Source of the DNA: Lotus japonicus
Lineage: Eukaryota > Streptophyta > Magnoliopsida > Fabales > Fabaceae
Direction: 5' to 3'
Length of the DNA: 64,000 nt
Assembly: GCF_012489685.1 (NCBI RefSeq)
Contig: NC_080042.1
Coordinates: 29,641,158 to 29,705,157 of the forward strand
In this document: positions 1-64,000 of the stretch, one piece after another
How positions within the stretch are numbered: the first letter of the stretch is position 1
How the letters are laid out: each line of letters opens with the position of its first letter
Notes under the pieces: model-generated
The model's input: only the letters and a program-made list of their open reading frames with translations
Databases searched by the model: none
What the model was told of the DNA's origin: nothing
Made by a program: the position numbers and the translations under genes

Positions 1-1267
1 ACCAAGGCACTTAGACATGTTCTCATGCATATCAATACTTAATTCATGGCAACTTCACCAATCAAGCTATCACATAAACTTGTGCATGAGTCGGAAGAAA
101 GAAAACTTGCCAACAACCACAAAAGTGGCTTGGCCAAACCCTAAAGGGCTCAAGGGTTTTCAAAACTATTCCTTCCTTCCATCTCAACTTCACAAGTCAA
201 TGTCCGGCCAACAAACATAAGCATATACTCTCCAAAAATCCAGAATTGATCATGTTACAAATTGCATGTTAAAATCTTGTGAAAAACTAGGCAAATTTGG
301 CATAAAATCATGGTTATCATACACAAGACCTAGGGTCATTTGTCAAACAATAACCTACTAGTCATGGCATCACACAAGCTTCACAAATATGGTAAAAATT
401 CCAGTAGCAATCAGCAACAATCAATACATCAAAGAATCTAAAGAAAAATCCACCAAAACCGCATTTTGTACACATGAAATCATAGCTTTTCACATAGAAG
501 TCCCTAAACTCTACCCATGTCCTAGAGATCAGCCCATACCTTTATTTCTTGATCTGAAAAGAATGGAAGAATGAAGCTTGGATAATCTGCTCCTTGCTGT
601 CCAAAAACTGGAACAGTGTGCATTAAAACTGGGTTGTACGGTGTGCATTAAAACTGGTCTCCAGAATTCATTTCTCAGCCGAAATTGACATACTATACAT
701 TCCTGGAAAGCTATTTGGAAAATATACAACTTTCTATTTTATCACTTTTTCATCTGAGACCCAGAATTAGGTCATATTAGGCTCTGAAGCTCGCTGTCCA
801 GTACAGAAAACTGGCAGTGATATTTTTACCTTCAAATTAATTTCTAACCATTTGAGTCCAAGGTTTCTAGGCCATGTTCCAGCAAACATACAGCACATAT
901 TCCTCCTCTAAATTCCAGTAGCAACATCTCATCATAATAATTAAGAATTTAATCAATCTTAGGCATATGAGTCATCATGAATCGGATCTAAGCAAAACTC
1001 ATAGTAAATTGGACAAGTTTTGCAACTAGGACACATAAGCATGGCATCAAGCTTTGATCAATCTCATGGCTGCACATATCAAATACTCTAAGCATGTTCT
1101 CTACCCTCAGCCATCATACATCATCAAACTAACCAGATTCAGATCAAGGACAAGCTAATCAAAAAAACCTTTACCCTGGCTGATTGGAATGAGAGAGATG
1201 ATGAAAAGGATGAATGAAAAGCTCTCTCCTTGCTCGAAATATCCTCCTCACCCTTTCTCCTCCACGG

Positions 1268-1298
<31 letters not shown>

Positions 1299-2166
1299 TT
1301 CTTCTTCTTCTTCTTCTTCTTCTTCTTCTTTTTTTTCTCTCTAGCCGCCACACTCTCCCACTCTTTCTCTCTTGTTTTCTTTTCTTTTCTCTTCTGAATT
1401 TGTGCGGGAAAATGAGAGTATGTGGTTAGGTTTCTAACTTAGCCTTATTAGGTCTCTCAAAACTGCAGCAAACCTCCCATTTTTCCCTCCAATTCGTTGC
1501 CCAACACCCTCCCTCAAAGCATTCACAAAAACTTCAAATTCAAATGGAGACAAAGCCTTCAATGCTCATTATTAGCTCTTAATCCTCTCCATGAAATCTG
1601 ATTTCTATTAATCAAGAGAGCATAACCCCCATCAGCCCCTTGATTCTTGCATTACTAGTCAACCAAATGTCTCCCTTCCTACATTCCTCATCAAACTCGG
1701 CCAAGGCACAAAGATTGGCCTTCGAACAACTCGGTGCCCTTCAATTTAAGGTCATAGCCCTTCATAACTTGGTCCTAGCCCAACTAATTACACTTCTAAC
1801 TACTGATTAAGAGGATAAAATAAATCAAGGCAACCTCCTTCCCTTGATTTTAAAGAAATAAATTCGGAATTAAGAAAATTCCTTCTAGCAAAATTGCTAG
1901 TACAATACAGCCTGACCTTCCGTCACTAAAACATGACTATCACAGGCTACAGAGGTCGTAATGACCTGAAACCAACAAGAGAATTTAGCCAACTCAGAGA
2001 GCTACAACTCTCATGAAGGAAGCTTGTCAAGATTAGGTCTTTCAGACCTCTCAAAAATTCACACAAGGTCACGGACAGATTAGCAATTAACTCAAACTTC
2101 ACTAGAAATTTCACTTTTATTCAATAAATCACTTAAGGAATACATAAGCAAGGTTAGGGTCTTACA
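1..2166 (-). mobile_element. 3' LTR of gypsy element C (partial, cut by window start)
   Basis: On the reverse strand this starts with TGTAAGACCCTAACC at 2166, directly after a polypurine tract (complement of 2167-2180). It matches 8802-10983 almost base for base, which shows that it is one of a pair of LTRs. About 1.4 kb of its end lies beyond position 1. Differences from the partner are mostly small indels, for example near 420-450 and 600-650. No coding capacity is evident; the short ORFs here are incidental. Confidence 0.88.
1268..1331. repeat. CTT/GAA microsatellite in LTR C
   Basis: Near-perfect CTT tandem run, followed by a T tract. The partner LTR has the same run at 10079-10148 with a different length. 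It produces spurious poly-Leu, poly-Ser and poly-Arg ORFs in several frames. Confidence 0.95.
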
Positions 2167-2201
2167 ATACCACCCTCCTTAGAATAGTTTCGACCTCGAA
2201 A

Positions 2202-2390
2202 CTAGGGTTGTACAAACAACTCGGGATGTGACTCCCGCATCTTACTCTCAAGCTCCCAGGTAGCGTCACCCTTGGCTTGATTCCAAATCACTTTCACCAA
2301 GGAGACCTCCTTGTTCCTTAAACGCTTCGTGCTCCTGTCGACGATCTTGATGGGTGGCATCACCATCGTCAGATCATCCTTTAAGTCAAA
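2202..2390 (-). pseudogene. C-terminal end of gypsy C polyprotein (chromodomain-like tail)
   Basis: The last 62 codons of a Ty3/gypsy pol frame, ending in a TAG stop 35 bp before the LTR. The translation includes VSLVKVIWNQ and GDATWELESKM and ends HPELFVQP. It is clearly homologous to the end of the B1 polyprotein ([20 protein letters not shown]). This is the reduced chromodomain-like segment typical of Tekay/Del integrases. Everything upstream is lost: homology stops at about 2391, where unrelated sequence begins. A conserved GTTTCGAGGTCGAAAC-type palindrome follows the stop, as it does in B1 and A2. Confidence 0.85.
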
Positions 2391-2393
2391 CAG

Positions 2394-2610
2394 GTGTTAT
2401 GCTCATGCCGGTACACGCTGGTCGGCGTCCCGTCCAGGTGATCCAGATGCAACATCAACAGCTCAGACACGGGAAAACAAACTTTCCGGACACTGAGCTC
2501 AAAGGTTCCATCCACCAGTTCACTCGTTCGGTAGTTCCATCCACCACCTAGTCCATTCGACGATTCCATCCACCATCTGGTTTGTTCGATCTATGGTTCC
2601 ATCCACCATA
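2394..2610. repeat. Unassigned segment with four copies of a ~29 bp repeat
   Basis: TTCCATCCACCA occurs at 2506, 2535, 2564 and 2597, with spacing 29, 29 and 33 bp. The units share further TTCG-like positions between copies. The segment lies between the broken gypsy pol end and the copia LTR, and matches nothing else in the window. The period is not a multiple of three and the open frames are short, so I do not call a gene. Confidence 0.6.
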
Positions 2611-3818
2611 TGTAAGATCAAGTTTTGATCTAGTAGTACAACTCTATGTTTTGATGATTACAAGTTAACCTTTTGATATGAACAATTGTGGTACTCTAAC
2701 GTGTTTTTCTGAGTGTGCTATTTGCAGGCTCTGACCTCAACTCAATCTCACACAAATCAGAAGCACTGTGTATAAAGAGCAACCCAAGCAACGCTTTCGC
2801 ATTCACCATGTTCAGTATGAACAGTGGAAAAGCTTCCAAAGTTCTGAAGTTATACAAACTCTGATGTGGACTCAGTCACGAGAAGCTCTGAAGATCCAGA
2901 AAGTCTGATAACCAAGAAACACTGAAGGCTCAGATGTTCTGATGGTGTAGAAGACTCTGAAGATCCAGAAGCTGATTAGTGAAGTTCTGATGTCCAGAAG
3001 CAAGATACTCTGAAGACCATGTTCTTCCCTCTGAGTTCAGAATCAGAAGAAACAATGGTCAGAGGATCTGGGCTTTCCCTCTGACTCTGATCAACCGGCT
3101 TCACAAGTTCCAATATGAAGCATTCCCCTGATCAGAAGTCTCCTAGGTTTAAAGGTCGCGTCGCTATCCAAGTACAAAAGCAACTGTACCTTCCTGACGA
3201 CCTACCTAACAGTCTCAGACACAGCAGAAGCTGGATTTTCCAGAACTGCCCTCCAACGGTAGCATTTCCCATGCAACGCTCAACCCTAATCCTTGGAGTA
3301 TATAAAGAGGCTGAAGACTGAAAGAAACGGCTAGAAGCATTCACATACGCGCAAGAAAATCTTAAATTCTTCTAAGTTTTCTTTCATCTGAAATTCATTG
3401 AGTTTACCATTAGCTTTTTAGAAGCAAATCTCTTGTAAACAATTCTTTGATAAACAGTTTGTTTAGTTCCTTTAGGAGATCAAGGCTGATCGGATCCTAG
3501 AGAAGACTAAGAGAGTGAATCTTAGTGTGAGCTAAGTCAGTGTAATTGTTAGTCACTTGTAGGTTTCAAGTGCAGTTGTAACTCTTACCTAATTAGTGGA
3601 TTGCCTTCATTCTAAGAAGGAAGAAATCACCTTAACGGGTGGACTGGAGTAGCTTGAGTGATTTATCAAGTGAACCAGGATAAAATCCTTGTGTGCTTTC
3701 CTATCTCTTATCTTTAGCACTTAAGTTCTCGAAAGATTTGTCAAAATCTTTAAGGTGGAAGTTTTATACTGAAAACGTTATTCAAACCCCCCCCTTTCTA
3801 CCGTTTTTCATACCTTCA
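2611..3818 (+). mobile_element. 5' LTR of left copia (SIRE/Maximus-like) element
   Basis: It begins TGTAAGATCAAG and ends CATACCTTCA (TG...CA), 1,208 bp. A PBS follows two bases later. The same LTR is present in reverse orientation at 56288-57513 (1,226 bp). A TATA-like TATATAAAG lies near 3298. The target-site duplication cannot be tested because the element's other end is deleted. Confidence 0.93.
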
Positions 3819-3820
3819 AT

Positions 3821-3832
3821 TGGTATCAGAGC
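3821..3832 (+). other. Primer-binding site (initiator Met tRNA type)
   Basis: TGGTATCAGAGC begins two bases after the LTR end. It is complementary to the 3' end of plant initiator methionine tRNA, as is usual for copia elements. Confidence 0.9.
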
Positions 3833-3891
3833 GAAAGTTCTGATTACCACACCTAACAGTGTTCAGTGATCCGGGCCGGTGTGAAAAACAA

Positions 3892-5802
3892 ATGGCTGCC
3901 ACCACCAGTGAAACTCAAAGAGATGGTTACAATGCAAAGCCTCCTATGTTCGACGGTCAAAGGTTCGAATATTGGAAAGATAGACTGGAAAGTTTCTTTC
4001 TGGGTTTCGATGCAGATCTCTGGGATATTATTGTGGATGGCTACGAGCGTCCAGTTGATGCAGATGGCAAGAAGATCCCAAGGTCAGAGATGACTGCAGA
4101 TCAAAAGAAGCTGTACTCACAACATCACAAAGCAAGAGCAATTCTTCTAAGTGCTATTTCCTATGAAGAGTACCAGAAGATTACAGATCGTGAGTTTGCG
4201 AAAGGCATTTTCGAATCTCTGAAGATGTCTCATGAAGGAAACAAGAAAGTCAAAGAATCAAAGGCATTGTCTTTGATCCAAAAATATGAATCCTTCATCA
4301 TGGAGCCAAATGAGTCCATTGAAGAAATGTTCTCCAGATTTCAGCTGCTTGTAGCTGGCATACGACCTCTCAACCAGAGCTACACAACAAAAGATCATGT
4401 CATAAGGGTCATCAGGTGTCTTCCTGAAAGTTGGATGCCTTTAGTGACTTCAATAGAGCTCACGAGAGACGTTGAGAATATGAGTTTAGAAGAACTCATC
4501 AGCATTTTGAAATGCCATGAGCTGAAGCGCTCAGAGATGCAAGATCTGAGGAAAAAGTCCATAGCCTTGAAATCTAAATCTGAAAAGGCTAAGGTTGAGA
4601 AGTCAAAAGCTCTTCAAGCTGAAGAAAAGGAATCTGAAGAAGCATCAGAAGATTCTGATGAAGATGAGCTGACTCTGATCTCCAAGAGACTCAACCGCAT
4701 CTGGAAGCACAGGCAGAGCAAGTACAAAGGCTCTGGAAAGGCAAAAGGAAAGTATGAGTCCTCAGGCCAGAAGAAGTCTTCAATCAAGGAAGTCACATGT
4801 TTTGAGTGCAAAGAATCAGGGCACTACAAAAGTGATTGTCCAAAGTTGAAGAAGGACAAGAAGCCAAAGAAGCACTTCAAGACAAAGAAGAGTCTGATGG
4901 TTACCTTTGATGAATCAGAGTCAGAGGATGTTGACTCTGATGGTGAAGTCCAAGGACTTATGGCTATTGTCAAAGACAAAGAAGCAGAGTCAAAGGAAGC
5001 TGTTGACTCTGACTCAGAATCAGAAGGAGATCCTAACTCAGACGATGAAAATGAGGTATTCGCTTCTTTCTCTACCTCTGAACTGAAACATGCCTTGTCT
5101 GATATTATGGATAAGTATAACTCCTTATTGTCTAAGCATAAGAAGTTGAAAAAGAACTTATCTGCTGTTTCCAAGACTCCTTCTGAACATGAGAAAATTA
5201 TTTCTGATTTGAAAAATGATAATCATGCCTTGATCAATTCTAACTCTGTGCTTAAGAACCAGATTGCTAAGTTAGAAGAAATTATTGCCTGTGATGCCTC
5301 TGATTGTAGAAATGAATCTAAGTATGAAAAGTCTTTTCAAAGATTCCTAGCTAAAAGCGTGGATAGAAGCTTAATGGCTTCAATGATCTATGGCGTAAGC
5401 AGAAATGGAATGCATGGCATTGGCTATTCTAAACCAATTAGAAATGAGCCCTCTGTGTCAAAAGCTAAATCCTTGTATGAATGCTTTGTTCCCTCTGGTA
5501 CCATATTGCCTGATCCTGTACCTGCTAAAGTTGCTAAAAACCCTCTTAAAAAGGGATCTTTCTCTATGACTAAATATCATGCAAATATTCCTTTAAAATA
5601 TCATGTTGAGACACCCAAGGTGATCAGAACCTCTGGGGTAACTAACAAGAGAGGACCCAGAAAGTGGGTACCTAAGGACAAGATTATCTATGTTGTAGAT
5701 ATCCTTGATAGCTCCACTGAAACACCAATCATGGTATCTGGACAGTGGATGCTCGCGTCACATGACGGGAGAAAGGCGTATGTTCCGAGAGCTGAAACTT
5801 AA
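3892..5802 (+). CDS. gag: Copia GAG (SIRE-lineage), 636 aa
   Basis: Structural nucleocapsid protein of the retrotransposon. I use the ATG at 3892 (MAATTSETQRDG) because upstream in-frame codons lack ATG. The N-terminal region (PPMFDGQRFEYWKDRL, then IRCLPESW) is the copia gag/UBN2-type domain. An acidic, lysine-rich middle follows. A single CCHC zinc knuckle, CFECKESGHYKSDC, starts near residue 303. After it comes a long Ser/Asp/Glu-rich and coiled-coil-prone extension, typical of long SIRE gags. The frame ends at 5802, overlapping the protease-integrase frame, which is +1 relative to it. The frame is intact throughout. Confidence 0.9.
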   Translation: MAATTSETQRDGYNAKPPMFDGQRFEYWKDRLESFFLGFDADLWDIIVDGYERPVDADGKKIPRSEMTADQKKLYSQHHKARAILLSAISYEEYQKITDREFAKGIFESLKMSHEGNKKVKESKALSLIQKYESFIMEPNESIEEMFSRFQLLVAGIRPLNQSYTTKDHVIRVIRCLPESWMPLVTSIELTRDVENMSLEELISILKCHELKRSEMQDLRKKSIALKSKSEKAKVEKSKALQAEEKESEEASEDSDEDELTLISKRLNRIWKHRQSKYKGSGKAKGKYESSGQKKSSIKEVTCFECKESGHYKSDCPKLKKDKKPKKHFKTKKSLMVTFDESESEDVDSDGEVQGLMAIVKDKEAESKEAVDSDSESEGDPNSDDENEVFASFSTSELKHALSDIMDKYNSLLSKHKKLKKNLSAVSKTPSEHEKIISDLKNDNHALINSNSVLKNQIAKLEEIIACDASDCRNESKYEKSFQRFLAKSVDRSLMASMIYGVSRNGMHGIGYSKPIRNEPSVSKAKSLYECFVPSGTILPDPVPAKVAKNPLKKGSFSMTKYHANIPLKYHVETPKVIRTSGVTNKRGPRKWVPKDKIIYVVDILDSSTETPIMVSGQWMLASHDGRKAYVPRAET

Positions 5803-7387
5803 GCCTGGAGGCGAAGTTGGCTTTGGAGGAAATGAAAAGGGTAAAATTGTTGGTACTGGTACTATATGTGTAGATAGTAGTCCATGCATTGATAATGTGT
5901 TATTGGTAGACGGCTTAACACATAACTTATTGTCTATAAGTCAATTAGCTGACAAGGGTTATGATGTTATATTCAATCAAAAGTCCTGCCGGGCTGTAAG
6001 TCAAATCGATGGCTCTGTTCTGTTTAACAGCAAGAGGAAGAACAACCTTTATAAGATCAGATTATCTGAGTTGGAGGCTCAGAATGTGAAGTGCCTTCTG
6101 TCTGTTAATGAAGAGCAGTGGGTATGGCATAGACGGTTAGGGCATGCCAGTATGAGAAAGATTTCTCAGCTGAGCAAGCTAAACCTTGTCAGGGGCTTAC
6201 CCAATCTGAAGTTCGCTTCAGACGCTCTTTGTGAAGCATGTCAGAAAGGAAAATTCACAAAAGTCCCTTTCAAGGCAAAGAATGTTGTCTCAACCTCAAG
6301 GCCGTTAGAACTTCTGCATATCGACCTTTTTGGACCAGTGAAAACTGAGTCTATAGGTGGCAAGAGATATGGGATGGTTATCGTTGATGACTATAGCCGC
6401 TGGACATGGGTAAAGTTTCTAACCCGCAAGGATGAGTATCATGTTGTGTTCTCTACCTTCATTGCTCAAGTGCAAAACGAGAAGGCTTGTAGGATTGTGC
6501 GTGTCAGAAGTGACCATGGTGGAGAGTTTGAGAATGACAAGTTTGAGAGTCTGTTTGATTCCTATGGAATTGCACATGATTTCTCTTGTCCCAGAACTCC
6601 CCAACAGAACGGTGTTGTTGAGAGGAAGAACAGAACTCTTCAGGAGATGGCTAGAACCATGCTCCAAGAAACTGGCATGGCTAAGCACTTTTGGGCAGAG
6701 GCAGTAAATACAGCATGTTACATTCAGAACAGAATCTCTGTGAGACCAATTCTGAATAAGACTCCTTATGAATTGTGGAAGAACATAAAACCCAACATTT
6801 CTTATTTTCATCCTTTTGGCTGTGTTTGTTATGTTCTCAATACTAAGGATAGATTGCATAAATTTGATGCTAAGTCTTCTAAGTGTCTATTACTCGGTTA
6901 TTCTGAGAGATCTAAAGGTTTTAGATTTTATAATACTGATGCTAAGACTATTGAAGAATCTATTCATGTTAGATTTGATGATAAGCTTGACTCTGACCAG
7001 TCAAAGCTAGTTGAAAAGTTTGCAGATTTAAGCATTAATGTTTCTGACAAAGGCAAAGCTCCAGAGGAAGCTGAGCCAGAGGAAGATGAACCAAAGGAAG
7101 AAGCTGGTCCCTCTAACTCACAAACTCTGAAGAAGAGCAGAATCACTGCAGCTCACCCTAAGGAATTGATTTTGGGCAACAAAGACGAACCAGTCAGAAC
7201 CAGATCTGCCTTCAGACCCTCTGAAGAGACCTTGCTCAGTCTGAAAGGATTGGTGTCCTTAATTGAACCCAAGTCCATAGATGAAGCTCTTCAGGACAAG
7301 GATTGGATTCTGGCCATGGAAGAAGAATTGAATCAATTTTCCAAGAACGATGTTTGGAGCTTAGTGAAGAAGCCTGAGAGTGTCTGA
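5705..7387 (+). pseudogene. pol: Copia protease-integrase-RT start, truncated
   Basis: Open frame without its own ATG, overlapping gag by 98 nt in the +1 frame. The order is aspartic protease (YLDSGCSRHMTG), the integrase zinc region (WHRRLGHAS ... CEACQKGK), and the integrase core with its D, D and E positions (HIDLFGPV, RSDHGGEFEN, PQQNGVVERKNRT). An acidic linker follows, then the first residues of reverse transcriptase ([13 protein letters not shown]). The frame leaves copia sequence at about 7384, where it runs into a gypsy primer-binding site, so RT catalytic motifs and RNase H are absent. The same region in the right-hand element continues normally. Confidence 0.88.
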
Positions 7388-7392
7388 TACCA
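7383..7392 (-). other. Truncated primer-binding site of gypsy element C
   Basis: TCTGATACCA is the complement of TGGTATCAGA. It sits three bases inside the reverse-oriented LTR that starts at 7396. The final GC of the PBS has been replaced by copia sequence, so the deletion junction lies inside the PBS. Confidence 0.85.
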
Positions 7393-7723
7393 CAATGTAA
7401 CGCCCCGATTTCTCGAGTGTCACACAGTAAACCAAACGTCACCATTTCGTAAAGAATTTTCGCCGTTCAATTATTAATCTTGATTTAATGACAAAAGTTC
7501 AATTATTACGAAACTCTTGAAACTTTACGAAATAAGTTTGCGGAATAAATAAGACATGTATTTCTGAATAAAATAACTCGTAATTAAAAGAACCATAAAT
7601 CAAAAGTACATGAATGTATCCTTGGGCCAAAGCCCTACATCAAAGTACATCAAAAGAAAACCCGAAAGTAAAAATGATAAATAATAGTTCGACACGAATT
7701 CTCAGCCCACAGAAAGGAACCCT

Positions 7724-8180
7724 CTAATCCTGATCCCGCTCCGGAACGTCAGCTCCCGCTCCACGCGCTCTCTTCTTAGACTGCTCCAGCTTTATCACGC
7801 TCTTCCGAGGTCCCACTCTAAAGCACTTTAGACGCCCAGGTACACACTGCGCACGGACTCCCGACTTGGCCTCTGGTGGTGAAGACTCCACTGCCTCCTC
7901 CTCCTCGACCAACCGTGACTCCACTGTAGTGTCCTCCGAAGGATCTTCTTCCTCCTCGTCCACTGTAGTCTGATGAAACCTAGCGGGAGGATGTGGCAGC
8001 ACAACAGTCCCATCCCTAAGGATCTGCCTCTCCACAACCGTCCCATATCTGTTCCTCCCTAAGAGCTCCGCATCGCCGACGTAGACTCTCCGGACTCCGG
8101 AACCGGTCTTCCGCTGGCCTACTCAGAACGATCTCCCATCTCACGATAGTCTCCAATATCGTGGTGGTCACCATCTACCC
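7724..8180 (-). pseudogene. Decayed LTR-encoded ORF relic in LTR C
   Basis: The reverse strand holds an open stretch (7724-8035) with DEEEEDPSED and an ESSPP segment. These match the DDEDPSEE and ESSPS segments of the LTR ORF in B1. Upstream, the DNA for TATCGTGAGATGGGAGATCG resembles the RYEM.D coding stretch of A1, but the frame is broken by TAG. A 13-base G run at about 8178-8190 sits where the other copies have their glycine G-tract. I read this as a third, decayed subfamily version. The similarity is short, so confidence is moderate. Confidence 0.5.
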
Positions 8181-10078
8181 CCCCCCCCCCAAAAAAACAC
8201 ATAATCAAATAACAGGGTCAGATCACATGTTCTCATGGAAACATTCACATGTTCATGTATTCTCATAAATAACAAGGTATAATAAGCATAATCTTTACGT
8301 TGTATCAAAGTCAGTCACCCAAGTTCAGTTAGGCTAACGACCTAACCATTCACACAACCACCACAACACCAATGGCCATATTCACGATCATCCGCAGATG
8401 AACAATTCTCGGAGGGGACACACCATACAACCCTCATTCATGTGGGGGGACACACCGTCCGTCCACGGAATCACAAGGTGACCGCAGTCAACCAAATCAC
8501 GTGGGGACACACCGTACAACCCACAAAACACCCTCGCGTGCAAGTAACCGTTTGTCTCTAACGGTACCATCGTTCTCATGGCCCATAGTCTTCACTAGAC
8601 CTATTTCCAATTATTCACATTTACTTGCAAGCGATTAAGTTCCCATTTCTCTTTGTTAGGGCTCTATTAGTCAACCTAGAGTCTTAACATTTTCACAAGA
8701 CTTATACAACTTAATCACAACAATAATCACAGCACCAAAAGGAATTACAGCTAGATGAGCGACCTTTTGGCAATAACCAAGATAGACAACATATAAGTCA
8801 TACCAAGGCACTTAGACATGTTCTCATGCATATCAATACTTAATTCATGGCAACTTCACCAATCAAGCTATCACATAAACTTGTGCATGAGTCGGAAGAA
8901 AGAAAACTTGCCAACAACCACAAAAGTGGCTTGGCCGAACCCTAAAGGGCTCAAGGGTTTTCAAAACTATTCCTTCCTTCCATCTCAACTTCACAAGTCA
9001 ATGTCCAGCCAACAAACATAAGCATATACTCTCCAAAAATCCAGAATTGATCATGTTACAAATTGCATGTTAAAATCTTGTGAAAAACTAGGCAAATTTG
9101 GCATAAAATCATGGTTATCATACACAAGACCTAGGGTCATTTGTCAAACAATAACCTACTGGTCATGGCATCACACAAGCTTCACAAATATGGTAAAAAT
9201 TCCAGTAGCAATCAGCAACAATCAATCCACCAAAACCGCATTTTGTACACATGAAATCATAGCTTTTCACATAGAAGTCCCTAAACTCTACCCATGTCCT
9301 AGAGATCAGCCCTTACCTTTATTTCTTGATCTGAAAAGAATGGAAGAATGAAGCTTGGATAATCTGCTCCTTGCTGTCCAAGTTCCTCTTCTACTCGAAC
9401 CCTAGCATTTAGACCGCAGGAACAATGTGCATTAAAACTGGTCTCCAGAATTCATTTCTCAGCCGAAATTTACATACTATACATGCCTGGAAAGCTATTT
9501 GGAAAATATACAACTTTCTAGTTTATCACTTTTTCATCTGAGACCCAGAATTCGGTGATATTAGGCTCTGAAGCTCGCTGTCCAGTACAGAAAACTGGCA
9601 GTGATACTTTTACCTTCAAATTAATTTCTAACCATTTGAGTCCAAGGTTTCTAGGCCATGTTCCAGCAAACATACAGCACATATTCCTCCTCTAAATTCC
9701 AGTAGCAACATCTCATCATAATAATTAAGAATTTAATCAATCTTAGGCTTATGAGTCATCATGAATCGGATCTAAGCAAAACTCATAGTAAATTGGACAA
9801 GTTTTGCAACTAGGACACATAAGCATGGCATCAAGCTTTGATCAATCTCATGGCTGCACATATCAAACACCCTAAGCATGTTCTCTACCCTCAGCCCTCA
9901 TACATCATCAAACTAACCAGATTCAGATCAAGGACAAGCTAATCAAGAAAGCCTCCAACATATAGAATCCTAGACTCTACCCTTACCTTGGCTGATTGGA
10001 ATGAGAGAGATGATGAAAAGGATGAATGAAAAGCTCTCTCCTTGCTCGAAATATCCTCCTCACCCTTGCTCCTCCACA

Positions 10079-10079
10079 A

Positions 10080-10110
<31 letters not shown>

Positions 10111-10148
10111 TTCTTCTTCTTCTTCTTCTTCTTCTTCTTCTTCTTCTT
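10079..10148. repeat. CTT/GAA microsatellite in 5' LTR C
   Basis: Counterpart of the run at 1268-1331, ending in a T tract. The length differs between the two LTRs, as expected for a microsatellite. Confidence 0.95.
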
Positions 10149-10983
10149 TTTTTCTCTCTAGCCGCCACCCTCTCCCACTATTTCTCTCTTGTTTTCTTTT
10201 CTTTTCTCTTCTGAATTTGTGTGGGAAAATGAGAGTATGTAGTTAGGTTTCTAACTTAGCCTTATTAGGACTCTCAAAACTGCAGCAAACCTCCCATTTT
10301 GCCCTCCAATTCGTTGCCCAACACCCTCCCTCAAAGCATTCACAAAAACTTCAAATTCAAATGGAGACAAAGCCTTCAATGCTCATTATTAGCTATTAAT
10401 CCTCTCCATGAAATCTGATTTCTATTAATCAAGAGAGCATAACCCCCATCAGCCCCTTGATTCTTGCATTACTAGTCAACCTAATGTCTCCCTTCCTACA
10501 TTCCTCATCATACTCGGCCAAGGCACAAAGATTGGCCTTCGAACAACTCGGTGCCCTTCAATTTAAGGTCATAGCCCTTCATAACATGGTCCAAGCCCAA
10601 CTAATTACCCTTCTAACTACTGATTAAGAGGATAAAATAAATCAAGGCAAACTCCTTCCCTTGATTTTAAAGAAATAAATTCGGAATTAAGAAAATTCCT
10701 TCTAGCAAAATTGCTAGTACAATACAGCCTGACCTTCCGTCACTAAAACATGACTATCACGGGCTACAGAGGTCGGAATGACCTGAAACCAAGGAGAGAA
10801 TTTAGCCAACTCAGAGAGCTACAACTCTCATGAAGGAAGCTTGTCAAGATTAGGTCTTTAAGACCTCTCAAAAATTCACACAAGGTCACGGACAGATTAG
10901 CAATTAAGTCAAACTTCACTAGAAATTTCACTTTTATTCAATAAATCACTTAAGCAATACATAAGCAAGGTTAGGGTCTTACA

Positions 10984-11372
10984 CTATCTCCTTTGAAGAA
11001 TATCAAAAGATAGCAAATCGTGAGTATGCTAAGTCTATCTTTGATTCCTTAAAGATGATTCATGAAGGATCCAAAGAAGTAAAAGAGACAAAGGCGTTGT
11101 CTTTGATCAGGAAGTACGAATCCTTCCAGATGGAACCTGACGAATCCATTGAAGATATGTTTTCCAGATTCCAGTTGATTTTTGCTGGAATAAGACCCCT
11201 CAAGAAAAGTTATACCACTGCTGATCATGTCAAGAGGATTCTTAGAGGCCTTCCTGAAAACTAGGTACCCTTGATAACTTCATTGAAGTTTTCAAGAGAT
11301 CTTGATGAGTTGAGTTTGGAAGAACTCATAAGCATGTTGAAGAGTCATGAGTTAGATAGTGCAGAGCATCAG
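10984..11372 (+). pseudogene. Old SIRE-like gag fragment
   Basis: The translation reads SFEEYQKIANREYAKSIFDS, then MEPDESIEDMFSRFQL and LEELISMLKSHEL, and aligns along its whole length with residues about 90-215 of the left copia GAG. It is clearly more diverged than the two young copia elements. One in-frame TAG at 11262-11264 stands where relatives have Trp. Both ends are cut by gypsy LTRs, at 10983 and 11373, so this is the oldest visible layer into which C and A1 inserted. Confidence 0.85.
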
Positions 11373-12399
11373 TGTAAGACCTGGATTTACAGAGCAAGTT
11401 TAATTTCCGACTCACACTTAGAATCAGTGTAAGCGTGACAAGAGTTTGCTGTTTGGGAAAGATTAATGAAGACGAAAGTTCATGAATTGCTTGAGGAATG
11501 TTTCATGGTTGTTTTAGGAGTTAGTGCGAGTCGTCTGCACACCTGCTTTATGGCGAGATTGTCCAGGATAGGCTAATTTCGCTTTTAAAGCAACGTTTAA
11601 GTGAGATTTCAAATCCTTGGAAAAATTAAAAAGTTCTCTTTATTTTTCCTTCGACCAGTGTTTCATTTCGGAACCCTGGACTGTACGCACGAATGAAGAC
11701 TTTTTCTATTCGGAGATTTTAACGAAGTTTCCGTCCGCGTTGCCAGATTTGTTTCGATGTTTCCAATCTTTCTTCAGAACGAAGTTTTGTCGTCTGACCA
11801 TCACAGCAAAAAGTAGTTTTTCGGGACAGATTAACTTACACCGCTTTTGGGAATTTAGAGATCGTTTTTCCCAAATGTTAGAGATTTGTTTTGAGTTCTG
11901 GAATTTTGTCGCCAGAATCTCTCTTAGAATTCATCGGTGAACGTGCTGCAAAAATCGGAATCGCGAAATTTTCATTTTCCCGCGATTTCACCTTCCTATA
12001 AATAGTTAAAAATTCAAAATATCTTCACATTTTCTACTCTTGAGGCCGCGAGTTTAAGGGGAGAAGAGGAGAGAAAGATTTTCGCCGAAACTTGACCGAT
12101 CTTCGCACAGTTCGTTCCTACTTCAAGGTATCGAGGTAACTAGCTTGATTCTTACCTCTGATCACTGTTTCTACTGCGTTTCTTTAGCTGTTTCTGTGCT
12201 CAAAGTTTCGAGCTTTTCGTAAAACTATCCATTTTTCTTGATTTTTCGCTTGGGGTATCTTCTGTACGTGCCCAAGAGCCTAGAACACTCGCCGATATTC
12301 GCCGATTTTGATCAAGTTGTCAAGGATCTGAAAAACTGATTCACAACCCTTTTTGCGCACATTTCGAAAATTTAATGTCGAAAAGTCGCAATCCGACTT
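11373..12399 (+). mobile_element. 5' LTR of gypsy A1, part 1 of 3 (U3 and leader start)
   Basis: It begins TGTAAGACCTGG and matches A3 (52604 onward) along its length. TATAAATAG at 11997-12005 is a good core promoter. About 130 bp downstream is the conserved TCGAG|GTAACT splice-donor-like site (GT at 12136). The piece ends in GACTT (12395-12399), the target-site duplication of A2, and resumes at 23458. Confidence 0.9.
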
Positions 12400-12591
12400 T
12401 GTAAGACCTGGATTTGCAGAACAAGTTAATTTCCGACTCACGCGTAGAATCAGTGAAAGCGTGACAGGAGTTTTCTATTCGGGACTTCTAACGAAGTTTC
12501 CGTCCGCGTTGCCAGATTTGTTTCGAGGTTTCCAATCTTTCTTCAGAAGGAAGTTTTCTCATCCGACATCAATTGCAAAAAGTAGTTTTGC

Positions 12592-14240
12592 GGTATATTT
12601 TGAAGCAGACTGCGTTCAAGCCATTTTCTCACTTAAATGAACCCGATGCAAGTATCGCCCTTTCTTGGATCGATACTTAGATTAATTGCATAATATGACT
12701 ACGTCATATTTGTTCTAATTGTCTAACAGTTATTCTTTAGCTCAGTTTTTACTCATTTTCTTGTCGATGGATCGTTTTATTTTGCCCAAAGTGATCCAAA
12801 TTTATATTTTATCATTTCATAGAGTTCCTCTTAATTTTTGGGATAATAATATATCACCCCTATATTTTTCTCTTAACTCTATAAGTTAAATCATTCGGTG
12901 TCTAAATCAATTCGTACTAATTTTAAAATATCTTCTCCCTAAATATCTAAACCATCCGTCCTTATCCTCCCTCACTCACGTTCTCTCTCTCAGAAGCATC
13001 ACCACCAGACTTCAATATTTATTCATTTCCTTTCTTCCATACTTTTACTTTCCTTTTCTCCTTCACGTTTTTCTTCCCCTGGCAGCAACAAACCGACGCA
13101 CACCACCTTCTTTTCCTCTTTCTTTCTCATTTTCTTTCTTCTTCTACAGATCACATTTTTCTTCTTCTTCTTTTCCACTTCTTTTATTCTTCTTTTTCTT
13201 CTTCCTTCATGAAACAATAACCACCATGCTAATTTCTTCTCCTCACATTCCAGCACCCAAAACGCACATAATGGTCCCTCTTCCCTCCCTCACGTGATTT
13301 CTCTCTTGTGCAGCACCATGTCTTCATCTTCCTATTCTATGGTAAAGTCTCTTCTCCTTTTATCATGTTTTTAATGGGTAAAGTTGAGTTTTAATTTGTT
13401 ATGCTTTTAAAAAAAAAAATGACTTCCATCCAAAGTGCTTTTACAAATGTTATTCCCCATCATCGCATCTATGGATTTCACCATTTAATTTTCTTAAAAG
13501 TTGTTTTTTTTTTAGTTAAGTGATTTTGGGATTTTAAGAGCTTTAATTTAAGTCTTGATTAGTTGTGTTTAAATGTTAAAAATGGATTTAGAAGTGATTT
13601 GGGGAAAAAGGAAAATTTATACATATTTATGTAGTCGTGGCCGAGCCTATGGCATGTGTTTTGGGTTTGGAAAATCAATTCTGAAACTTGTTTTGTTTAG
13701 TGAGAATCATAAGTTAAGTTTGAGGACTAAAAGTTTATTGTGGGAAAACTTTAGGATTAAAGCACAAGAGGCTGAGAAGTTTTCGGTTAAACCGGAGTTT
13801 TAAAAGTCTTGGGGTTTGTTTGATAAATTTATTAAAGATTGAGGGTTGAAAAAGAACTTACTTTTATGTGAGGACCTTTTTGTGATTATGTGCTTATCAA
13901 GGGACTAGGGTTAAATTATTTAAAAGTTGAGGAGTTGTTTGCGAAATGTGTTTTTTAAGGACATTTCTTTAAAGCACAAATATTTTATCTTTGGACTTTA
14001 GTCCTTGAAACATAAAGTTTGTGCATTTAGCTTAAGTGAGCTAGAATGATTGGCTAAGTTTGTTCTGGAACTTTAGATGTGACTTTAGAGGCTAAGGTTT
14101 AGTATGTGAACTTGTGAAGGGTACGAAGGACGGAAGCGCTTGACGACGAAGCCAAAGAACAAACGAAAGTGAGCCAACACGGGAAAGCAAAGATATGATT
14201 GGATTTGATTTGAGTCGCAACTTAGTAAGGAAAGCGCCTA
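12592..14240 (+). other. Foreign block inside the A2 LTR (chimeric U3/leader)
   Basis: This segment, repeated in the 3' LTR at about 19800-21455, has no counterpart in A1 or A3. It replaces their TATA box, exon-1-like and exon-2-like sequence. It includes a pyrimidine-rich stretch (13130-13210), then CAGCACCATGTC with an eight-codon start ending in ATG|GTAAAG, a plausible splice donor (about 13317-13344). A G/T-rich, intron-like stretch follows. It could come from another LTR family or from a host gene 5' end; the sequence alone does not decide. No convincing long ORF is present. Confidence 0.65.
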
Positions 14241-14826
14241 AGGTTAGGGCAACTTACTAATAGCTATGATTGCATGATAGGCGTCGATAAATTCGACTTA
14301 TGCTTTATCTGATGTTGATTATGATGATGAGTTGATGTTATGATGTTTTTCCATAACTTGTGATATTGTTGGATTGTGCGTTTTGACGCGACTTCGGAGT
14401 GGAGATTCATTGATCTGGTGATCTTTGATATTTCGGGTTGGATGAACAACCCTAGGCAAGTTCAAATGTGGGGTTTGAGACTTAGCCATTCGTTGGGATT
14501 CGTTTGAATACTTAGACTTTCCCCGGGAAACTTCTTTTGGAGGGTTTTTCGGAAAACTTAGAATGATTAGAATTTCGAAAACTAGAGACTTTGGGAGACT
14601 TAGACTTTGAGAAATAAACTCATAACCTGACTAATCCAATTCGAACCGTTTTTACTAAACGAATAATTATAGGGAACCTAACGGAGAAAATGATTGCGAA
14701 AGACGGGGAAAAGTCGACTTTTGTTGTGGGTTTGGAGAGTTATTGGAATTGGGAAAGCCACTGAGGTGAGCTACGGTGATGATTGAAAGTCACCGAGTAC
14801 TCTAGTACTCTTGGGGTTTGTTATTC

Positions 14827-15021
14827 GAGTTGTGTTGTATTGACCGACACTAACTCTGGGTTTTGGGTGTTGGGGTTGTGTTGTATTGACCGACACTAAC
14901 TCCGAGTCGTGTTGTATTGACCGACACTGACTCTGGCTTTGATTTTGGGTTTTGTTATTGGAGTTGTGTTGTATTGACCGACACTAACTCCGAGTTGTGT
15001 TGTATTGACCGACACTAACTC
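14827..15021 (+). repeat. Hairpin array 1 (GACCGACA loop), A2 5' LTR
   Basis: Five tandem units of about 30-45 bp. Each contains GTGTTGTATTGACCGACAC flanked by complementary arms. Arms vary in a paired manner: GAGTT/AACTC in units 1, 4 and 5, GAGTC/GACTC in unit 3 (14904-14933), and GGGGTT/AACTCC in unit 2. The 3' LTR copy is at 22051-22245. Confidence 0.85.
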
Positions 15022-15107
15022 TTGGGTTTGTTTTGAGTTTGGGTTTGAGCTAAACACTTATGTGGTGAGGACGATTCGATGTTTGGCTAACCATATTGCA
15101 TCAATCG

Positions 15108-15308
15108 GGTGAATAACGGGAATGGTTCACCTGTGCATCTCATGGTGAATAACGGGAATGGTTCACCACTGCATTAATGATGAATAACGGGAATGGTTCA
15201 TCATACGGTGAATAACGGGAATGGTTCACCAAGGATGAATAACGGGAATGGTTCATCCATAGTGAAGAACGGGAATGCTTCACTTGTGGCGAACGGGAAC
15301 GCGTCACA
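15108..15308 (+). repeat. Hairpin array 2 (AACGGGAA loop), A2 5' LTR
   Basis: Seven units share a 10-base loop, AACGGGAATG or AACGGGAACG, inside 7-8 bp stems. Stems differ but stay complementary: GGTGAAT/GGTTCACC, GATGAAT/GGTTCATC, AGTGAAG/CTTCACT and TGTGGCG/CGTCACA. The fixed loop with covarying stem implies selection on a folded form. The 3' LTR copy is at 22331-22531, where one unit carries a stem mismatch (ACTGAAG). Confidence 0.9.
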
Positions 15309-15539
15309 ATCCGGATCACATTCATTGCATTTCACGCATACTTCACTCTGACTGGAATTGTGTGCTGTTTGATTTATTGAAGCATTGTTAGAGCCAATAA
15401 CATGCTAGGATTATTTATATATATATATTTCAACATATATATCTATACCCCATATCACATGTTGAATGTATATCTACTTATTTCCGTGAGTTGACCCTAG
15501 CGCCTTGGCTTTGGTTTCATGTTTGTGTTTGGGCGGTCG

Positions 15540-15911
15540 GCTTGCTGCCAGACGTCGACGGTGGATTGGGTTTCGATGGTCTCTTCCTCGGGGGGGATCA
15601 GGTTTGAGCTGGTTGATCGACATGCCCCCACCGCTTGGGTGATCGATCTTGTGGGTCATCAGGCGACGCACCGGGGAAGGGTCATGGAGGACCGGACTGA
15701 CGAGCGTGGACGTCTGACGAAAGGAGTTCTACGACGCATGGAGCTGAGCTTCAACTTGCCGACTTCAGTTCGCTGTGGACTCGGTACCGGGAGGGTAGGT
15801 TTAGGCATGCGTCATATTTTGTGTAGAGCTCTGATTCGTTTTGCTTTGGGACAGGGTAGGTTCCCGACGCATGACTTTTTGTGTGGCTCTCTTACTGAGG
15901 GATCACAGTGA
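15540..15911 (+). pseudogene. Short, start-less LTR ORF in A2 5' LTR
   Basis: Homologue of the LTR-encoded ORF: it retains VDWVSMVSSSGG, then GRVMEDRTDERGRLTKGV and RRMELSFNLP. The start has mutated (ACG at the position of ATG). The Pro/acidic C-terminal half is deleted between CGLGTGR and the sequence after the normal stop, so the frame runs into downstream LTR. The G tract has 7 bases (in frame). The 3' LTR copy (about 22760-23116) has 9, which shifts frame. Not functional as a protein. Confidence 0.8.
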
Positions 15912-16250
15912 GTCAGTCGGACCATAGGGGTCTTTGCTTAGGCCATTCTGAGGCCGACTTTCTTTTGGATGACTGTACTTGTGGTACTTTTACTCACACT
16001 TCGGGATCTGTATATATTTGCCTGCGGGCACACTACTTTGGAGTCACTGCGAGTGCGCGTGACGTAGGAGTGCAGCTGAGGCTGTACATGTTTAAATTTG
16101 ATGTATATTGGTTAGTTTAGTGGTTGGGTTATGTCTTTATTTTCTATTGCTTTATTTAAAAGGAATCAATCGAAAAAAAATTACCTGTTTTCCGCGTAGA
16201 GTTTATTTTTGGTTACTAAAGTGGCACCCGGAAATTGGGGTGTTACATTG

Positions 16251-16262
16251 TGGTATCAGAGC
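16251..16262 (+). other. Primer-binding site of A2
   Basis: TGGTATCAGAGC, three bases after the 5' LTR end at 16247. Intact, so the element could still be primed. Confidence 0.92.
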
Positions 16263-16563
16263 TTAGTCGAGTCTTTTGGGAGTCTTTGGGGAATAGGTCT
16301 TCTGTGCTAGGTTGTGTGACTCTGCAAAGAGTGAAAATTGATTTTCTGCAGAGCGATTTTCGCTCTAATGGTTTGAGTTACTACTTAGACTAAGATCTTA
16401 TGATTATTATCCCTAGTAGGACCTTATTCGAAGTTGCTCGTGATTTAACTATAGAAGTTACACGAGGTCTAGAATAGCACGCTGAGCTAGGAAGTTGTTT
16501 TACCGACGCGTTGATAAGGAGGCTAGGATCTCAGGGACATTCCTTATGGGTACGATACGTAGG
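16263..16563 (+). other. A2 leader, no gene
   Basis: The first ~130 bp match the leaders of B1 and A1 (TTAGTCGAGTCTTTTGGGAG onward). The rest is non-coding filler that jumps into the RT region without any gag. Confidence 0.75.
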
Positions 16564-17876
16564 ATTTTAGGGCGTTTAGTTTTGAAGCGGAGTCGTTAGA
16601 GGATCTTTCGGCAAAGGGATTCATTCGACCAAGTGTTTCACCGTGGGGAGCGCCAGTGCTTTTAGTCAAGAAGAAAGACGGAAGGTCGAGATTGTGTGTG
16701 GACTATCGACAACTGAACAAGGTGACGATCAAGAACAGATACCCGTTGCCAAGGATAGATGACTTGATGGATCAATTACGAGGGGCTGCTGTATTTTCCA
16801 AGATAGACTTGAAGTCAGGCTATCATCAGATCAGAGTGAAGACTGAGGATATACCGAAGACTGCATTCAGAACATGTTACGGACACTACGAGTACTTAGT
16901 GATGCCGTTTGGAGTGGCAAATGCACCTGCTGTTTTCATGGATTGCATGAACCGCATCTTTCATGAGTTCTTAGATCGGTTTGTGGTGGTGTTTATTGAT
17001 GATATACTGATCTATTCGAAGGACGCGAAGGAACATGAAGGACATTTGCGCCAAGTTTTACAAGTGTTGAGAGAGAAAAAGCTGTATGCGAACCCTTCCA
17101 AGTGTGAATTCTGGCTGGAGGAAGTCAATTTCTTAGGCCATGTTATCTCAAAGGAAGGCATAGCTGTGGATCCAGCGAAAGTGGAGACTGTTTTGGCTTG
17201 GGAGCAACCGAAGACAGTGACAGAAATCAGAAGCTTTGTGGGTTTGGCTGGATATTATAGACGCTTCATTGAGGGATTTGCCAAGATTGTTGGACCTTTG
17301 CCTCAATTGACGAGGACGGATCAACCTTTTGCATGGACTGAGGCGTGTGAATCAAGTTTTCAGACACTGAAGGAACGATTAACGACGTCACCTGTGCTTA
17401 TTTTGCCACAACCGGAGGAACCTTATGAGGTCTACTGTGATGCTTCGTATCAAGGCTTGGGATGTGTGTTGATGCAACATCGAAAAGTGGTGGCTTATGC
17501 TTCGAGCCAGTTGAAGACTCACGAGAGGAACTACCCGACTCAAGATTTGGAGTTAGCTGCCATTGTGTTTTCGCTAAAAATCTGGAGGCATTATCTCTAT
17601 GGTTGTACTTTCACGATATTTAGCGATCACAAGAGTCTTAAATACTTGTTTGATCAGAAGGAGCTGAACATGAGGCAACGAAGATGGATGGAGTTTAACA
17701 AAGACTATGAGTTTACGTTGCAATACCACCCTGGGAAGGCAAATGTAGTTGCTGATGCTTTGAGTAGGAAGATGCATGTCTTGTCAATGATAGTTAAAGA
17801 GCTAGAGTTACTGGATGTTAGGAATTCATTGGCCTTACTAGTGGGTTTTTCTGAATTTCCACCTTCAATGTATTAG
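16564..17876 (+). pseudogene. A2 reverse transcriptase / RNase H remnant
   Basis: An open frame entered without a start after the internal deletion. It covers the end of the protease-RT linker ([20 protein letters not shown]), the RT core with [11 protein letters not shown] (the catalytic DD pair) and [11 protein letters not shown], and the gypsy RNase H ([15 protein letters not shown] through [16 protein letters not shown]). After ELELLDVRN the homology stops and the frame closes at 17876. The domain itself is undamaged to the eye, but without gag, protease or integrase it cannot support an autonomous element. Confidence 0.88.
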
Positions 17877-18974
17877 GCCTGATCAACCTAATATTGAGGG
17901 GGTGATATTCAGAATCACAGCTGGTTATGGACTTTGATAGAAGGATGTGTAAGATGAATTTGAATTGATCGAGGATTAGTCGGAATTGAGAGGAAAGTTC
18001 GTGTTAAGTAATCGATTTTCCTTGGGAAGGAGTTGTAGCTTAAAGAAATGAATATTCATTTAAGAAGTGTTGGAGAGTTAAAGGATATTGGTGGTCCAAA
18101 CTTAGTGAAGGTTTAGATTTTAAGCCAATTGATTTTATTTCAAACGTGTGAGACATGAAGCCTTGTCAGGTTCTGATCGAGAGACTAAGTGTTGCATTGA
18201 TTGGAGGATGATCAAGTTACAGAAAGGAAAGTGTTAGCATCAAGATGAATACTTGAGGTTGTTATATTTGAACAAGTTTCGTAGAGTCTAAGAGTCCATG
18301 AGACTTTGTTATGGATTTTGATGATGCATATTAGGGTTAACAAGTGAATTTTACTAAAGTTGAATGAGAATCCTAGGGCTAAGGTTGACCTAGTGAGCTG
18401 AGATTCATGTACACATAAGAGATTTAATGGTGTTAGCGGTTACGATAGCAGATAAATCTCAGAATGTTGAAGGATCGGATGATAAAATGGCTAGTTCAGT
18501 CCCTTGAGGTATAGTTATGATTTAATCTTCTAGAGGATAAGTCTCGATTTGTGCGAAGTGTTAGGGATTTCAGTAACTGTAAATAGGTTTGTGTGAGGGA
18601 AGTTTTGAGGAAGAAGCCGATAATAATGGATTGTTAGATATTAAGAGGAGGATTATCTTATAAGTTGTGGATAAATTGATGTTGAAGGGGATAAGATTAG
18701 GGAAGGACAAGAAATAAGGACATAAGTCGAGCTTTAAGTCGAATAGTGACTAAGTAGATGTTTGATTTCTTGGTGTGTGTAAAGATAGTTACGAAGTTAG
18801 AGGTGTTTTAATGGACTATTGGTTTCCAAGGGGATGATTCGTCTAGGAGTTATCGAACGGACAAGTGGAGTTTTGGACTGTAGATGAAGATCACGAGGAC
18901 AAGTTGAGTATTTACTTTGAAATGACAGAGAGGCACCGAGTTTAAGAAGAATTTCGGACGACCGAAAGTAAAGA
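17877..18974 (+). other. A2 interior, unrecognised
   Basis: About 1.1 kb where B1 has RNase H end and integrase. I find no long ORF and no clear match. It may be heavily decayed pol or unrelated filler. Confidence 0.5.
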
Positions 18975-19252
18975 AGCAAGTGGCTAAGATTGTGCGACTG
19001 CACGGAGTGCCAACCGGTATCATTTCAAGCAGAGATCCGACGCAAGTGATCGAGCCAGACGACATGAAGTTGAATGATGGTTTGTCTTTTGAGACGCCGA
19101 CAGTTAGCAGTGGGGATAGAAGAGTGAAACAGTTAAGGGGAAAACAGATTGCTTAAGAAAAGGTTATGAGGAACAATGAGACGGGCAATACTACATGGGA
19201 ATTGGAAGACAAGATCAGGGAACTGTATTCCGGACTTTTCGCAGAACTCTGA
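18975..19252 (+). pseudogene. A2 integrase scrap and chromodomain-like tail
   Basis: It starts with integrase core sequence ([13 protein letters not shown] then SRDP) joined directly to the C-terminal tail (GLSFETPTVSSGDRRVKQLRGK ... TTWELEDKIRELYSGL). A stop (TAA) interrupts the tail after the RGKQIA segment. The intervening integrase, including the catalytic region, is deleted. The GTTTCGAGGACGAAAC palindrome and the polypurine tract (GGAGGGGAGTAT) follow before the 3' LTR. Confidence 0.8.
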
Positions 19253-19289
19253 GTTTCGAGGACGAAACTTTCTTTTTGGAGGGGAGTAT

Positions 19290-22200
19290 TGTAAGACCTA
19301 GATTTGCAGAACAAGTTAATTTCCGACTCACGCGTAGAATCAGTGTAAGCGTGACAGGAGTTTGTTGTTTGAGAAAGATCAATGAAGAAGAAAGTTCAGG
19401 AATTGTTTGAGGAATGTTGCGTAGTCGCTGTAGGAATTAGTGCGAGTCGTCTGCACACCTGCCTTATGGTGAGCGTGTCCAGAATAGGCTAATTTCGCTT
19501 TTAGAGCAACGTATTAAATGATATTTCGAATCCTTGGAAAATTTAAAGGTTCTCTTTATTTTTCCTTCGACCAGCGTTTCATTTCGGAACCCTGGACTGT
19601 ACGCACGAGAGTATTCACTTTTCGGAAGTCCGACGACGCTAATTTCTTTGCTTCGAAACCCTAGATTCGAGCGATGGATGAAGACTTTTTCTATTCGGGA
19701 CTTCTAACGAAGTTTCCGTCCGTGTTACCAGATTTGTTTCGACGTTTCTAATCTTTCTTCAGAAGGAAGTTTTCTCATCCGACATCAATTGCAAAAAGTA
19801 GTTTTGCGGTATATTTTGAAGCATACTGCGTTCAAGCCATTTTCTCACTTAAATGAACCCGATGCAAGTATCGCCCTTTCTTGGATCGATACTTAGATTA
19901 ATTGCATAATATGACAATGTCATATTTGTTCTAATTGTCTAACAGTTATTCTTTAGCTCAGTTTTTACTCATTTTCTTGTCGATGGATCGTTTTATTTTG
20001 CCCAAAGTGATCCAAATTTATATTTTATCATTTCATAGAGTTCCTCTTAATTTTTGGGATAATAATATATCACCCCTATATTTTTCTCTTAACTCTATGA
20101 GTTAAATCATTCGGTGTCTAAATCAATTCGTACTAGTTTTAAAATATCTCTCCCTAAATATCTAAACCATCCGTCCTTCTCCTCCCTCACTCACGTTATC
20201 TCTCTCAGAAGCATCACCACCAGACTTCAATATTTATTCATTTCCTTTCTTCCATACTTTTACTTTCCTTTTCTCCTTCACGTTTTTCTTCCCCTGGCAG
20301 CAACAAACCGACGCACACCACCTTCTTTTCCTCTTTCTTTCTTTCTCATTTTCTTTCTTCTTCTACAGATCACATTTTTCTTCTTCTTCTTTTCCACTTC
20401 TTTTATTCTTCTTTTTCTTCTTCCTTCATCAAACAATAACCACCATGCTAATTTCTTCTCCTCACATTCCAGCACCCAAAACGCACATAATGGTCCCTCT
20501 TCCCTCCCTCGCGTGATTTCTCTCTTGTGCAGCACCATGTCTTCATCTTCCTATTCTATGGTAAAGTCTCTTCTCCTTTTATCATGTTTTTAATGGGTAA
20601 AGTTGAGTTTTGATTTGTTATGCTTTTAAAAAAAAAATGACTTCCATCCAAAGTGCTTTTACAAATGTTATTCCCCATCATCGCATCTATGGATTTCACC
20701 ATTTAATTTTCTTAAAAGTTGTTTTTTTTAGTTAAGTGATTTTGGGATTTTAAGAGCTTTAATTTAAGTCTTGATTAGTTGTGTTTAAATGTTAAAAATG
20801 GATTTAGAAGTGATTTGGGGAAAAAGGAAAATTTATACATATTTATGTAGTCGTGGCCGAGCCTATGGCATGTGTTTTGGGTTTGGAAAATCAATTCTGA
20901 AACTTGTTTTGTTTAGTGAGAATCATAAGTTAAGTTTGAGGACTAAAAGTTTATTGTGGGAAAACTTTAGGATTAAAGCACAAGAGGCTGAGAAGTTTTG
21001 GGTTAAACTGAAGTTTTATAAGTCTTGGGGTTTGTTTGATAAATTTATTAAAGATTGAGGGTTGAAAAAGAACTTACTTTTATGTGAGGACCTTTTTGTG
21101 ATTATGTGCTTATCAAGGGACTAGGGTTAAATTATTTAAAAGTTGAGGAGTTGTTTGCGAAATGTGTTTTTTAAGGACATTTCTTTAAAACACAAATATT
21201 TTATCTTTGGACTTTAGTCCTTGAAACATAAAGTTTGTGCATTTTGCCTAAGTGAGCTAGAATGATTGGCTAAGTTTGTTCTGGAACTTTAGATTTGACT
21301 TTAGAGGCTAAGGTTTAGTATGTGAACTTGTGAAGGGTACGAAGGACGGAAGCGCTTGACGACGAAGCCAAAGAACAAACGAAAGTGAGCCAACACGGGA
21401 AAGCAAAGATATGATTGGATTTGATTTGAGTCGCAACTTAGTAAGGAAAGCGCCTAAGGTTAGGGCAACTTACTAATAGCTATGATTGCATGATAGGCGT
21501 CGATAAATTCCACTTATGCTTTATCTGATGTTGATTATGATGATGAGTTGATGTTATGATGTTTTTCCATAACTTGTGATATTGTGATATTGTTGGATTG
21601 TGCGTTTTGACGCGACTTCGGAGTGGAGATTCATTGATCTGGTGATCTTTGATATTTCAGGTTGGATGAACAACCCTAGGCAAGTTCAAATGTGGGGTTT
21701 GAGACTTAGCCATTCGTTGGGATTCGTTTGAATACTTAGACTTTCCCCGGGAAACTTCTTTTGGAGGGTTTTTCGGAAAACTTAGAATGATTAGAATTTC
21801 GAAAACTAGAGACATTGGGAGACTTAGACTTTGAGAAATAAACTCATAACCTGACTAATCCAATTCGAACCGTTTTTACTAAAAGAATAATTATAGGGAA
21901 CCTAACGGAGAAAATGATTGCGAAAGACGGGGAAAAGTCGACTTTTGTTGTGGGTTTGGAGAGTTATTGGAATTGGGAAAGCCACTGAGGTGAGCTACGG
22001 TGATGATTGAAAGTCACCGAGTACTCTAGTACTCTTGGGGTTTGTTATTCGAGTTGTGTTGTATTAACCGACACTAACTCTGGGTTTTGGGTGTTGGGGT
22101 TGTGTTGTATTGACCGACACTAACTCCGAGTCGTGTTGTATTGACCGACACTGACTCTGGCTTTGATTTTGGGTTTTGTTATTGGAGTTGTGTTGTATTG

Positions 22201-23452
22201 ACCGACACTGACTCCGAGTTGTGTTGTATTGACCGACACTAACTCTTGGGTTGTTTTGAGTTTGGGTTTGAGCTAAACACTTATGTGGTGAGGACGATTC
22301 GATGTTTGGCTAACCATATTGCATCAATCGGGTGAATAACGGGAATGGTTCACCTGTGCATCTCATGGTGAATGACGGGAATGGTTCACCACTGCATTAA
22401 TGATGAATAACGGGAATGGTTCATCATACGGTGAATAACGGGAATGGTTCACCAAGGATGAATAACGGGAATGGTTCATCCATACTGAAGAACGGGAATG
22501 CTTCACTTGTGGCGAACGGGAACGCGTCACAATCCGGATCACATTCATTGCATTTCACGCATACATTCACTCTGACTGGAATTGTGTGCTGTTTGATTTA
22601 TTGAAGCATTGTTAGAGCCAATAACATGCTAGGATTATTTATATATATATATTTCAACATATATATCTATACCCCATATCACATGTTGAATGTATATCTA
22701 CTTATTTCCGTGAGTTGACCCTAGCGCATTGGCTTTGGTTTCATGTTTGTGTTTGGGCGGTCGGCCTGCTGCCAGACGTCGACGGTGGATTGGGTTTCGA
22801 TGGTCTCTTCCTCGGGGGGGGGATCAGGTTTGAGCTGGTTGATCGACATGCCCCCACCGCTTGGGTGATCGATCTTGTGGGTCATCAGGCGACGCACCGG
22901 GGAAGGGTCATGGAGGACCGGACTGACGAGCGTGGACGTCTGACGAAAGGAGTTCTACGACGCATGGAGCTGAGCTTCAACTTGCCGACTTCAGTTCGCT
23001 GTGGACTCGGCATGCGTCATATTTTGTGTAGAGCTCTGATTCGTTTTGCTTTGGGACAGGGTAGGTTCCCGACGCATGACTTTTTGTGTGGCTCTCTTAC
23101 TGAGGGATCACAGTGAGTCAGTCGGACCATAGGGGTCTTTGCTTAGGCCATTCTGAGGCCGACTTTCTTTTGGATGACTGTACTTGTGGTACTTTTACTC
23201 ACACTTCGGAATCTGTATATATTTGCCTGCGGGCACACTACTTTGGAGTCACTGCGAGTGCGCGTGACGTAGGAGTGCAGCTGAGGCTGTACATGTTTAA
23301 ATTTGATGTATATTGGTTAGTTTAGTGGTTGGGTTATGTCTTTATTTTCTATTGCTATATTTAAAAGGAATCAATCGAAAAAAAATTACCTGTTTTCCGC
23401 GTAGAGTTTATTTTTGGTTACTAAAGTGGCACCCGGAAATCGGGGTGTTACA
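19290..23452 (+). mobile_element. 3' LTR of A2, 4,163 bp
   Basis: TGTAAGACCTAG ... GGGGTGTTACA, ending just before the GACTT duplication. It carries the ~315 bp missing from the 5' LTR, the foreign block, hairpin array 1 (22051-22245), hairpin array 2 (22331-22531) and the shortened LTR ORF with a frameshifting G tract near 22813. Confidence 0.92.
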
Positions 23453-24307
23453 GACTTCGTGCCTTTAGGATTAGCTGTGACAAATGTCGTTAGGAACATC
23501 GCTGTAAAATTTGTTTTCCGAAGTGTTAACTTTGAGGTTTTGGGCTTTTATTTTGGACCAAAACGCCCCTGTATAGCCGTATTTCGATCCGATTGTCCGA
23601 AAATTTTTCCGACAGTTTCTTTGCCTTAGTTTTACCCTAAAACTACCTTGTAAACAGATTAGATCGAAGAAAAAGAGCCGGAGCTCTTTTCTCTATATGG
23701 CCGAGAGCTTAGTCAAGGGGAGGGGTTTCGTTTTCGAAAACTTGTCGTTTCGTACCCGATTGTTGTATTCTGAAGCTTCGATGCTTTGTCTATCGTTAAT
23801 GAGTTGTATTGTGATCGAGCTAATCGATTTTGTTTGGATTTCTGCTTTGTTTTCTCCGAGGTTCAGTTGAAGAACTTTGGGTTTCTCAGAGCGATTGTGT
23901 GAAGGGAACTTAGACCACGAGGCTGGAGCAACTCGAGGTTAGGGCAACTTACTATTAGCTAAGACTGCATGATAGGCGTCGATAAATTCGACTTATACTT
24001 TACTTTGATGTTGCTTATGATGATGAACTAATGTTATGATGTTTTCCATAACTTATGATATTGAGATGTTATTGAATTGTGCGTTTTGACGCGACTTCGG
24101 AGTGGGGAATCATGGAACTGGTGATAGTTGATATTTCGGGTTGGGGAAACAACCCTATGCAAGTCCAAACATGGGGTTTGAGACTTAGCCATTCGTTGGT
24201 ATACTTAGACTTTCCCCGGGAATTTCTTTTGGCGGGTTTTTGGAAAACTTAGAATGGATAGAATTTTGAAAACTAGAGACTTTGAGAAATAAACTCATAA
24301 CTTGACT
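23453..24307 (+). mobile_element. 5' LTR of A1, part 2 of 3
   Basis: Resumes at ACTTCGTGCC exactly where part 1 stopped, after the repeated GACTT. It matches A3 at about 53697-54560. It contains the exon-2-like segment (23861-23937), bounded by TTCTCCGAG before and CTCGAG|GTTAGG after. It ends in TGACT (24303-24307), the duplication of B1. Confidence 0.9.
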
Positions 24308-24982
24308 TGTAAGGCCCAAGTTTTAACGCTTTGGATAAGTGAATAAAATAAAAGAGTTTATTTGATTAAGATAAATTTGTGAAGGAAAAAGGTTCAGGAA
24401 AAGTCCAAGAATTATCGAAAAACCGATAAGAGTTATAGCACGACTAACATACGCTTAATCCTAGGTCAAAGGTATTAGTGAATAGTTAATTTACGCTTTA
24501 GGACACGATGGAAACTAATTCCAAAAATCCTCAGAGAAATGTTAGAACTTCTCTTTTCCGTCCTTAAACAATTATTTCGATGCGAAATCCTGGAAAGTAC
24601 GAACGTCAAATTCCAATTCTCGGAAGTTTGCCGAAACGGAATCCCTGATAGTTCGAGAAAACCTAAGATCGACAGACGATGAAGACTTTTTCTATTCGGA
24701 GCTGCAAAAGAAGATTCCACCCGCGTTCTCCTATTTCTCTCATCATTCCTAATCTTTCTTCAGAAGGAAGTTTTCTCATCCGACGATCACTGCAAAAAGT
24801 AGTTTTTCGGGATAATCCGACTTACACCGACTTATGCCGATTTTGGATCTTTTGGTTTAATTCCAAGAATCCTGTTTTGAGTTCTAGAATTCTGTCGCCA
24901 GAACCTATCTTAGAATGCGCAGAGGAACGCGCAGGAAAAATCGGAATCGCAAAAAAATCTTTTTTCCGTTTTTTCCAAAACC

Positions 24983-24990
24983 TATAAATA
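24983..24990 (+). promoter_or_regulatory. TATA box of B1 5' LTR
   Basis: TATAAATA in the context CCTATAAATAGC. The same element recurs at 33625-33632 (3' LTR), 11997 (A1) and 53296 (A3). B2 LTRs have TATATATAG at 43014, 50743, 51655 and, in reverse, 49083-49090. Transcription would be expected to start about 30 bp downstream. Confidence 0.75.
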
Positions 24991-25791
24991 GCTTGAAAAT
25001 TAGATTTTTTGCAAAAAAATACCCATTTCCCCTCCCCAAACCCGCGAGCACCTAGAGAGAGAGAGAGATCCGGATCTTCGTCGTTTCTTGCCCGTTTGCT
25101 TCACCGATCGTCACTAATCGAAGACCTCGAGGTAGGTAAACTATACTCTCCTTCGAATCGTCGTTTCTGTCCACTTCTCCTACGACTTTCTGAGTTCAAA
25201 ATTTTGAGGTTTTTGAAAAACTGTTCAAATACGCTGATTTCAGTGTCTAAACTTCTTCCCTGCATGCTCCTGAGCGTGTTCTGCGGATTAGATTTTGTCA
25301 AATGTCGACGAAATGCCGCCGGGATCAATTTCTACCTTAAATACCCATTTTTCGGCAAAGTCGCAACCTTTACGCTCTAATCTATCGACTTGGCTTAGTG
25401 CTAGTAGGATTTGTCGTCATAAACGTCGTTGTGGACGTCCCCATCCAATTTGTTTTTCAAAAATCCAATTTTGAAATTTTGAGCTAAAAATAATGACCAA
25501 ACTACCCCTATATCAGTTTTCGATCCGAAAATTTTTCCGAGCCTAGAACCGTCTTAGTTACGGCTTATGTTAACCTAGGAACCAAGTTTGATCGAAGAAA
25601 AATCGACCCTCCCAATTAAAGGAAGTGGCCGAGAGCTATATCAAGGGGGGGGAGAATCCGATTTTTCGAAAACTTGTCTTAACGCGTTAGATTGTCGTAC
25701 CACGGAGGTAGAAGTGTACCGTGTAACCCTAGGACTCTTTGATTGCTGAGTTTCTGACTCTTGGTGTTGATTTCTGTGATTTTTGCTTAAG

Positions 25792-25869
25792 GTTCGTTTG
25801 AGGAGATTCCCAGAGATCAAGGAGAAGAGCTTGAAGAACATTTTGAGGAAGAAGCTGGAAGACCCACCG
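25792..25869 (+). other. Predicted second leader exon in B1 LTR
   Basis: A 78 bp segment between a 3' splice-like site (pyrimidine-rich, ...TTTTTGCTTAAG|G) and a strong donor (CACCG|GTGAGGG). The same arrangement occurs in B2 copies (near 43826, 52475) and A copies (23861, 54108). One frame is acidic and conserved (FEEIPRDQGEELEEHFEEEA in B1, FEELQEEQGLDCEE in B2). It contains no ATG. Splicing is inferred, not observed. Confidence 0.45.
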
Positions 25870-26497
25870 GTGAGGGCTACTCTCTGAATTACTAGATAAT
25901 GCTTTAGGGGTCGACAAATTCGACTTGATTTATGTGTTATGCACTAAATTGCTAAATGTCTGAATTGTTCTCTGAGGCTTCGGCCGACCTTGCTGAGTAT
26001 TTGATGCCATGATATTGTGTGCTAAATGATTCACATGCTACGTGCTACATGGTTAACTTAGGATGTGTTGGAATATGTTGTTTATGCTTTTGACTGAGCT
26101 GTTTTATTTATGCTATTCCACTTATACATGAGATTCTGAGGAGTGAGGATTACGGGCAGGTCATGCCAAATTTTTATGAGATTTTGAGAGAGTTTTAAAG
26201 GACGAACGGAGTTCGGACCTTGTTATGTTTTAATGGATCGAGACCTTCTCAGGGTATTATTTGAGATTGTGGGATCTCTGAAAACTCTTAGGAAGTATTA
26301 TAAGATTAAAATGAAAACTATTTTATCACGGAAAACTCATAAGACATTAATCAATTTCTAAATCCTTTGAACAATAATAATACCCTTAGATAAGAGCTTA
26401 GAGCCCGAATATTAGTTTGGGAAATATGAGAAGTGTCGTCGAGTCCACGTTTTGAGGAAATATACAAGTCTTCGAGTATGTTGAAAACTCTTTTGCT

Positions 26498-26633
26498 CGA
26501 TGAGCAGTTTAATGTTTGGCTATCTAAAGTTTAGCCGGAGACTATGAGTTTCCAAGTACTTCGGTACCTTTTCGCTCGATGAGCAGTTTATTGATTGGCT
26601 ATCTAAAGTTTAGCCGGGAACCATGAGTTCCAA
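26498..26633 (+). repeat. Duplicated hairpin module in B1 LTR
   Basis: Two successive units each contain GCTCGATGAGC (4 bp stem, 3-base loop) followed by GGCTA...TAGCC around TCTAAAGTT. The first unit also has outer arms AAACTC/GAGTTT. B2 has related hairpins (GCTCTGGGAGC and GCTCGTTGAGC near 44569 and 44650), so the stems persist while loop bases change. Confidence 0.6.
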
Positions 26634-27315
26634 AGTATCTTCTTCTTCTTTTGATTAATTCATTTTTGTCGCAGAATCGACATTTGCCTTAGGGTATTTT
26701 TTTTTTAGAGACTTTAAGTTACTTAGAACACGTGGCGACGTGTCGGGTGAGGTCGGAGACGTTGTTTGGCTAATCACTTGCATTCATGCACTCATTTTGA
26801 GGTTAATACACGGCGTGATACCGGACCTCGGTGGATTCCAAAATGGTCATAAGACCCGGATTTCCATATTTAGGACACTACGGTGGTCCTCAGTAGCAGA
26901 CGGAATGGCAGACCTACGGGTTCACTGCTGATCTGACTACTTTTGTGTGGTGTAAGAGACACGCGAGCAGGAAGGTACCCACCGTGGCTGGTGTTAGGGC
27001 CGCCTCGTTGATGTCCATCCTTCTTCCGGAATGCATTTTGTTACCCAGCATTGCATTTCATGCAACATACATGCTGACTTAGTTGCTGAGTGTGATTGGT
27101 ACCTGTTTATCATATTTGAGGCATGCTATTTGTTATTATGATTTCTTATATTCATTATGATACTTGCAACCCTAGGAAGTCATCCCTAAGATTATAAGCC
27201 TGAGAGGCAAATATTTATTATCCTATATTATATCTGGTTTTATTATTTATATAATTCTTTGGAGTTGACCCTCGCGTCTGCTGTGTGTGTTTGGGCGGAC
27301 TACGCCATTTGTCAG

Positions 27316-27798
27316 ATGAGTATGGCGGATTGGTTTACGATGGTCAGCCCCTCGGGGGGGACCAGGTACGAGATGCTTGATCAGGACGACCCAGGTGCAT
27401 GGGTGGTCGACCCCATAGGCCACCGTGCGACCTACACCGGTCGGATCATGGAGGACCGTGTTGACCGATTCGGACGCTTGACGGAGGGGGTGATGAGGAG
27501 GCACATAGTGAGCTTCAACCTGCCTCCAGGTGTACACTGTGGACCCGGCTTGGGAGGACCTCCACCGCCACCATCCCCTTCGGATGATGAGGACCCCTCT
27601 GAGGAGGTGCCAGTAGGTGGGGCTTCGACGGAGTCTAGTCCGTCTACTGCTGCTGCTGTCGTCGCGGATCTCGTTCCGGGCCCCGAGCCCGAGAGGCCAG
27701 TGCAGGAGCGCATTAGGGTGGACAGAGAGGGCAGTGTTGAGTATGTCGACTTAGTCGTCCTGGATGCAGATTCGGATGACGACCGCGCTAGCATGTAG
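27316..27798 (+). CDS. LTR-encoded ORF, B1 5' LTR, 160 aa
   Basis: I do not recognise this protein family. It lies wholly inside the LTR. The ATG at 27316 directly follows TTTGTCAG, a splice-acceptor-like site; the open frame extends upstream to a TTG without another ATG. The N-terminal core reads ADWFTMVSPSGGTRYEM, AWVVDP, GHRATYTGRIMEDR, GRLTEGV, then SFNLPPGVHCGPG. A proline run, DDEDPSEE and a Ser/Thr-rich stretch follow, and the protein ends YVDLVVLDADSDDDRASM, which resembles a SUMO-interacting motif. Homologues with the same order are in B2 (46237-46713) and A1 (37412-38098). Conservation between subfamilies argues for a real protein. Confidence 0.6.
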   Translation: MSMADWFTMVSPSGGTRYEMLDQDDPGAWVVDPIGHRATYTGRIMEDRVDRFGRLTEGVMRRHIVSFNLPPGVHCGPGLGGPPPPPSPSDDEDPSEEVPVGGASTESSPSTAAAVVADLVPGPEPERPVQERIRVDREGSVEYVDLVVLDADSDDDRASM

Positions 27799-28285
27799 GA
27801 TCGAGTGCTAGTGTGGGCTCCTCGGATAGGGATTAGTGTAGGAGTAGTGTCGATGCTCTGACCGTCATGCTTCAGTTTTGGGGACAGGGTAGTTTCCTAC
27901 CGGTAGCTTTTTGTGTGGTTTCCTATGGAGATCACAGAGAGCTGGTTGGATTTAGGGGGTCTTTTCTTAGGCCTCTGGGCCAACTTGTTCTCAGATTTTG
28001 AGGTTTAGTGTTGCGGACACAGTATTTTTACCTTGGACTGTACATATTGCCTTCGGGCGTTACTCTCTTTCTGTCACCCGTCACTGGAGGTTACTCGTGA
28101 CGTGGTTGTATTTAGCGAGGCATGTATATATAGTTGTATAGTAGTTTCTTTTATCTTTTGTTGGGAAGTTTATTGCTTTCTGTCTTTAGTTATATTGTCG
28201 AAAAAAAATAATTCACGTTTTTTTTCCGCTTAAGTATTTCTTTTGGTTACTAAAGTGACGCCACCGAAATCGGGGTGTTACATTG

Positions 28286-28297
28286 TGGTATCAGAGC
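28286..28297 (+). other. Primer-binding site of B1
   Basis: TGGTATCAGAGC, three bases after the 5' LTR, initiator Met tRNA type. Confidence 0.95.
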
Positions 28298-28493
28298 TTA
28301 GTCGAGTCTTTTGGGAGTCTTGGGGAATAGGTCTTCTGTGCTAGGTTGTGTGACTCTGCAAAGAGTAAAAATTGATTGTCTGCCAAGCGATTTTTCGCTT
28401 AGAATTGTTTGAAGTTATTGCTTAATCATATTGTATATTTATATTAGATGCTATCTTATGATGAGCACTAACTGTTTGTTAATTTAGCAGAAC

Positions 28494-29843
28494 ATGGTGA
28501 ACGCTAACCAACTAGCTGAGATGATGGCCACTATGGCCCAAGCTGTGACTGCACAGGCAAACGATAATGCTATGAGGCGTGCTGCTGAGGAGGCACGTGA
28601 TCAGCACCAACGCCAGAGGGAAGTGACAATGGACCAGAACAGAGGCCTGAATGATTTCAGGAGACAGGATCCACCTAAGTTCTCGGGGGGTACTGACCCG
28701 GACAAAGCGGATCTCTGGATCCAGGAGATTGAAAAGATCTTCGGTGTATTACAGACTGCTGAGGGGGCCAAGGTGGGAATGGCAACCTTTCTACTGTTGG
28801 GTGATGCTGAGTACTGGTGGAGAGGCGCCAGAGGAATGATGGAAGCAAACAACTTGGAAGTGAATTGGGTTTCGTTTCGTGCTGCTTTTCTGGAGAAGTA
28901 TTTTCCAGATAGTGCTCGGGACGAGCGTGAGTCGCAATTCCTGACACTTCGTCAGGGTAGCATGACCATCCCGGAATATGCTGCCAAGCTGGAATCGTTG
29001 GCCAAGCACTTTCGATTCTTCCGCAATGGGGTCGATGAACCCTACATGTGCAAGCGCTTTGTGAATGGGCTGAGGCCCGATATTGAAGACTCGGTGAAAC
29101 CGTTGGGAATCACTCGTTTTCAGACTTTGGTTGAGAAAGCCACTGAGGTGGAGATAATGAAGAACAGGAGACTGAACCGTGTTGGAACAGGAGGGCCGAT
29201 GAGGTCGGGCTCTCAAAATTTTCAAGGCAGAGGGAGATTTCAGAGCAGGAGGCCGTATCAACGTCCTGCAGGTAGAGGAATTGCTTCAGGATCTTATAGG
29301 CCCATGGTGGGTACTGCTGGAGGTTCTAGAGGTCAGACTGTGAACAGGGAGATGACCTGTTACAGATGTGGGCAGCCTGGGCACTATGCCAATGCTTGTA
29401 CTGACATGAGGCCCAAATGCTTTAACTGTAACAAGTTGGGGCATACTGCTGCTCAATGCAGAGCACCCAAGACAGAACCAGCTGTTAACACTGCTCGTGG
29501 GAAGCGTCCTGCTGCCAGGGCAAGAGTCTACACCATGGATGGTGAAGAAGCTGAAGGGGTTGATGGTCTGATCAGGGGAGACTGCGAGATTGACGGTAAT
29601 CTCCTAACTGTACTTTTCGATTCCGGAGCAACGCACTCTTTTATCTCTAGGGAATGTGCTGCTAGATTAAAACTTCCCGTTACTGCTTTGAGTTTCGATC
29701 TTATAGTTACCACACCTGCCAAAACTCTGCTTGCCAATACTGCATGCATGTATTGCCCAGTAACCTATAGAGATCGAGTTTACCATGCTAACCTAGTGTG
29801 CCTAACTCTCAAGAACCTAGATGTTATCCTAGGGATGGACTAG
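28494..29843 (+). CDS. gag: B1 GAG and protease, 449 aa, ends at an internal amber stop
   Basis: ATG at 28494 (MVNANQLAEMMATMAQ). The gag domain spans roughly residues 55-200 (DPPKFSGGTDPDKADLWIQE ... SMTIPEYAAKLESLAKHF). Two CCHC zinc knuckles follow, CYRCGQPGHYANAC at about 289 and CFNCNKLGHTAAQC shortly after. The aspartic protease has its active site at Asp376 ([10 protein letters not shown]). The frame ends at TAG (29841-29843) after DVILGMD, a place where A1 has Trp. The pol frame continues in the same phase, so this is one gag-pol frame with a nonsense codon rather than two genes. Confidence 0.93.
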   Translation: MVNANQLAEMMATMAQAVTAQANDNAMRRAAEEARDQHQRQREVTMDQNRGLNDFRRQDPPKFSGGTDPDKADLWIQEIEKIFGVLQTAEGAKVGMATFLLLGDAEYWWRGARGMMEANNLEVNWVSFRAAFLEKYFPDSARDERESQFLTLRQGSMTIPEYAAKLESLAKHFRFFRNGVDEPYMCKRFVNGLRPDIEDSVKPLGITRFQTLVEKATEVEIMKNRRLNRVGTGGPMRSGSQNFQGRGRFQSRRPYQRPAGRGIASGSYRPMVGTAGGSRGQTVNREMTCYRCGQPGHYANACTDMRPKCFNCNKLGHTAAQCRAPKTEPAVNTARGKRPAARARVYTMDGEEAEGVDGLIRGDCEIDGNLLTVLFDSGATHSFISRECAARLKLPVTALSFDLIVTTPAKTLLANTACMYCPVTYRDRVYHANLVCLTLKNLDVILGMD

Positions 29844-32800
29844 TTGTCCCACTATCATTGTCTTCTGGACTGCAGCCGAAAGAGAGTGGTATTTCCCGAC
29901 TCGGATCTTTCCGAGTATTTATTCGCCAATCAGATCAGCGTCTCTCTGAATGAAGGATCTCAAGAGTATCCAGTTTTGTTAAGCTTGGAGAGTAAAGGGA
30001 ATTCGGAAGTGAGTAATATTCCAGTTGTGAGGGACTTCGCGGATGTTTTTCCTGGCGATGTACCTGGTTTGCCGCCTGTACGCGACATTGAATTTGCTAT
30101 TGACATCGTACCGGGAACAGGACCGATTTCGATTGCACCATATCGGATGGCACCTGCGGAATTGGTGGAGTTGAAGTCTCAACTTGAGGATCTTCTGTCG
30201 AAGGGATTCATCCGACCAAGCGTTTCACCTTGGGGAGCACCCGTCTTATTGGTGAAAAAGAAGGATGGGAAATCTAGACTTTGTGTCGACTATCGACAAC
30301 TGAACAAAGTGACCGTCAAGAATAGGTATCCGCTACCTAGAATTGATGATTTGATGGATCAACTACGAGGAGCTGCGATATTCTCAAAGATAGACCTGAA
30401 GTCGGGTTACCATCAGATCAGAGTAAAGACTGAGGATATCCAGAAGACGGCATTCCGGACTCGTTATGGACACTATGAGTATCTAGTGATGCCATTTGGG
30501 GTGACAAACGCACCTGCTATCTTCATGGATTACATGAACAGGACATTCCATCCGTTCTTGGATCGATTCGTCGTGGTGTTTATCGACGACATTCTGATCT
30601 ACTCAAAGAACGCTGAAGATCATGAAGGGCACTTGCGTCAGGTTTTACAAGTGTTGAGAGAGACAAAGCTGTACGCCAACCCTTCTAAGTGTGAATTTTG
30701 GCTCGAAGAGGTAAAATTCTTGGGCCATGTGATCTCTAAAGAAGGTATAGCTGTGGATCCAGCAAAGGTAGAGACGGTGTTGTCATGGGAACGACCAAAG
30801 ACCGTGACTGAGATCAGGAGTTTTGTCGGTTTGGCGGGATACTATCGTCGCTTCATTGAGAATTTCGCCAAGATCGTTGGACCCTTGACTCAACTTACGA
30901 GAAAGGATCAACCTTTTGCATGGACCGAAGCGTGCGAAACTAGCTTTCAGACAATGAAGGAACGTTTGACGACGTCACCTGTACTCGTCTTACCGCAACC
31001 AGAGGAACCGTATGAAGTGTACTGTGATGCTTCGCATCAAGGTTTGGGATGTGTGCTGATGCAGCATCGGAAGGTGGTGGCTTATGCTTCACGACAACTG
31101 AAGACTCATGAGAAGAACTATCCGACTCATGACTTAGAACTTGCTGCCATTGTGTTTTCGTTGAAGATCTGGAGACATCACTTATATGGATGCAATTTCA
31201 CCATATTTAGTGATCACAAGAGCTTGAAGTACTTGTTCGACCAGAAGGAGTTGAACATGAGACAACGACGTTGGATGGAGTTTCTCAAGGATTACGATTT
31301 TACCTTACATTACCATCCTGGAAAAGCTAATGTTGTTGCTGATGCATTGAGCAGGAAGATGCATATCTCGTCAATGATGGTGAAGGAGCTGCAACTGCTG
31401 GAACAATTCCGAGATTTGAGTTTGGACGTAAGAGTATCCGAGGGAGAACTGAGGTTCGGGATGATCAGGATTACCAATGGATTGATGGAAGAAATCCGAG
31501 ACCAACAGTTACAAGATGAATTTTTACTCGGAAAAAGGAATTTGGTAATTCAGGGTAAGGACCCGGAATTCAAGGTAGGAAGTGACAATATCCTACGGTG
31601 TAAGGGTAGAGTTTGCGTACCTAACAACCCTGACTTAAGGAGGTTGATAATGGACGAAGGTCACAAAAGTAAGTTGAGCATTCACCCTGGAATGAAAAAG
31701 ATGCATCAGGACTTGAAGGTGAATTTTGGGTGGCCAGGAATGAAAAGACAAGTGGCAGAATATGTAGCTGCATGTTTAACCTGTCAAAAGGCGAAGGTGG
31801 AACATCAGAAATCTGCGGGTATGCTACAAAGCTTGGATGTACCTCAATGGAAATGGGATAGCATATCGATGGATTTTGTCGTGGCATTACCAAGAACTCA
31901 AAAAGGATATGATTCGATTTGGGTAGTCGTGGATCGATTGACTAAGTCGGCTCATTTCATACCTGTGAGAACTACGTACAACGTGGATAAGCTATCAGAG
32001 ATTTATATAGCTGAGATTGTGCGACTTCATGGAGTGCCAACAAGTATCGTTTCCGATAGAGACCCGAAGTTTACTTCACATTTGTGGGGAGCTCTTCATG
32101 AGGCTTTGGGAACGAGGCTGAGATTAAGTTCTGCTTATCATCCACAGACTGATGGGCAAACTGAGAGAACTATCCAATCATTGGAGGATTTGCTACGAGC
32201 TTGCGTGTTAGACAACAAGGGCAGTTGGGATACCCTATTGCCACTGATTGAATTCACATATAACAACAGTTTTCATACGACCATAGGTATGGCACTGTAT
32301 GAGGCATTGTATGGCCGCAAGTGTAGAACACCTTTATGTTGGTATCAAGATGGAGAGAATTTGTTAGTAGGACCGGAACTTCTGCAACAGACGACTGAGA
32401 AGATTAAACAGATCAGAGAGAAGATGAAGGCTTCTCAGAGTAGACAGAAGAGCTATGCAGATCAAAGGCGCAGAACCGTGGAATTTGAAGAAGGAGATCA
32501 TGTGTTTCTGCGAGTTACTCAGACTACAGGAGTTGGTCGAGCAATCAAGTCAAGAAAGCTTACGCCAAAGTTCATTGGACCTTATCAGATTACTCGTCGT
32601 GTAGGACCGGTAGCTTATCAGATCGTACTACCGCCTTTTCTATCAAACATTCACGATGTATTCCATGTGTCACAACTGAGGAAGTATATTGCTGATCCGA
32701 CACATGTTATCGAGCTGGATGACGTTGAGTTGAAGGATAACTTGTCTTTCGAAACACCGCCAATCAGCATTGGTGACACAAGGATAAAGCAGTTGAGGGG

Positions 32801-32912
32801 AAAAGAGATCGAATTAGTGAAGGTTATTTGGAACAAGGACACCGGCGATGCGACGTGGGAGCTGAAGGAAAAGATCAAGGAACAGTACCCAGAACTTTTT
32901 ACTGAACCATAA
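29844..32912 (+). CDS. pol: B1 POL: RT, RNase H, integrase, chromodomain-like tail
   Basis: Same phase as gag, 1,022 codons to TAA at 32912. RT begins near [20 protein letters not shown]; the catalytic [11 protein letters not shown] maps to about 30573-30605 (FIDD at 30579-30590). RNase H has [15 protein letters not shown] and [10 protein letters not shown]. Integrase has the zinc region ([18 protein letters not shown] ... CLTCQKAK) and the core D, D and E ([29 protein letters not shown]). The GPY-type segment ([20 protein letters not shown]) and reduced chromodomain tail ([20 protein letters not shown]) follow. No stop or frameshift inside. It lacks its own ATG start, so it would need readthrough of the amber codon or trans supply. 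Confidence 0.94.
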
Positions 32913-32933
32913 GTTTCGAGGTCGAAACTTTCT

Positions 32934-32949
32934 TTTTGGAGGGTAGTAA
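32934..32949 (+). other. Polypurine tract of B1
   Basis: TTTTGGAGGGTAGTAA immediately before the 3' LTR. It follows the conserved GTTTCGAGGTCGAAAC palindrome (32913-32929), which also precedes the 3' LTR in A2 and C. Confidence 0.85.
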
Positions 32950-35900
32950 TGTAAGGCCCAAGTTTTAACGCTTTGGATAAGTGAATAAAATAAAAGAGTT
33001 TATTTGATTAAGATAAATTTGTGAAGGAAAAAGGTTCAGGAAAAGTCCAAGAATTATCGAAAAACCGATAAGAGTTATAGCACGACTAACATACGCTTAA
33101 TCCTAAGTCAAAGGTATTAGTGAATAGTTAATTTACGCTTTAGAACACGATGGAAACTAATTCCAAAAATCCTCAGAGAAATGTTAGAACTTCTCTTTTC
33201 CGTCCTTAAACAATTATTTCGATGCGAAATCCTGGAAAGTACGAACGTCAAATTCCAATTCTCGGAAGTTTGCCGAAACGGAATCCCTGATAGTTCGAGA
33301 AAACCTAAGATCGACAGACGATGAAGACTTTTTCTATTCGGAGCTGCAAAAGAAGATTCCACCCGCGTTCTCCTATTTCTCTCATCATTCCTAATCTTTC
33401 TTCAGAAGGAAGTTTTCTCATCCGACGATCACTGCAAAAAGTAGTTTTTCGGGATAATCCGACTTACACCGACTTATGCCGATTTTGGATCTTTTGGTTT
33501 AATTCCAAGAATCCTATTTTGAGTTCTGGAATTCTTTCGCCAGAACCTATCTTAGAATGCGCAGAGGAACGCGCAGGAAAAATCGGAATCGCAAAAAAAT
33601 CTTTTTTCCGTTTTTTCCAAAACCTATAAATAGCTTGAAAATTAGATTTTTTGCAAAAAAATACCCATTTCCCCTCTCCAAACCCGCGAGCACCTAGAGA
33701 GAGAGAGAGATCCGGATCTTCGTCGTTTCTTGCCCGTTTGCTTCACCGATCGTCACTAATCGAAGACCTCGAGGTAGGTAAACTATACTCTCCTTCGAAT
33801 CGTCGTTTCTGTCCACTTCTCCTACGACTTTCTGAGTTCAAAATTTTGAGGTTTTTGAAAAACTGTTGAAATACGCTGATTTCAGTGTCTAAACTTCTTC
33901 CCTGCATGCTCTTGAGCGTGTTCTGCGGATTAGATTTTGTCGAATGTCGACGAAATGCCGCCGGGATCAATTTCTACCCTAAATACCCATTTTTCGGCAA
34001 AGTCGCAACCTTTACGCTCTAATCTATCGACTTGGCTTAGTGCTAGTAGGATTTGTCGTCATAAACGTCGTTGTGGACGTGCCCATCCAATTTGTTTTTC
34101 AAAAATCCAATTTTGAAATTTTGAGCTAAAAATAATGACCAAACTACCCCTATATCAGTTTTCGATCCGAAAATTTTTCCGAGCCTAGAACCGTCTTAGT
34201 TACGGCTTATGTTAACCTAGGAACCAAGTTTGATCGAAGAAAAATCGACCCTCCCAATTAAAGGAAGTGGCCGAGAGCTATATCAAGGGGGGGGAGAATC
34301 CGATTTTTCGAAAACTTGTCTTAACGCGTTAGATTGTCGTACCACGGAGGTAGTAGTGTACCGTGTAACCCTAGGACTCTTTGATTGCTGAGTTTCTGAC
34401 TCTTGGTGTTGATTTCTGTGATTTTTGCTTAAGGTTCGTTTGAGGAGATTCCCAGAGATCAAGGAGAAGAGCTTGAAGAACATTTTGAGGAAGAAGCTGG
34501 AAGACCCACCGGTGAGGGCTACTCTCTAAATTACTAGATAATGCTTTAGGGGTCGACAAATTCGACTTGATTTATGTGTTATGCACTAAATTGCTAAATG
34601 TCTGAATTGTTCTCTGAGGCTTCGGCCGACCTTGCTGAGTATTTGATGCCATGATATTGTGTGCTAAATGATTCACATGCTACGTGCTACATGGTTAACT
34701 TAGGATGTGTTGGAATATGCTGTTTATGCTTTTGACTGAGCTGTTTTATTTATGCTATTCCACTTATACATGAGATTCTGAGGAGTGAGGATTACGGGCA
34801 GGTCATGCCAAATTTTTATGAGATTTTGAGAGAGTTTTAAAGGACGAACGGAGTTCGGACCTTGTTATGTTTTAATGGATCGAGACCTTCTCAGGGAATT
34901 ATTTGAGATTGTGGGATCTCTGAAAACTCTTAGGAAGTATTATAAGATTAAAATGAAAACTATTTTATCACGGAAAACTCATAAGACATTAATCAATTTC
35001 TAAATCCTTTGAACAATAATAATACCCTTAGATAAGAGCTTAGAGCCTGAATATTAGTTTGGGAAATATGAGAAGTGTCGTCGAGTCCACGTTTTGAGGA
35101 AATATACAAGTCTTCGAGTATGTTGAAAACTCTTTTGCTCGATGAGCAGTTTAATGTTTGGCTATCTAAAGTTTAGCCGGAGACTATGAGTTTCCAAGTA
35201 CTTCGGTACCTTTTCGCTCGATGAGCAGTTTATTGATTGGCTATCTAAAGTTTAGCCGGGAACCATGAGTTCCAAAGTATCTTCTTCTTCTTTTGATTAA
35301 TTCATTTTTGTCGCAGAATCGACATTTGCCTTAGGGTATTTTTTTTTTAGAGACTTTAAGTTACTTAGAACACGTGGCGACGTGTCGGGTGAGGTCGGAG
35401 ACGTTGTTTGGCTAATCACTTGCATTCATGCACTCATTTTGAGGTTAATACACGGCGTGATACCGGACCTCGGTGGATTCCAAAATGGTCATAAGACCCG
35501 GATTTCCATATTTAGGACACTACGGTGGTCGTCAGTAGCAGACGGAATGGCAGACCTACGGGTTCACTGCTGATCTGACTACTTTTGTGTGGTGTAAGAG
35601 ACACGCGAGCAGGAAGGTACCCACCGTGGCTGGTGTTAGGGCCGCCTCGTTGATGTCCATCCTTCTTCCGGAATGCATTTTGTTACCCAGCATTGCATTT
35701 CATGCAACATACATGCTGACTTAGTTGCTGAGTGTGATTGGTACCTGTTTATCATATTTGAGGCATGCTATTTGTTATTATGATTTCTTATATTCATTAT
35801 GATACTTGCAACCCTAGGAAGTCATCCCTAAGATTATAAGCCTGAGAGGCAAATATTTATTATCCTATATTATATCTGGTTTTATTATTTATATAATTCT

Positions 35901-36924
35901 TTGGAGTTGACCCTCGCGTCTGCTGTGTGTGTTTGGGCGGACTACGCCATTTGTCAGATGAGTATGGCGGATTGGTTTACGATGGTCAGCCCCTCGGGGG
36001 GGACCAGGTACGAGATGCTTGATCAGGACGACCCAGGTGCATGGGTGGTCGACCCCATAGGCCACCGTGCGACCTACACCGGTCGGATCATGGAGGACCG
36101 TGTTGACCGATTCGGACGCTTGACGGAGGGGGTGATGAGGAGGCACATAGTGAGCTTCAACCTGCCTCCAGGTGTACACTGTGGACCCGGCTTGGGAGGA
36201 CCTCCACCGCCACCATCCCCTTCGGATGATGAGGACCCCTCTGAGGAGGTGCCAGTAGGTGGGGCTTCGACGGAGTCTAGTCCGTCTACTGCTGCTGCTG
36301 TCGTCGCGGATCTCGTTCCGGGCCCCGAGCCCGAGAGGCCAGTGCAGGAGCGCATTAGGGTGGACAGAGAGGGTAGTGTTGAGTATGTCGACTTAGTCGT
36401 CCTGGATGCAGATTCGGATGACGACCGCGCTAGCATGTAGGATCGAGTGCTAGTGTGGGCTCCTCAGATAGGGATTAGTGTAGGAGTAGTGTCGATGCTC
36501 TGACCGTCATGCTTCAGTTTTGGGGACAGGGTAGTTTCCTACCGGTAGCTTTTTGTGTGGTTTCCTATGGAGATCACAGAGAGCTGGTTGGATTTAGGGG
36601 GTCTTTTCTTAGGCCGCTGGGCCAACTTGTTCTCAGATTTTGAGGTTTAGTGTTGCGGACACAGTATTTTTACCTTGGACTGTACATATTGCCTTCGGGC
36701 GTTACTCTCTTTCTGTCACCCGTCACTGGAGGTTACTCGTGACGTGGTTGTATTTAGCGAGGCATGTATATATAGTTGTATAGTAGTTTCTTTTATCTTT
36801 TGTTGGGAAGTTTATTGCTTTCTGTCTTTAGTTATATTGTCGAAAAAAAATAATTCACGTTTTTTTTCCGCTTAAGTATTTCTTTTGGTTACTAAAGTGA
36901 CGCCACCGAAATCGGGGTGTTACA
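32950..36924 (+). mobile_element. 3' LTR of B1, 3,975 bp
   Basis: Same length as the 5' LTR with scattered substitutions only. TATA box at 33625. The second copy of the LTR ORF is intact. The right edge is exact: GGTGTTACA then TGACT. Confidence 0.96.
35958..36440 (+). CDS. LTR-encoded ORF, B1 3' LTR, 160 aa
   Basis: The same protein as at 27316-27798; I see no amino-acid difference between the two copies, only a silent change near 36374. It has the CAG|ATG start context, the 7-base G tract in frame, and the LVVLDADSDDD tail. In a full-length RNA the 5' copy would be in the leader and this copy in the 3' region. Function unknown. Confidence 0.6.
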   Translation: MSMADWFTMVSPSGGTRYEMLDQDDPGAWVVDPIGHRATYTGRIMEDRVDRFGRLTEGVMRRHIVSFNLPPGVHCGPGLGGPPPPPSPSDDEDPSEEVPVGGASTESSPSTAAAVVADLVPGPEPERPVQERIRVDREGSVEYVDLVVLDADSDDDRASM

Positions 36925-37244
36925 TGACTAATGCGATTCGAAACAATTTTTATTAACGAATAAACATAGGAAAACTAAAGGGGAAAATAATTGCGAAAGA
37001 CGGGGAAAAGTCGACTTTTGTTGTGGGTTCTGGAGAATTGCTGGCACCAGGGGGGGTGAGCCACGGTGATGATTGAAAGTCACCGAGTACTTTAGTACTC
37101 TTGTTGTTGGAGTTGTGTTGGGGGGGTGTCCCACTTGAACTATCCGCATCATATTGATTGCATTTCACGCATACATTCACTTTGACTGGAATTGTATGCT
37201 ATTTGATTTATTGAAGCATTGTTAGAGCCAATAACATGCTAGGA

Positions 37245-37249
<5 letters not shown>

Positions 37250-37288
<39 letters not shown>
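37250..37288. repeat. TA dinucleotide repeat in A1 LTR
   Basis: Perfect TA run expanded at a site where A2 (about 15417 and 22639) has only a short TATATATATA tract. Confidence 0.95.
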
Positions 37289-37294
<6 letters not shown>

Positions 37295-37411
37295 CAACAT
37301 ATATATCTATACCCCATATCACATGTTGAGTGTATAATTACTTTATTCCGTGAGTTGACCCTAGCGCTTTGGCTTTGGTTTCATGTTTGTGTTTGGGCGG
37401 TCGGCCTGTCG

Positions 37412-38098
37412 ATGGCGGACTGGTTTTCGATGGTCTCTCCCTCGGGGGGGGGGGGGATCAGGTATGAGATGGTGGATCGTCATGCCCCGACCGCTTGGGT
37501 GATCGATGTTGCGGGTCACCGAGCGACGTACCGGGGAAGGGTCATGGAGGACCGGACAGACGAGCGTGGACGATTGACGAGGGGAGTGCTACGACGCATG
37601 GAGCTGAGCTTTGACTTGCCGCCTTCAGTTCGCTGTGGACCACGTACTGGTCGAGGACCACCTGCACCTCCTCCGACTTCATCTTCTTCCGATGACAAGG
37701 ACCCAGCTGAGATCGAGGTTGATGTTGTTACACCTGTTGCGCCACCTCCTGCTACTGCTATCGATCCTACCGACGTGGCGTCGTCCTCGAGGCTCGTGCA
37801 GCCGAAGAGGGAGTTTGTTGTTCCATCTGCCACATGTCGCTTTCCTTTTACTCCACCGCGCGGCTATCGTGTGGATCCCCTGGTTCGGGTGGTGGAGGAG
37901 GATGTTCTTACTGGAGAGGTGGATGTTGAGACGGGCTTGACTAGGACGGTGCGCAGGACAGTTAGGAGGGAGGTCGTGGACTTGGACACCGAGATGATTA
38001 CGGTGGATTCCGACTCGGACTCCGACAGCAGTGGGGACAGCTACTCGCCGAGCGACGAGGGAGAGGAGGAGGAGCTATGGGCAGTACTGGGAGGGTAG
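37412..38098 (+). CDS. LTR-encoded ORF, A1 (long form), 228 aa
   Basis: Homologue of the B1 LTR ORF with a longer C-terminal half. Start MADWFSMVSPSGG, then RYEMVDRHAPTAWVIDV, GHRATYRGRVMEDRTD, GRLTRGVLRR and LPPSVRCGP. A Pro/Ser stretch with SSSSDDKDPAE follows. The extra region has RTVRRTVRREVVDLD, then EMITVDSDSDSDSSGD and an acidic end. The G tract is 13 bases, still in frame, giving extra glycines. The CAG normally preceding ATG is missing: a small deletion joins GGCCTG to TCGATGG. The frame is otherwise undamaged, although this element's gag-pol is broken. Confidence 0.55.
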   Translation: MADWFSMVSPSGGGGIRYEMVDRHAPTAWVIDVAGHRATYRGRVMEDRTDERGRLTRGVLRRMELSFDLPPSVRCGPRTGRGPPAPPPTSSSSDDKDPAEIEVDVVTPVAPPPATAIDPTDVASSSRLVQPKREFVVPSATCRFPFTPPRGYRVDPLVRVVEEDVLTGEVDVETGLTRTVRRTVRREVVDLDTEMITVDSDSDSDSSGDSYSPSDEGEEEELWAVLGG

Positions 38099-38549
38099 GT
38101 TAGGCAGCGTCATTTTTTGTGTAGAGCTCTGGTTCGTCTTACTTTTGGGACAGGGTAGGTTCCCGATGTGTGGCTTTTTGTGTGGTTCTTTTGATGAGGA
38201 ATCACAGAGAGTTTTTCGGATTATAGGGGTCTTTTGTTCAGGCCATTTTGCAGCCGAGTTTCTCTTGGATGACTGTACTTTTAATACTTTTACTTACACT
38301 ACTGGTTCTGTATATATTTGCCTACGGGCACACTACTTTGGAGTCACTGCGAGTGCGCGTGACGTGGGAGTGCAGCTGAGGCTGTACATGTGTATATATT
38401 TGTATATCGGTTTGTTTAGTTGTTGGGTTATGTCTTTATTTTCTATCGCTTTAATTAAAAGGAATCAAACGAAAAAAAATTACCTGTTTTCCGCGTAAAG
38501 TTTATTTTTAGTTACTAAAGTGGCACTTGGAAATCGGGGTGTTACATTG

Positions 38550-38561
38550 TGGTATCAGAGC
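38550..38561 (+). other. Primer-binding site of A1
   Basis: TGGTATCAGAGC, three bases after the LTR end at 38546. Confidence 0.93.
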
Positions 38562-38753
38562 TTAGTCGAGTCTTTCGGGAGTCTTTGGGGAATAGGTCTT
38601 CTGTGCTAGGTTGTGTGACTCTGCAAAGAGTGAAAATTGATTGTCTGCAGAACGATTTTTCGTTCTAATTGATTGCATTGTTACTTAATCATATGGAATA
38701 GTTTTGGTGCTATTCTACGATTAGGACTAATAATTTCTTGGGGGTAACAGACG

Positions 38754-39511
38754 ATGGTGAACACGAATCAACTAGCGGAGATGATGGCCACTATGGCTCA
38801 GGCGATGACTAATCAAGCAAATGACAATGCTCAGACCCGGACAAAGCGGATCTCTGGATTGAGGAAATAGAGAAGATCTTTGGTGTGTTACAGACTGCTG
38901 AGGGAGCCAAGGTGGGGATGTCAACCTTTCTGCTGTTGGGTGATGCTGAGTACTGGTGGAGAGGCGCCAGAGGGATAATGGAAGCAAATCATGTTAAGGT
39001 GAACTGGAATTCTTTTCGAACTGCTTTTCTCGAGAAGTATTTTCCTGACAGTGCTCGTGACGGGCGTGAATCACAGTTTCTGACTCTTAGACAAGGGAGC
39101 ATGACCATTCCGGAATATGCTGCTAAGTTGGAGTCTCTGGCAAAACACTTTCGATTTTTCCGTGACCAAGTTGATGAGCCCTACATGTGCAAGCGCTTTG
39201 TGAGGGGACTGAGAGCTGACATTGAGGACTCAGTGAGACCGTTGGGGATCATGAGATTTCAGGCATTGGTGGAGAAAGCTACAGAGGTGGAGTTGATGAA
39301 GAATAGAAGATTGAACAGGGCTGGAACAGGAGGACCGGTGAGGTCGACACCACAGAATTTTTAGGGAAGGGGAAGATTTCAGGCGAGGAAGCCGTATCAA
39401 CGTCCTGCGGGGAGAGGGTTTACCCCAGGATCGTACAAGCCGATGGCTGCTGCTGCTATTTCTGGAGGATCGGGAAACGGTACCCCAAACCGTGATGTGA
39501 CCTGTTTTTGA
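38754..39511 (+). pseudogene. A1 gag, broken
   Basis: ATG at 38754 (MVNTNQLAEMMATMAQAM). About 125 bp is deleted at 38829, joining AATGCT to CAGACCCGGAC, which shifts the frame relative to the downstream gag domain (38885-39361, VLQTAEGAKVGMSTF onward). Two further in-frame stops follow: TAG at 39362-39364 and TGA at 39509-39511, the latter in the first zinc knuckle. Closely related to B1 gag. Confidence 0.9.
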
Positions 39512-39547
39512 TGTGGAGCGGTCGGGCACTATGCAAACAGCTGCACG

Positions 39548-40682
39548 ATGCCACCAAGATGCTACAACTGCAATAAATCGGGACATCTGGCTGTGGATTG
39601 CAAGGCACCGAAGGCTGAACCGTCTGTGAATGCTGTTAGTGGAAAGCGCCCAGCTGCGAGGGGAAGAGTTTATACAATGGATGGTGAAGAGGCTGAAGGA
39701 GTGGATGGCTTGATCAGAGGGGAATGTGAAATCAGTGGTAATCTTCTAACTGTACTCTTTGATTCTGGTGCAACTCATTCTTTTGTCTCTAAGGATTGCG
39801 TATCAAGACTGAATCTGCCTATTACTACTTTGAGTTTTGATCTTATGGTAACTACACCTGCTAGGACCCTAATTGCTAATGTCGCATGCATGCACTGTTC
39901 AGTAGTATATAGAGATAGAACTTTTCATGCCAATCTAGTATGTCTACCCCTTAAAAACCTAGATGTAATCCTAGGGATGGATTGGTCATCCCACTACCAT
40001 TGTCTTTTGGACTGTAGTCGAAAGAAAGTGGTGTTCCCGGACTCGGATCTTTTCGAGTATCTTTCTACTAACCACATTAGTGCATCGTTGAGCGAGGGCA
40101 CTCAGAAGTACTTTTCATTGCTAAGTCTAGAGGGGAAGAAGGATTCGGATGTTCATGGTATTCCGGTGGTTCGAGACTTTGCGGATGTTTTTCCAGGAGA
40201 TGTACCTGGACTACCGCTAGTACGCGAGGTAGAGTTTGTGATCGACATTGTACCCGGAACCGGACCGATTTCGATTGCACCTTACCGTATGGCACCTGCG
40301 GAGTTAGTAGAGTTGAAATCTCAGTTGGAGGATCTTTCGGCAAAGGGATTCATTCGACCAAGTGTTTCACCGTGGGGAGCGCCAGTGCTTTTAGTCAAGA
40401 AGAAAAACGGGAAGTCGAGATTATGTGTGGACTATCGACAACTGAACAAGGCGACGATCAAGAACAGATACCCGTTACCGAGGATAGATGATTTGATGGA
40501 TCAATTACGAGGGGCTGCCGTATTCTCCAAGATAGACTTGAAATCAGGCTATCATCAGATCAGAGTCAAGACTGAGGATATACCGAAGACTGCTTTCAGA
40601 ACACGCTACGGACACTACGAGTACCTAGTGATGCCGTTTGGAGTGACAAATGCACCTGCTGTTTTCATGGATTACATGAACC
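39548..40682 (+). pseudogene. A1 second zinc knuckle, protease and RT start, truncated
   Basis: Same phase as the broken gag. It contains [14 protein letters not shown], the protease active site [20 protein letters not shown] (Trp intact where B1 has a stop), and the RT up to [17 protein letters not shown]. It ends inside RT before the catalytic DD motif, where sequence switches to a reverse-oriented B2 LTR. The junction shares GAACC (40678-40682) with both parents. Confidence 0.9.
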
Positions 40683-42184
40683 ACAGAAATCAATCACAAT
40701 GAGTCAGAAACTCAGCAAACAATACTCACTAAGGTTACACGAAGTAGTATATACTCCGAGGTACGATAAACTAGCGCGAAAGGACAAGTTTTCGAAAAAG
40801 GAATTTTCCTCCCTCCCTCCTAGGGTGCTCGGCCACTATTGGTAATTGGGTGGGTCGATTTTTCTTCGATCAAACTTGGTTCCTAGGTTATTATTAGTCG
40901 TAACTAAGGGTATTCTAAACTCGAAAAAATTATCGGATCGAAAACTGTCGCAGGGGTATTTTGGTCAATATTTTAGCTCAGAATTTCAAAACTGAAATTT
41001 CGAAAAAACAAATTGGATGGGGACGTCACCAACGACGTTTATGACAACTAATCCTACTAGCACTAAGCTAAGGCGATAGTTTTCAGCCCAAAGGACGAAG
41101 CTTTGCCCCAAAATGGGTATTTTAAGCAGAATTGAAACTCGACGGTAGTTTTTCGAGAATCGGCGCAGTATTATTAGCTAAACATACTCAGGAGAACGTA
41201 GGGAAGATGTTTAGAATCAAAAATGAAGTTATCAGGATAGTTTTGCAAAAACCTCAAAACTATGAGCACAGAAAGACATAGATAAAAGCTATGGAAAAGA
41301 CGATCAGAGGTAAGAATTAGCGACTATACCTCGAAACCTTCAAGCAGCAACTGTTGGATCAACGATCAAGCAAGAAATGAATAAAATCTCTTCCTCCTTC
41401 CTCTTGGTGAAGCTCGCGGGTTTTGGGAGAGAAAATGGTGAAGTTTTGCCATTTTTTTCTCCTTTTCTTGCTATATATAGAGGTTGGCAAAACGCGGGAA
41501 AATGAAAGTTTCGCGAATCTGATTTTTCCGGCTTCATTCTCCTTGAATTCTAAGATAGGTTTTGGCGACATAATACCAAAACTCAAAAGAGGTTTCCTGG
41601 TATTTTAGGTGACTAATGCAAAGTCGGTGTAAAACTATTTTACCCGATAAGTTACTTTTTGCATCGAATGTCGGAATAGAAAACTTCCTTCTGAAGAAAG
41701 ATTGAAATCATCAAGAGAAATGGGTGTACGCATGTAGAATCTTCATTTGAAGCTCCGAATAGAAAAAGTCTTCATCGTCGATTGATTCTAGGGTTTTGAA
41801 CTATCAGGGTTTTAGTTTCGGCAAACTTCCGATGATTGGAATCGGACGTTCGTAGATTCTAGAGTTTCGCCTCGAAACGATTGTCGTATAAGGAATAAGA
41901 GAAGTTCTAACATTTCTCTGAAGATTTTTGGAATAAATTCCTACAGTGTTCCAAGGGTGGAACTTAGTCTTTTCTTAAGGTTCTTGTCCTAGGTTTAAGC
42001 GAATCGATCGTGCTATACCTTTTATCGATTTTGATACAATCCTTAGACTTTTCCTGAACTTTCTCCTTCATAAATTTATTTCATTTGGTCAACTCTTGTT
42101 CAGGTTTCCCTTCACGATACATCAACCCTAATCGTGAATAGGATTTTATTCACTTGACATCAACTGAAAAACTTGGGTCTTACA
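40678..42184 (-). mobile_element. B2 LTR fragment (first ~1.5 kb of LTR), reverse
   Basis: Ends on the plus strand with GGGTCTTACA, the complement of an LTR start. It is a near-identical copy of 48290-49795 with a handful of substitutions and small indels, and the flanking A-rich segment is copied with it. It covers U3, a reversed TATATATAG (about 41475) and the exon-1 region. Confidence 0.88.
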
Positions 42185-42363
42185 TGAAATAGTCTCTTGC
42201 CCCGAAAAGAAAAAAATCATTGAAAAAAAAAAAGAAAAAGAACTCCTGAACAAAAGCTGGAGTTGTAAAAGGAAAAAAAAAAGAAATAGTTGAAAAAAGG
42301 GGGGTGCAAGAGACTTGTGCTAAAAATTTTATTGTGAAAAGCTCCAGGGGGTTTTAGAATTGG
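42185..42363. repeat. A-rich foldback segment, left copy
   Basis: Starts TGAAATAGTCTCTTGCCCC. It has A-rich tracts, an inner inverted pair AACTCC/GGAGTT, and ends near GGGGTGCAAGAGACT (42301-42315), which is complementary to the beginning. Same as 49796-49977 except for A-run lengths and a few substitutions. It is the target sequence next to the solo LTR, not LTR. Confidence 0.75.
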
Positions 42364-45300
42364 GTTGATTTATCGTGAAGGGAAACCTGAACTAGAGTTT
42401 ACCAAATGAAATAAAATGTATGAAGGAGAAAGTTAAGGAAAAGTCTGAGGATCGTATTGAAGTCGATAAAAGTTATAACACGATCGATATACGCTTAAAC
42501 CTAGGTCAGAAACCCTAGTATATAGCTAGTTTTCACTTAAAGTCACGATGGAAATTAATTCCAAAAATCTTCAGAGAAATGTTAGAACTTCTCTTATTCA
42601 TTATATAACAATCGTTTCGTGGCGAAACTCTAGGATCTACGAACGTCCGATTCCAATCATCAGAAGTTTGCCGAAACTGAAACCCTGGTATTTCAAAACC
42701 CTAGAATCAACCGACGATGAAGACTTTTCCTATTCGGAGCTTCAATTGAAGATTCTACACGCGTACACCCATTTCTCTTGATGATTTCAATCTTTCTTCA
42801 GAAGGAAGTTTCCTATTCCGACATCCGATGCAAAAAGTAACTTATCGGGTAAAATAGTTTTACACCGACTTTGCATTGGTCACCTAAAATACTAGGAAAC
42901 CTCTTTTGAGTTTTGGATTTATGTCGCAAAAACCTATCTTAGAATTCATGGAGAATGAAGCCGAAAAAATCAGATTCGCGAAACTTTCATTTTACCGCGT
43001 TTTTGCCAACCTCTATATATAGCCAAGAAATGAGAAAAATCACAAAAACTCACCCAAAACCCACCCAAAACCCGCGAGCTTCACAAGAGGAGGAGGAGAA
43101 GAGATTTTCTTCATTTCTTGCTTCATCGTCGATTAATCAGTTGCTACTTCAAGGTGTCGAGGTATAGTCGCTAATCCTTGCCTCTGATCGTTTTTTCTAT
43201 AGCTTTTCTCTATGTCTTTCTGTGCTCATAGTTTTGAGGTTTTTGCAAAACTATCCTGAATACTTCATTTTTGATTCTAAACATCTTCCTTACGTGCCCA
43301 AGAGCACTTCTGTCGGATTAGTTTTTCCGTTATGTCGCCGGATTTCCGACGGAATCAATTTCTGCTTAAAATACCCATTTTTAAGCAAAGTCTCAACCTT
43401 TGGGCTGAAAACTATCGCCTTAGCTTAGTGCTAGTAGGATTAGTTGTCATAAATGTCGTTGGTGACGTCCCCATCCAATTTGCTTTTCGAAATTTCAGTT
43501 TTGAATTTCTGAGCTAAAATATTGACCAAAATACCCCTGCGACAGTTTTTGATCCGATAATTTTTCCGAGTTTAGAATACCCTTAGTTACGGCTAATGAT
43601 AATCTAGGAACCAAGTTTGATCGAAGAAAAATCGAGCCACCTAATTAACCATAGTGGCCGAGCACCCTAGGGGGGGGAGGAGGAAAATTTCCTTTTTCGA
43701 AAACTTGTCCTTTCGCGCTAGATTATCGTACCTCGGAGTATATACTGCTTCGTGTAACCTTAGTGAGTATTGATAGCTTAGTTTCCGATAGATTTTGATT
43801 GATTTCTGTGGTTTTGCTCTAAAGGTGCTTTTGAGGAACTTCAAGAGGAGCAAGGCCTTGATTGTGAGGAAGTGTTAGAAGATCATCCTGGAGAACCTTC
43901 AGGTGAGGGCTTCTCACTGAATCCTTAGTTAATGCTTAGGGTCGATGCTTTCGACATTGATTTACTGTTTATGCACTTGTTTGTGTTTGATTGGAAAAAT
44001 GTTTTCTGAGGCTTCGGCTGACAATGTAGATGATTCATCTACTAACTGCTTTTGAGATTGAAATTACATGGTACGTGCTAAGTGGGTAATCTAGGATGTG
44101 TGATGCATGCCTTATATGCTAAGTGCTACGTGGTTATTTTAGAATGTGTTGATATATGACATGTTTGTTGATTGTGCTGATGTAATTATGTCCCTGCACT
44201 GATATCTGTGATTCTGAGTAGTGAGGATAGCGGGCAGGTCATGCCGATTTTATTTTGAGAGTTTTGAGAAAGTTGATAGGACGAATGAGATTCGGGCCTT
44301 GTTATGGTGTTTCATGGATCGAGACATTCTCTGGTGTCATTTGGGGATTTGGAGATCCCGAGAACTTATAGGATTTGCGATAAGACTAAAAGGATATTAT
44401 TTTGTAAAGAAACTCATAAGACAATAAACAACCTCTAAATCTTCAATTAATGATAATAAACTCGAAAGGAAGCTTAGGATGCAAATCTTAGTTTTGGAAA
44501 ACGAGAAGTGTCGTCGGATCCAAGTGTTGAGGAGATTGATAAGTTTTGAGTATGTTGTTACTCTTGTGCTCTGGGAGCAGTTGTGTTGTGGGGCTATCCT
44601 GGGGATAAGTCCGGGAAACAGGTAGTTTCCGAGAGTGTGATACTCCTTGCTCGTTGAGCAGTGGTGACCATCGGCTTGAGATGAGTCGGATGATTCAGAG
44701 ATCATCATGAGTTACTATGTTGTTGTGAAGAAGTGTCTTTTGTCGCAGAATCGACTTTACCTTAGGGTAAGCTTTTAGAGACTTTAATTTACCTAGAACA
44801 CGTGGCGACGTGTCGAGTGAGGACGGAGACGTTGTTTGACTAATCATCCTGCATTCATGCAACATTAATGAGGTATTAACACGAGACGTACTTCAGACCT
44901 CGGTGGATTCCAAAATGGTCATAAGACCCGGATTTCCGCGAAAGAGCGTTTGTAGACGACTCTTAGTAGCAGACCGAAATGGCAGACCTTCGGGTTTACT
45001 GCTGATCTGGCTACCGTTGTTGTTGGTGTAAGAGGCACGCGGGCCGAAATGGTCCCACCGTGGCTGGTGTTAGGGCTGATCCGTTTGATGTCCATCCCTT
45101 CCGGAATGCATGTGGTTAACTAGGTGAACCGTCATTTGCATATCATGCAACATGCATACTAATTTAGTTGTCGTATGTGATTGTTACTTGTTAATCCTGT
45201 TTGGAACATGTTAATTGTTATTATTGTCGTTATGTTCATTGTGGAATATGTAACCCTAGGATGCTATCTCTAGCTATAAGCCTAAGTGGCTATCTCTTAT

Positions 45301-45646
45301 CTGTACCTATTGGGTTTATTATTTACGTAATTCTTTGGAGTTGACCCTCGCGTCTTCTGTGTGTGTTTTGGCGGACAACGCCCTTTGTCAGATGTCTTTA
45401 GCGGACTGGTTCACAATGGTCCACCCTTCGTGGGGGACTAGATACGAGATGATAGACTAGGATGACCCCGGCGCGTGGGTGGTAGACCCCGCTAGCCATC
45501 GCGCGACGTACTCCGGGAGGATCATGGAGGATAGGGTAGATAGGGAAGGACGCTTGATGGAAGGAGTGCTGAGGAGGAGCACTGTCAGCTTCAACTTGCC
45601 GCTAGGAGTGCATTGCGGACCAGGATTAGGAGCACCACCGCCACCG
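42364..45646 (+). mobile_element. B2 LTR, forward, truncated at both ends
   Basis: Homologous to 50091 onward and to the complement of the solo LTR at 45756-49795. It lacks the first ~56 bp (the junction joins the A-rich segment to GGGTTGAT) and stops inside the LTR ORF at CCACCG. It has TATATATA at 43014, the donor-like GTGTCGAG|GTATAG (about 43160) and the exon-2-like segment near 43826. With the reverse LTR it forms a long, imperfect inverted repeat. Confidence 0.85.
45392..45646 (+). pseudogene. LTR ORF, forward B2 copy, stopped and truncated
   Basis: Starts CAG|ATGTCTTTAGCGGACTGG like the intact B2 copy. An in-frame TAG at 45458-45460 stands where the intact copy has CAG (Gln in MIDQDD). 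Homology to the core continues (GRIMED, GRLMEGVLRR, FNLPLGVHCGPG) to 45646, where the LTR is cut off. Confidence 0.8.
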
Positions 45647-45755
45647 CCTTTTTGGAGATTTTATTGTAACCAAGTGATTGGGGCGGATGTTTGGTTGGAA
45701 TATTGGGGAGTGATGGTCCTTGATTATATTTGTATGGAGCTGAAAAATTGTGAAA
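45647..45755. other. Spacer between inverted B2 LTRs
   Basis: A 109 bp stretch that matches nothing else here. Its last five bases, TGAAA, are the left copy of the solo LTR's duplication, so this is older sequence. Confidence 0.6.
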
Positions 45756-48700
45756 TGTAACACCCCGATTTCGGTGGCGTCACTTTAGTCACCAAAATAA
45801 ACTTAATGCGGAAAAACGTGAATATTTTTTTTTGTCTATAATATAAACAAGACTGAAATAAATAAAACCCAAATGCGAAAGACAACAGAACTAATATACA
45901 ATATATATAACAGCCCCCGCTGTAAATAGCAACCTCGTCACGAGTAACCTCCAGTGACGGAAAGAAGAAAAGTGTAACGCTCGTAGGCAACATGTATAGA
46001 CCAACGCAAAGGTGAAGTGTCCGCATCACAAACCTCAAAAATGAGAATAAGCTGACCCATCGGCCTAAAACAAGACCTCCTAAGTCCAACCAACTCTCTG
46101 TGATTCCCGTAAAGAAACCACACAAAAAGCTATAGGCGGGAAACTACCCTGTCCCCAAAGAAACAAATGATGTTCAGAGCTAAGACTCTACTCCTACACT
46201 AATCCTATCTCGAGGAGCTCATACCAGCACTAAAACCTACATGCTAGCATGATCGTCGTCTGAATCTGAATCCAGAACGACCAAGTCTACAAACACTATC
46301 CGTCCTCCCCTCGCAACCGCAATGCGCTCCGGTGCTGGACTCACGGGCTTTGGGCCCGAACCATGATCATCAATGATTGCAACGGTGGGTGTACTGGACT
46401 CTGATGAATGCACTCCCACAGGCTCCTCCTCGGAGGGGTCCTCATCATCCGAAGACGACGGTGGCGGTGGTGCTCCCACTCCTGGTCCGCAATGCACTCC
46501 TGGCGGCAAGTTGAAGCTGACAGTGCTCCTCCTCAGCACTCCTTCCATCAAGTGTCCTACTCTGTCTACCATGTCCTCCATGATCCTCCCCGAGTACGTC
46601 GCGCGATGGCTAGCGGGGTCTACCACCCACGAACCGTGGTCATCCTGGTCTATCATCTCGTATCTAGTCCCCCCCGAAGTGTGGACCATTGTGAACCAGT
46701 CCGCTAAAGACATCTGACAATGGGCGTTGTCCGCCAAAACACACACAGAAGACGCGAGGGTCAACTCCAAAGAATTATGTAAATAATAAACCCAATAGGT
46801 ACAGATAAGAGATAACCACTTAGGCTTATAGCTAGAGATAGCATCCTAGGGTTGCATATTCCACAATGAATATAACGACAATAATAACAATTAACATGTT
46901 CCAAATAGGATTAACAAGTAACAATCACACTCAGCAACTAAATTAGTATGCATGTTGCATGATGTGCAAATGACAGTTAACCCAGTTAACCAAATGCATT
47001 CCGGAAGGGATGGACATCAACGGATCAGCCCTAACACCAGCCACGGTGGGACCATTTCAGCCCGCGTGCCTCTTACACCAACAACAACGGTAGTCAGATT
47101 AGCAGTAAACCCGAAGGTCTGCCATTTCGGTCTGCTACTAAGAGTCGTCTACAAACGCTCTTACGCGGAAATCCGGGTCTTATGACCATTTTGGAATCCA
47201 CCGAGGTCCGAAGTCCGTCTCGTGTTAATACCTCATTAATGGTGCATGAATGCGAAATGATTAGCTAAACAACGTCTCCGACCTCACTCGACACGTCGCC
47301 ACGTGTTCTAGCTAAATTAATGTCTCTAAAAGCTTACCCTAAGGTAACAGTCGATTCTGCGACAAAAGACACTTCTTCACAACAACACATAACTCATGAT
47401 GATCTCCAAATCATCCGACTCATCTCCATCCGATGGTCACAACTGCTCAACGAGCAAAGAGTATCACATACTCGGAAACTACCTGTTTTACGGACTTATC
47501 CCCCGGATAGTCCAACAACACAACTGCTCCCAGAGCACAAGAGTATCAACATACTCAAAACTTCTCAATATCTCAACACTTGGATCCGACGACACTTCTC
47601 GTTTTCCAAAAACTAAGATTTGACTCCTAAGCTTTCCTTCGAGATTATTATCATTATTAAAAGGTTTAAAGGTTGTTTAATGACTTATGAGTTTTCCTTA
47701 CAAAATAGTTTCCACTTTTGTCTTATCGCAAATCTTATAAGTTCTCGGGATCTCCTAATCCCAAATGACTCCAGAGAATGTCTCGATCCATGAAAACCAT
47801 AACAAGGCCCGAATCTCATTCGTCCTATCAAACTTTCCCCAAAATCTCAAAATAAAATCGGCATGACCTGCCCGCTATTCTCACGACTCAGAATCACAGA
47901 TATCATTGAAAAGGCATAATTACATCAGCACAATCAACCAACATGTCATATATCAACATAATCTAAAATAACCACGTAGCACTTAGCATATAAAGCATGC
48001 ATCACACATCCTAGATTACCCACTTAGCACGTAACATGTAATTCAATCTCAAAAACATTCAGTAGATGAATCATCTACATTGTCAGCCGAAGCCTCAGAA
48101 AACATTTTTCCAATCAAACACAAACAAGTGCGGAAACAGTAAATCAAGTCGAAGTATCGACACCTAAGCATTAACTAAGGATTCAGTGAGAAGCCCTCAC
48201 CTGAAGATTCTCCAGGATTATCTTCTATCACTCCTTCACAATCAAAGCCTTGCTCTTCAGGAAATTCCTCAAAAGAACCTTTAGAGTAAGAACCACAGAA
48301 ATCAATCACAATGAGTCAGAAACTCAGCAAACAATACTCACTAAGGTTACACGAAGTAGTATATACTCCGAGGTACGATAAACTAGCGCGAAAAGACAAG
48401 TTTTCGAAAAAGGAATTTTCCTCCCTCCCCCCTAGGGTGCTCGGCCACTATTGGTAATTGGGTGGGTCGATTTTTCTTCGATCAAACTTGGTTCCTAGGT
48501 TATTATTAGTCGTAACTAAGGGTATTCTAAACTCGGAAAAATTATCGGATCGAAAACTGTCACAGGGGTATTTTGGTCAATATTTTTGCTCAGAATTTCA
48601 AAACTGAAATTTCGAAAAACAAATTGGATGGGGACGTCACCATCGACGTTTATGACAACTAATCCTACTAGCACTAAGCTAAGGCGATAGTTTTCAGCCC

Positions 48701-49795
48701 AAAGGACGAAGCTTTGCCCCAAAATGGGTATTTTAAGCAGAATTGAAACTCGACGGTAGTTTTTCGAGAATCGGCGCAGTATTATTAGCTAAACATACTC
48801 AGGAGAACGTAGGGAAGATGTTTAGAATCAAAAATGAAGTTATCAGGATAGTTATTCAAAAACCTCAAAACTATGAGCACAGAAAGACATAGAGAAAAGC
48901 TATGGAAAAGACGATCAGAGGTAAGAATTAGCGACTATACCTCGAAACCTTCAAGCAGCAACTATTGGATCAACGATCAAGCCAGAAATGAAGAAAATCT
49001 CTTCCTCCTTCCTCTTGGTGAAGCTCGCGGGTTTTGGGAGAGAAAATGGTGAAGTTTTGCCATTTTTTTCTCCTTTTCTTGCTATATATAGAGGTTGGCA
49101 AAACGCGGGAAAATGAAAGTTTCGCGAATCTGATTTTTCCGGCTTCATTCTCCTTGAATTCTAAGATAGGTTTTGGCGACATAATACCAAAACTCAAAAG
49201 AGGTTTCCTGGTATTTTAGGTGACTAATGCAAAGTCGGTGTAAAACTATTTTACCCGATAAGTTACTTTTTGCATCGAATGTCGGAATAGAAAACTTCCT
49301 TCTGAAGAAAGATTGAAATCATCAACAGAAATGGGTGTACGCATGTAGAATCTTCATTTGAAGCTCCGAATAGAAAAAGTCTTCATCGTCGATTGATTCT
49401 AGGGTTTTGAACTATCAGGGTTTTAGTTTCGGCAAACTTCCGATGATTGGAATCGGACGTTCGTAGATTCTAGAGTTTCGCCTCGAAACGATTGTCGTAT
49501 AAGGAATAAGAGAAGTTCTAACATTTCTCTGAAGATTTTTGGAATAAATTCCTACAGTGTTCCAAGGGTGGAACTTAGTCTTTTCTTAAGGTTCTTGTCC
49601 TAGGTTTAAGCGAATCGATCGTGCTATACCTTTTATCGATTTTGATACAATCCTTAGACTTTTCCTGAACTTTCTCCTTCATAAATTTATTTCATTTGGT
49701 CAACTCTTGTTCAGGTTTCCCTTCACGATACATCAACCCTAATCGTGAATAGGATTTTATTCACTTGACATCAACTGAAAAACTTGGGTCTTACA
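45756..49795 (-). mobile_element. Solo LTR of gypsy subfamily B2, 4,040 bp
   Basis: On the plus strand TGTAACACCCCG ... GGGTCTTACA, flanked by TGAAA at 45751-45755 and 49796-49800. There is no interior or partner LTR between the duplications, so this is a solo LTR left by recombination between the two LTRs of one insertion. Reverse TATA at 49083-49090. It carries an intact LTR ORF. Confidence 0.93.
46237..46713 (-). CDS. LTR-encoded ORF, B2 solo LTR, 158 aa
   Basis: Starts MSLADWFTMVHTSGGTRYEM directly after a CAG. It aligns with the B1 ORF almost without gaps: WVVDPASHRATYSGRIMED, GVLRR, SFNLPPGVHCGPGVG, proline run, SSDDEDPSEEEPVG, and a conserved end FVDLVVLDSDSDDDHASM. The middle (after ESS) is the most divergent part. 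The protein frame is intact even though this is a solo LTR with no element left. The same stretch also opens a plus-strand frame, which I treat as a shadow because only the minus frame matches B1 and A1. Confidence 0.6.
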   Translation of the reverse strand: MSLADWFTMVHTSGGTRYEMIDQDDHGSWVVDPASHRATYSGRIMEDMVDRVGHLMEGVLRRSTVSFNLPPGVHCGPGVGAPPPPSSSDDEDPSEEEPVGVHSSESSTPTVAIIDDHGSGPKPVSPAPERIAVARGGRIVFVDLVVLDSDSDDDHASM

Positions 49796-50034
49796 TGAAA
49801 TAGTCTCTTGCCCCGAAAAGAAAAAAATCATTGAAAAAAAAAAAAGAAAAAGAACTCCTGAACAAAAGCTGGAGTTGTAAAAGGAAAAAAAAAAAGAAAA
49901 AGTTGAAAAAAGGGGGGTGCAAGAGACTTGTGCTAAAAAGTTTATTGTGAAAAGCTCCAGGGGGTTTTAGAATTGGACCACACTCAATGTGCTTGAAGCC
50001 TAGAATTTCCTTAGGGACCAACCACCATCATGTT
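49796..50034. repeat. A-rich foldback segment, right copy
   Basis: Contains AGTCTCTTGCCCC (49802-49814) and GGGGTGCAAGAGACT (49914-49928) as inverted arms around A-rich tracts, with an inner AACTCC/GGAGTT pair. A further ~55 bp of unique sequence (about 49978-50034) follows before the next LTR; that part is missing from the left copy. Confidence 0.7.
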
Positions 50035-50949
50035 TGTAAGGCCCAAGTTTTTAAACTTATGCCAAGTAAATAGAATCCTATTCACGAATAGGGTTGATGT
50101 AACGTGAAGGGAAACCTGAACTAGAGTTTACCAAATGAAATAAAATGTATGAAGGAGAAAGTTCAGGAAAAGTCTGAGGATCGTATTGAAGTCGATAAAA
50201 GTTATAACACGATCGATATACGCTTAAACCTAGGTCAGAAACCCTAGTATATAGCTAGTTTTCACTTAAAGTCACGATGGAAATTAATTCCAAAAATCTT
50301 CAGAGAAATGTTAGAACTTCTCTTATTCATTATAAAACAATCGTTTCGTGGCGAAACTCTAGGATCTACGAACGTCCGATTCCAATCATCGGAAGTTTGC
50401 CGAAACTGAAACCCTGGTATTTCAAAACCCTAGAATCAACCGACGAAGAAGACTTTTTCTATTCGGAGCTTCAACTGAAGATTCTACACGCATACACCCA
50501 TTTCTCTTGATGATTTCAATCTTTCTTCAGAAGGAAGTTTTCTATTCCGACATCCGATGCAAAAAGTAACTTATCGGGTAAAATAGTTTTACACCGACTT
50601 TGCATTGGTCACCTAAAATACTAGGAAACCTCTTTTGAGTTTTGGATTTATGTCACCAAAACCTATCTTAGAATTCATGGAGAATGAAGCCGAAAAAATC
50701 AGATTCGCGAAACTTTCATTTTACCACGTTTTTGCCAACCTCTATATATAGCCAAGAAATGAGAAAAATCACAAAAACTCACCCAAAACCCACCCAAAAC
50801 CCGCGAGCTTCACAAGAGGAGGAGGAGAAGAGATTTTCTTCATTTCTTGCTTGATCGTCGATTAATCAGTTGCTACTTCAAGGTGTCGAGGTATAGTCGC
50901 TAATCCTTGCCTCTGATCGTTTTTTCTATAGCTTTTCTCTATGTCTTTC
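50035..50949 (+). mobile_element. B2 LTR, forward 5' piece
   Basis: TGTAAGGCCCAAGTTTTTAAAC at the left edge, TATATATA at 50743. Interrupted at 50950 by another LTR of the same subfamily; the likely duplication is CTTTC (50945-50949). The remainder lies beyond the window, or is lost. Confidence 0.85.
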
Positions 50950-52603
50950 TGTAAGGCCCAAGTTTTTCAGTTTATACCAAGTGAATAAATTCTTATTCAC
51001 CGGTAGGTTTGAAGCATGGCAAAGGGAAACCTGAACAAGAGTTTAGTAAATGAAATAAATGTATGAAGGAGAAAGTTCAGGAAAAGTCTGAGGTTCGTAT
51101 TGAAGTCGATAAAAGTTATAGCACGATCGTTTTACGCTTAAACCTAGGTTAGAAACCCTAGTATATAGCTAATTTTCACTTTTAGGCACGACGGAAGTTA
51201 ATTCCAAAAATCTTCAGAGAAATGTTAGAACTTCTCTTTTTCCATATATCACAATCGTTTCGAGGCGAAACTCTAGGATCTACGAACGTTCGATTCTAAT
51301 CATCGGAAGTTTGCCGAAACCGAATCCCTGGTATTTCAAAACCCTAGAATTCTCGACAATGAAGACTTTTTCTATTCAGAGCTTCAAATGAATATTCCAC
51401 ACGCGTACACCCATTTCTCTTGATGATTTCAATCTTTCTTCCGAAGGAAGTTTTCCATTCCGACATCCGATCCAAAAAGCAACTTATCGGGTAAAATAGT
51501 TTTATACCGACTATGCTTTAGTTGCCAAAAATACAAGGAGACCTCTTTATAGTTTTGGAATTCTTTTGCCAAAACATATCTATTAATTCACGGAGAATGA
51601 CGCCGGAAAAATCAGATTCGCGAAACTTTCATTTTCCCGCGAATTTCCAACCTTTATATATAGCAAAGAAAGGAAGAAAAACTCAAATTTTCCTCCATTT
51701 TCTTCATCAAGGCCGCGAGTTCTACAAGGGAGGGAGAAGAGAAGATTTTCTTCATCGTTTGCTTGATCGTCGATCAATCAGTTGCTACTTCAAGGCTTTG
51801 AGGTGTAGTCGCTAATCCTTACCTCTGATCGCTTTTTCCATAGCTTTTCTGTAGAGTTTTCTGAGCGGATAGTTTATGGGTTTTTGCAAAACTATCCTGA
51901 ATCTTTCATTTCTGATTCTAAACCTCTTCTTTATGTGCCCAAGATCACTTCTGCCGGATTAGATTTTCCGTTATGTCGCCGGAATTCCGCCGGAATCAAT
52001 TTTAGCCTAAAATACCCATTTTTGGAGTTTTTGGAGTAAAGCTTCAACCTTTAGGCTGAAAACTATCTCCTTAGCTTAGTGCTAGTAGGATTAGTTGTCA
52101 TAAACGTCGTTGGTGACGTCCCTGCAAAATTTGGTTTTTGGGATTTCAGTTTTGAAAATCCTAAGTTAAAAATCATGACCAAAATACCCCTGCGACAGTT
52201 TTTGATCCGATAATTTTTCCGAGTTCAGAATACCCTTAGTTACGGCTAATGAAAGCATAGGAACCAAGTTTGATCGAAGAAAAACCGAGCCCCATAATTG
52301 CACAAAGTGGCCGAGCCCTATTAGGGGGGAAGAGGAAAATTTCCTTTTCCGAAAACTTGTCTTTCGCGCTAGATTATCGTACCTTAGAGTATAGATTACT
52401 TCGAGTAACCTTAGTAAGTATCGATAGCTTAGTTTTCGATAGACTCTGATAGTATTTCTGTGGTTTTGCTCTAAAGGTGATTTTGAGGAATTCCCAGAGG
52501 AGCAAGCCTTTGATTGTGAACCAGTGTTAGGAGATCGTCCTGGAGAATCTACAGGTGAGGGCTTCTCACTGAATCTCTAGTTAATGCTTAGGGTCGATGT
52601 TTT
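50950..52603 (+). mobile_element. Second B2 LTR, forward 5' piece
   Basis: TGTAAGGCCCAAGTTTTTCAG start, TATATATA at 51655-51662. It includes the exon-1 region and the exon-2-like segment (FEEFPEEQAFDCEP frame, about 52480-52550). Cut at 52604 by the A3 LTR; the predicted duplication is GTTTT (52599-52603). Confidence 0.85.
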
Positions 52604-54747
52604 TGTAAGACTTGGATTTTCAGAACAAGTTAAGTTTCCGACTCACATGTAGAATCAGTGTAAGCGTGACAGGAGTTTGACATTTGAGAAAGATTAATGA
52701 AGAAGAAAGTTCAGGAATTGCTTGAGGAATGTTGCGTAGTTGTTTTCGGAGTTAGTGCGAGTCGTCTGCACACCTGCCTTATGGCGAGCGTGTCCAGAAT
52801 AGGCTATTTCGCTCTTAAAGCAACGTTTTGAGTGAGATTTCGAACTCTAGGAAAATGTAAAGATTCTCTTTATTTTTCCATCGACCAGCGTTTCATTTCG
52901 GAACTCTGGACTGTACACACGATAGGTTTCACTTTTCGGATGTCCGCCGACGCTAATTTCTTTGCTTCGAAACCCTATTTTCGAGCAATGGATGAAGACT
53001 TTTTCTATTCGGGACTTCTAACGAAGATTCCGTCCGCGTTGCCAGATTTGTTTCGACGTTTCCAATCTTTCTTCAGTAGGAAGTTTTGTCGTTTGAGCAT
53101 CACAGCAAAAAGTAGTTTTTCGGGACAGACTAACTTACACCGCTTTTGGCGTTTTGGATATCGTTTTTCCCAAATCCTAGATATTTGTTTTGAGTTCTGG
53201 AATTATGACGCCAGAATCTCTCTTAGAATTTCTCGGTTATCGTGCTGCAAAAATCGGAATCGCGAAATTTTCATTTTCCCGCGATTTCACCCGCCTATAA
53301 ATAGCGCGAAAAAGCAAAATCTCTCCATTTTCTTCCATTCTTGGCCACGAGTTCTAAGGGGAGGGGAGGAGAAGAATTTTTCGCGAAACCTTGACCAATC
53401 TTCGTGCAGTTCGTCCCTACTTCTAGGTTTCGAGGTAACTAACACGATTCCTACCTCTGATTGTTGTTTCTGTTGCGTTTCTGAAGTCGTTTCGGTGCTC
53501 ACAGTTTTGAGCTTTTTCTAAAATTGTCCGTTTTCTTCGATTTCTTGCTTGGGTTATGTTCTCAAGGTTCCCATGAGCCTAAAACCTCTGTCAGTAAACG
53601 CTGATTGTGATCCAGTTGTCCAGGATCTGAAAAACTGTTTCAAACCCCTTTTTGTCTCACATTTCGAAACTTTATTGTCAAAAAGACTTAATCTGACTTC
53701 GTGCCTTTAGGATTTGTTGTCACGGATGTCATGAGGATCATTGCTGTCAAATTTATTTTCAGAACTGATAACTTTGAAGTTTTGAGCCTTTATTTTGGAC
53801 CAAAATGCCCCTGGATAGTCGTATTTCGGCCCGATTGTCCGAAAATTGTTCTGACAGTTTCTTTGCCTTAGTTTTACCCTAAAACTACCTTGTAAACTGA
53901 TTTGATCGAAGAAAAAGAGCCGAAGCTCTTTTCTCCTTATGGCCGTGGGCTATTTGCTAAGGGGGGGGAGTTTTTCGTTTTCGAAAACTTGTCTTTTCGT
54001 ACCTGATTGTCCTATTCTGAAGCTTTAATGCTTTGTCTATCGTTTATGTATTGTTTTGCGATCGAACTAATCGATTTTGTTTGGATTCTGCTTTGTTTTT
54101 CTCCGAGGTTCAGTTGAGGGAACTTTGGAAGACTCAGAGCAATTGTTTGAGGAGAACTTTGTTTGCGAAGCTGGAACAGCTCGAGGTTAGGGCAACTTAC
54201 TATATATTAGCTATGAATGCATGATAGGCGTCGATCAATTCGACTTATGCTTTACTTTGATGTTGATTATGTTGATGAACTGATGTTGTGATGTTGTGCT
54301 TTGTTGGATTGTGCGTTTTGACGCGACTTCGGAGTGGAGATTCATTGATCTGGTGATCTTTGATGTTTCGGGTTGGATGAGCAACCCTAGGCAAGTTCAA
54401 ACGAGGGGTTTGGGACTTAGCCATTTGTTGGGATTCGTTGGTTTACTTAGACTTTCCCCGGGAAACTTCTTTTGGGTGGTTGGTTTTCGGAAAACCTAGA
54501 ATGAATAGAATTTTGTAAACTAAAGACTTGGGAAACCTAGATTTTGAGAAATAAACTCATAACCTGACTAATCTGAATTGAAATCATTTTTATTAATGTT
54601 TAAGTATAGGAAAACTGAAGGGGAAAATATTTACGAAAGACGGGGAAAAGTCGACCTTTGTTGTGAGTTATTGGAATTGGGGAAAGCCACTAAGGTGAGC
54701 TATGGTGATGATTGAAAGTCACCGAGTACTTTACGTACTCTTGTTGA

Positions 54748-54952
54748 TGGGGTTGTGTTGTATTGACCGACATTAATCCCTTGGGTTCTCTTGTTGTTGG
54801 AGCGGTGTTGTATTGACCGACACTTAGCGCTCTTGTTGTTTGGGCTGTGTTGTATTGACCGACACTAGACCCTTGTGTATTCTTGTTGGTGGAGCTGTGT
54901 TGTATTGACCGAAACTTACTCCGAGTTGTGTTGTATTTACCGACACTAACTC
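54748..54952 (+). repeat. Hairpin array 1 (GACCGACA loop), A3
   Basis: Five units around TTGTATTGACCGACA. The arms differ from those in A2 yet mostly remain pairable: GGGGTT/AATCCC, GAGCG/CGCTC, GGGCT with AG(A)CCC, GGAG/CTCC and GAGTT/AACTC. Confidence 0.85.
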
Positions 54953-55037
54953 ATGGGTTTGTTGAGATTGGGTTGTGAGCTAAACACTTTCGTGGTAAGG
55001 GCGATCGTTGTTTGGCTAACCACGTTGCATTCAATCG

Positions 55038-55280
55038 GGTGAATAACGGGAATGGTTCACCTGTGCATATCATGGTGAATAACGGGAATGGTTCACCTTG
55101 CATAAATGATGAATAACGGGAATGGTTCATCATACGGTGAATAACGGGAATGGTTCACCAAGGATGAATAACGGGAATGGTTCATCCAGGATGGATTTCA
55201 TCCAGGATGGATAACGGGAATGGTCCATCCATAGTGAAGAACGGGAATGCTTCACTTGTGGCGAACGGGAACGCGTCACA
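55038..55280 (+). repeat. Hairpin array 2 (AACGGGAA loop), A3
   Basis: Eight units. Seven correspond to those in A2. The extra one has stem GGATGGAT/GGTCCATCC around the same AACGGGAATG loop, with a change on both strands of the stem relative to GGATGAAT/GGTTCATCC. Confidence 0.9.
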
Positions 55281-55518
55281 AATCCGGATTCATATTGTGC
55301 ATTTCACGCATACATTCATGCTGACTGAGACTGTGTGCTGTTTGTTTATTGAAGCAATGTTAGAGCCATAACATGCTAGGATTACTTATATGCTTATATA
55401 ACAACTTATATATATATCCCGTCACATGTTGAGTGTATATGTACTTATTGCTGTGAGTTGACCCTAGCGCCTTGGCTTTGTTTGTATGTTTGTGTTCGGG
55501 CGGTCGGCCTGCTGCCAG

Positions 55519-55828
55519 ATGTCGATGGTCGACTGGTTCTCGACGGTCTCTCCCTCGGGGGGGGATCAGATATGAGCTGCTGGATCGGGATGCCCCCACC
55601 GCTTGGGTGATCGATGTAGCTGGTCACCGGGCGACGTATCGGGGAAGGGTCATGGTGGACCGGACTGACGAGCGTGGACGTCTGACGAAAGGAGTTCTAT
55701 GGCGCATAGAGTTGAGCTTCTACTTGCCGACTTCAGATCGTTGTGGGTTTGGCACTGGGAGGTTAGGTTTGGGCAGGCGTCATGTTTTGTGTAGAGCTCT
55801 GATTCGTTTTGCTTTTGGGATCGGGTAG
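55519..55828 (+). pseudogene. LTR ORF, A3, frameshifted and shortened
   Basis: It has CCAG|ATGTCGATGGTCGACTGG, so start and acceptor context are intact. The G tract is 8 bases, one more than the in-frame 7, so translation from the ATG stops soon after. The next frame holds the rest (GIRYELLDRDAPTAWVIDVA, GHRATYRGRVM, LPTS). The acidic C-terminal half is deleted at the same place as in A2. Confidence 0.8.
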
Positions 55829-56224
55829 GTTTCCGACGCATGACTTTTCGTGTGGTTCTCTTACTGAGGGATCACAGTGAGTCAGTTGGACCATAGGGGT
55901 CTTTGCTTAGGCCATATTGAGGCCGACTTTCTCCTAGTGGTTTATAATTTTAATTTTCTCACTTACACTTCTGGGTCTGTAGATATTTGCCTATGGGCAC
56001 ACTGCTTTGGAGTCACTGCGAGTGCGCGTGACGTGGGAGTGCAGCTGAGGCTGTACATGTTTATATTTGATGTATGTTGGTTAGTTTAGTAGTTGGGTTT
56101 TGTCTTTACTTCCTTATCGTTTTGATTTAAAGGAAAGAAAACGGAAAAAAAAAATTACCTGTTTTCCGCGTAAAGATTATTTTTGGTTACTAAAGTGACA
56201 CCTGGAAATCGGGGTGTTACATTG

Positions 56225-56236
56225 TGGTATCAGAGC
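56225..56236 (+). other. Primer-binding site of A3
   Basis: TGGTATCAGAGC, three bases after the LTR end. The A3 leader continues to 56287, where the copia element has inserted. Confidence 0.93.
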
Positions 56237-56287
56237 TTAGTCGAGTCTTTTGGGAGTCTTTGGGGAATAGGTCTTCTGTGCTAGGTT

Positions 56288-57513
56288 TGAAGGTATGAAA
56301 AACGGTAGAAAGGGGGGTTTGAATAACGTTTTCAGTACAAAAACTACCACCTTAAAGATTTTAACAAATCTTTTCGAGAACTAAGTGCAAAAGATAGAGA
56401 TAGAAAAGCACACAAGGATTTTATCCTGGTTCACTTGATAAATCACTCAAGCTACTCCAGTCCACCCGTTAAGGTGATTTCTTCCTTCTTAGAATGAAGG
56501 CAATCCACTAATCAGGTAAGAGTTACAACTGCACTTGAAACCTACAAGTGACTAACAATTACACTGACTTAGCTCACACTAAGATTCACTCTCTTAGTCT
56601 TCTCTAGGATCCGATCAACCTTGATCTCCTAAAGGAAAATCAAACAACTGTTTGAGGTTGGTGTTTACAAGGGTTTGCTTCTGAATAAGCTGAGTGTAAA
56701 CTAAAATAAATTACAAGATGAAAGAAAGCTTAGAATATGTCTTGCGCGTGTGTATTGCTTCTTGTATATTTTTTTCTTCTTCTTTCTTTCTGGCCGCTTC
56801 TTTCAATCTTCAGCCTCTATATATACTCCAAGGATTAGGGTTGAGCGTTGCATGGAAATGCTACCGTTGGAGGGCAGTTCTGGAAAATCCAGCTTCTGCT
56901 GTGGCTGAGAACGTTAGGTAGGTCGTCAGGAAGGTACACTTGCTTTTGTACTTGGATAGCGACTTGACCTTTTAACCTAGGAGACTTCTGATCAGAGGAA
57001 TGCTTCGTATTGGAACTTGTGAAGCAGGTTGATCAGAGTCAGAGGGAAAGCACAGATCCTCTGACCATTGTATCTTCTGATTCTGAACTCAGAGGGAAGA
57101 ACATGGCCTTCAGAGTTTCTTGCTTCTGGACTTCAGAGTTTCCACTATTCAGCTTCTGGATCTTCAGAGTCTTCTACACCATCAGAACATCTGAACCTTC
57201 AGTGTTTCTTGGTTGTCAGAACTTCTGGATCATCAGAGCTTCTAGCGACTGAGTCCTCATCAGAGTTTGTATAGCTTCAGATCTTCTGAAGCTTTTCCAC
57301 TGTTCATACTGAACATGGTGAATGCGAAAGCGTTGCTTGGGTTACCCTTTATACACAGTGCTTCTGATTTGTGTGAAATTGAGTCAGGGTCAGAGCCTGT
57401 AAATAGCACACTCAGAAAAACACGTTAGAGTACCACAATTGTTCATATCAAAAGGTTAACTTGTAATCATCAAAACATAGAGTTGTACTACTAGATCAAA
57501 ACTTGATCTTACA
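56288..57513 (-). mobile_element. 3' LTR of right copia element, 1,226 bp
   Basis: Plus strand TGAAGGTATG ... CTTGATCTTACA, the complement of the left copia LTR. It splits the conserved A3 leader sequence between CTAGGTT and GTGTGACTC, so the expected duplication is AGGTT (56283-56287). The 5' LTR lies beyond the window. Confidence 0.94.
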
Positions 57514-57528
57514 ATCTCCCCCTTTTTG
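57514..57528 (-). other. Polypurine tract of right copia element
   Basis: Plus strand ATCTCCCCCTTTTTG; the reverse strand CAAAAAGGGGGAGAT lies directly before the LTR start, as required for second-strand priming. A similar G-rich tract occurs near 57998-58006. Confidence 0.88.
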
Positions 57529-58314
57529 ATGATGACAAAACTAAGATTTTTGATGAACAATTCTTAAACATTAAACTGAATTCACTCAGAGTTTAGAGAT
57601 ATAGAATAATACTTATCCTGATGTGAATAGTTTATCTTGCTCATTCTGAATTCAAGTCACTGCTTGATTCTGAGCTTAGCTCCCCCTGAATCTAATACTT
57701 GATGAAAACGTTAGTAAAGTCTAGATTCTGAGCTAAATCATATAAGAGTTCAGAGTGAAAAGCTTATGACATAGATGAAAAACGAATAATCAGAGCGCAT
57801 AAGTGATCAGAGTCATGGACAAGGTATCAGAGTCTTGGGTATCAGAGTCAACTTAGAATCACTTCAGAAGAAGTGAAATGTATTCCTTGTATTTGCCCAG
57901 TGACACATCTATGGTCATGAAGGTGGAACTCTTAAAATCTCCAAAAGAAAAATAAGTCACACTAACACATCTTACACATCAAAAACTGGGTTTACTCCCC
58001 CTTTTTGTCATAAGCAAAAAGCTTGGGGTGTGAAAAACTTAGCTTGAAGTACAAGGTACTCCCCCCTTAGAGAAGGTCTAAGTTGAAAGAAAATGAAGAC
58101 GATGTAAGAATCAGAGTGAGGCGATAATAAATAGAAGAGTTAATGCAAGGGATGAACGTTTACCACCGGTCAAGTGAGGAAATAGAAGGGTCAGTTACCA
58201 AGTACTTAACCTCGAGAAACTGTAAGAGCATTAACTTTCAGAGAGAAAGTGAAGCCTATAAAAACGTTGGAGAGAAAGGTAAGCTTCACACCTCGAATAA
58301 TATTCAGAAAAAAA
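57529..58314 (-). other. Copia 3' untranslated region
   Basis: About 790 bp between the polypurine tract and the antisense ORF, with no ORF of note. It is rich in TCAGAGT-type words shared with the LTR. CCTATAAAAACG at about 58256 could serve as a plus-strand TATA element for the antisense ORF. Confidence 0.6.
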
Positions 58315-58707
58315 ATGGCATCATACAGAATGGCATTAGAAGAGCTCAGAAGGAAGGCGTTTGAGGAAGATATGTTCCTCAATATTAGGCATCCCGATGG
58401 TACAAAGACCATACAAGAGCTGACGAAGACACTGCTTGAAGAAGATCTTGGTCCAGAGATGGAGAAAGATCTGAAGGAGTTCCTCTGCTTCGTGGAAGAG
58501 ATTCAGGAGCTTTGCCAGCGGGAGCTGAATCTGCTGGAAGAGAAGGAGACTGTGGAAAAGAGACTCAAGACGACAGAAGATAGTCTAGAAAAAGATGATC
58601 TGAGCATCAAACTTGGCAACATAGAGTATGCATTGGATCGTCTGGAGAAGGAAAGAGTGGAGCAGCGCCAAGAATGCAGAAGAATGAGGAAGGATCCTCC
58701 ATTCTAG
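58315..58707 (+). CDS. Antisense coiled-coil ORF in copia 3' region, 130 aa
   Basis: Runs opposite to the copia element, between its env-like ORF and 3' LTR. ATG at 58315 (MASYRMALEELRRKAFEEDM). It is highly charged; LLEEDLGPEMEKDLKEFLCF, then QRELNLLEEKETVEKRLKTT and DRLEKERVEQRQECRRMRK look like a long coiled coil. CTATAAAAAC lies about 58 bp upstream. It has ordinary amino-acid composition and no stops over 130 codons, but no recognised family. The left copia copy lacks this region, so conservation cannot be judged here. It could be a captured host fragment or an element-encoded antisense protein. Confidence 0.5.
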   Translation: MASYRMALEELRRKAFEEDMFLNIRHPDGTKTIQELTKTLLEEDLGPEMEKDLKEFLCFVEEIQELCQRELNLLEEKETVEKRLKTTEDSLEKDDLSIKLGNIEYALDRLEKERVEQRQECRRMRKDPPF

Positions 58708-58921
58708 ATATAGGGAATAATGTATGATGGAAAGAATTGTGATGTAAACGTAAAACAATTATGAATAAAACAGGTTTTGCAAACATATGTGCCACAAATA
58801 TATATGGATATATGCATATAGAATCACAAATGAGCAAATTAAAGTAAGTAAATAAGCAGAGTTTAAATAAAACAACGTTAAATAAAAAGGAAAAGGAAGA
58901 AAAAGAAGAGATCCTAAAAAA

Positions 58922-61771
58922 CTAAGATTTGTCAGTACGGCGCAGAAGTTCCATCATCATGTGCTTCATCTCAATCAGCATGGATTCATGAGTGTCAAGA
59001 CGTTGTTCCATGATGTCGAGTCTGGATGAGCTTGTCGGAGTAGAGCTGGAAGGAACGTTCTGAGCAGCTTGAGGTTCTGGAATGGAAGCAGAAACAGCAG
59101 GAGTAAACAGAACTGGTGCAAGTCGCTCTGCCTCAGCCTCAGCTTCAAGACGTTCGGCCTCAAGTCTGGCTTGTTCAGCCTGAGCTGCTGCTTGACGGGC
59201 AGCTTCTTCTTCTTGTTCTTTCTGTCTCTTGGCTTCTTCAATGGCTTCAAGAAGCTTGGTTCTCTGTTCGAGTTCATGAAGAGCCACCCTCCTAGCAAAC
59301 CTTTGCTTTGCAGCCTCAATGCTCTGACTTCCCTCTGCATGCAGGAGCTGCAGCATAACGGGAAACTGAGCCACCAGCCAAGTGCTCAAATTGTTCCACT
59401 CATCAGCCACATTTTCAGCATTCTCACTGAGGTCAGTCTGACCGTGCACATTGCGGAGCCTCAAGGAGGCTTCATGATTGAAAATATTGATGCACTCAGA
59501 GAGAGATGTGGGTTGAAGGTGAGTATAGGGAATGATGGAGAGGTTGGGTGCAGGAGAGGCTGGGTGATTGCTGCTATGAGCTTCAGAGGCACCTTGTGGA
59601 GAACCAATGTTAATTATGGGAGCATTGGGTTCAGAGGTTCCACGGTGAGGGTCTGAAGTTTCAACCAGAGGATGAGGTGATCTAACCGAGGATTGGTTAG
59701 ATACTGATTGTTCAGGTTCAGGGTCTGGTTGAATTGGCTCTTGTTGGTCAGGGACAGGGTGAGCCTGTTGGACTAAGGGGTCTGCCTCTTGGATAGGATT
59801 GGCCAAGATAGGTTCATCTGGGTCAACTAGACGTTCAGGTCTAGGGCCAGGATATTGCCTAGGGCTTGGACAGGTAAGGTAATATTCTTCCAAGGCAGAT
59901 ACCTTCTCTTTCCTAACCTCCATGAATTTTCTAAGTGATTCAGAGGTATTGGAGGGAGGAGAGTCAAAGACATTGATGGGGAAGGATACAGGTGTGAAGG
60001 CTGATGAAGAGTCTGTATCCGTGGTTCTGACAGCAGGACGTGCTGATGCTCTGGGAGCAGAGTGATCAGACGTTCTGGGTTGTGGTTCTGTTGGTTTGGG
60101 TTCTGGTTGGTTGGGGATGATGGGTTCAGAAGTTAATGGGTCGTATGGAATGGTAAGGAGAGAGGTTGGATCTTCTGACTTAGAGGGTTGGTTCTGAAGC
60201 AAATTCCAGAGTGGTGCTTCAGTAGGAGAAGGTTGAAAGAATGAAGATCTTGGGGAATGTGGTGGAGAGGTGGTTTGTGCGGCTGGCTGGGATTCATGAA
60301 TAGGAGTGAGGGGATTTGAAGAGTGTTGGAGTAAGGCAGAAATTGGGAGTGCATCAAATAAATTCAAATCATCATCAGAGGTAAGTGCAGGCTTACTTGT
60401 ATGTGCTGATGATCGAGTCACTCTGGCAGGAGGTTCAGTCCTTCTGACCTCTGCAGCAGCTGGTTCCACCCTAGTAGGCTTCACCACAATTCGGACTTTC
60501 TTCTGCTTCTTCTTTGGAGGACCATCCTCACTATCATCACCATCATCATCATCAGGCTTGCTCTTCGCCTTCTTGACCAGAGGGACATCAGATTCCTCTG
60601 AGGATTCGTCCAGAACCATCTTCCTCTTGGTTTTCTTCTTGGGAGGAGAAGGAAACTCTGGAGCTGGTGGAAGTCTGCTGACGAAATCATCAAGGTCAAT
60701 CTCGAATCCTTGAGCCCTGAGGTCTTCAACATAGCATCTGATGGCTTCAGGATGGTCTGCTTGAGTCCACAGAGGGTAGTCATTCAGAGGCATTCTTCTT
60801 CCTCTGATCTCAGAAGATGTGTCCTCATGAGCAGGAGCAATCTTCTTCTGGACCAAACCCATCTTCTTCAGAGAGTTGGCAGTGAAGACATCGCTAACAA
60901 TGGTGCTCAAGTCCTCTGTGCAACCAGCATTGATCAAATCTTGCACCAAGTTGCTTTCAATGAGAAAGTCTGAGATCAGCCTCCCAAAAGGGATATATTT
61001 GATGGCTGACTTGATGGAGGAGGTGGTGCGAGACTTCCGGATGCATTCCTTCAAATAGGAGAACAGGAAGTAGGGAAGGCAGATCTTCTCCTTGTCTTGA
61101 ATGAAGAACAGCATCGCCTTCTGATTGAAGTTGATGTAGTCTGGAGAACTGCCCTTTGGTCGTTGATTGATGCAGTTGAGCAGGATCTTGTGCCAGACCC
61201 TGAGTTTGGGTTGAAGGTCCATCACTTTGTAGCTCGTCTTGCCCGGTTTGAAGGTGGTGTACAGGGCCTTGTTGACGATGTCCTTGGTTCTGGGTTTCAG
61301 CTTCGATTCCGTCAGTGAGAACCGATACCCATGAGCAGTTTCTGCACCTAGCAGATTCACGAATGACTTCTCCGTGATGATGATCTTCCTACCCAGTATG
61401 TAAGAGACCACCTGAGTGTCATCACAATCAGCGTGCTTCCAGAATTCCTTTACCAGCTTCTCATACACCGGTCCTCGAAGTCGATTGAAGTAGTTTCCCC
61501 AACCTTGAGCTTGGACTTCAGGACGGAGATCAAACCCATTTGCAGCCAAGTTGTCGAGGTTGAATCTCCATTCTGCAAGGACTTGGAGTTCCTCAGGAGG
61601 AAATACACAGTGAACGGCACAGCCCCGTTCTGCAATAGGAACAATCTCCTCTTGAGCTTGAGCTTGTTCTTGTGCTGGGTTCTCAGAGCCCCGTTGACCC
61701 GTTGCCAACCCGACTACCATGTGAGGGAACTGAGGTGCATCTGCAGTAGATCTTCTGGTTTGTCTCACCAT
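58922..61771 (-). CDS. Env-like/ORF3 protein of SIRE-type copia, 949 aa
   Basis: Third ORF downstream of pol, as in SIRE/Maximus elements. The frame is open upstream to 61927, but the first ATG is at 61771 (MVRQTRRSTADAPQF). Residues about 60-310 form a globular domain (WGNYFNRLRGPVYEKLVKEF, ITEKSFVNLLGAE, YLKECIRKSRTT) of the kind annotated as a plant transposon protein. A lysine-rich stretch with acidic runs (KKKTKRKMVLDESSEESD, KKKQKKVRIV) suggests a nuclear signal. A long Pro/Ser/Glu-rich linker follows, then an alanine/glutamate coiled coil (RQKEQEEEAARQAAAQAEQA). I see no signal peptide or clear membrane segment, so 'envelope' is positional only. The frame is intact. Confidence 0.75.
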   Translation of the reverse strand: MVRQTRRSTADAPQFPHMVVGLATGQRGSENPAQEQAQAQEEIVPIAERGCAVHCVFPPEELQVLAEWRFNLDNLAANGFDLRPEVQAQGWGNYFNRLRGPVYEKLVKEFWKHADCDDTQVVSYILGRKIIITEKSFVNLLGAETAHGYRFSLTESKLKPRTKDIVNKALYTTFKPGKTSYKVMDLQPKLRVWHKILLNCINQRPKGSSPDYINFNQKAMLFFIQDKEKICLPYFLFSYLKECIRKSRTTSSIKSAIKYIPFGRLISDFLIESNLVQDLINAGCTEDLSTIVSDVFTANSLKKMGLVQKKIAPAHEDTSSEIRGRRMPLNDYPLWTQADHPEAIRCYVEDLRAQGFEIDLDDFVSRLPPAPEFPSPPKKKTKRKMVLDESSEESDVPLVKKAKSKPDDDDGDDSEDGPPKKKQKKVRIVVKPTRVEPAAAEVRRTEPPARVTRSSAHTSKPALTSDDDLNLFDALPISALLQHSSNPLTPIHESQPAAQTTSPPHSPRSSFFQPSPTEAPLWNLLQNQPSKSEDPTSLLTIPYDPLTSEPIIPNQPEPKPTEPQPRTSDHSAPRASARPAVRTTDTDSSSAFTPVSFPINVFDSPPSNTSESLRKFMEVRKEKVSALEEYYLTCPSPRQYPGPRPERLVDPDEPILANPIQEADPLVQQAHPVPDQQEPIQPDPEPEQSVSNQSSVRSPHPLVETSDPHRGTSEPNAPIINIGSPQGASEAHSSNHPASPAPNLSIIPYTHLQPTSLSECINIFNHEASLRLRNVHGQTDLSENAENVADEWNNLSTWLVAQFPVMLQLLHAEGSQSIEAAKQRFARRVALHELEQRTKLLEAIEEAKRQKEQEEEAARQAAAQAEQARLEAERLEAEAEAERLAPVLFTPAVSASIPEPQAAQNVPSSSTPTSSSRLDIMEQRLDTHESMLIEMKHMMMELLRRTDKS

Positions 61772-62214
61772 TTTGAAGAGGTTGAAGGTTTGAGGTAGAA
61801 GATGAAGTTTGAAGGATGAAGAGAGATCGAGAGAGAAATCACGAAGGAGGCGGTTTTGAAAAGCAAGGAGTGCGAGAGTGAAAACCGGAAGTGAGAGAGA
61901 ACGTGTGTGTATAGTGGGTTTTATCAAATAACCGTTGTTGATTCAAAAAGCACTTTAAGATCAACGGTTGAAAATTAAAGATAGACAGTAACAGTAAAAT
62001 ACACAATCACACACAGGAGATAAGCATATCTACACGCAATCACAACAGACTGTCACACGGGCACAAGGAACTATGCATCAGAAGTTCTGACGCACGTGTT
62101 GTTGTCTCAGCTTCAGAGTCAGTACCAGTGGGCACACACACTCTGATTGAGTTACCTTCTGGACTAGACATCTTCTGATCAAGAAGTATCATAGTCAGAG
62201 GTTCTGATCTATCT
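61772..62214 (-). other. Spacer between copia pol and ORF3
   Basis: About 440 bp with no supported gene. It includes the ORF3 leader (an upstream open stretch without ATG). Confidence 0.6.
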
Positions 62215-64000
62215 TCACTCTGGACAAAAGTCCATGTTTAGATTTTTCAGAAAAAAATTAAATCTATCTTCAGCTAAGGGCTTTGTAAAGATATCTGCCC
62301 ATTGATGGTCAGTATCAACAAACTTCAGAAGAAGTACGCCCTTCTGCACATAATCTCTAATGAAGTGATACTTTACCTCAATGTGCTTTGCCCTTGAATG
62401 CAAGATAGGATTCTTGCTCAACGAAATTGCAGCAGTGTTATCACAATAGATTGGGATATTGCTCTCAAGGATCTGATAATCCTCCAGCTGATGTTTCATC
62501 CAGAGCATCTGAGTGCTGCATATTGCTGCTGAGATATATTCTGCCTCTGCAGTTGATAGAGCAATGGTTGATTGCCTCTTGCTTGCCCATGAGACTAGAT
62601 TGCTTCCCAGAAATTGACAATTTCCAGAAGTACTTTTTCTCTCTGTTCTATCTCCAGCATAATCAGCATCACAATAACCTGAAAGCTTATACTCTGATGT
62701 TTTCTTATACATCAAGCCAAGGTTAGTGGTGCCTTTCAGATACCTTAGGATCCTCTTAACAGCAGTTAAGTGGGTTTCCCTTGGATCTGATTGGAAACGA
62801 GCACATAAATGAACACTAAATAATATGTCTGGCCTAGATGCAGTTAAGTACAGAAGTGAACCTATCATGCCACGATAGAGCTTCTGACATACTTTACCAC
62901 TTATATCTTCTTTTTCCAGAATGCATGTTGGATGCATTGGAGTCTTGGCCACTGTAGATTCCAGCATATTGAACTTCTTCAGAAGTTCCTTAGTGTACTT
63001 GCTCTGATGGATATATGTTCCTTCTGGTGTTTGATCAACTTGTATTCCCAGAAAGTACTTTAATTCTCCCATCATACTCATCTCAAATTCAGCCTGCATC
63101 ATCTCAGAAAATTCTTTGCATAGAGATTGATTAGCAGAACCAAATATAATATCATCAACATAAATTTGCACAATTAAGATATCATCTTTATAAGTCTTGC
63201 AAAAGAGAGTTGTATCTACTTTACCCCTTACAAACTCATTCTCCAGAAGGAATGAGCTAAGTCTCTCATACCATGCTCTGGGAGCTTGCTTCAGACCGTA
63301 GAGTGATTTCTTCAATTTGAACACATGGTCTGGTTTCTTTTCATCTTCAAAACCTGGGGGTTGATGAACGTAGACTTCCTCTGAGATATAACCATTTAGG
63401 AAGGCACTCTTTACGTCCATCTGATGTAGAACTATGTTGTGATTTACTGAGAAAGAAATCAATAGTCTGATTGCTTCCAGTCTTGCTACTGGAGCAAATG
63501 TTTCAGTGTAGTCTATTCCTTCCTGCTGGCTGTAGCCTTGAGCAACTAGCCTTGCCTTGTTTCTGACTACATCTCCTTTCTCATTTAGCTTGTTTCTGAA
63601 TACCCATTTCGTTCCAATAACATGGACATTCTCAGGCTTCTTCACTAAGCTCCAAACATCGTTCTTGGAGAATTGATTCAATTCTTCTTCCATGGCCAGA
63701 ATCCAATCCTTGTCCTGAAGAGCTTCATCTATGGACTTGGGTTCAATTAAGGACACCAATCCTTTCAGACTCAGCAAGGTCTCTTCAGAGGGTCTGAAGG
63801 CAGATCTGGTTCTGACTGGTTCATCTTTGTTGCCCAGAATCAATTCCTTAGGATGAGCTGCAGTGATTCTGCTCTTCTTCAGAGTTTGTGAGTTAGAGGG
63901 ACCAGCTTCTTCCTCTGGTTCATCTTCCTCTGGCTCAACTTCCTCTGGAGCTTTGCCTTTGTCAGAAACATTAATGCTTAAATCTGCAAACTTTTCAACT
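62215..64000 (-). CDS. pol: Copia POL C-terminal part: RT and RNase H (partial, runs off window)
   Basis: The frame is open from the window edge (acidic integrase-RT linker with GKAPEE and [13 protein letters not shown]) to the stop at 62215. [15 protein letters not shown], then [42 protein letters not shown] and the catalytic IYVDDIIFG near 63150. RNase [29 protein letters not shown], and the end [12 protein letters not shown]. The linker and RT start overlap the left copia copy (about 7005-7382) with very high identity, so the two are the same subfamily. No stops or shifts visible. Confidence 0.92.

Follow-up and report, generated by a model that had tools for sequence, protein, structure and literature searches.

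We provide evidence that the long terminal repeats (LTRs) of gypsy retrotransposons in Lotus japonicus carry an open reading frame (ORF) of their own, and that this LTR-resident ORF is almost certainly protein-coding. The frame is under purifying selection, which within the B lineage concerns the core and the C-terminus of the product and between the A and B lineages the whole frame. All copies discussed here lie in a single window, meaning the whole stretch of 64 kb that was analysed, and the located features are collected in Table 1.

The element B1 is a Ty3/gypsy element (24308-36924) with a TGACT target-site duplication on both sides. Its LTRs have TG...CA ends, are 3975 bp each and differ at 20 of 3975 positions; a PBS-like TGGTATCAGAGC follows directly after the 5' LTR (at 28286). 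Pfam matches in the interior appear in the Ty3/gypsy order (gag, protease, RT, RNase H, integrase). Since the ORF occupies positions 3009-3491 of the 3975 LTR positions it is situated in the LTR and not in the internal region, so that the location proposed by an earlier sequence-only reading is borne out. No Pfam match to a chromodomain was obtained in B1 pol or in the last 90 residues of pol; the C-terminal sequence of the integrase is one that we take to resemble a chromodomain, and we suspect that B1 is a chromovirus of the Tekay clade. B1 itself sits within the A1 LTR: the stretches on either side of B1 (23453-24307 and 36930-38688) are collinear with the LTR of C.

Eight copies of the ORF are found in the window, and the full open frame is kept in four of these (both LTRs of B1, the reverse B2 LTR and A1), all at the places given by the sequence-only reading; a share of four in eight speaks against the frame being general. 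The remaining four (forward B2, A2, A3 and C) are the remnants that it had also listed, C as a probable one: A2 is still an open frame of 130 aa, while A3 and C are frameshifted. The core of A2 (15552-15788) has ACG in place of the usual start codon. The tail is present in A1 and missing from the A-type LTRs A2 (15540-15915), A3 (22764-23120) and C (55510-55830), and a G-run in the core varies in length with respect to B1 and A2 (+6 in A1, +2 in A3, +1 in C). A1 starts at its second Met because it lacks 10 bp that are present in C, among them the AG of the acceptor and the A with which the first ATG begins. In B1, the one young element that was looked at, the frame is intact in both LTRs. No PBS is seen beside the 3' end of the reverse B2 LTR.

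The copies had been assigned to three gypsy subfamilies. This division does not hold: A1 and C share 78-86% DNA identity over three blocks, and because C is this close to A there are two lineages, one formed by B and the other by A together with C, instead of three equally distant ones. Separately, we observed that the A2 and A3 LTRs (11373-16313 and 19289-23452) share 98% identity over 3.8 kb and enclose a shortened interior; they might be the two ends of one element, but no matching target-site duplication was seen in their flanks.

Table 1. Position of the features located in the window (positions are those of the whole stretch; a slash marks a splice junction).
Feature	Position	Strand	Remarks
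A2 LTR frame	15519..15911	+	open, 130 aa from upstream ATG at 15519; tail lost
Core remnant, A3 LTR	22775..23014	+	frameshift in G-run, tail lost
5' LTR of B1	24308..28282	+	TG...CA ends, BLASTN self-comparison, TGACT duplication
TATA box CTATAAATAG, B1 5' LTR	24982..24991	+	674 bp into LTR, ~2.3 kb before ORF
Counterpart of first coding exon of P0001	25786..25869	+	tblastn; ends in splice donor CCG/GTGAGG
Predicted intron, 1446 nt	25870..27315	+	acceptor TTTGTCAG/ATG at 27315/27316
LTR ORF, B1 5' copy	27316..27798	+	160 aa; core, linker, acidic C-terminus
Possible 3'-end region of LTR transcript	28100..28200	+	putative, from TTGTAT-like stretch in alignment
B1 gag-pol frame	28494..32912	+	single in-frame stop, codon 450, inside protease
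3' LTR of B1	32950..36924	+	BLASTN self-comparison, ends, comparison with 5' LTR
LTR ORF, B1 3' copy	35958..36440	+	same protein; one synonymous difference from 5' copy
LTR ORF, A1	37412..38098	+	228 aa, begins at second Met
ORF remnant, forward B2 LTR	45392..45628	+	in-frame stop; stops short after core
LTR ORF, reverse B2 LTR	46237..46713	-	158 aa
Core remnant, C LTR	55519..55756	+	one-base frameshift in G-run, tail lost
G-run in ORF core	37440-37470 (A1), 15590 (A2), 22810 (A3), 55560 (C)

A coding function is indicated by the pattern of substitutions. Compared along their whole length, the LTRs of B1 and B2 have ~74% identity, and by plain DNA identity the ORF is not conspicuous within their alignment; it is codon phase that sets it apart. 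We scanned this alignment for pN/pS in 237-bp windows, in all frames and on both strands (n=7480). The lowest values of all 7480 windows (0.18-0.24, against a median of 0.88) coincide with the frame and strand of the ORF. The best window starts at 27361 (0.185), and the window at the ATG of the ORF ranks 22nd of 7480 (0.206). Among the 5882 windows starting outside 27100-27900 none falls below 0.45, and their median is 0.87.

Estimates of dN/dS on the aligned ORFs (Nei-Gojobori), an analysis that the sequence-only reading had proposed, are 0.158 for B1-B2 (95% bootstrap 0.09-0.24), 0.238 for B1-A1 (0.13-0.38) and 0.236 for B2-A1 (0.13-0.41), ratios that are approximate because dS is 1.1-1.9 and thus near saturation. 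The uncorrected pN/pS between B1 and B2 is 0.271, a value as low as which was reached in none of 2000 neutral simulations (null median 0.914, minimum 0.564). A stop-free frame was retained in 112 of the 2000 neutral simulated copies (indels not counted), in line with the earlier argument that neutral LTR sequence would not keep the frame. Within A/C the constraint on the core is weaker (pN/pS 0.28-0.46), as it is when the two B2 copies are compared (0.463); these figures are uncorrected proportions and include broken copies. Antisense ORFs at 27432-27794 (minus strand) and 46373-46717 (plus strand) were considered as well and rejected: the listed minus-strand windows with a low pN/pS share sequence with the ORF and are interrupted by stops.

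It might be argued that signals in the DNA or RNA keep the frame incidentally, or that the frame encodes a leader peptide which controls the translation of gag. The ORF does lie upstream of gag in the predicted leader, and its G+C content of 61% exceeds that of the adjoining LTR sequence (40-43% on both sides). Nonetheless, the constraint is codon-phased (66 of the 122 changes between B1 and B2 fall on codon position 3) without such windows away from the ORF, so that the window scan and the neutral simulations largely refute the signal version, and with 160-228 aa the product is long for a leader peptide. We consider this explanation highly improbable.

The encoded protein can be divided into a core (residues 1-79), a linker (80-136) and a C-terminal part of 24 codons, for which pN/pS between B1 and B2 is 0.206, 0.478 and 0.167, respectively. 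Between B1 and A1 the corresponding values are 0.402, 0.532 and 0.542, with a loose A-B alignment in the tail; since the C-terminus is here no better kept than the linker, it is only within B that the C-terminal part is clearly constrained. The proteins are acidic (pI 4.3-4.6); those of B have a pI of 4.3-4.5 (core 5.6-5.8), while the core of A1 is basic (pI 10). No significant Pfam, PDB-sequence or fold relative of the ORF protein was found, the fold search having used a low-confidence model of the core. This AlphaFold2 model, built from 19 sequences as part of the structure prediction suggested earlier, has a mean pLDDT of 55, rising to 59-76 in blocks across residues 11-70, where strands predominate, and yielded no convincing structural relative.

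The C-termini (VDLVVLDADSDDD in B1, VDLVVLDSDSDDD in B2 and MITVDSDSDSD in A1) have a hydrophobic stretch and, after it, residues that are acidic or serine, a composition which we take to match that of a SUMO-interacting motif (SIM). A strict SIM-type pattern is present at the C-terminus of 10 of the 15 proteins tested (out of 19 sequences), and shuffled proteins match it in 3-12% of cases. It is absent from B1 (LDAD instead of LDSD), P0001, P0005, P0009 and P0019. The conserved acidic C-terminus within B would also suit a protein whose role is not in silencing but in the particle or at integration, where it might for instance steer the integrase to SUMO-marked chromatin. Both the location of the ORF and the selection on it are compatible with any step of the cycle; nothing in the sequence, however, links the protein to the integrase, and we regard a role of this kind as rather unlikely.

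Sixteen database proteins are homologous to the ORF product. The nine that are named all derive from Lotus japonicus (eight NCBI gene models and one UniProt/nr entry), and no database match is identical to the B1 protein. P0016, P0017 and, in shorter form, P0012 are without the tail, like A2, A3 and C, which suggests that a tail-less A-type variant may have spread. Another explanation would be that the LTR captured a fragment of a host gene and that the copies are still alike through recent spread. Host genes have been taken up by plant retrotransposons elsewhere, according to the excerpt of a review (PMC7264820), but none of the 16 homologues belongs to an annotated host gene family, as judged from the proteins alone. 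Moreover, the shared gene is not recent, given that synonymous sites between B1 and A1 are near saturation (dS 1.7). Capture of a host fragment is consequently an improbable explanation.

With respect to expression, a candidate promoter is found far upstream of the ORF. The TATA box of the B1 5' LTR recurs as CTATAAATAG at 33624, 11996 and 53295, and a CTATATATAG version is present in four B2-like LTRs. The pattern CTATAWATAG has 12 matches at 8 sites in the window (the palindromic form being counted on both strands) against 0.21 expected, and these sites fall in LTR copies of the lineages described here. They occupy an aligned place in B1, in the B2 copies B2s and B2f, in A2 and in C; no match to the pattern was found in A3. 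TATATAT at 28125 was rejected as the main promoter, as it is not kept in A2, A3 and C, though it is present in B2 and A1. The block that contains the TATA box (24678-25001) is conserved among the LTRs of B1, A2 and C (~75% DNA identity), and part of it also matches a second place in A2.

Comparison with the protein of the Lotus gene model P0001 points to a spliced transcript: the junction of P0001 aligns with the splice sites of B1. The donor is present in five B-type LTRs, and a pattern search found none in A2 or C; the acceptor CAG is kept in seven of the eight copies, A1 being the one that has lost it. For B, splicing is supported, as donor and acceptor are both conserved in the B-type LTRs. 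Counted from an assumed start at 25015, the number of upstream ATGs drops from 41 in the unspliced to 5 in the spliced form. Taken as a coding exon, exon 1 fares poorly: in B1 the match to the N-terminal extension of P0001 is 62% identical without a Met at its start, the match in the reverse B2 LTR is weak (E 0.093), and none of the listed windows with a low pN/pS is located there. Exon 1 is more likely a leader exon. Overall, these features make it likely that the ORF is expressed from a spliced mRNA that starts, and would be able to end, within the LTR. Just before the ATG of gag we also noted a branch-point-like CTAAC/CTAAT together with CAG (28466-28496 in B1, 38724-38757 in A1), on account of which the B donor might serve gag as well.

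A spliced mRNA and an intron-containing genomic RNA are also what the main rival explanation builds on, namely that the protein works in RNA export in the manner of Rev or CERV, being made from the spliced mRNA and taking the genomic RNA out of the nucleus. The genomic RNA would indeed keep the predicted 1446-nt intron, and Cer1 of C. elegans has such a factor in CERV, which according to the excerpt of PMC10309623 is produced from a spliced mRNA and is phosphoserine-dependent. CERV is likewise a protein of an LTR retrotransposon outside gag-pol; it belongs to a nematode element, and the two are likened by description only. On the other hand, the acidic B proteins do not suggest RNA binding, although the core of A1 is basic. 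On balance we think an export function unlikely.

The explanation that we favour instead is that the ORF encodes a SUMO-binding accessory protein. Transcription would start ~30 bp past the TATA box, so that the ORF would belong to the transcribed leader (R/U5) instead of U3. Once the intron is spliced out, most upstream ATGs would be gone and the ATG of the ORF would stand at the start of exon 2. The accessory protein itself is predicted to be small and probably nuclear, its beta-rich core being joined by a flexible linker to a C-terminal motif of the SUMO-interacting type (a hydrophobic strand and then D/S residues, as in the B2 protein). Through SUMO binding the protein may be brought to SUMO-modified host chromatin or silencing factors, and it could in this way help the element to stay expressed or to integrate. 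As stated in the excerpt of PMC6084981, silencing in Arabidopsis does not require the SIMs of MOM1 and PIAL2, and a SUMO route via MOM1/PIAL2 is weakened by this. The whole chain, from a selected LTR gene through a spliced LTR mRNA to a SUMO-binding accessory protein, has in our view about an even chance of being correct.

As a model for such a mechanism we used VANC21 of VANDAL21, a transposon protein that acts against the silencing of its own element. In the excerpt of PMC8616336, VANC21 is linked to hypomethylation of VANDAL21 sequences; it comes from a class II element, in contrast to the LTR retrotransposon studied here, and the likeness is by description only. Plant aORFs, including the 5' aORF of sunflower Tekay, resemble the LTR ORF in being extra conserved ORFs beyond gag-pol, without a known domain and with a long disordered part. 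An aORF is kept by most copies of its family; of the eight copies in the window, four have the frame in full. The sunflower aORF lies on the plus strand 5' of gag-pol (as given in the excerpt of PMC11728184) and is compared by description only. The sequence-only reading had held that extra ORFs in plant elements are usually interior and that an LTR gene would be unusual, which agrees with the excerpt of a review (PMC7264820) that assigns aORFs to the internal region, unlike the ORF inside the LTR described here. Among the literature matches listed, no title or start of an abstract mentions an LTR-resident ORF in a plant retrotransposon, in a search confined mostly to literature outside subscription. 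Because the ORF is inside the LTR, an element carries it twice and a lone LTR retains it.

Accessory proteins encoded in the LTR are known from retroviruses, as in the case of MMTV sag (located in U3) and other retroviral LTR ORFs. The parallel with sag drawn earlier stands only loosely, in so far as both concern an accessory protein in LTR sequence, a comparison by position only. It probably does not extend to the region of the LTR: since the TATA box lies ~2.3 kb upstream, the ORF would be placed downstream of the transcription start, in the predicted R/U5 or leader, and not in U3. Carried furthest, each LTR would be a complete gene (promoter, leader exon, intron, coding exon and terminator) for a host-facing protein acting through SUMO, and solo LTRs would keep making this protein and protect the family in trans, as a plant counterpart of the retroviral accessory genes encoded in LTRs. 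We put this forward tentatively, as a possibility with the weight of probability against it.

Two further observations concern other parts of the window. At 58922-61927 (minus strand) there is an ORF of 1001 aa with a Pfam match to Transposase_32 that is just below threshold (E 2.5e-11, 44.2 bits against 45); this domain is reported in an additional ORF of Athila in the excerpt of PMC11728184. Frames of copia-type gag and RT are located near the two ends of the window (3859-5802 and 62215-63843, minus strand).

It is general practice to regard LTRs as regulatory DNA that does not code for protein, and to use their divergence as a neutral clock. A selected gene in the LTR breaks both assumptions for these families. 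With such a gene, an element protein could still be expressed from a solo LTR, and the ORF provides a defined target for studying how plant retrotransposons deal with host control.
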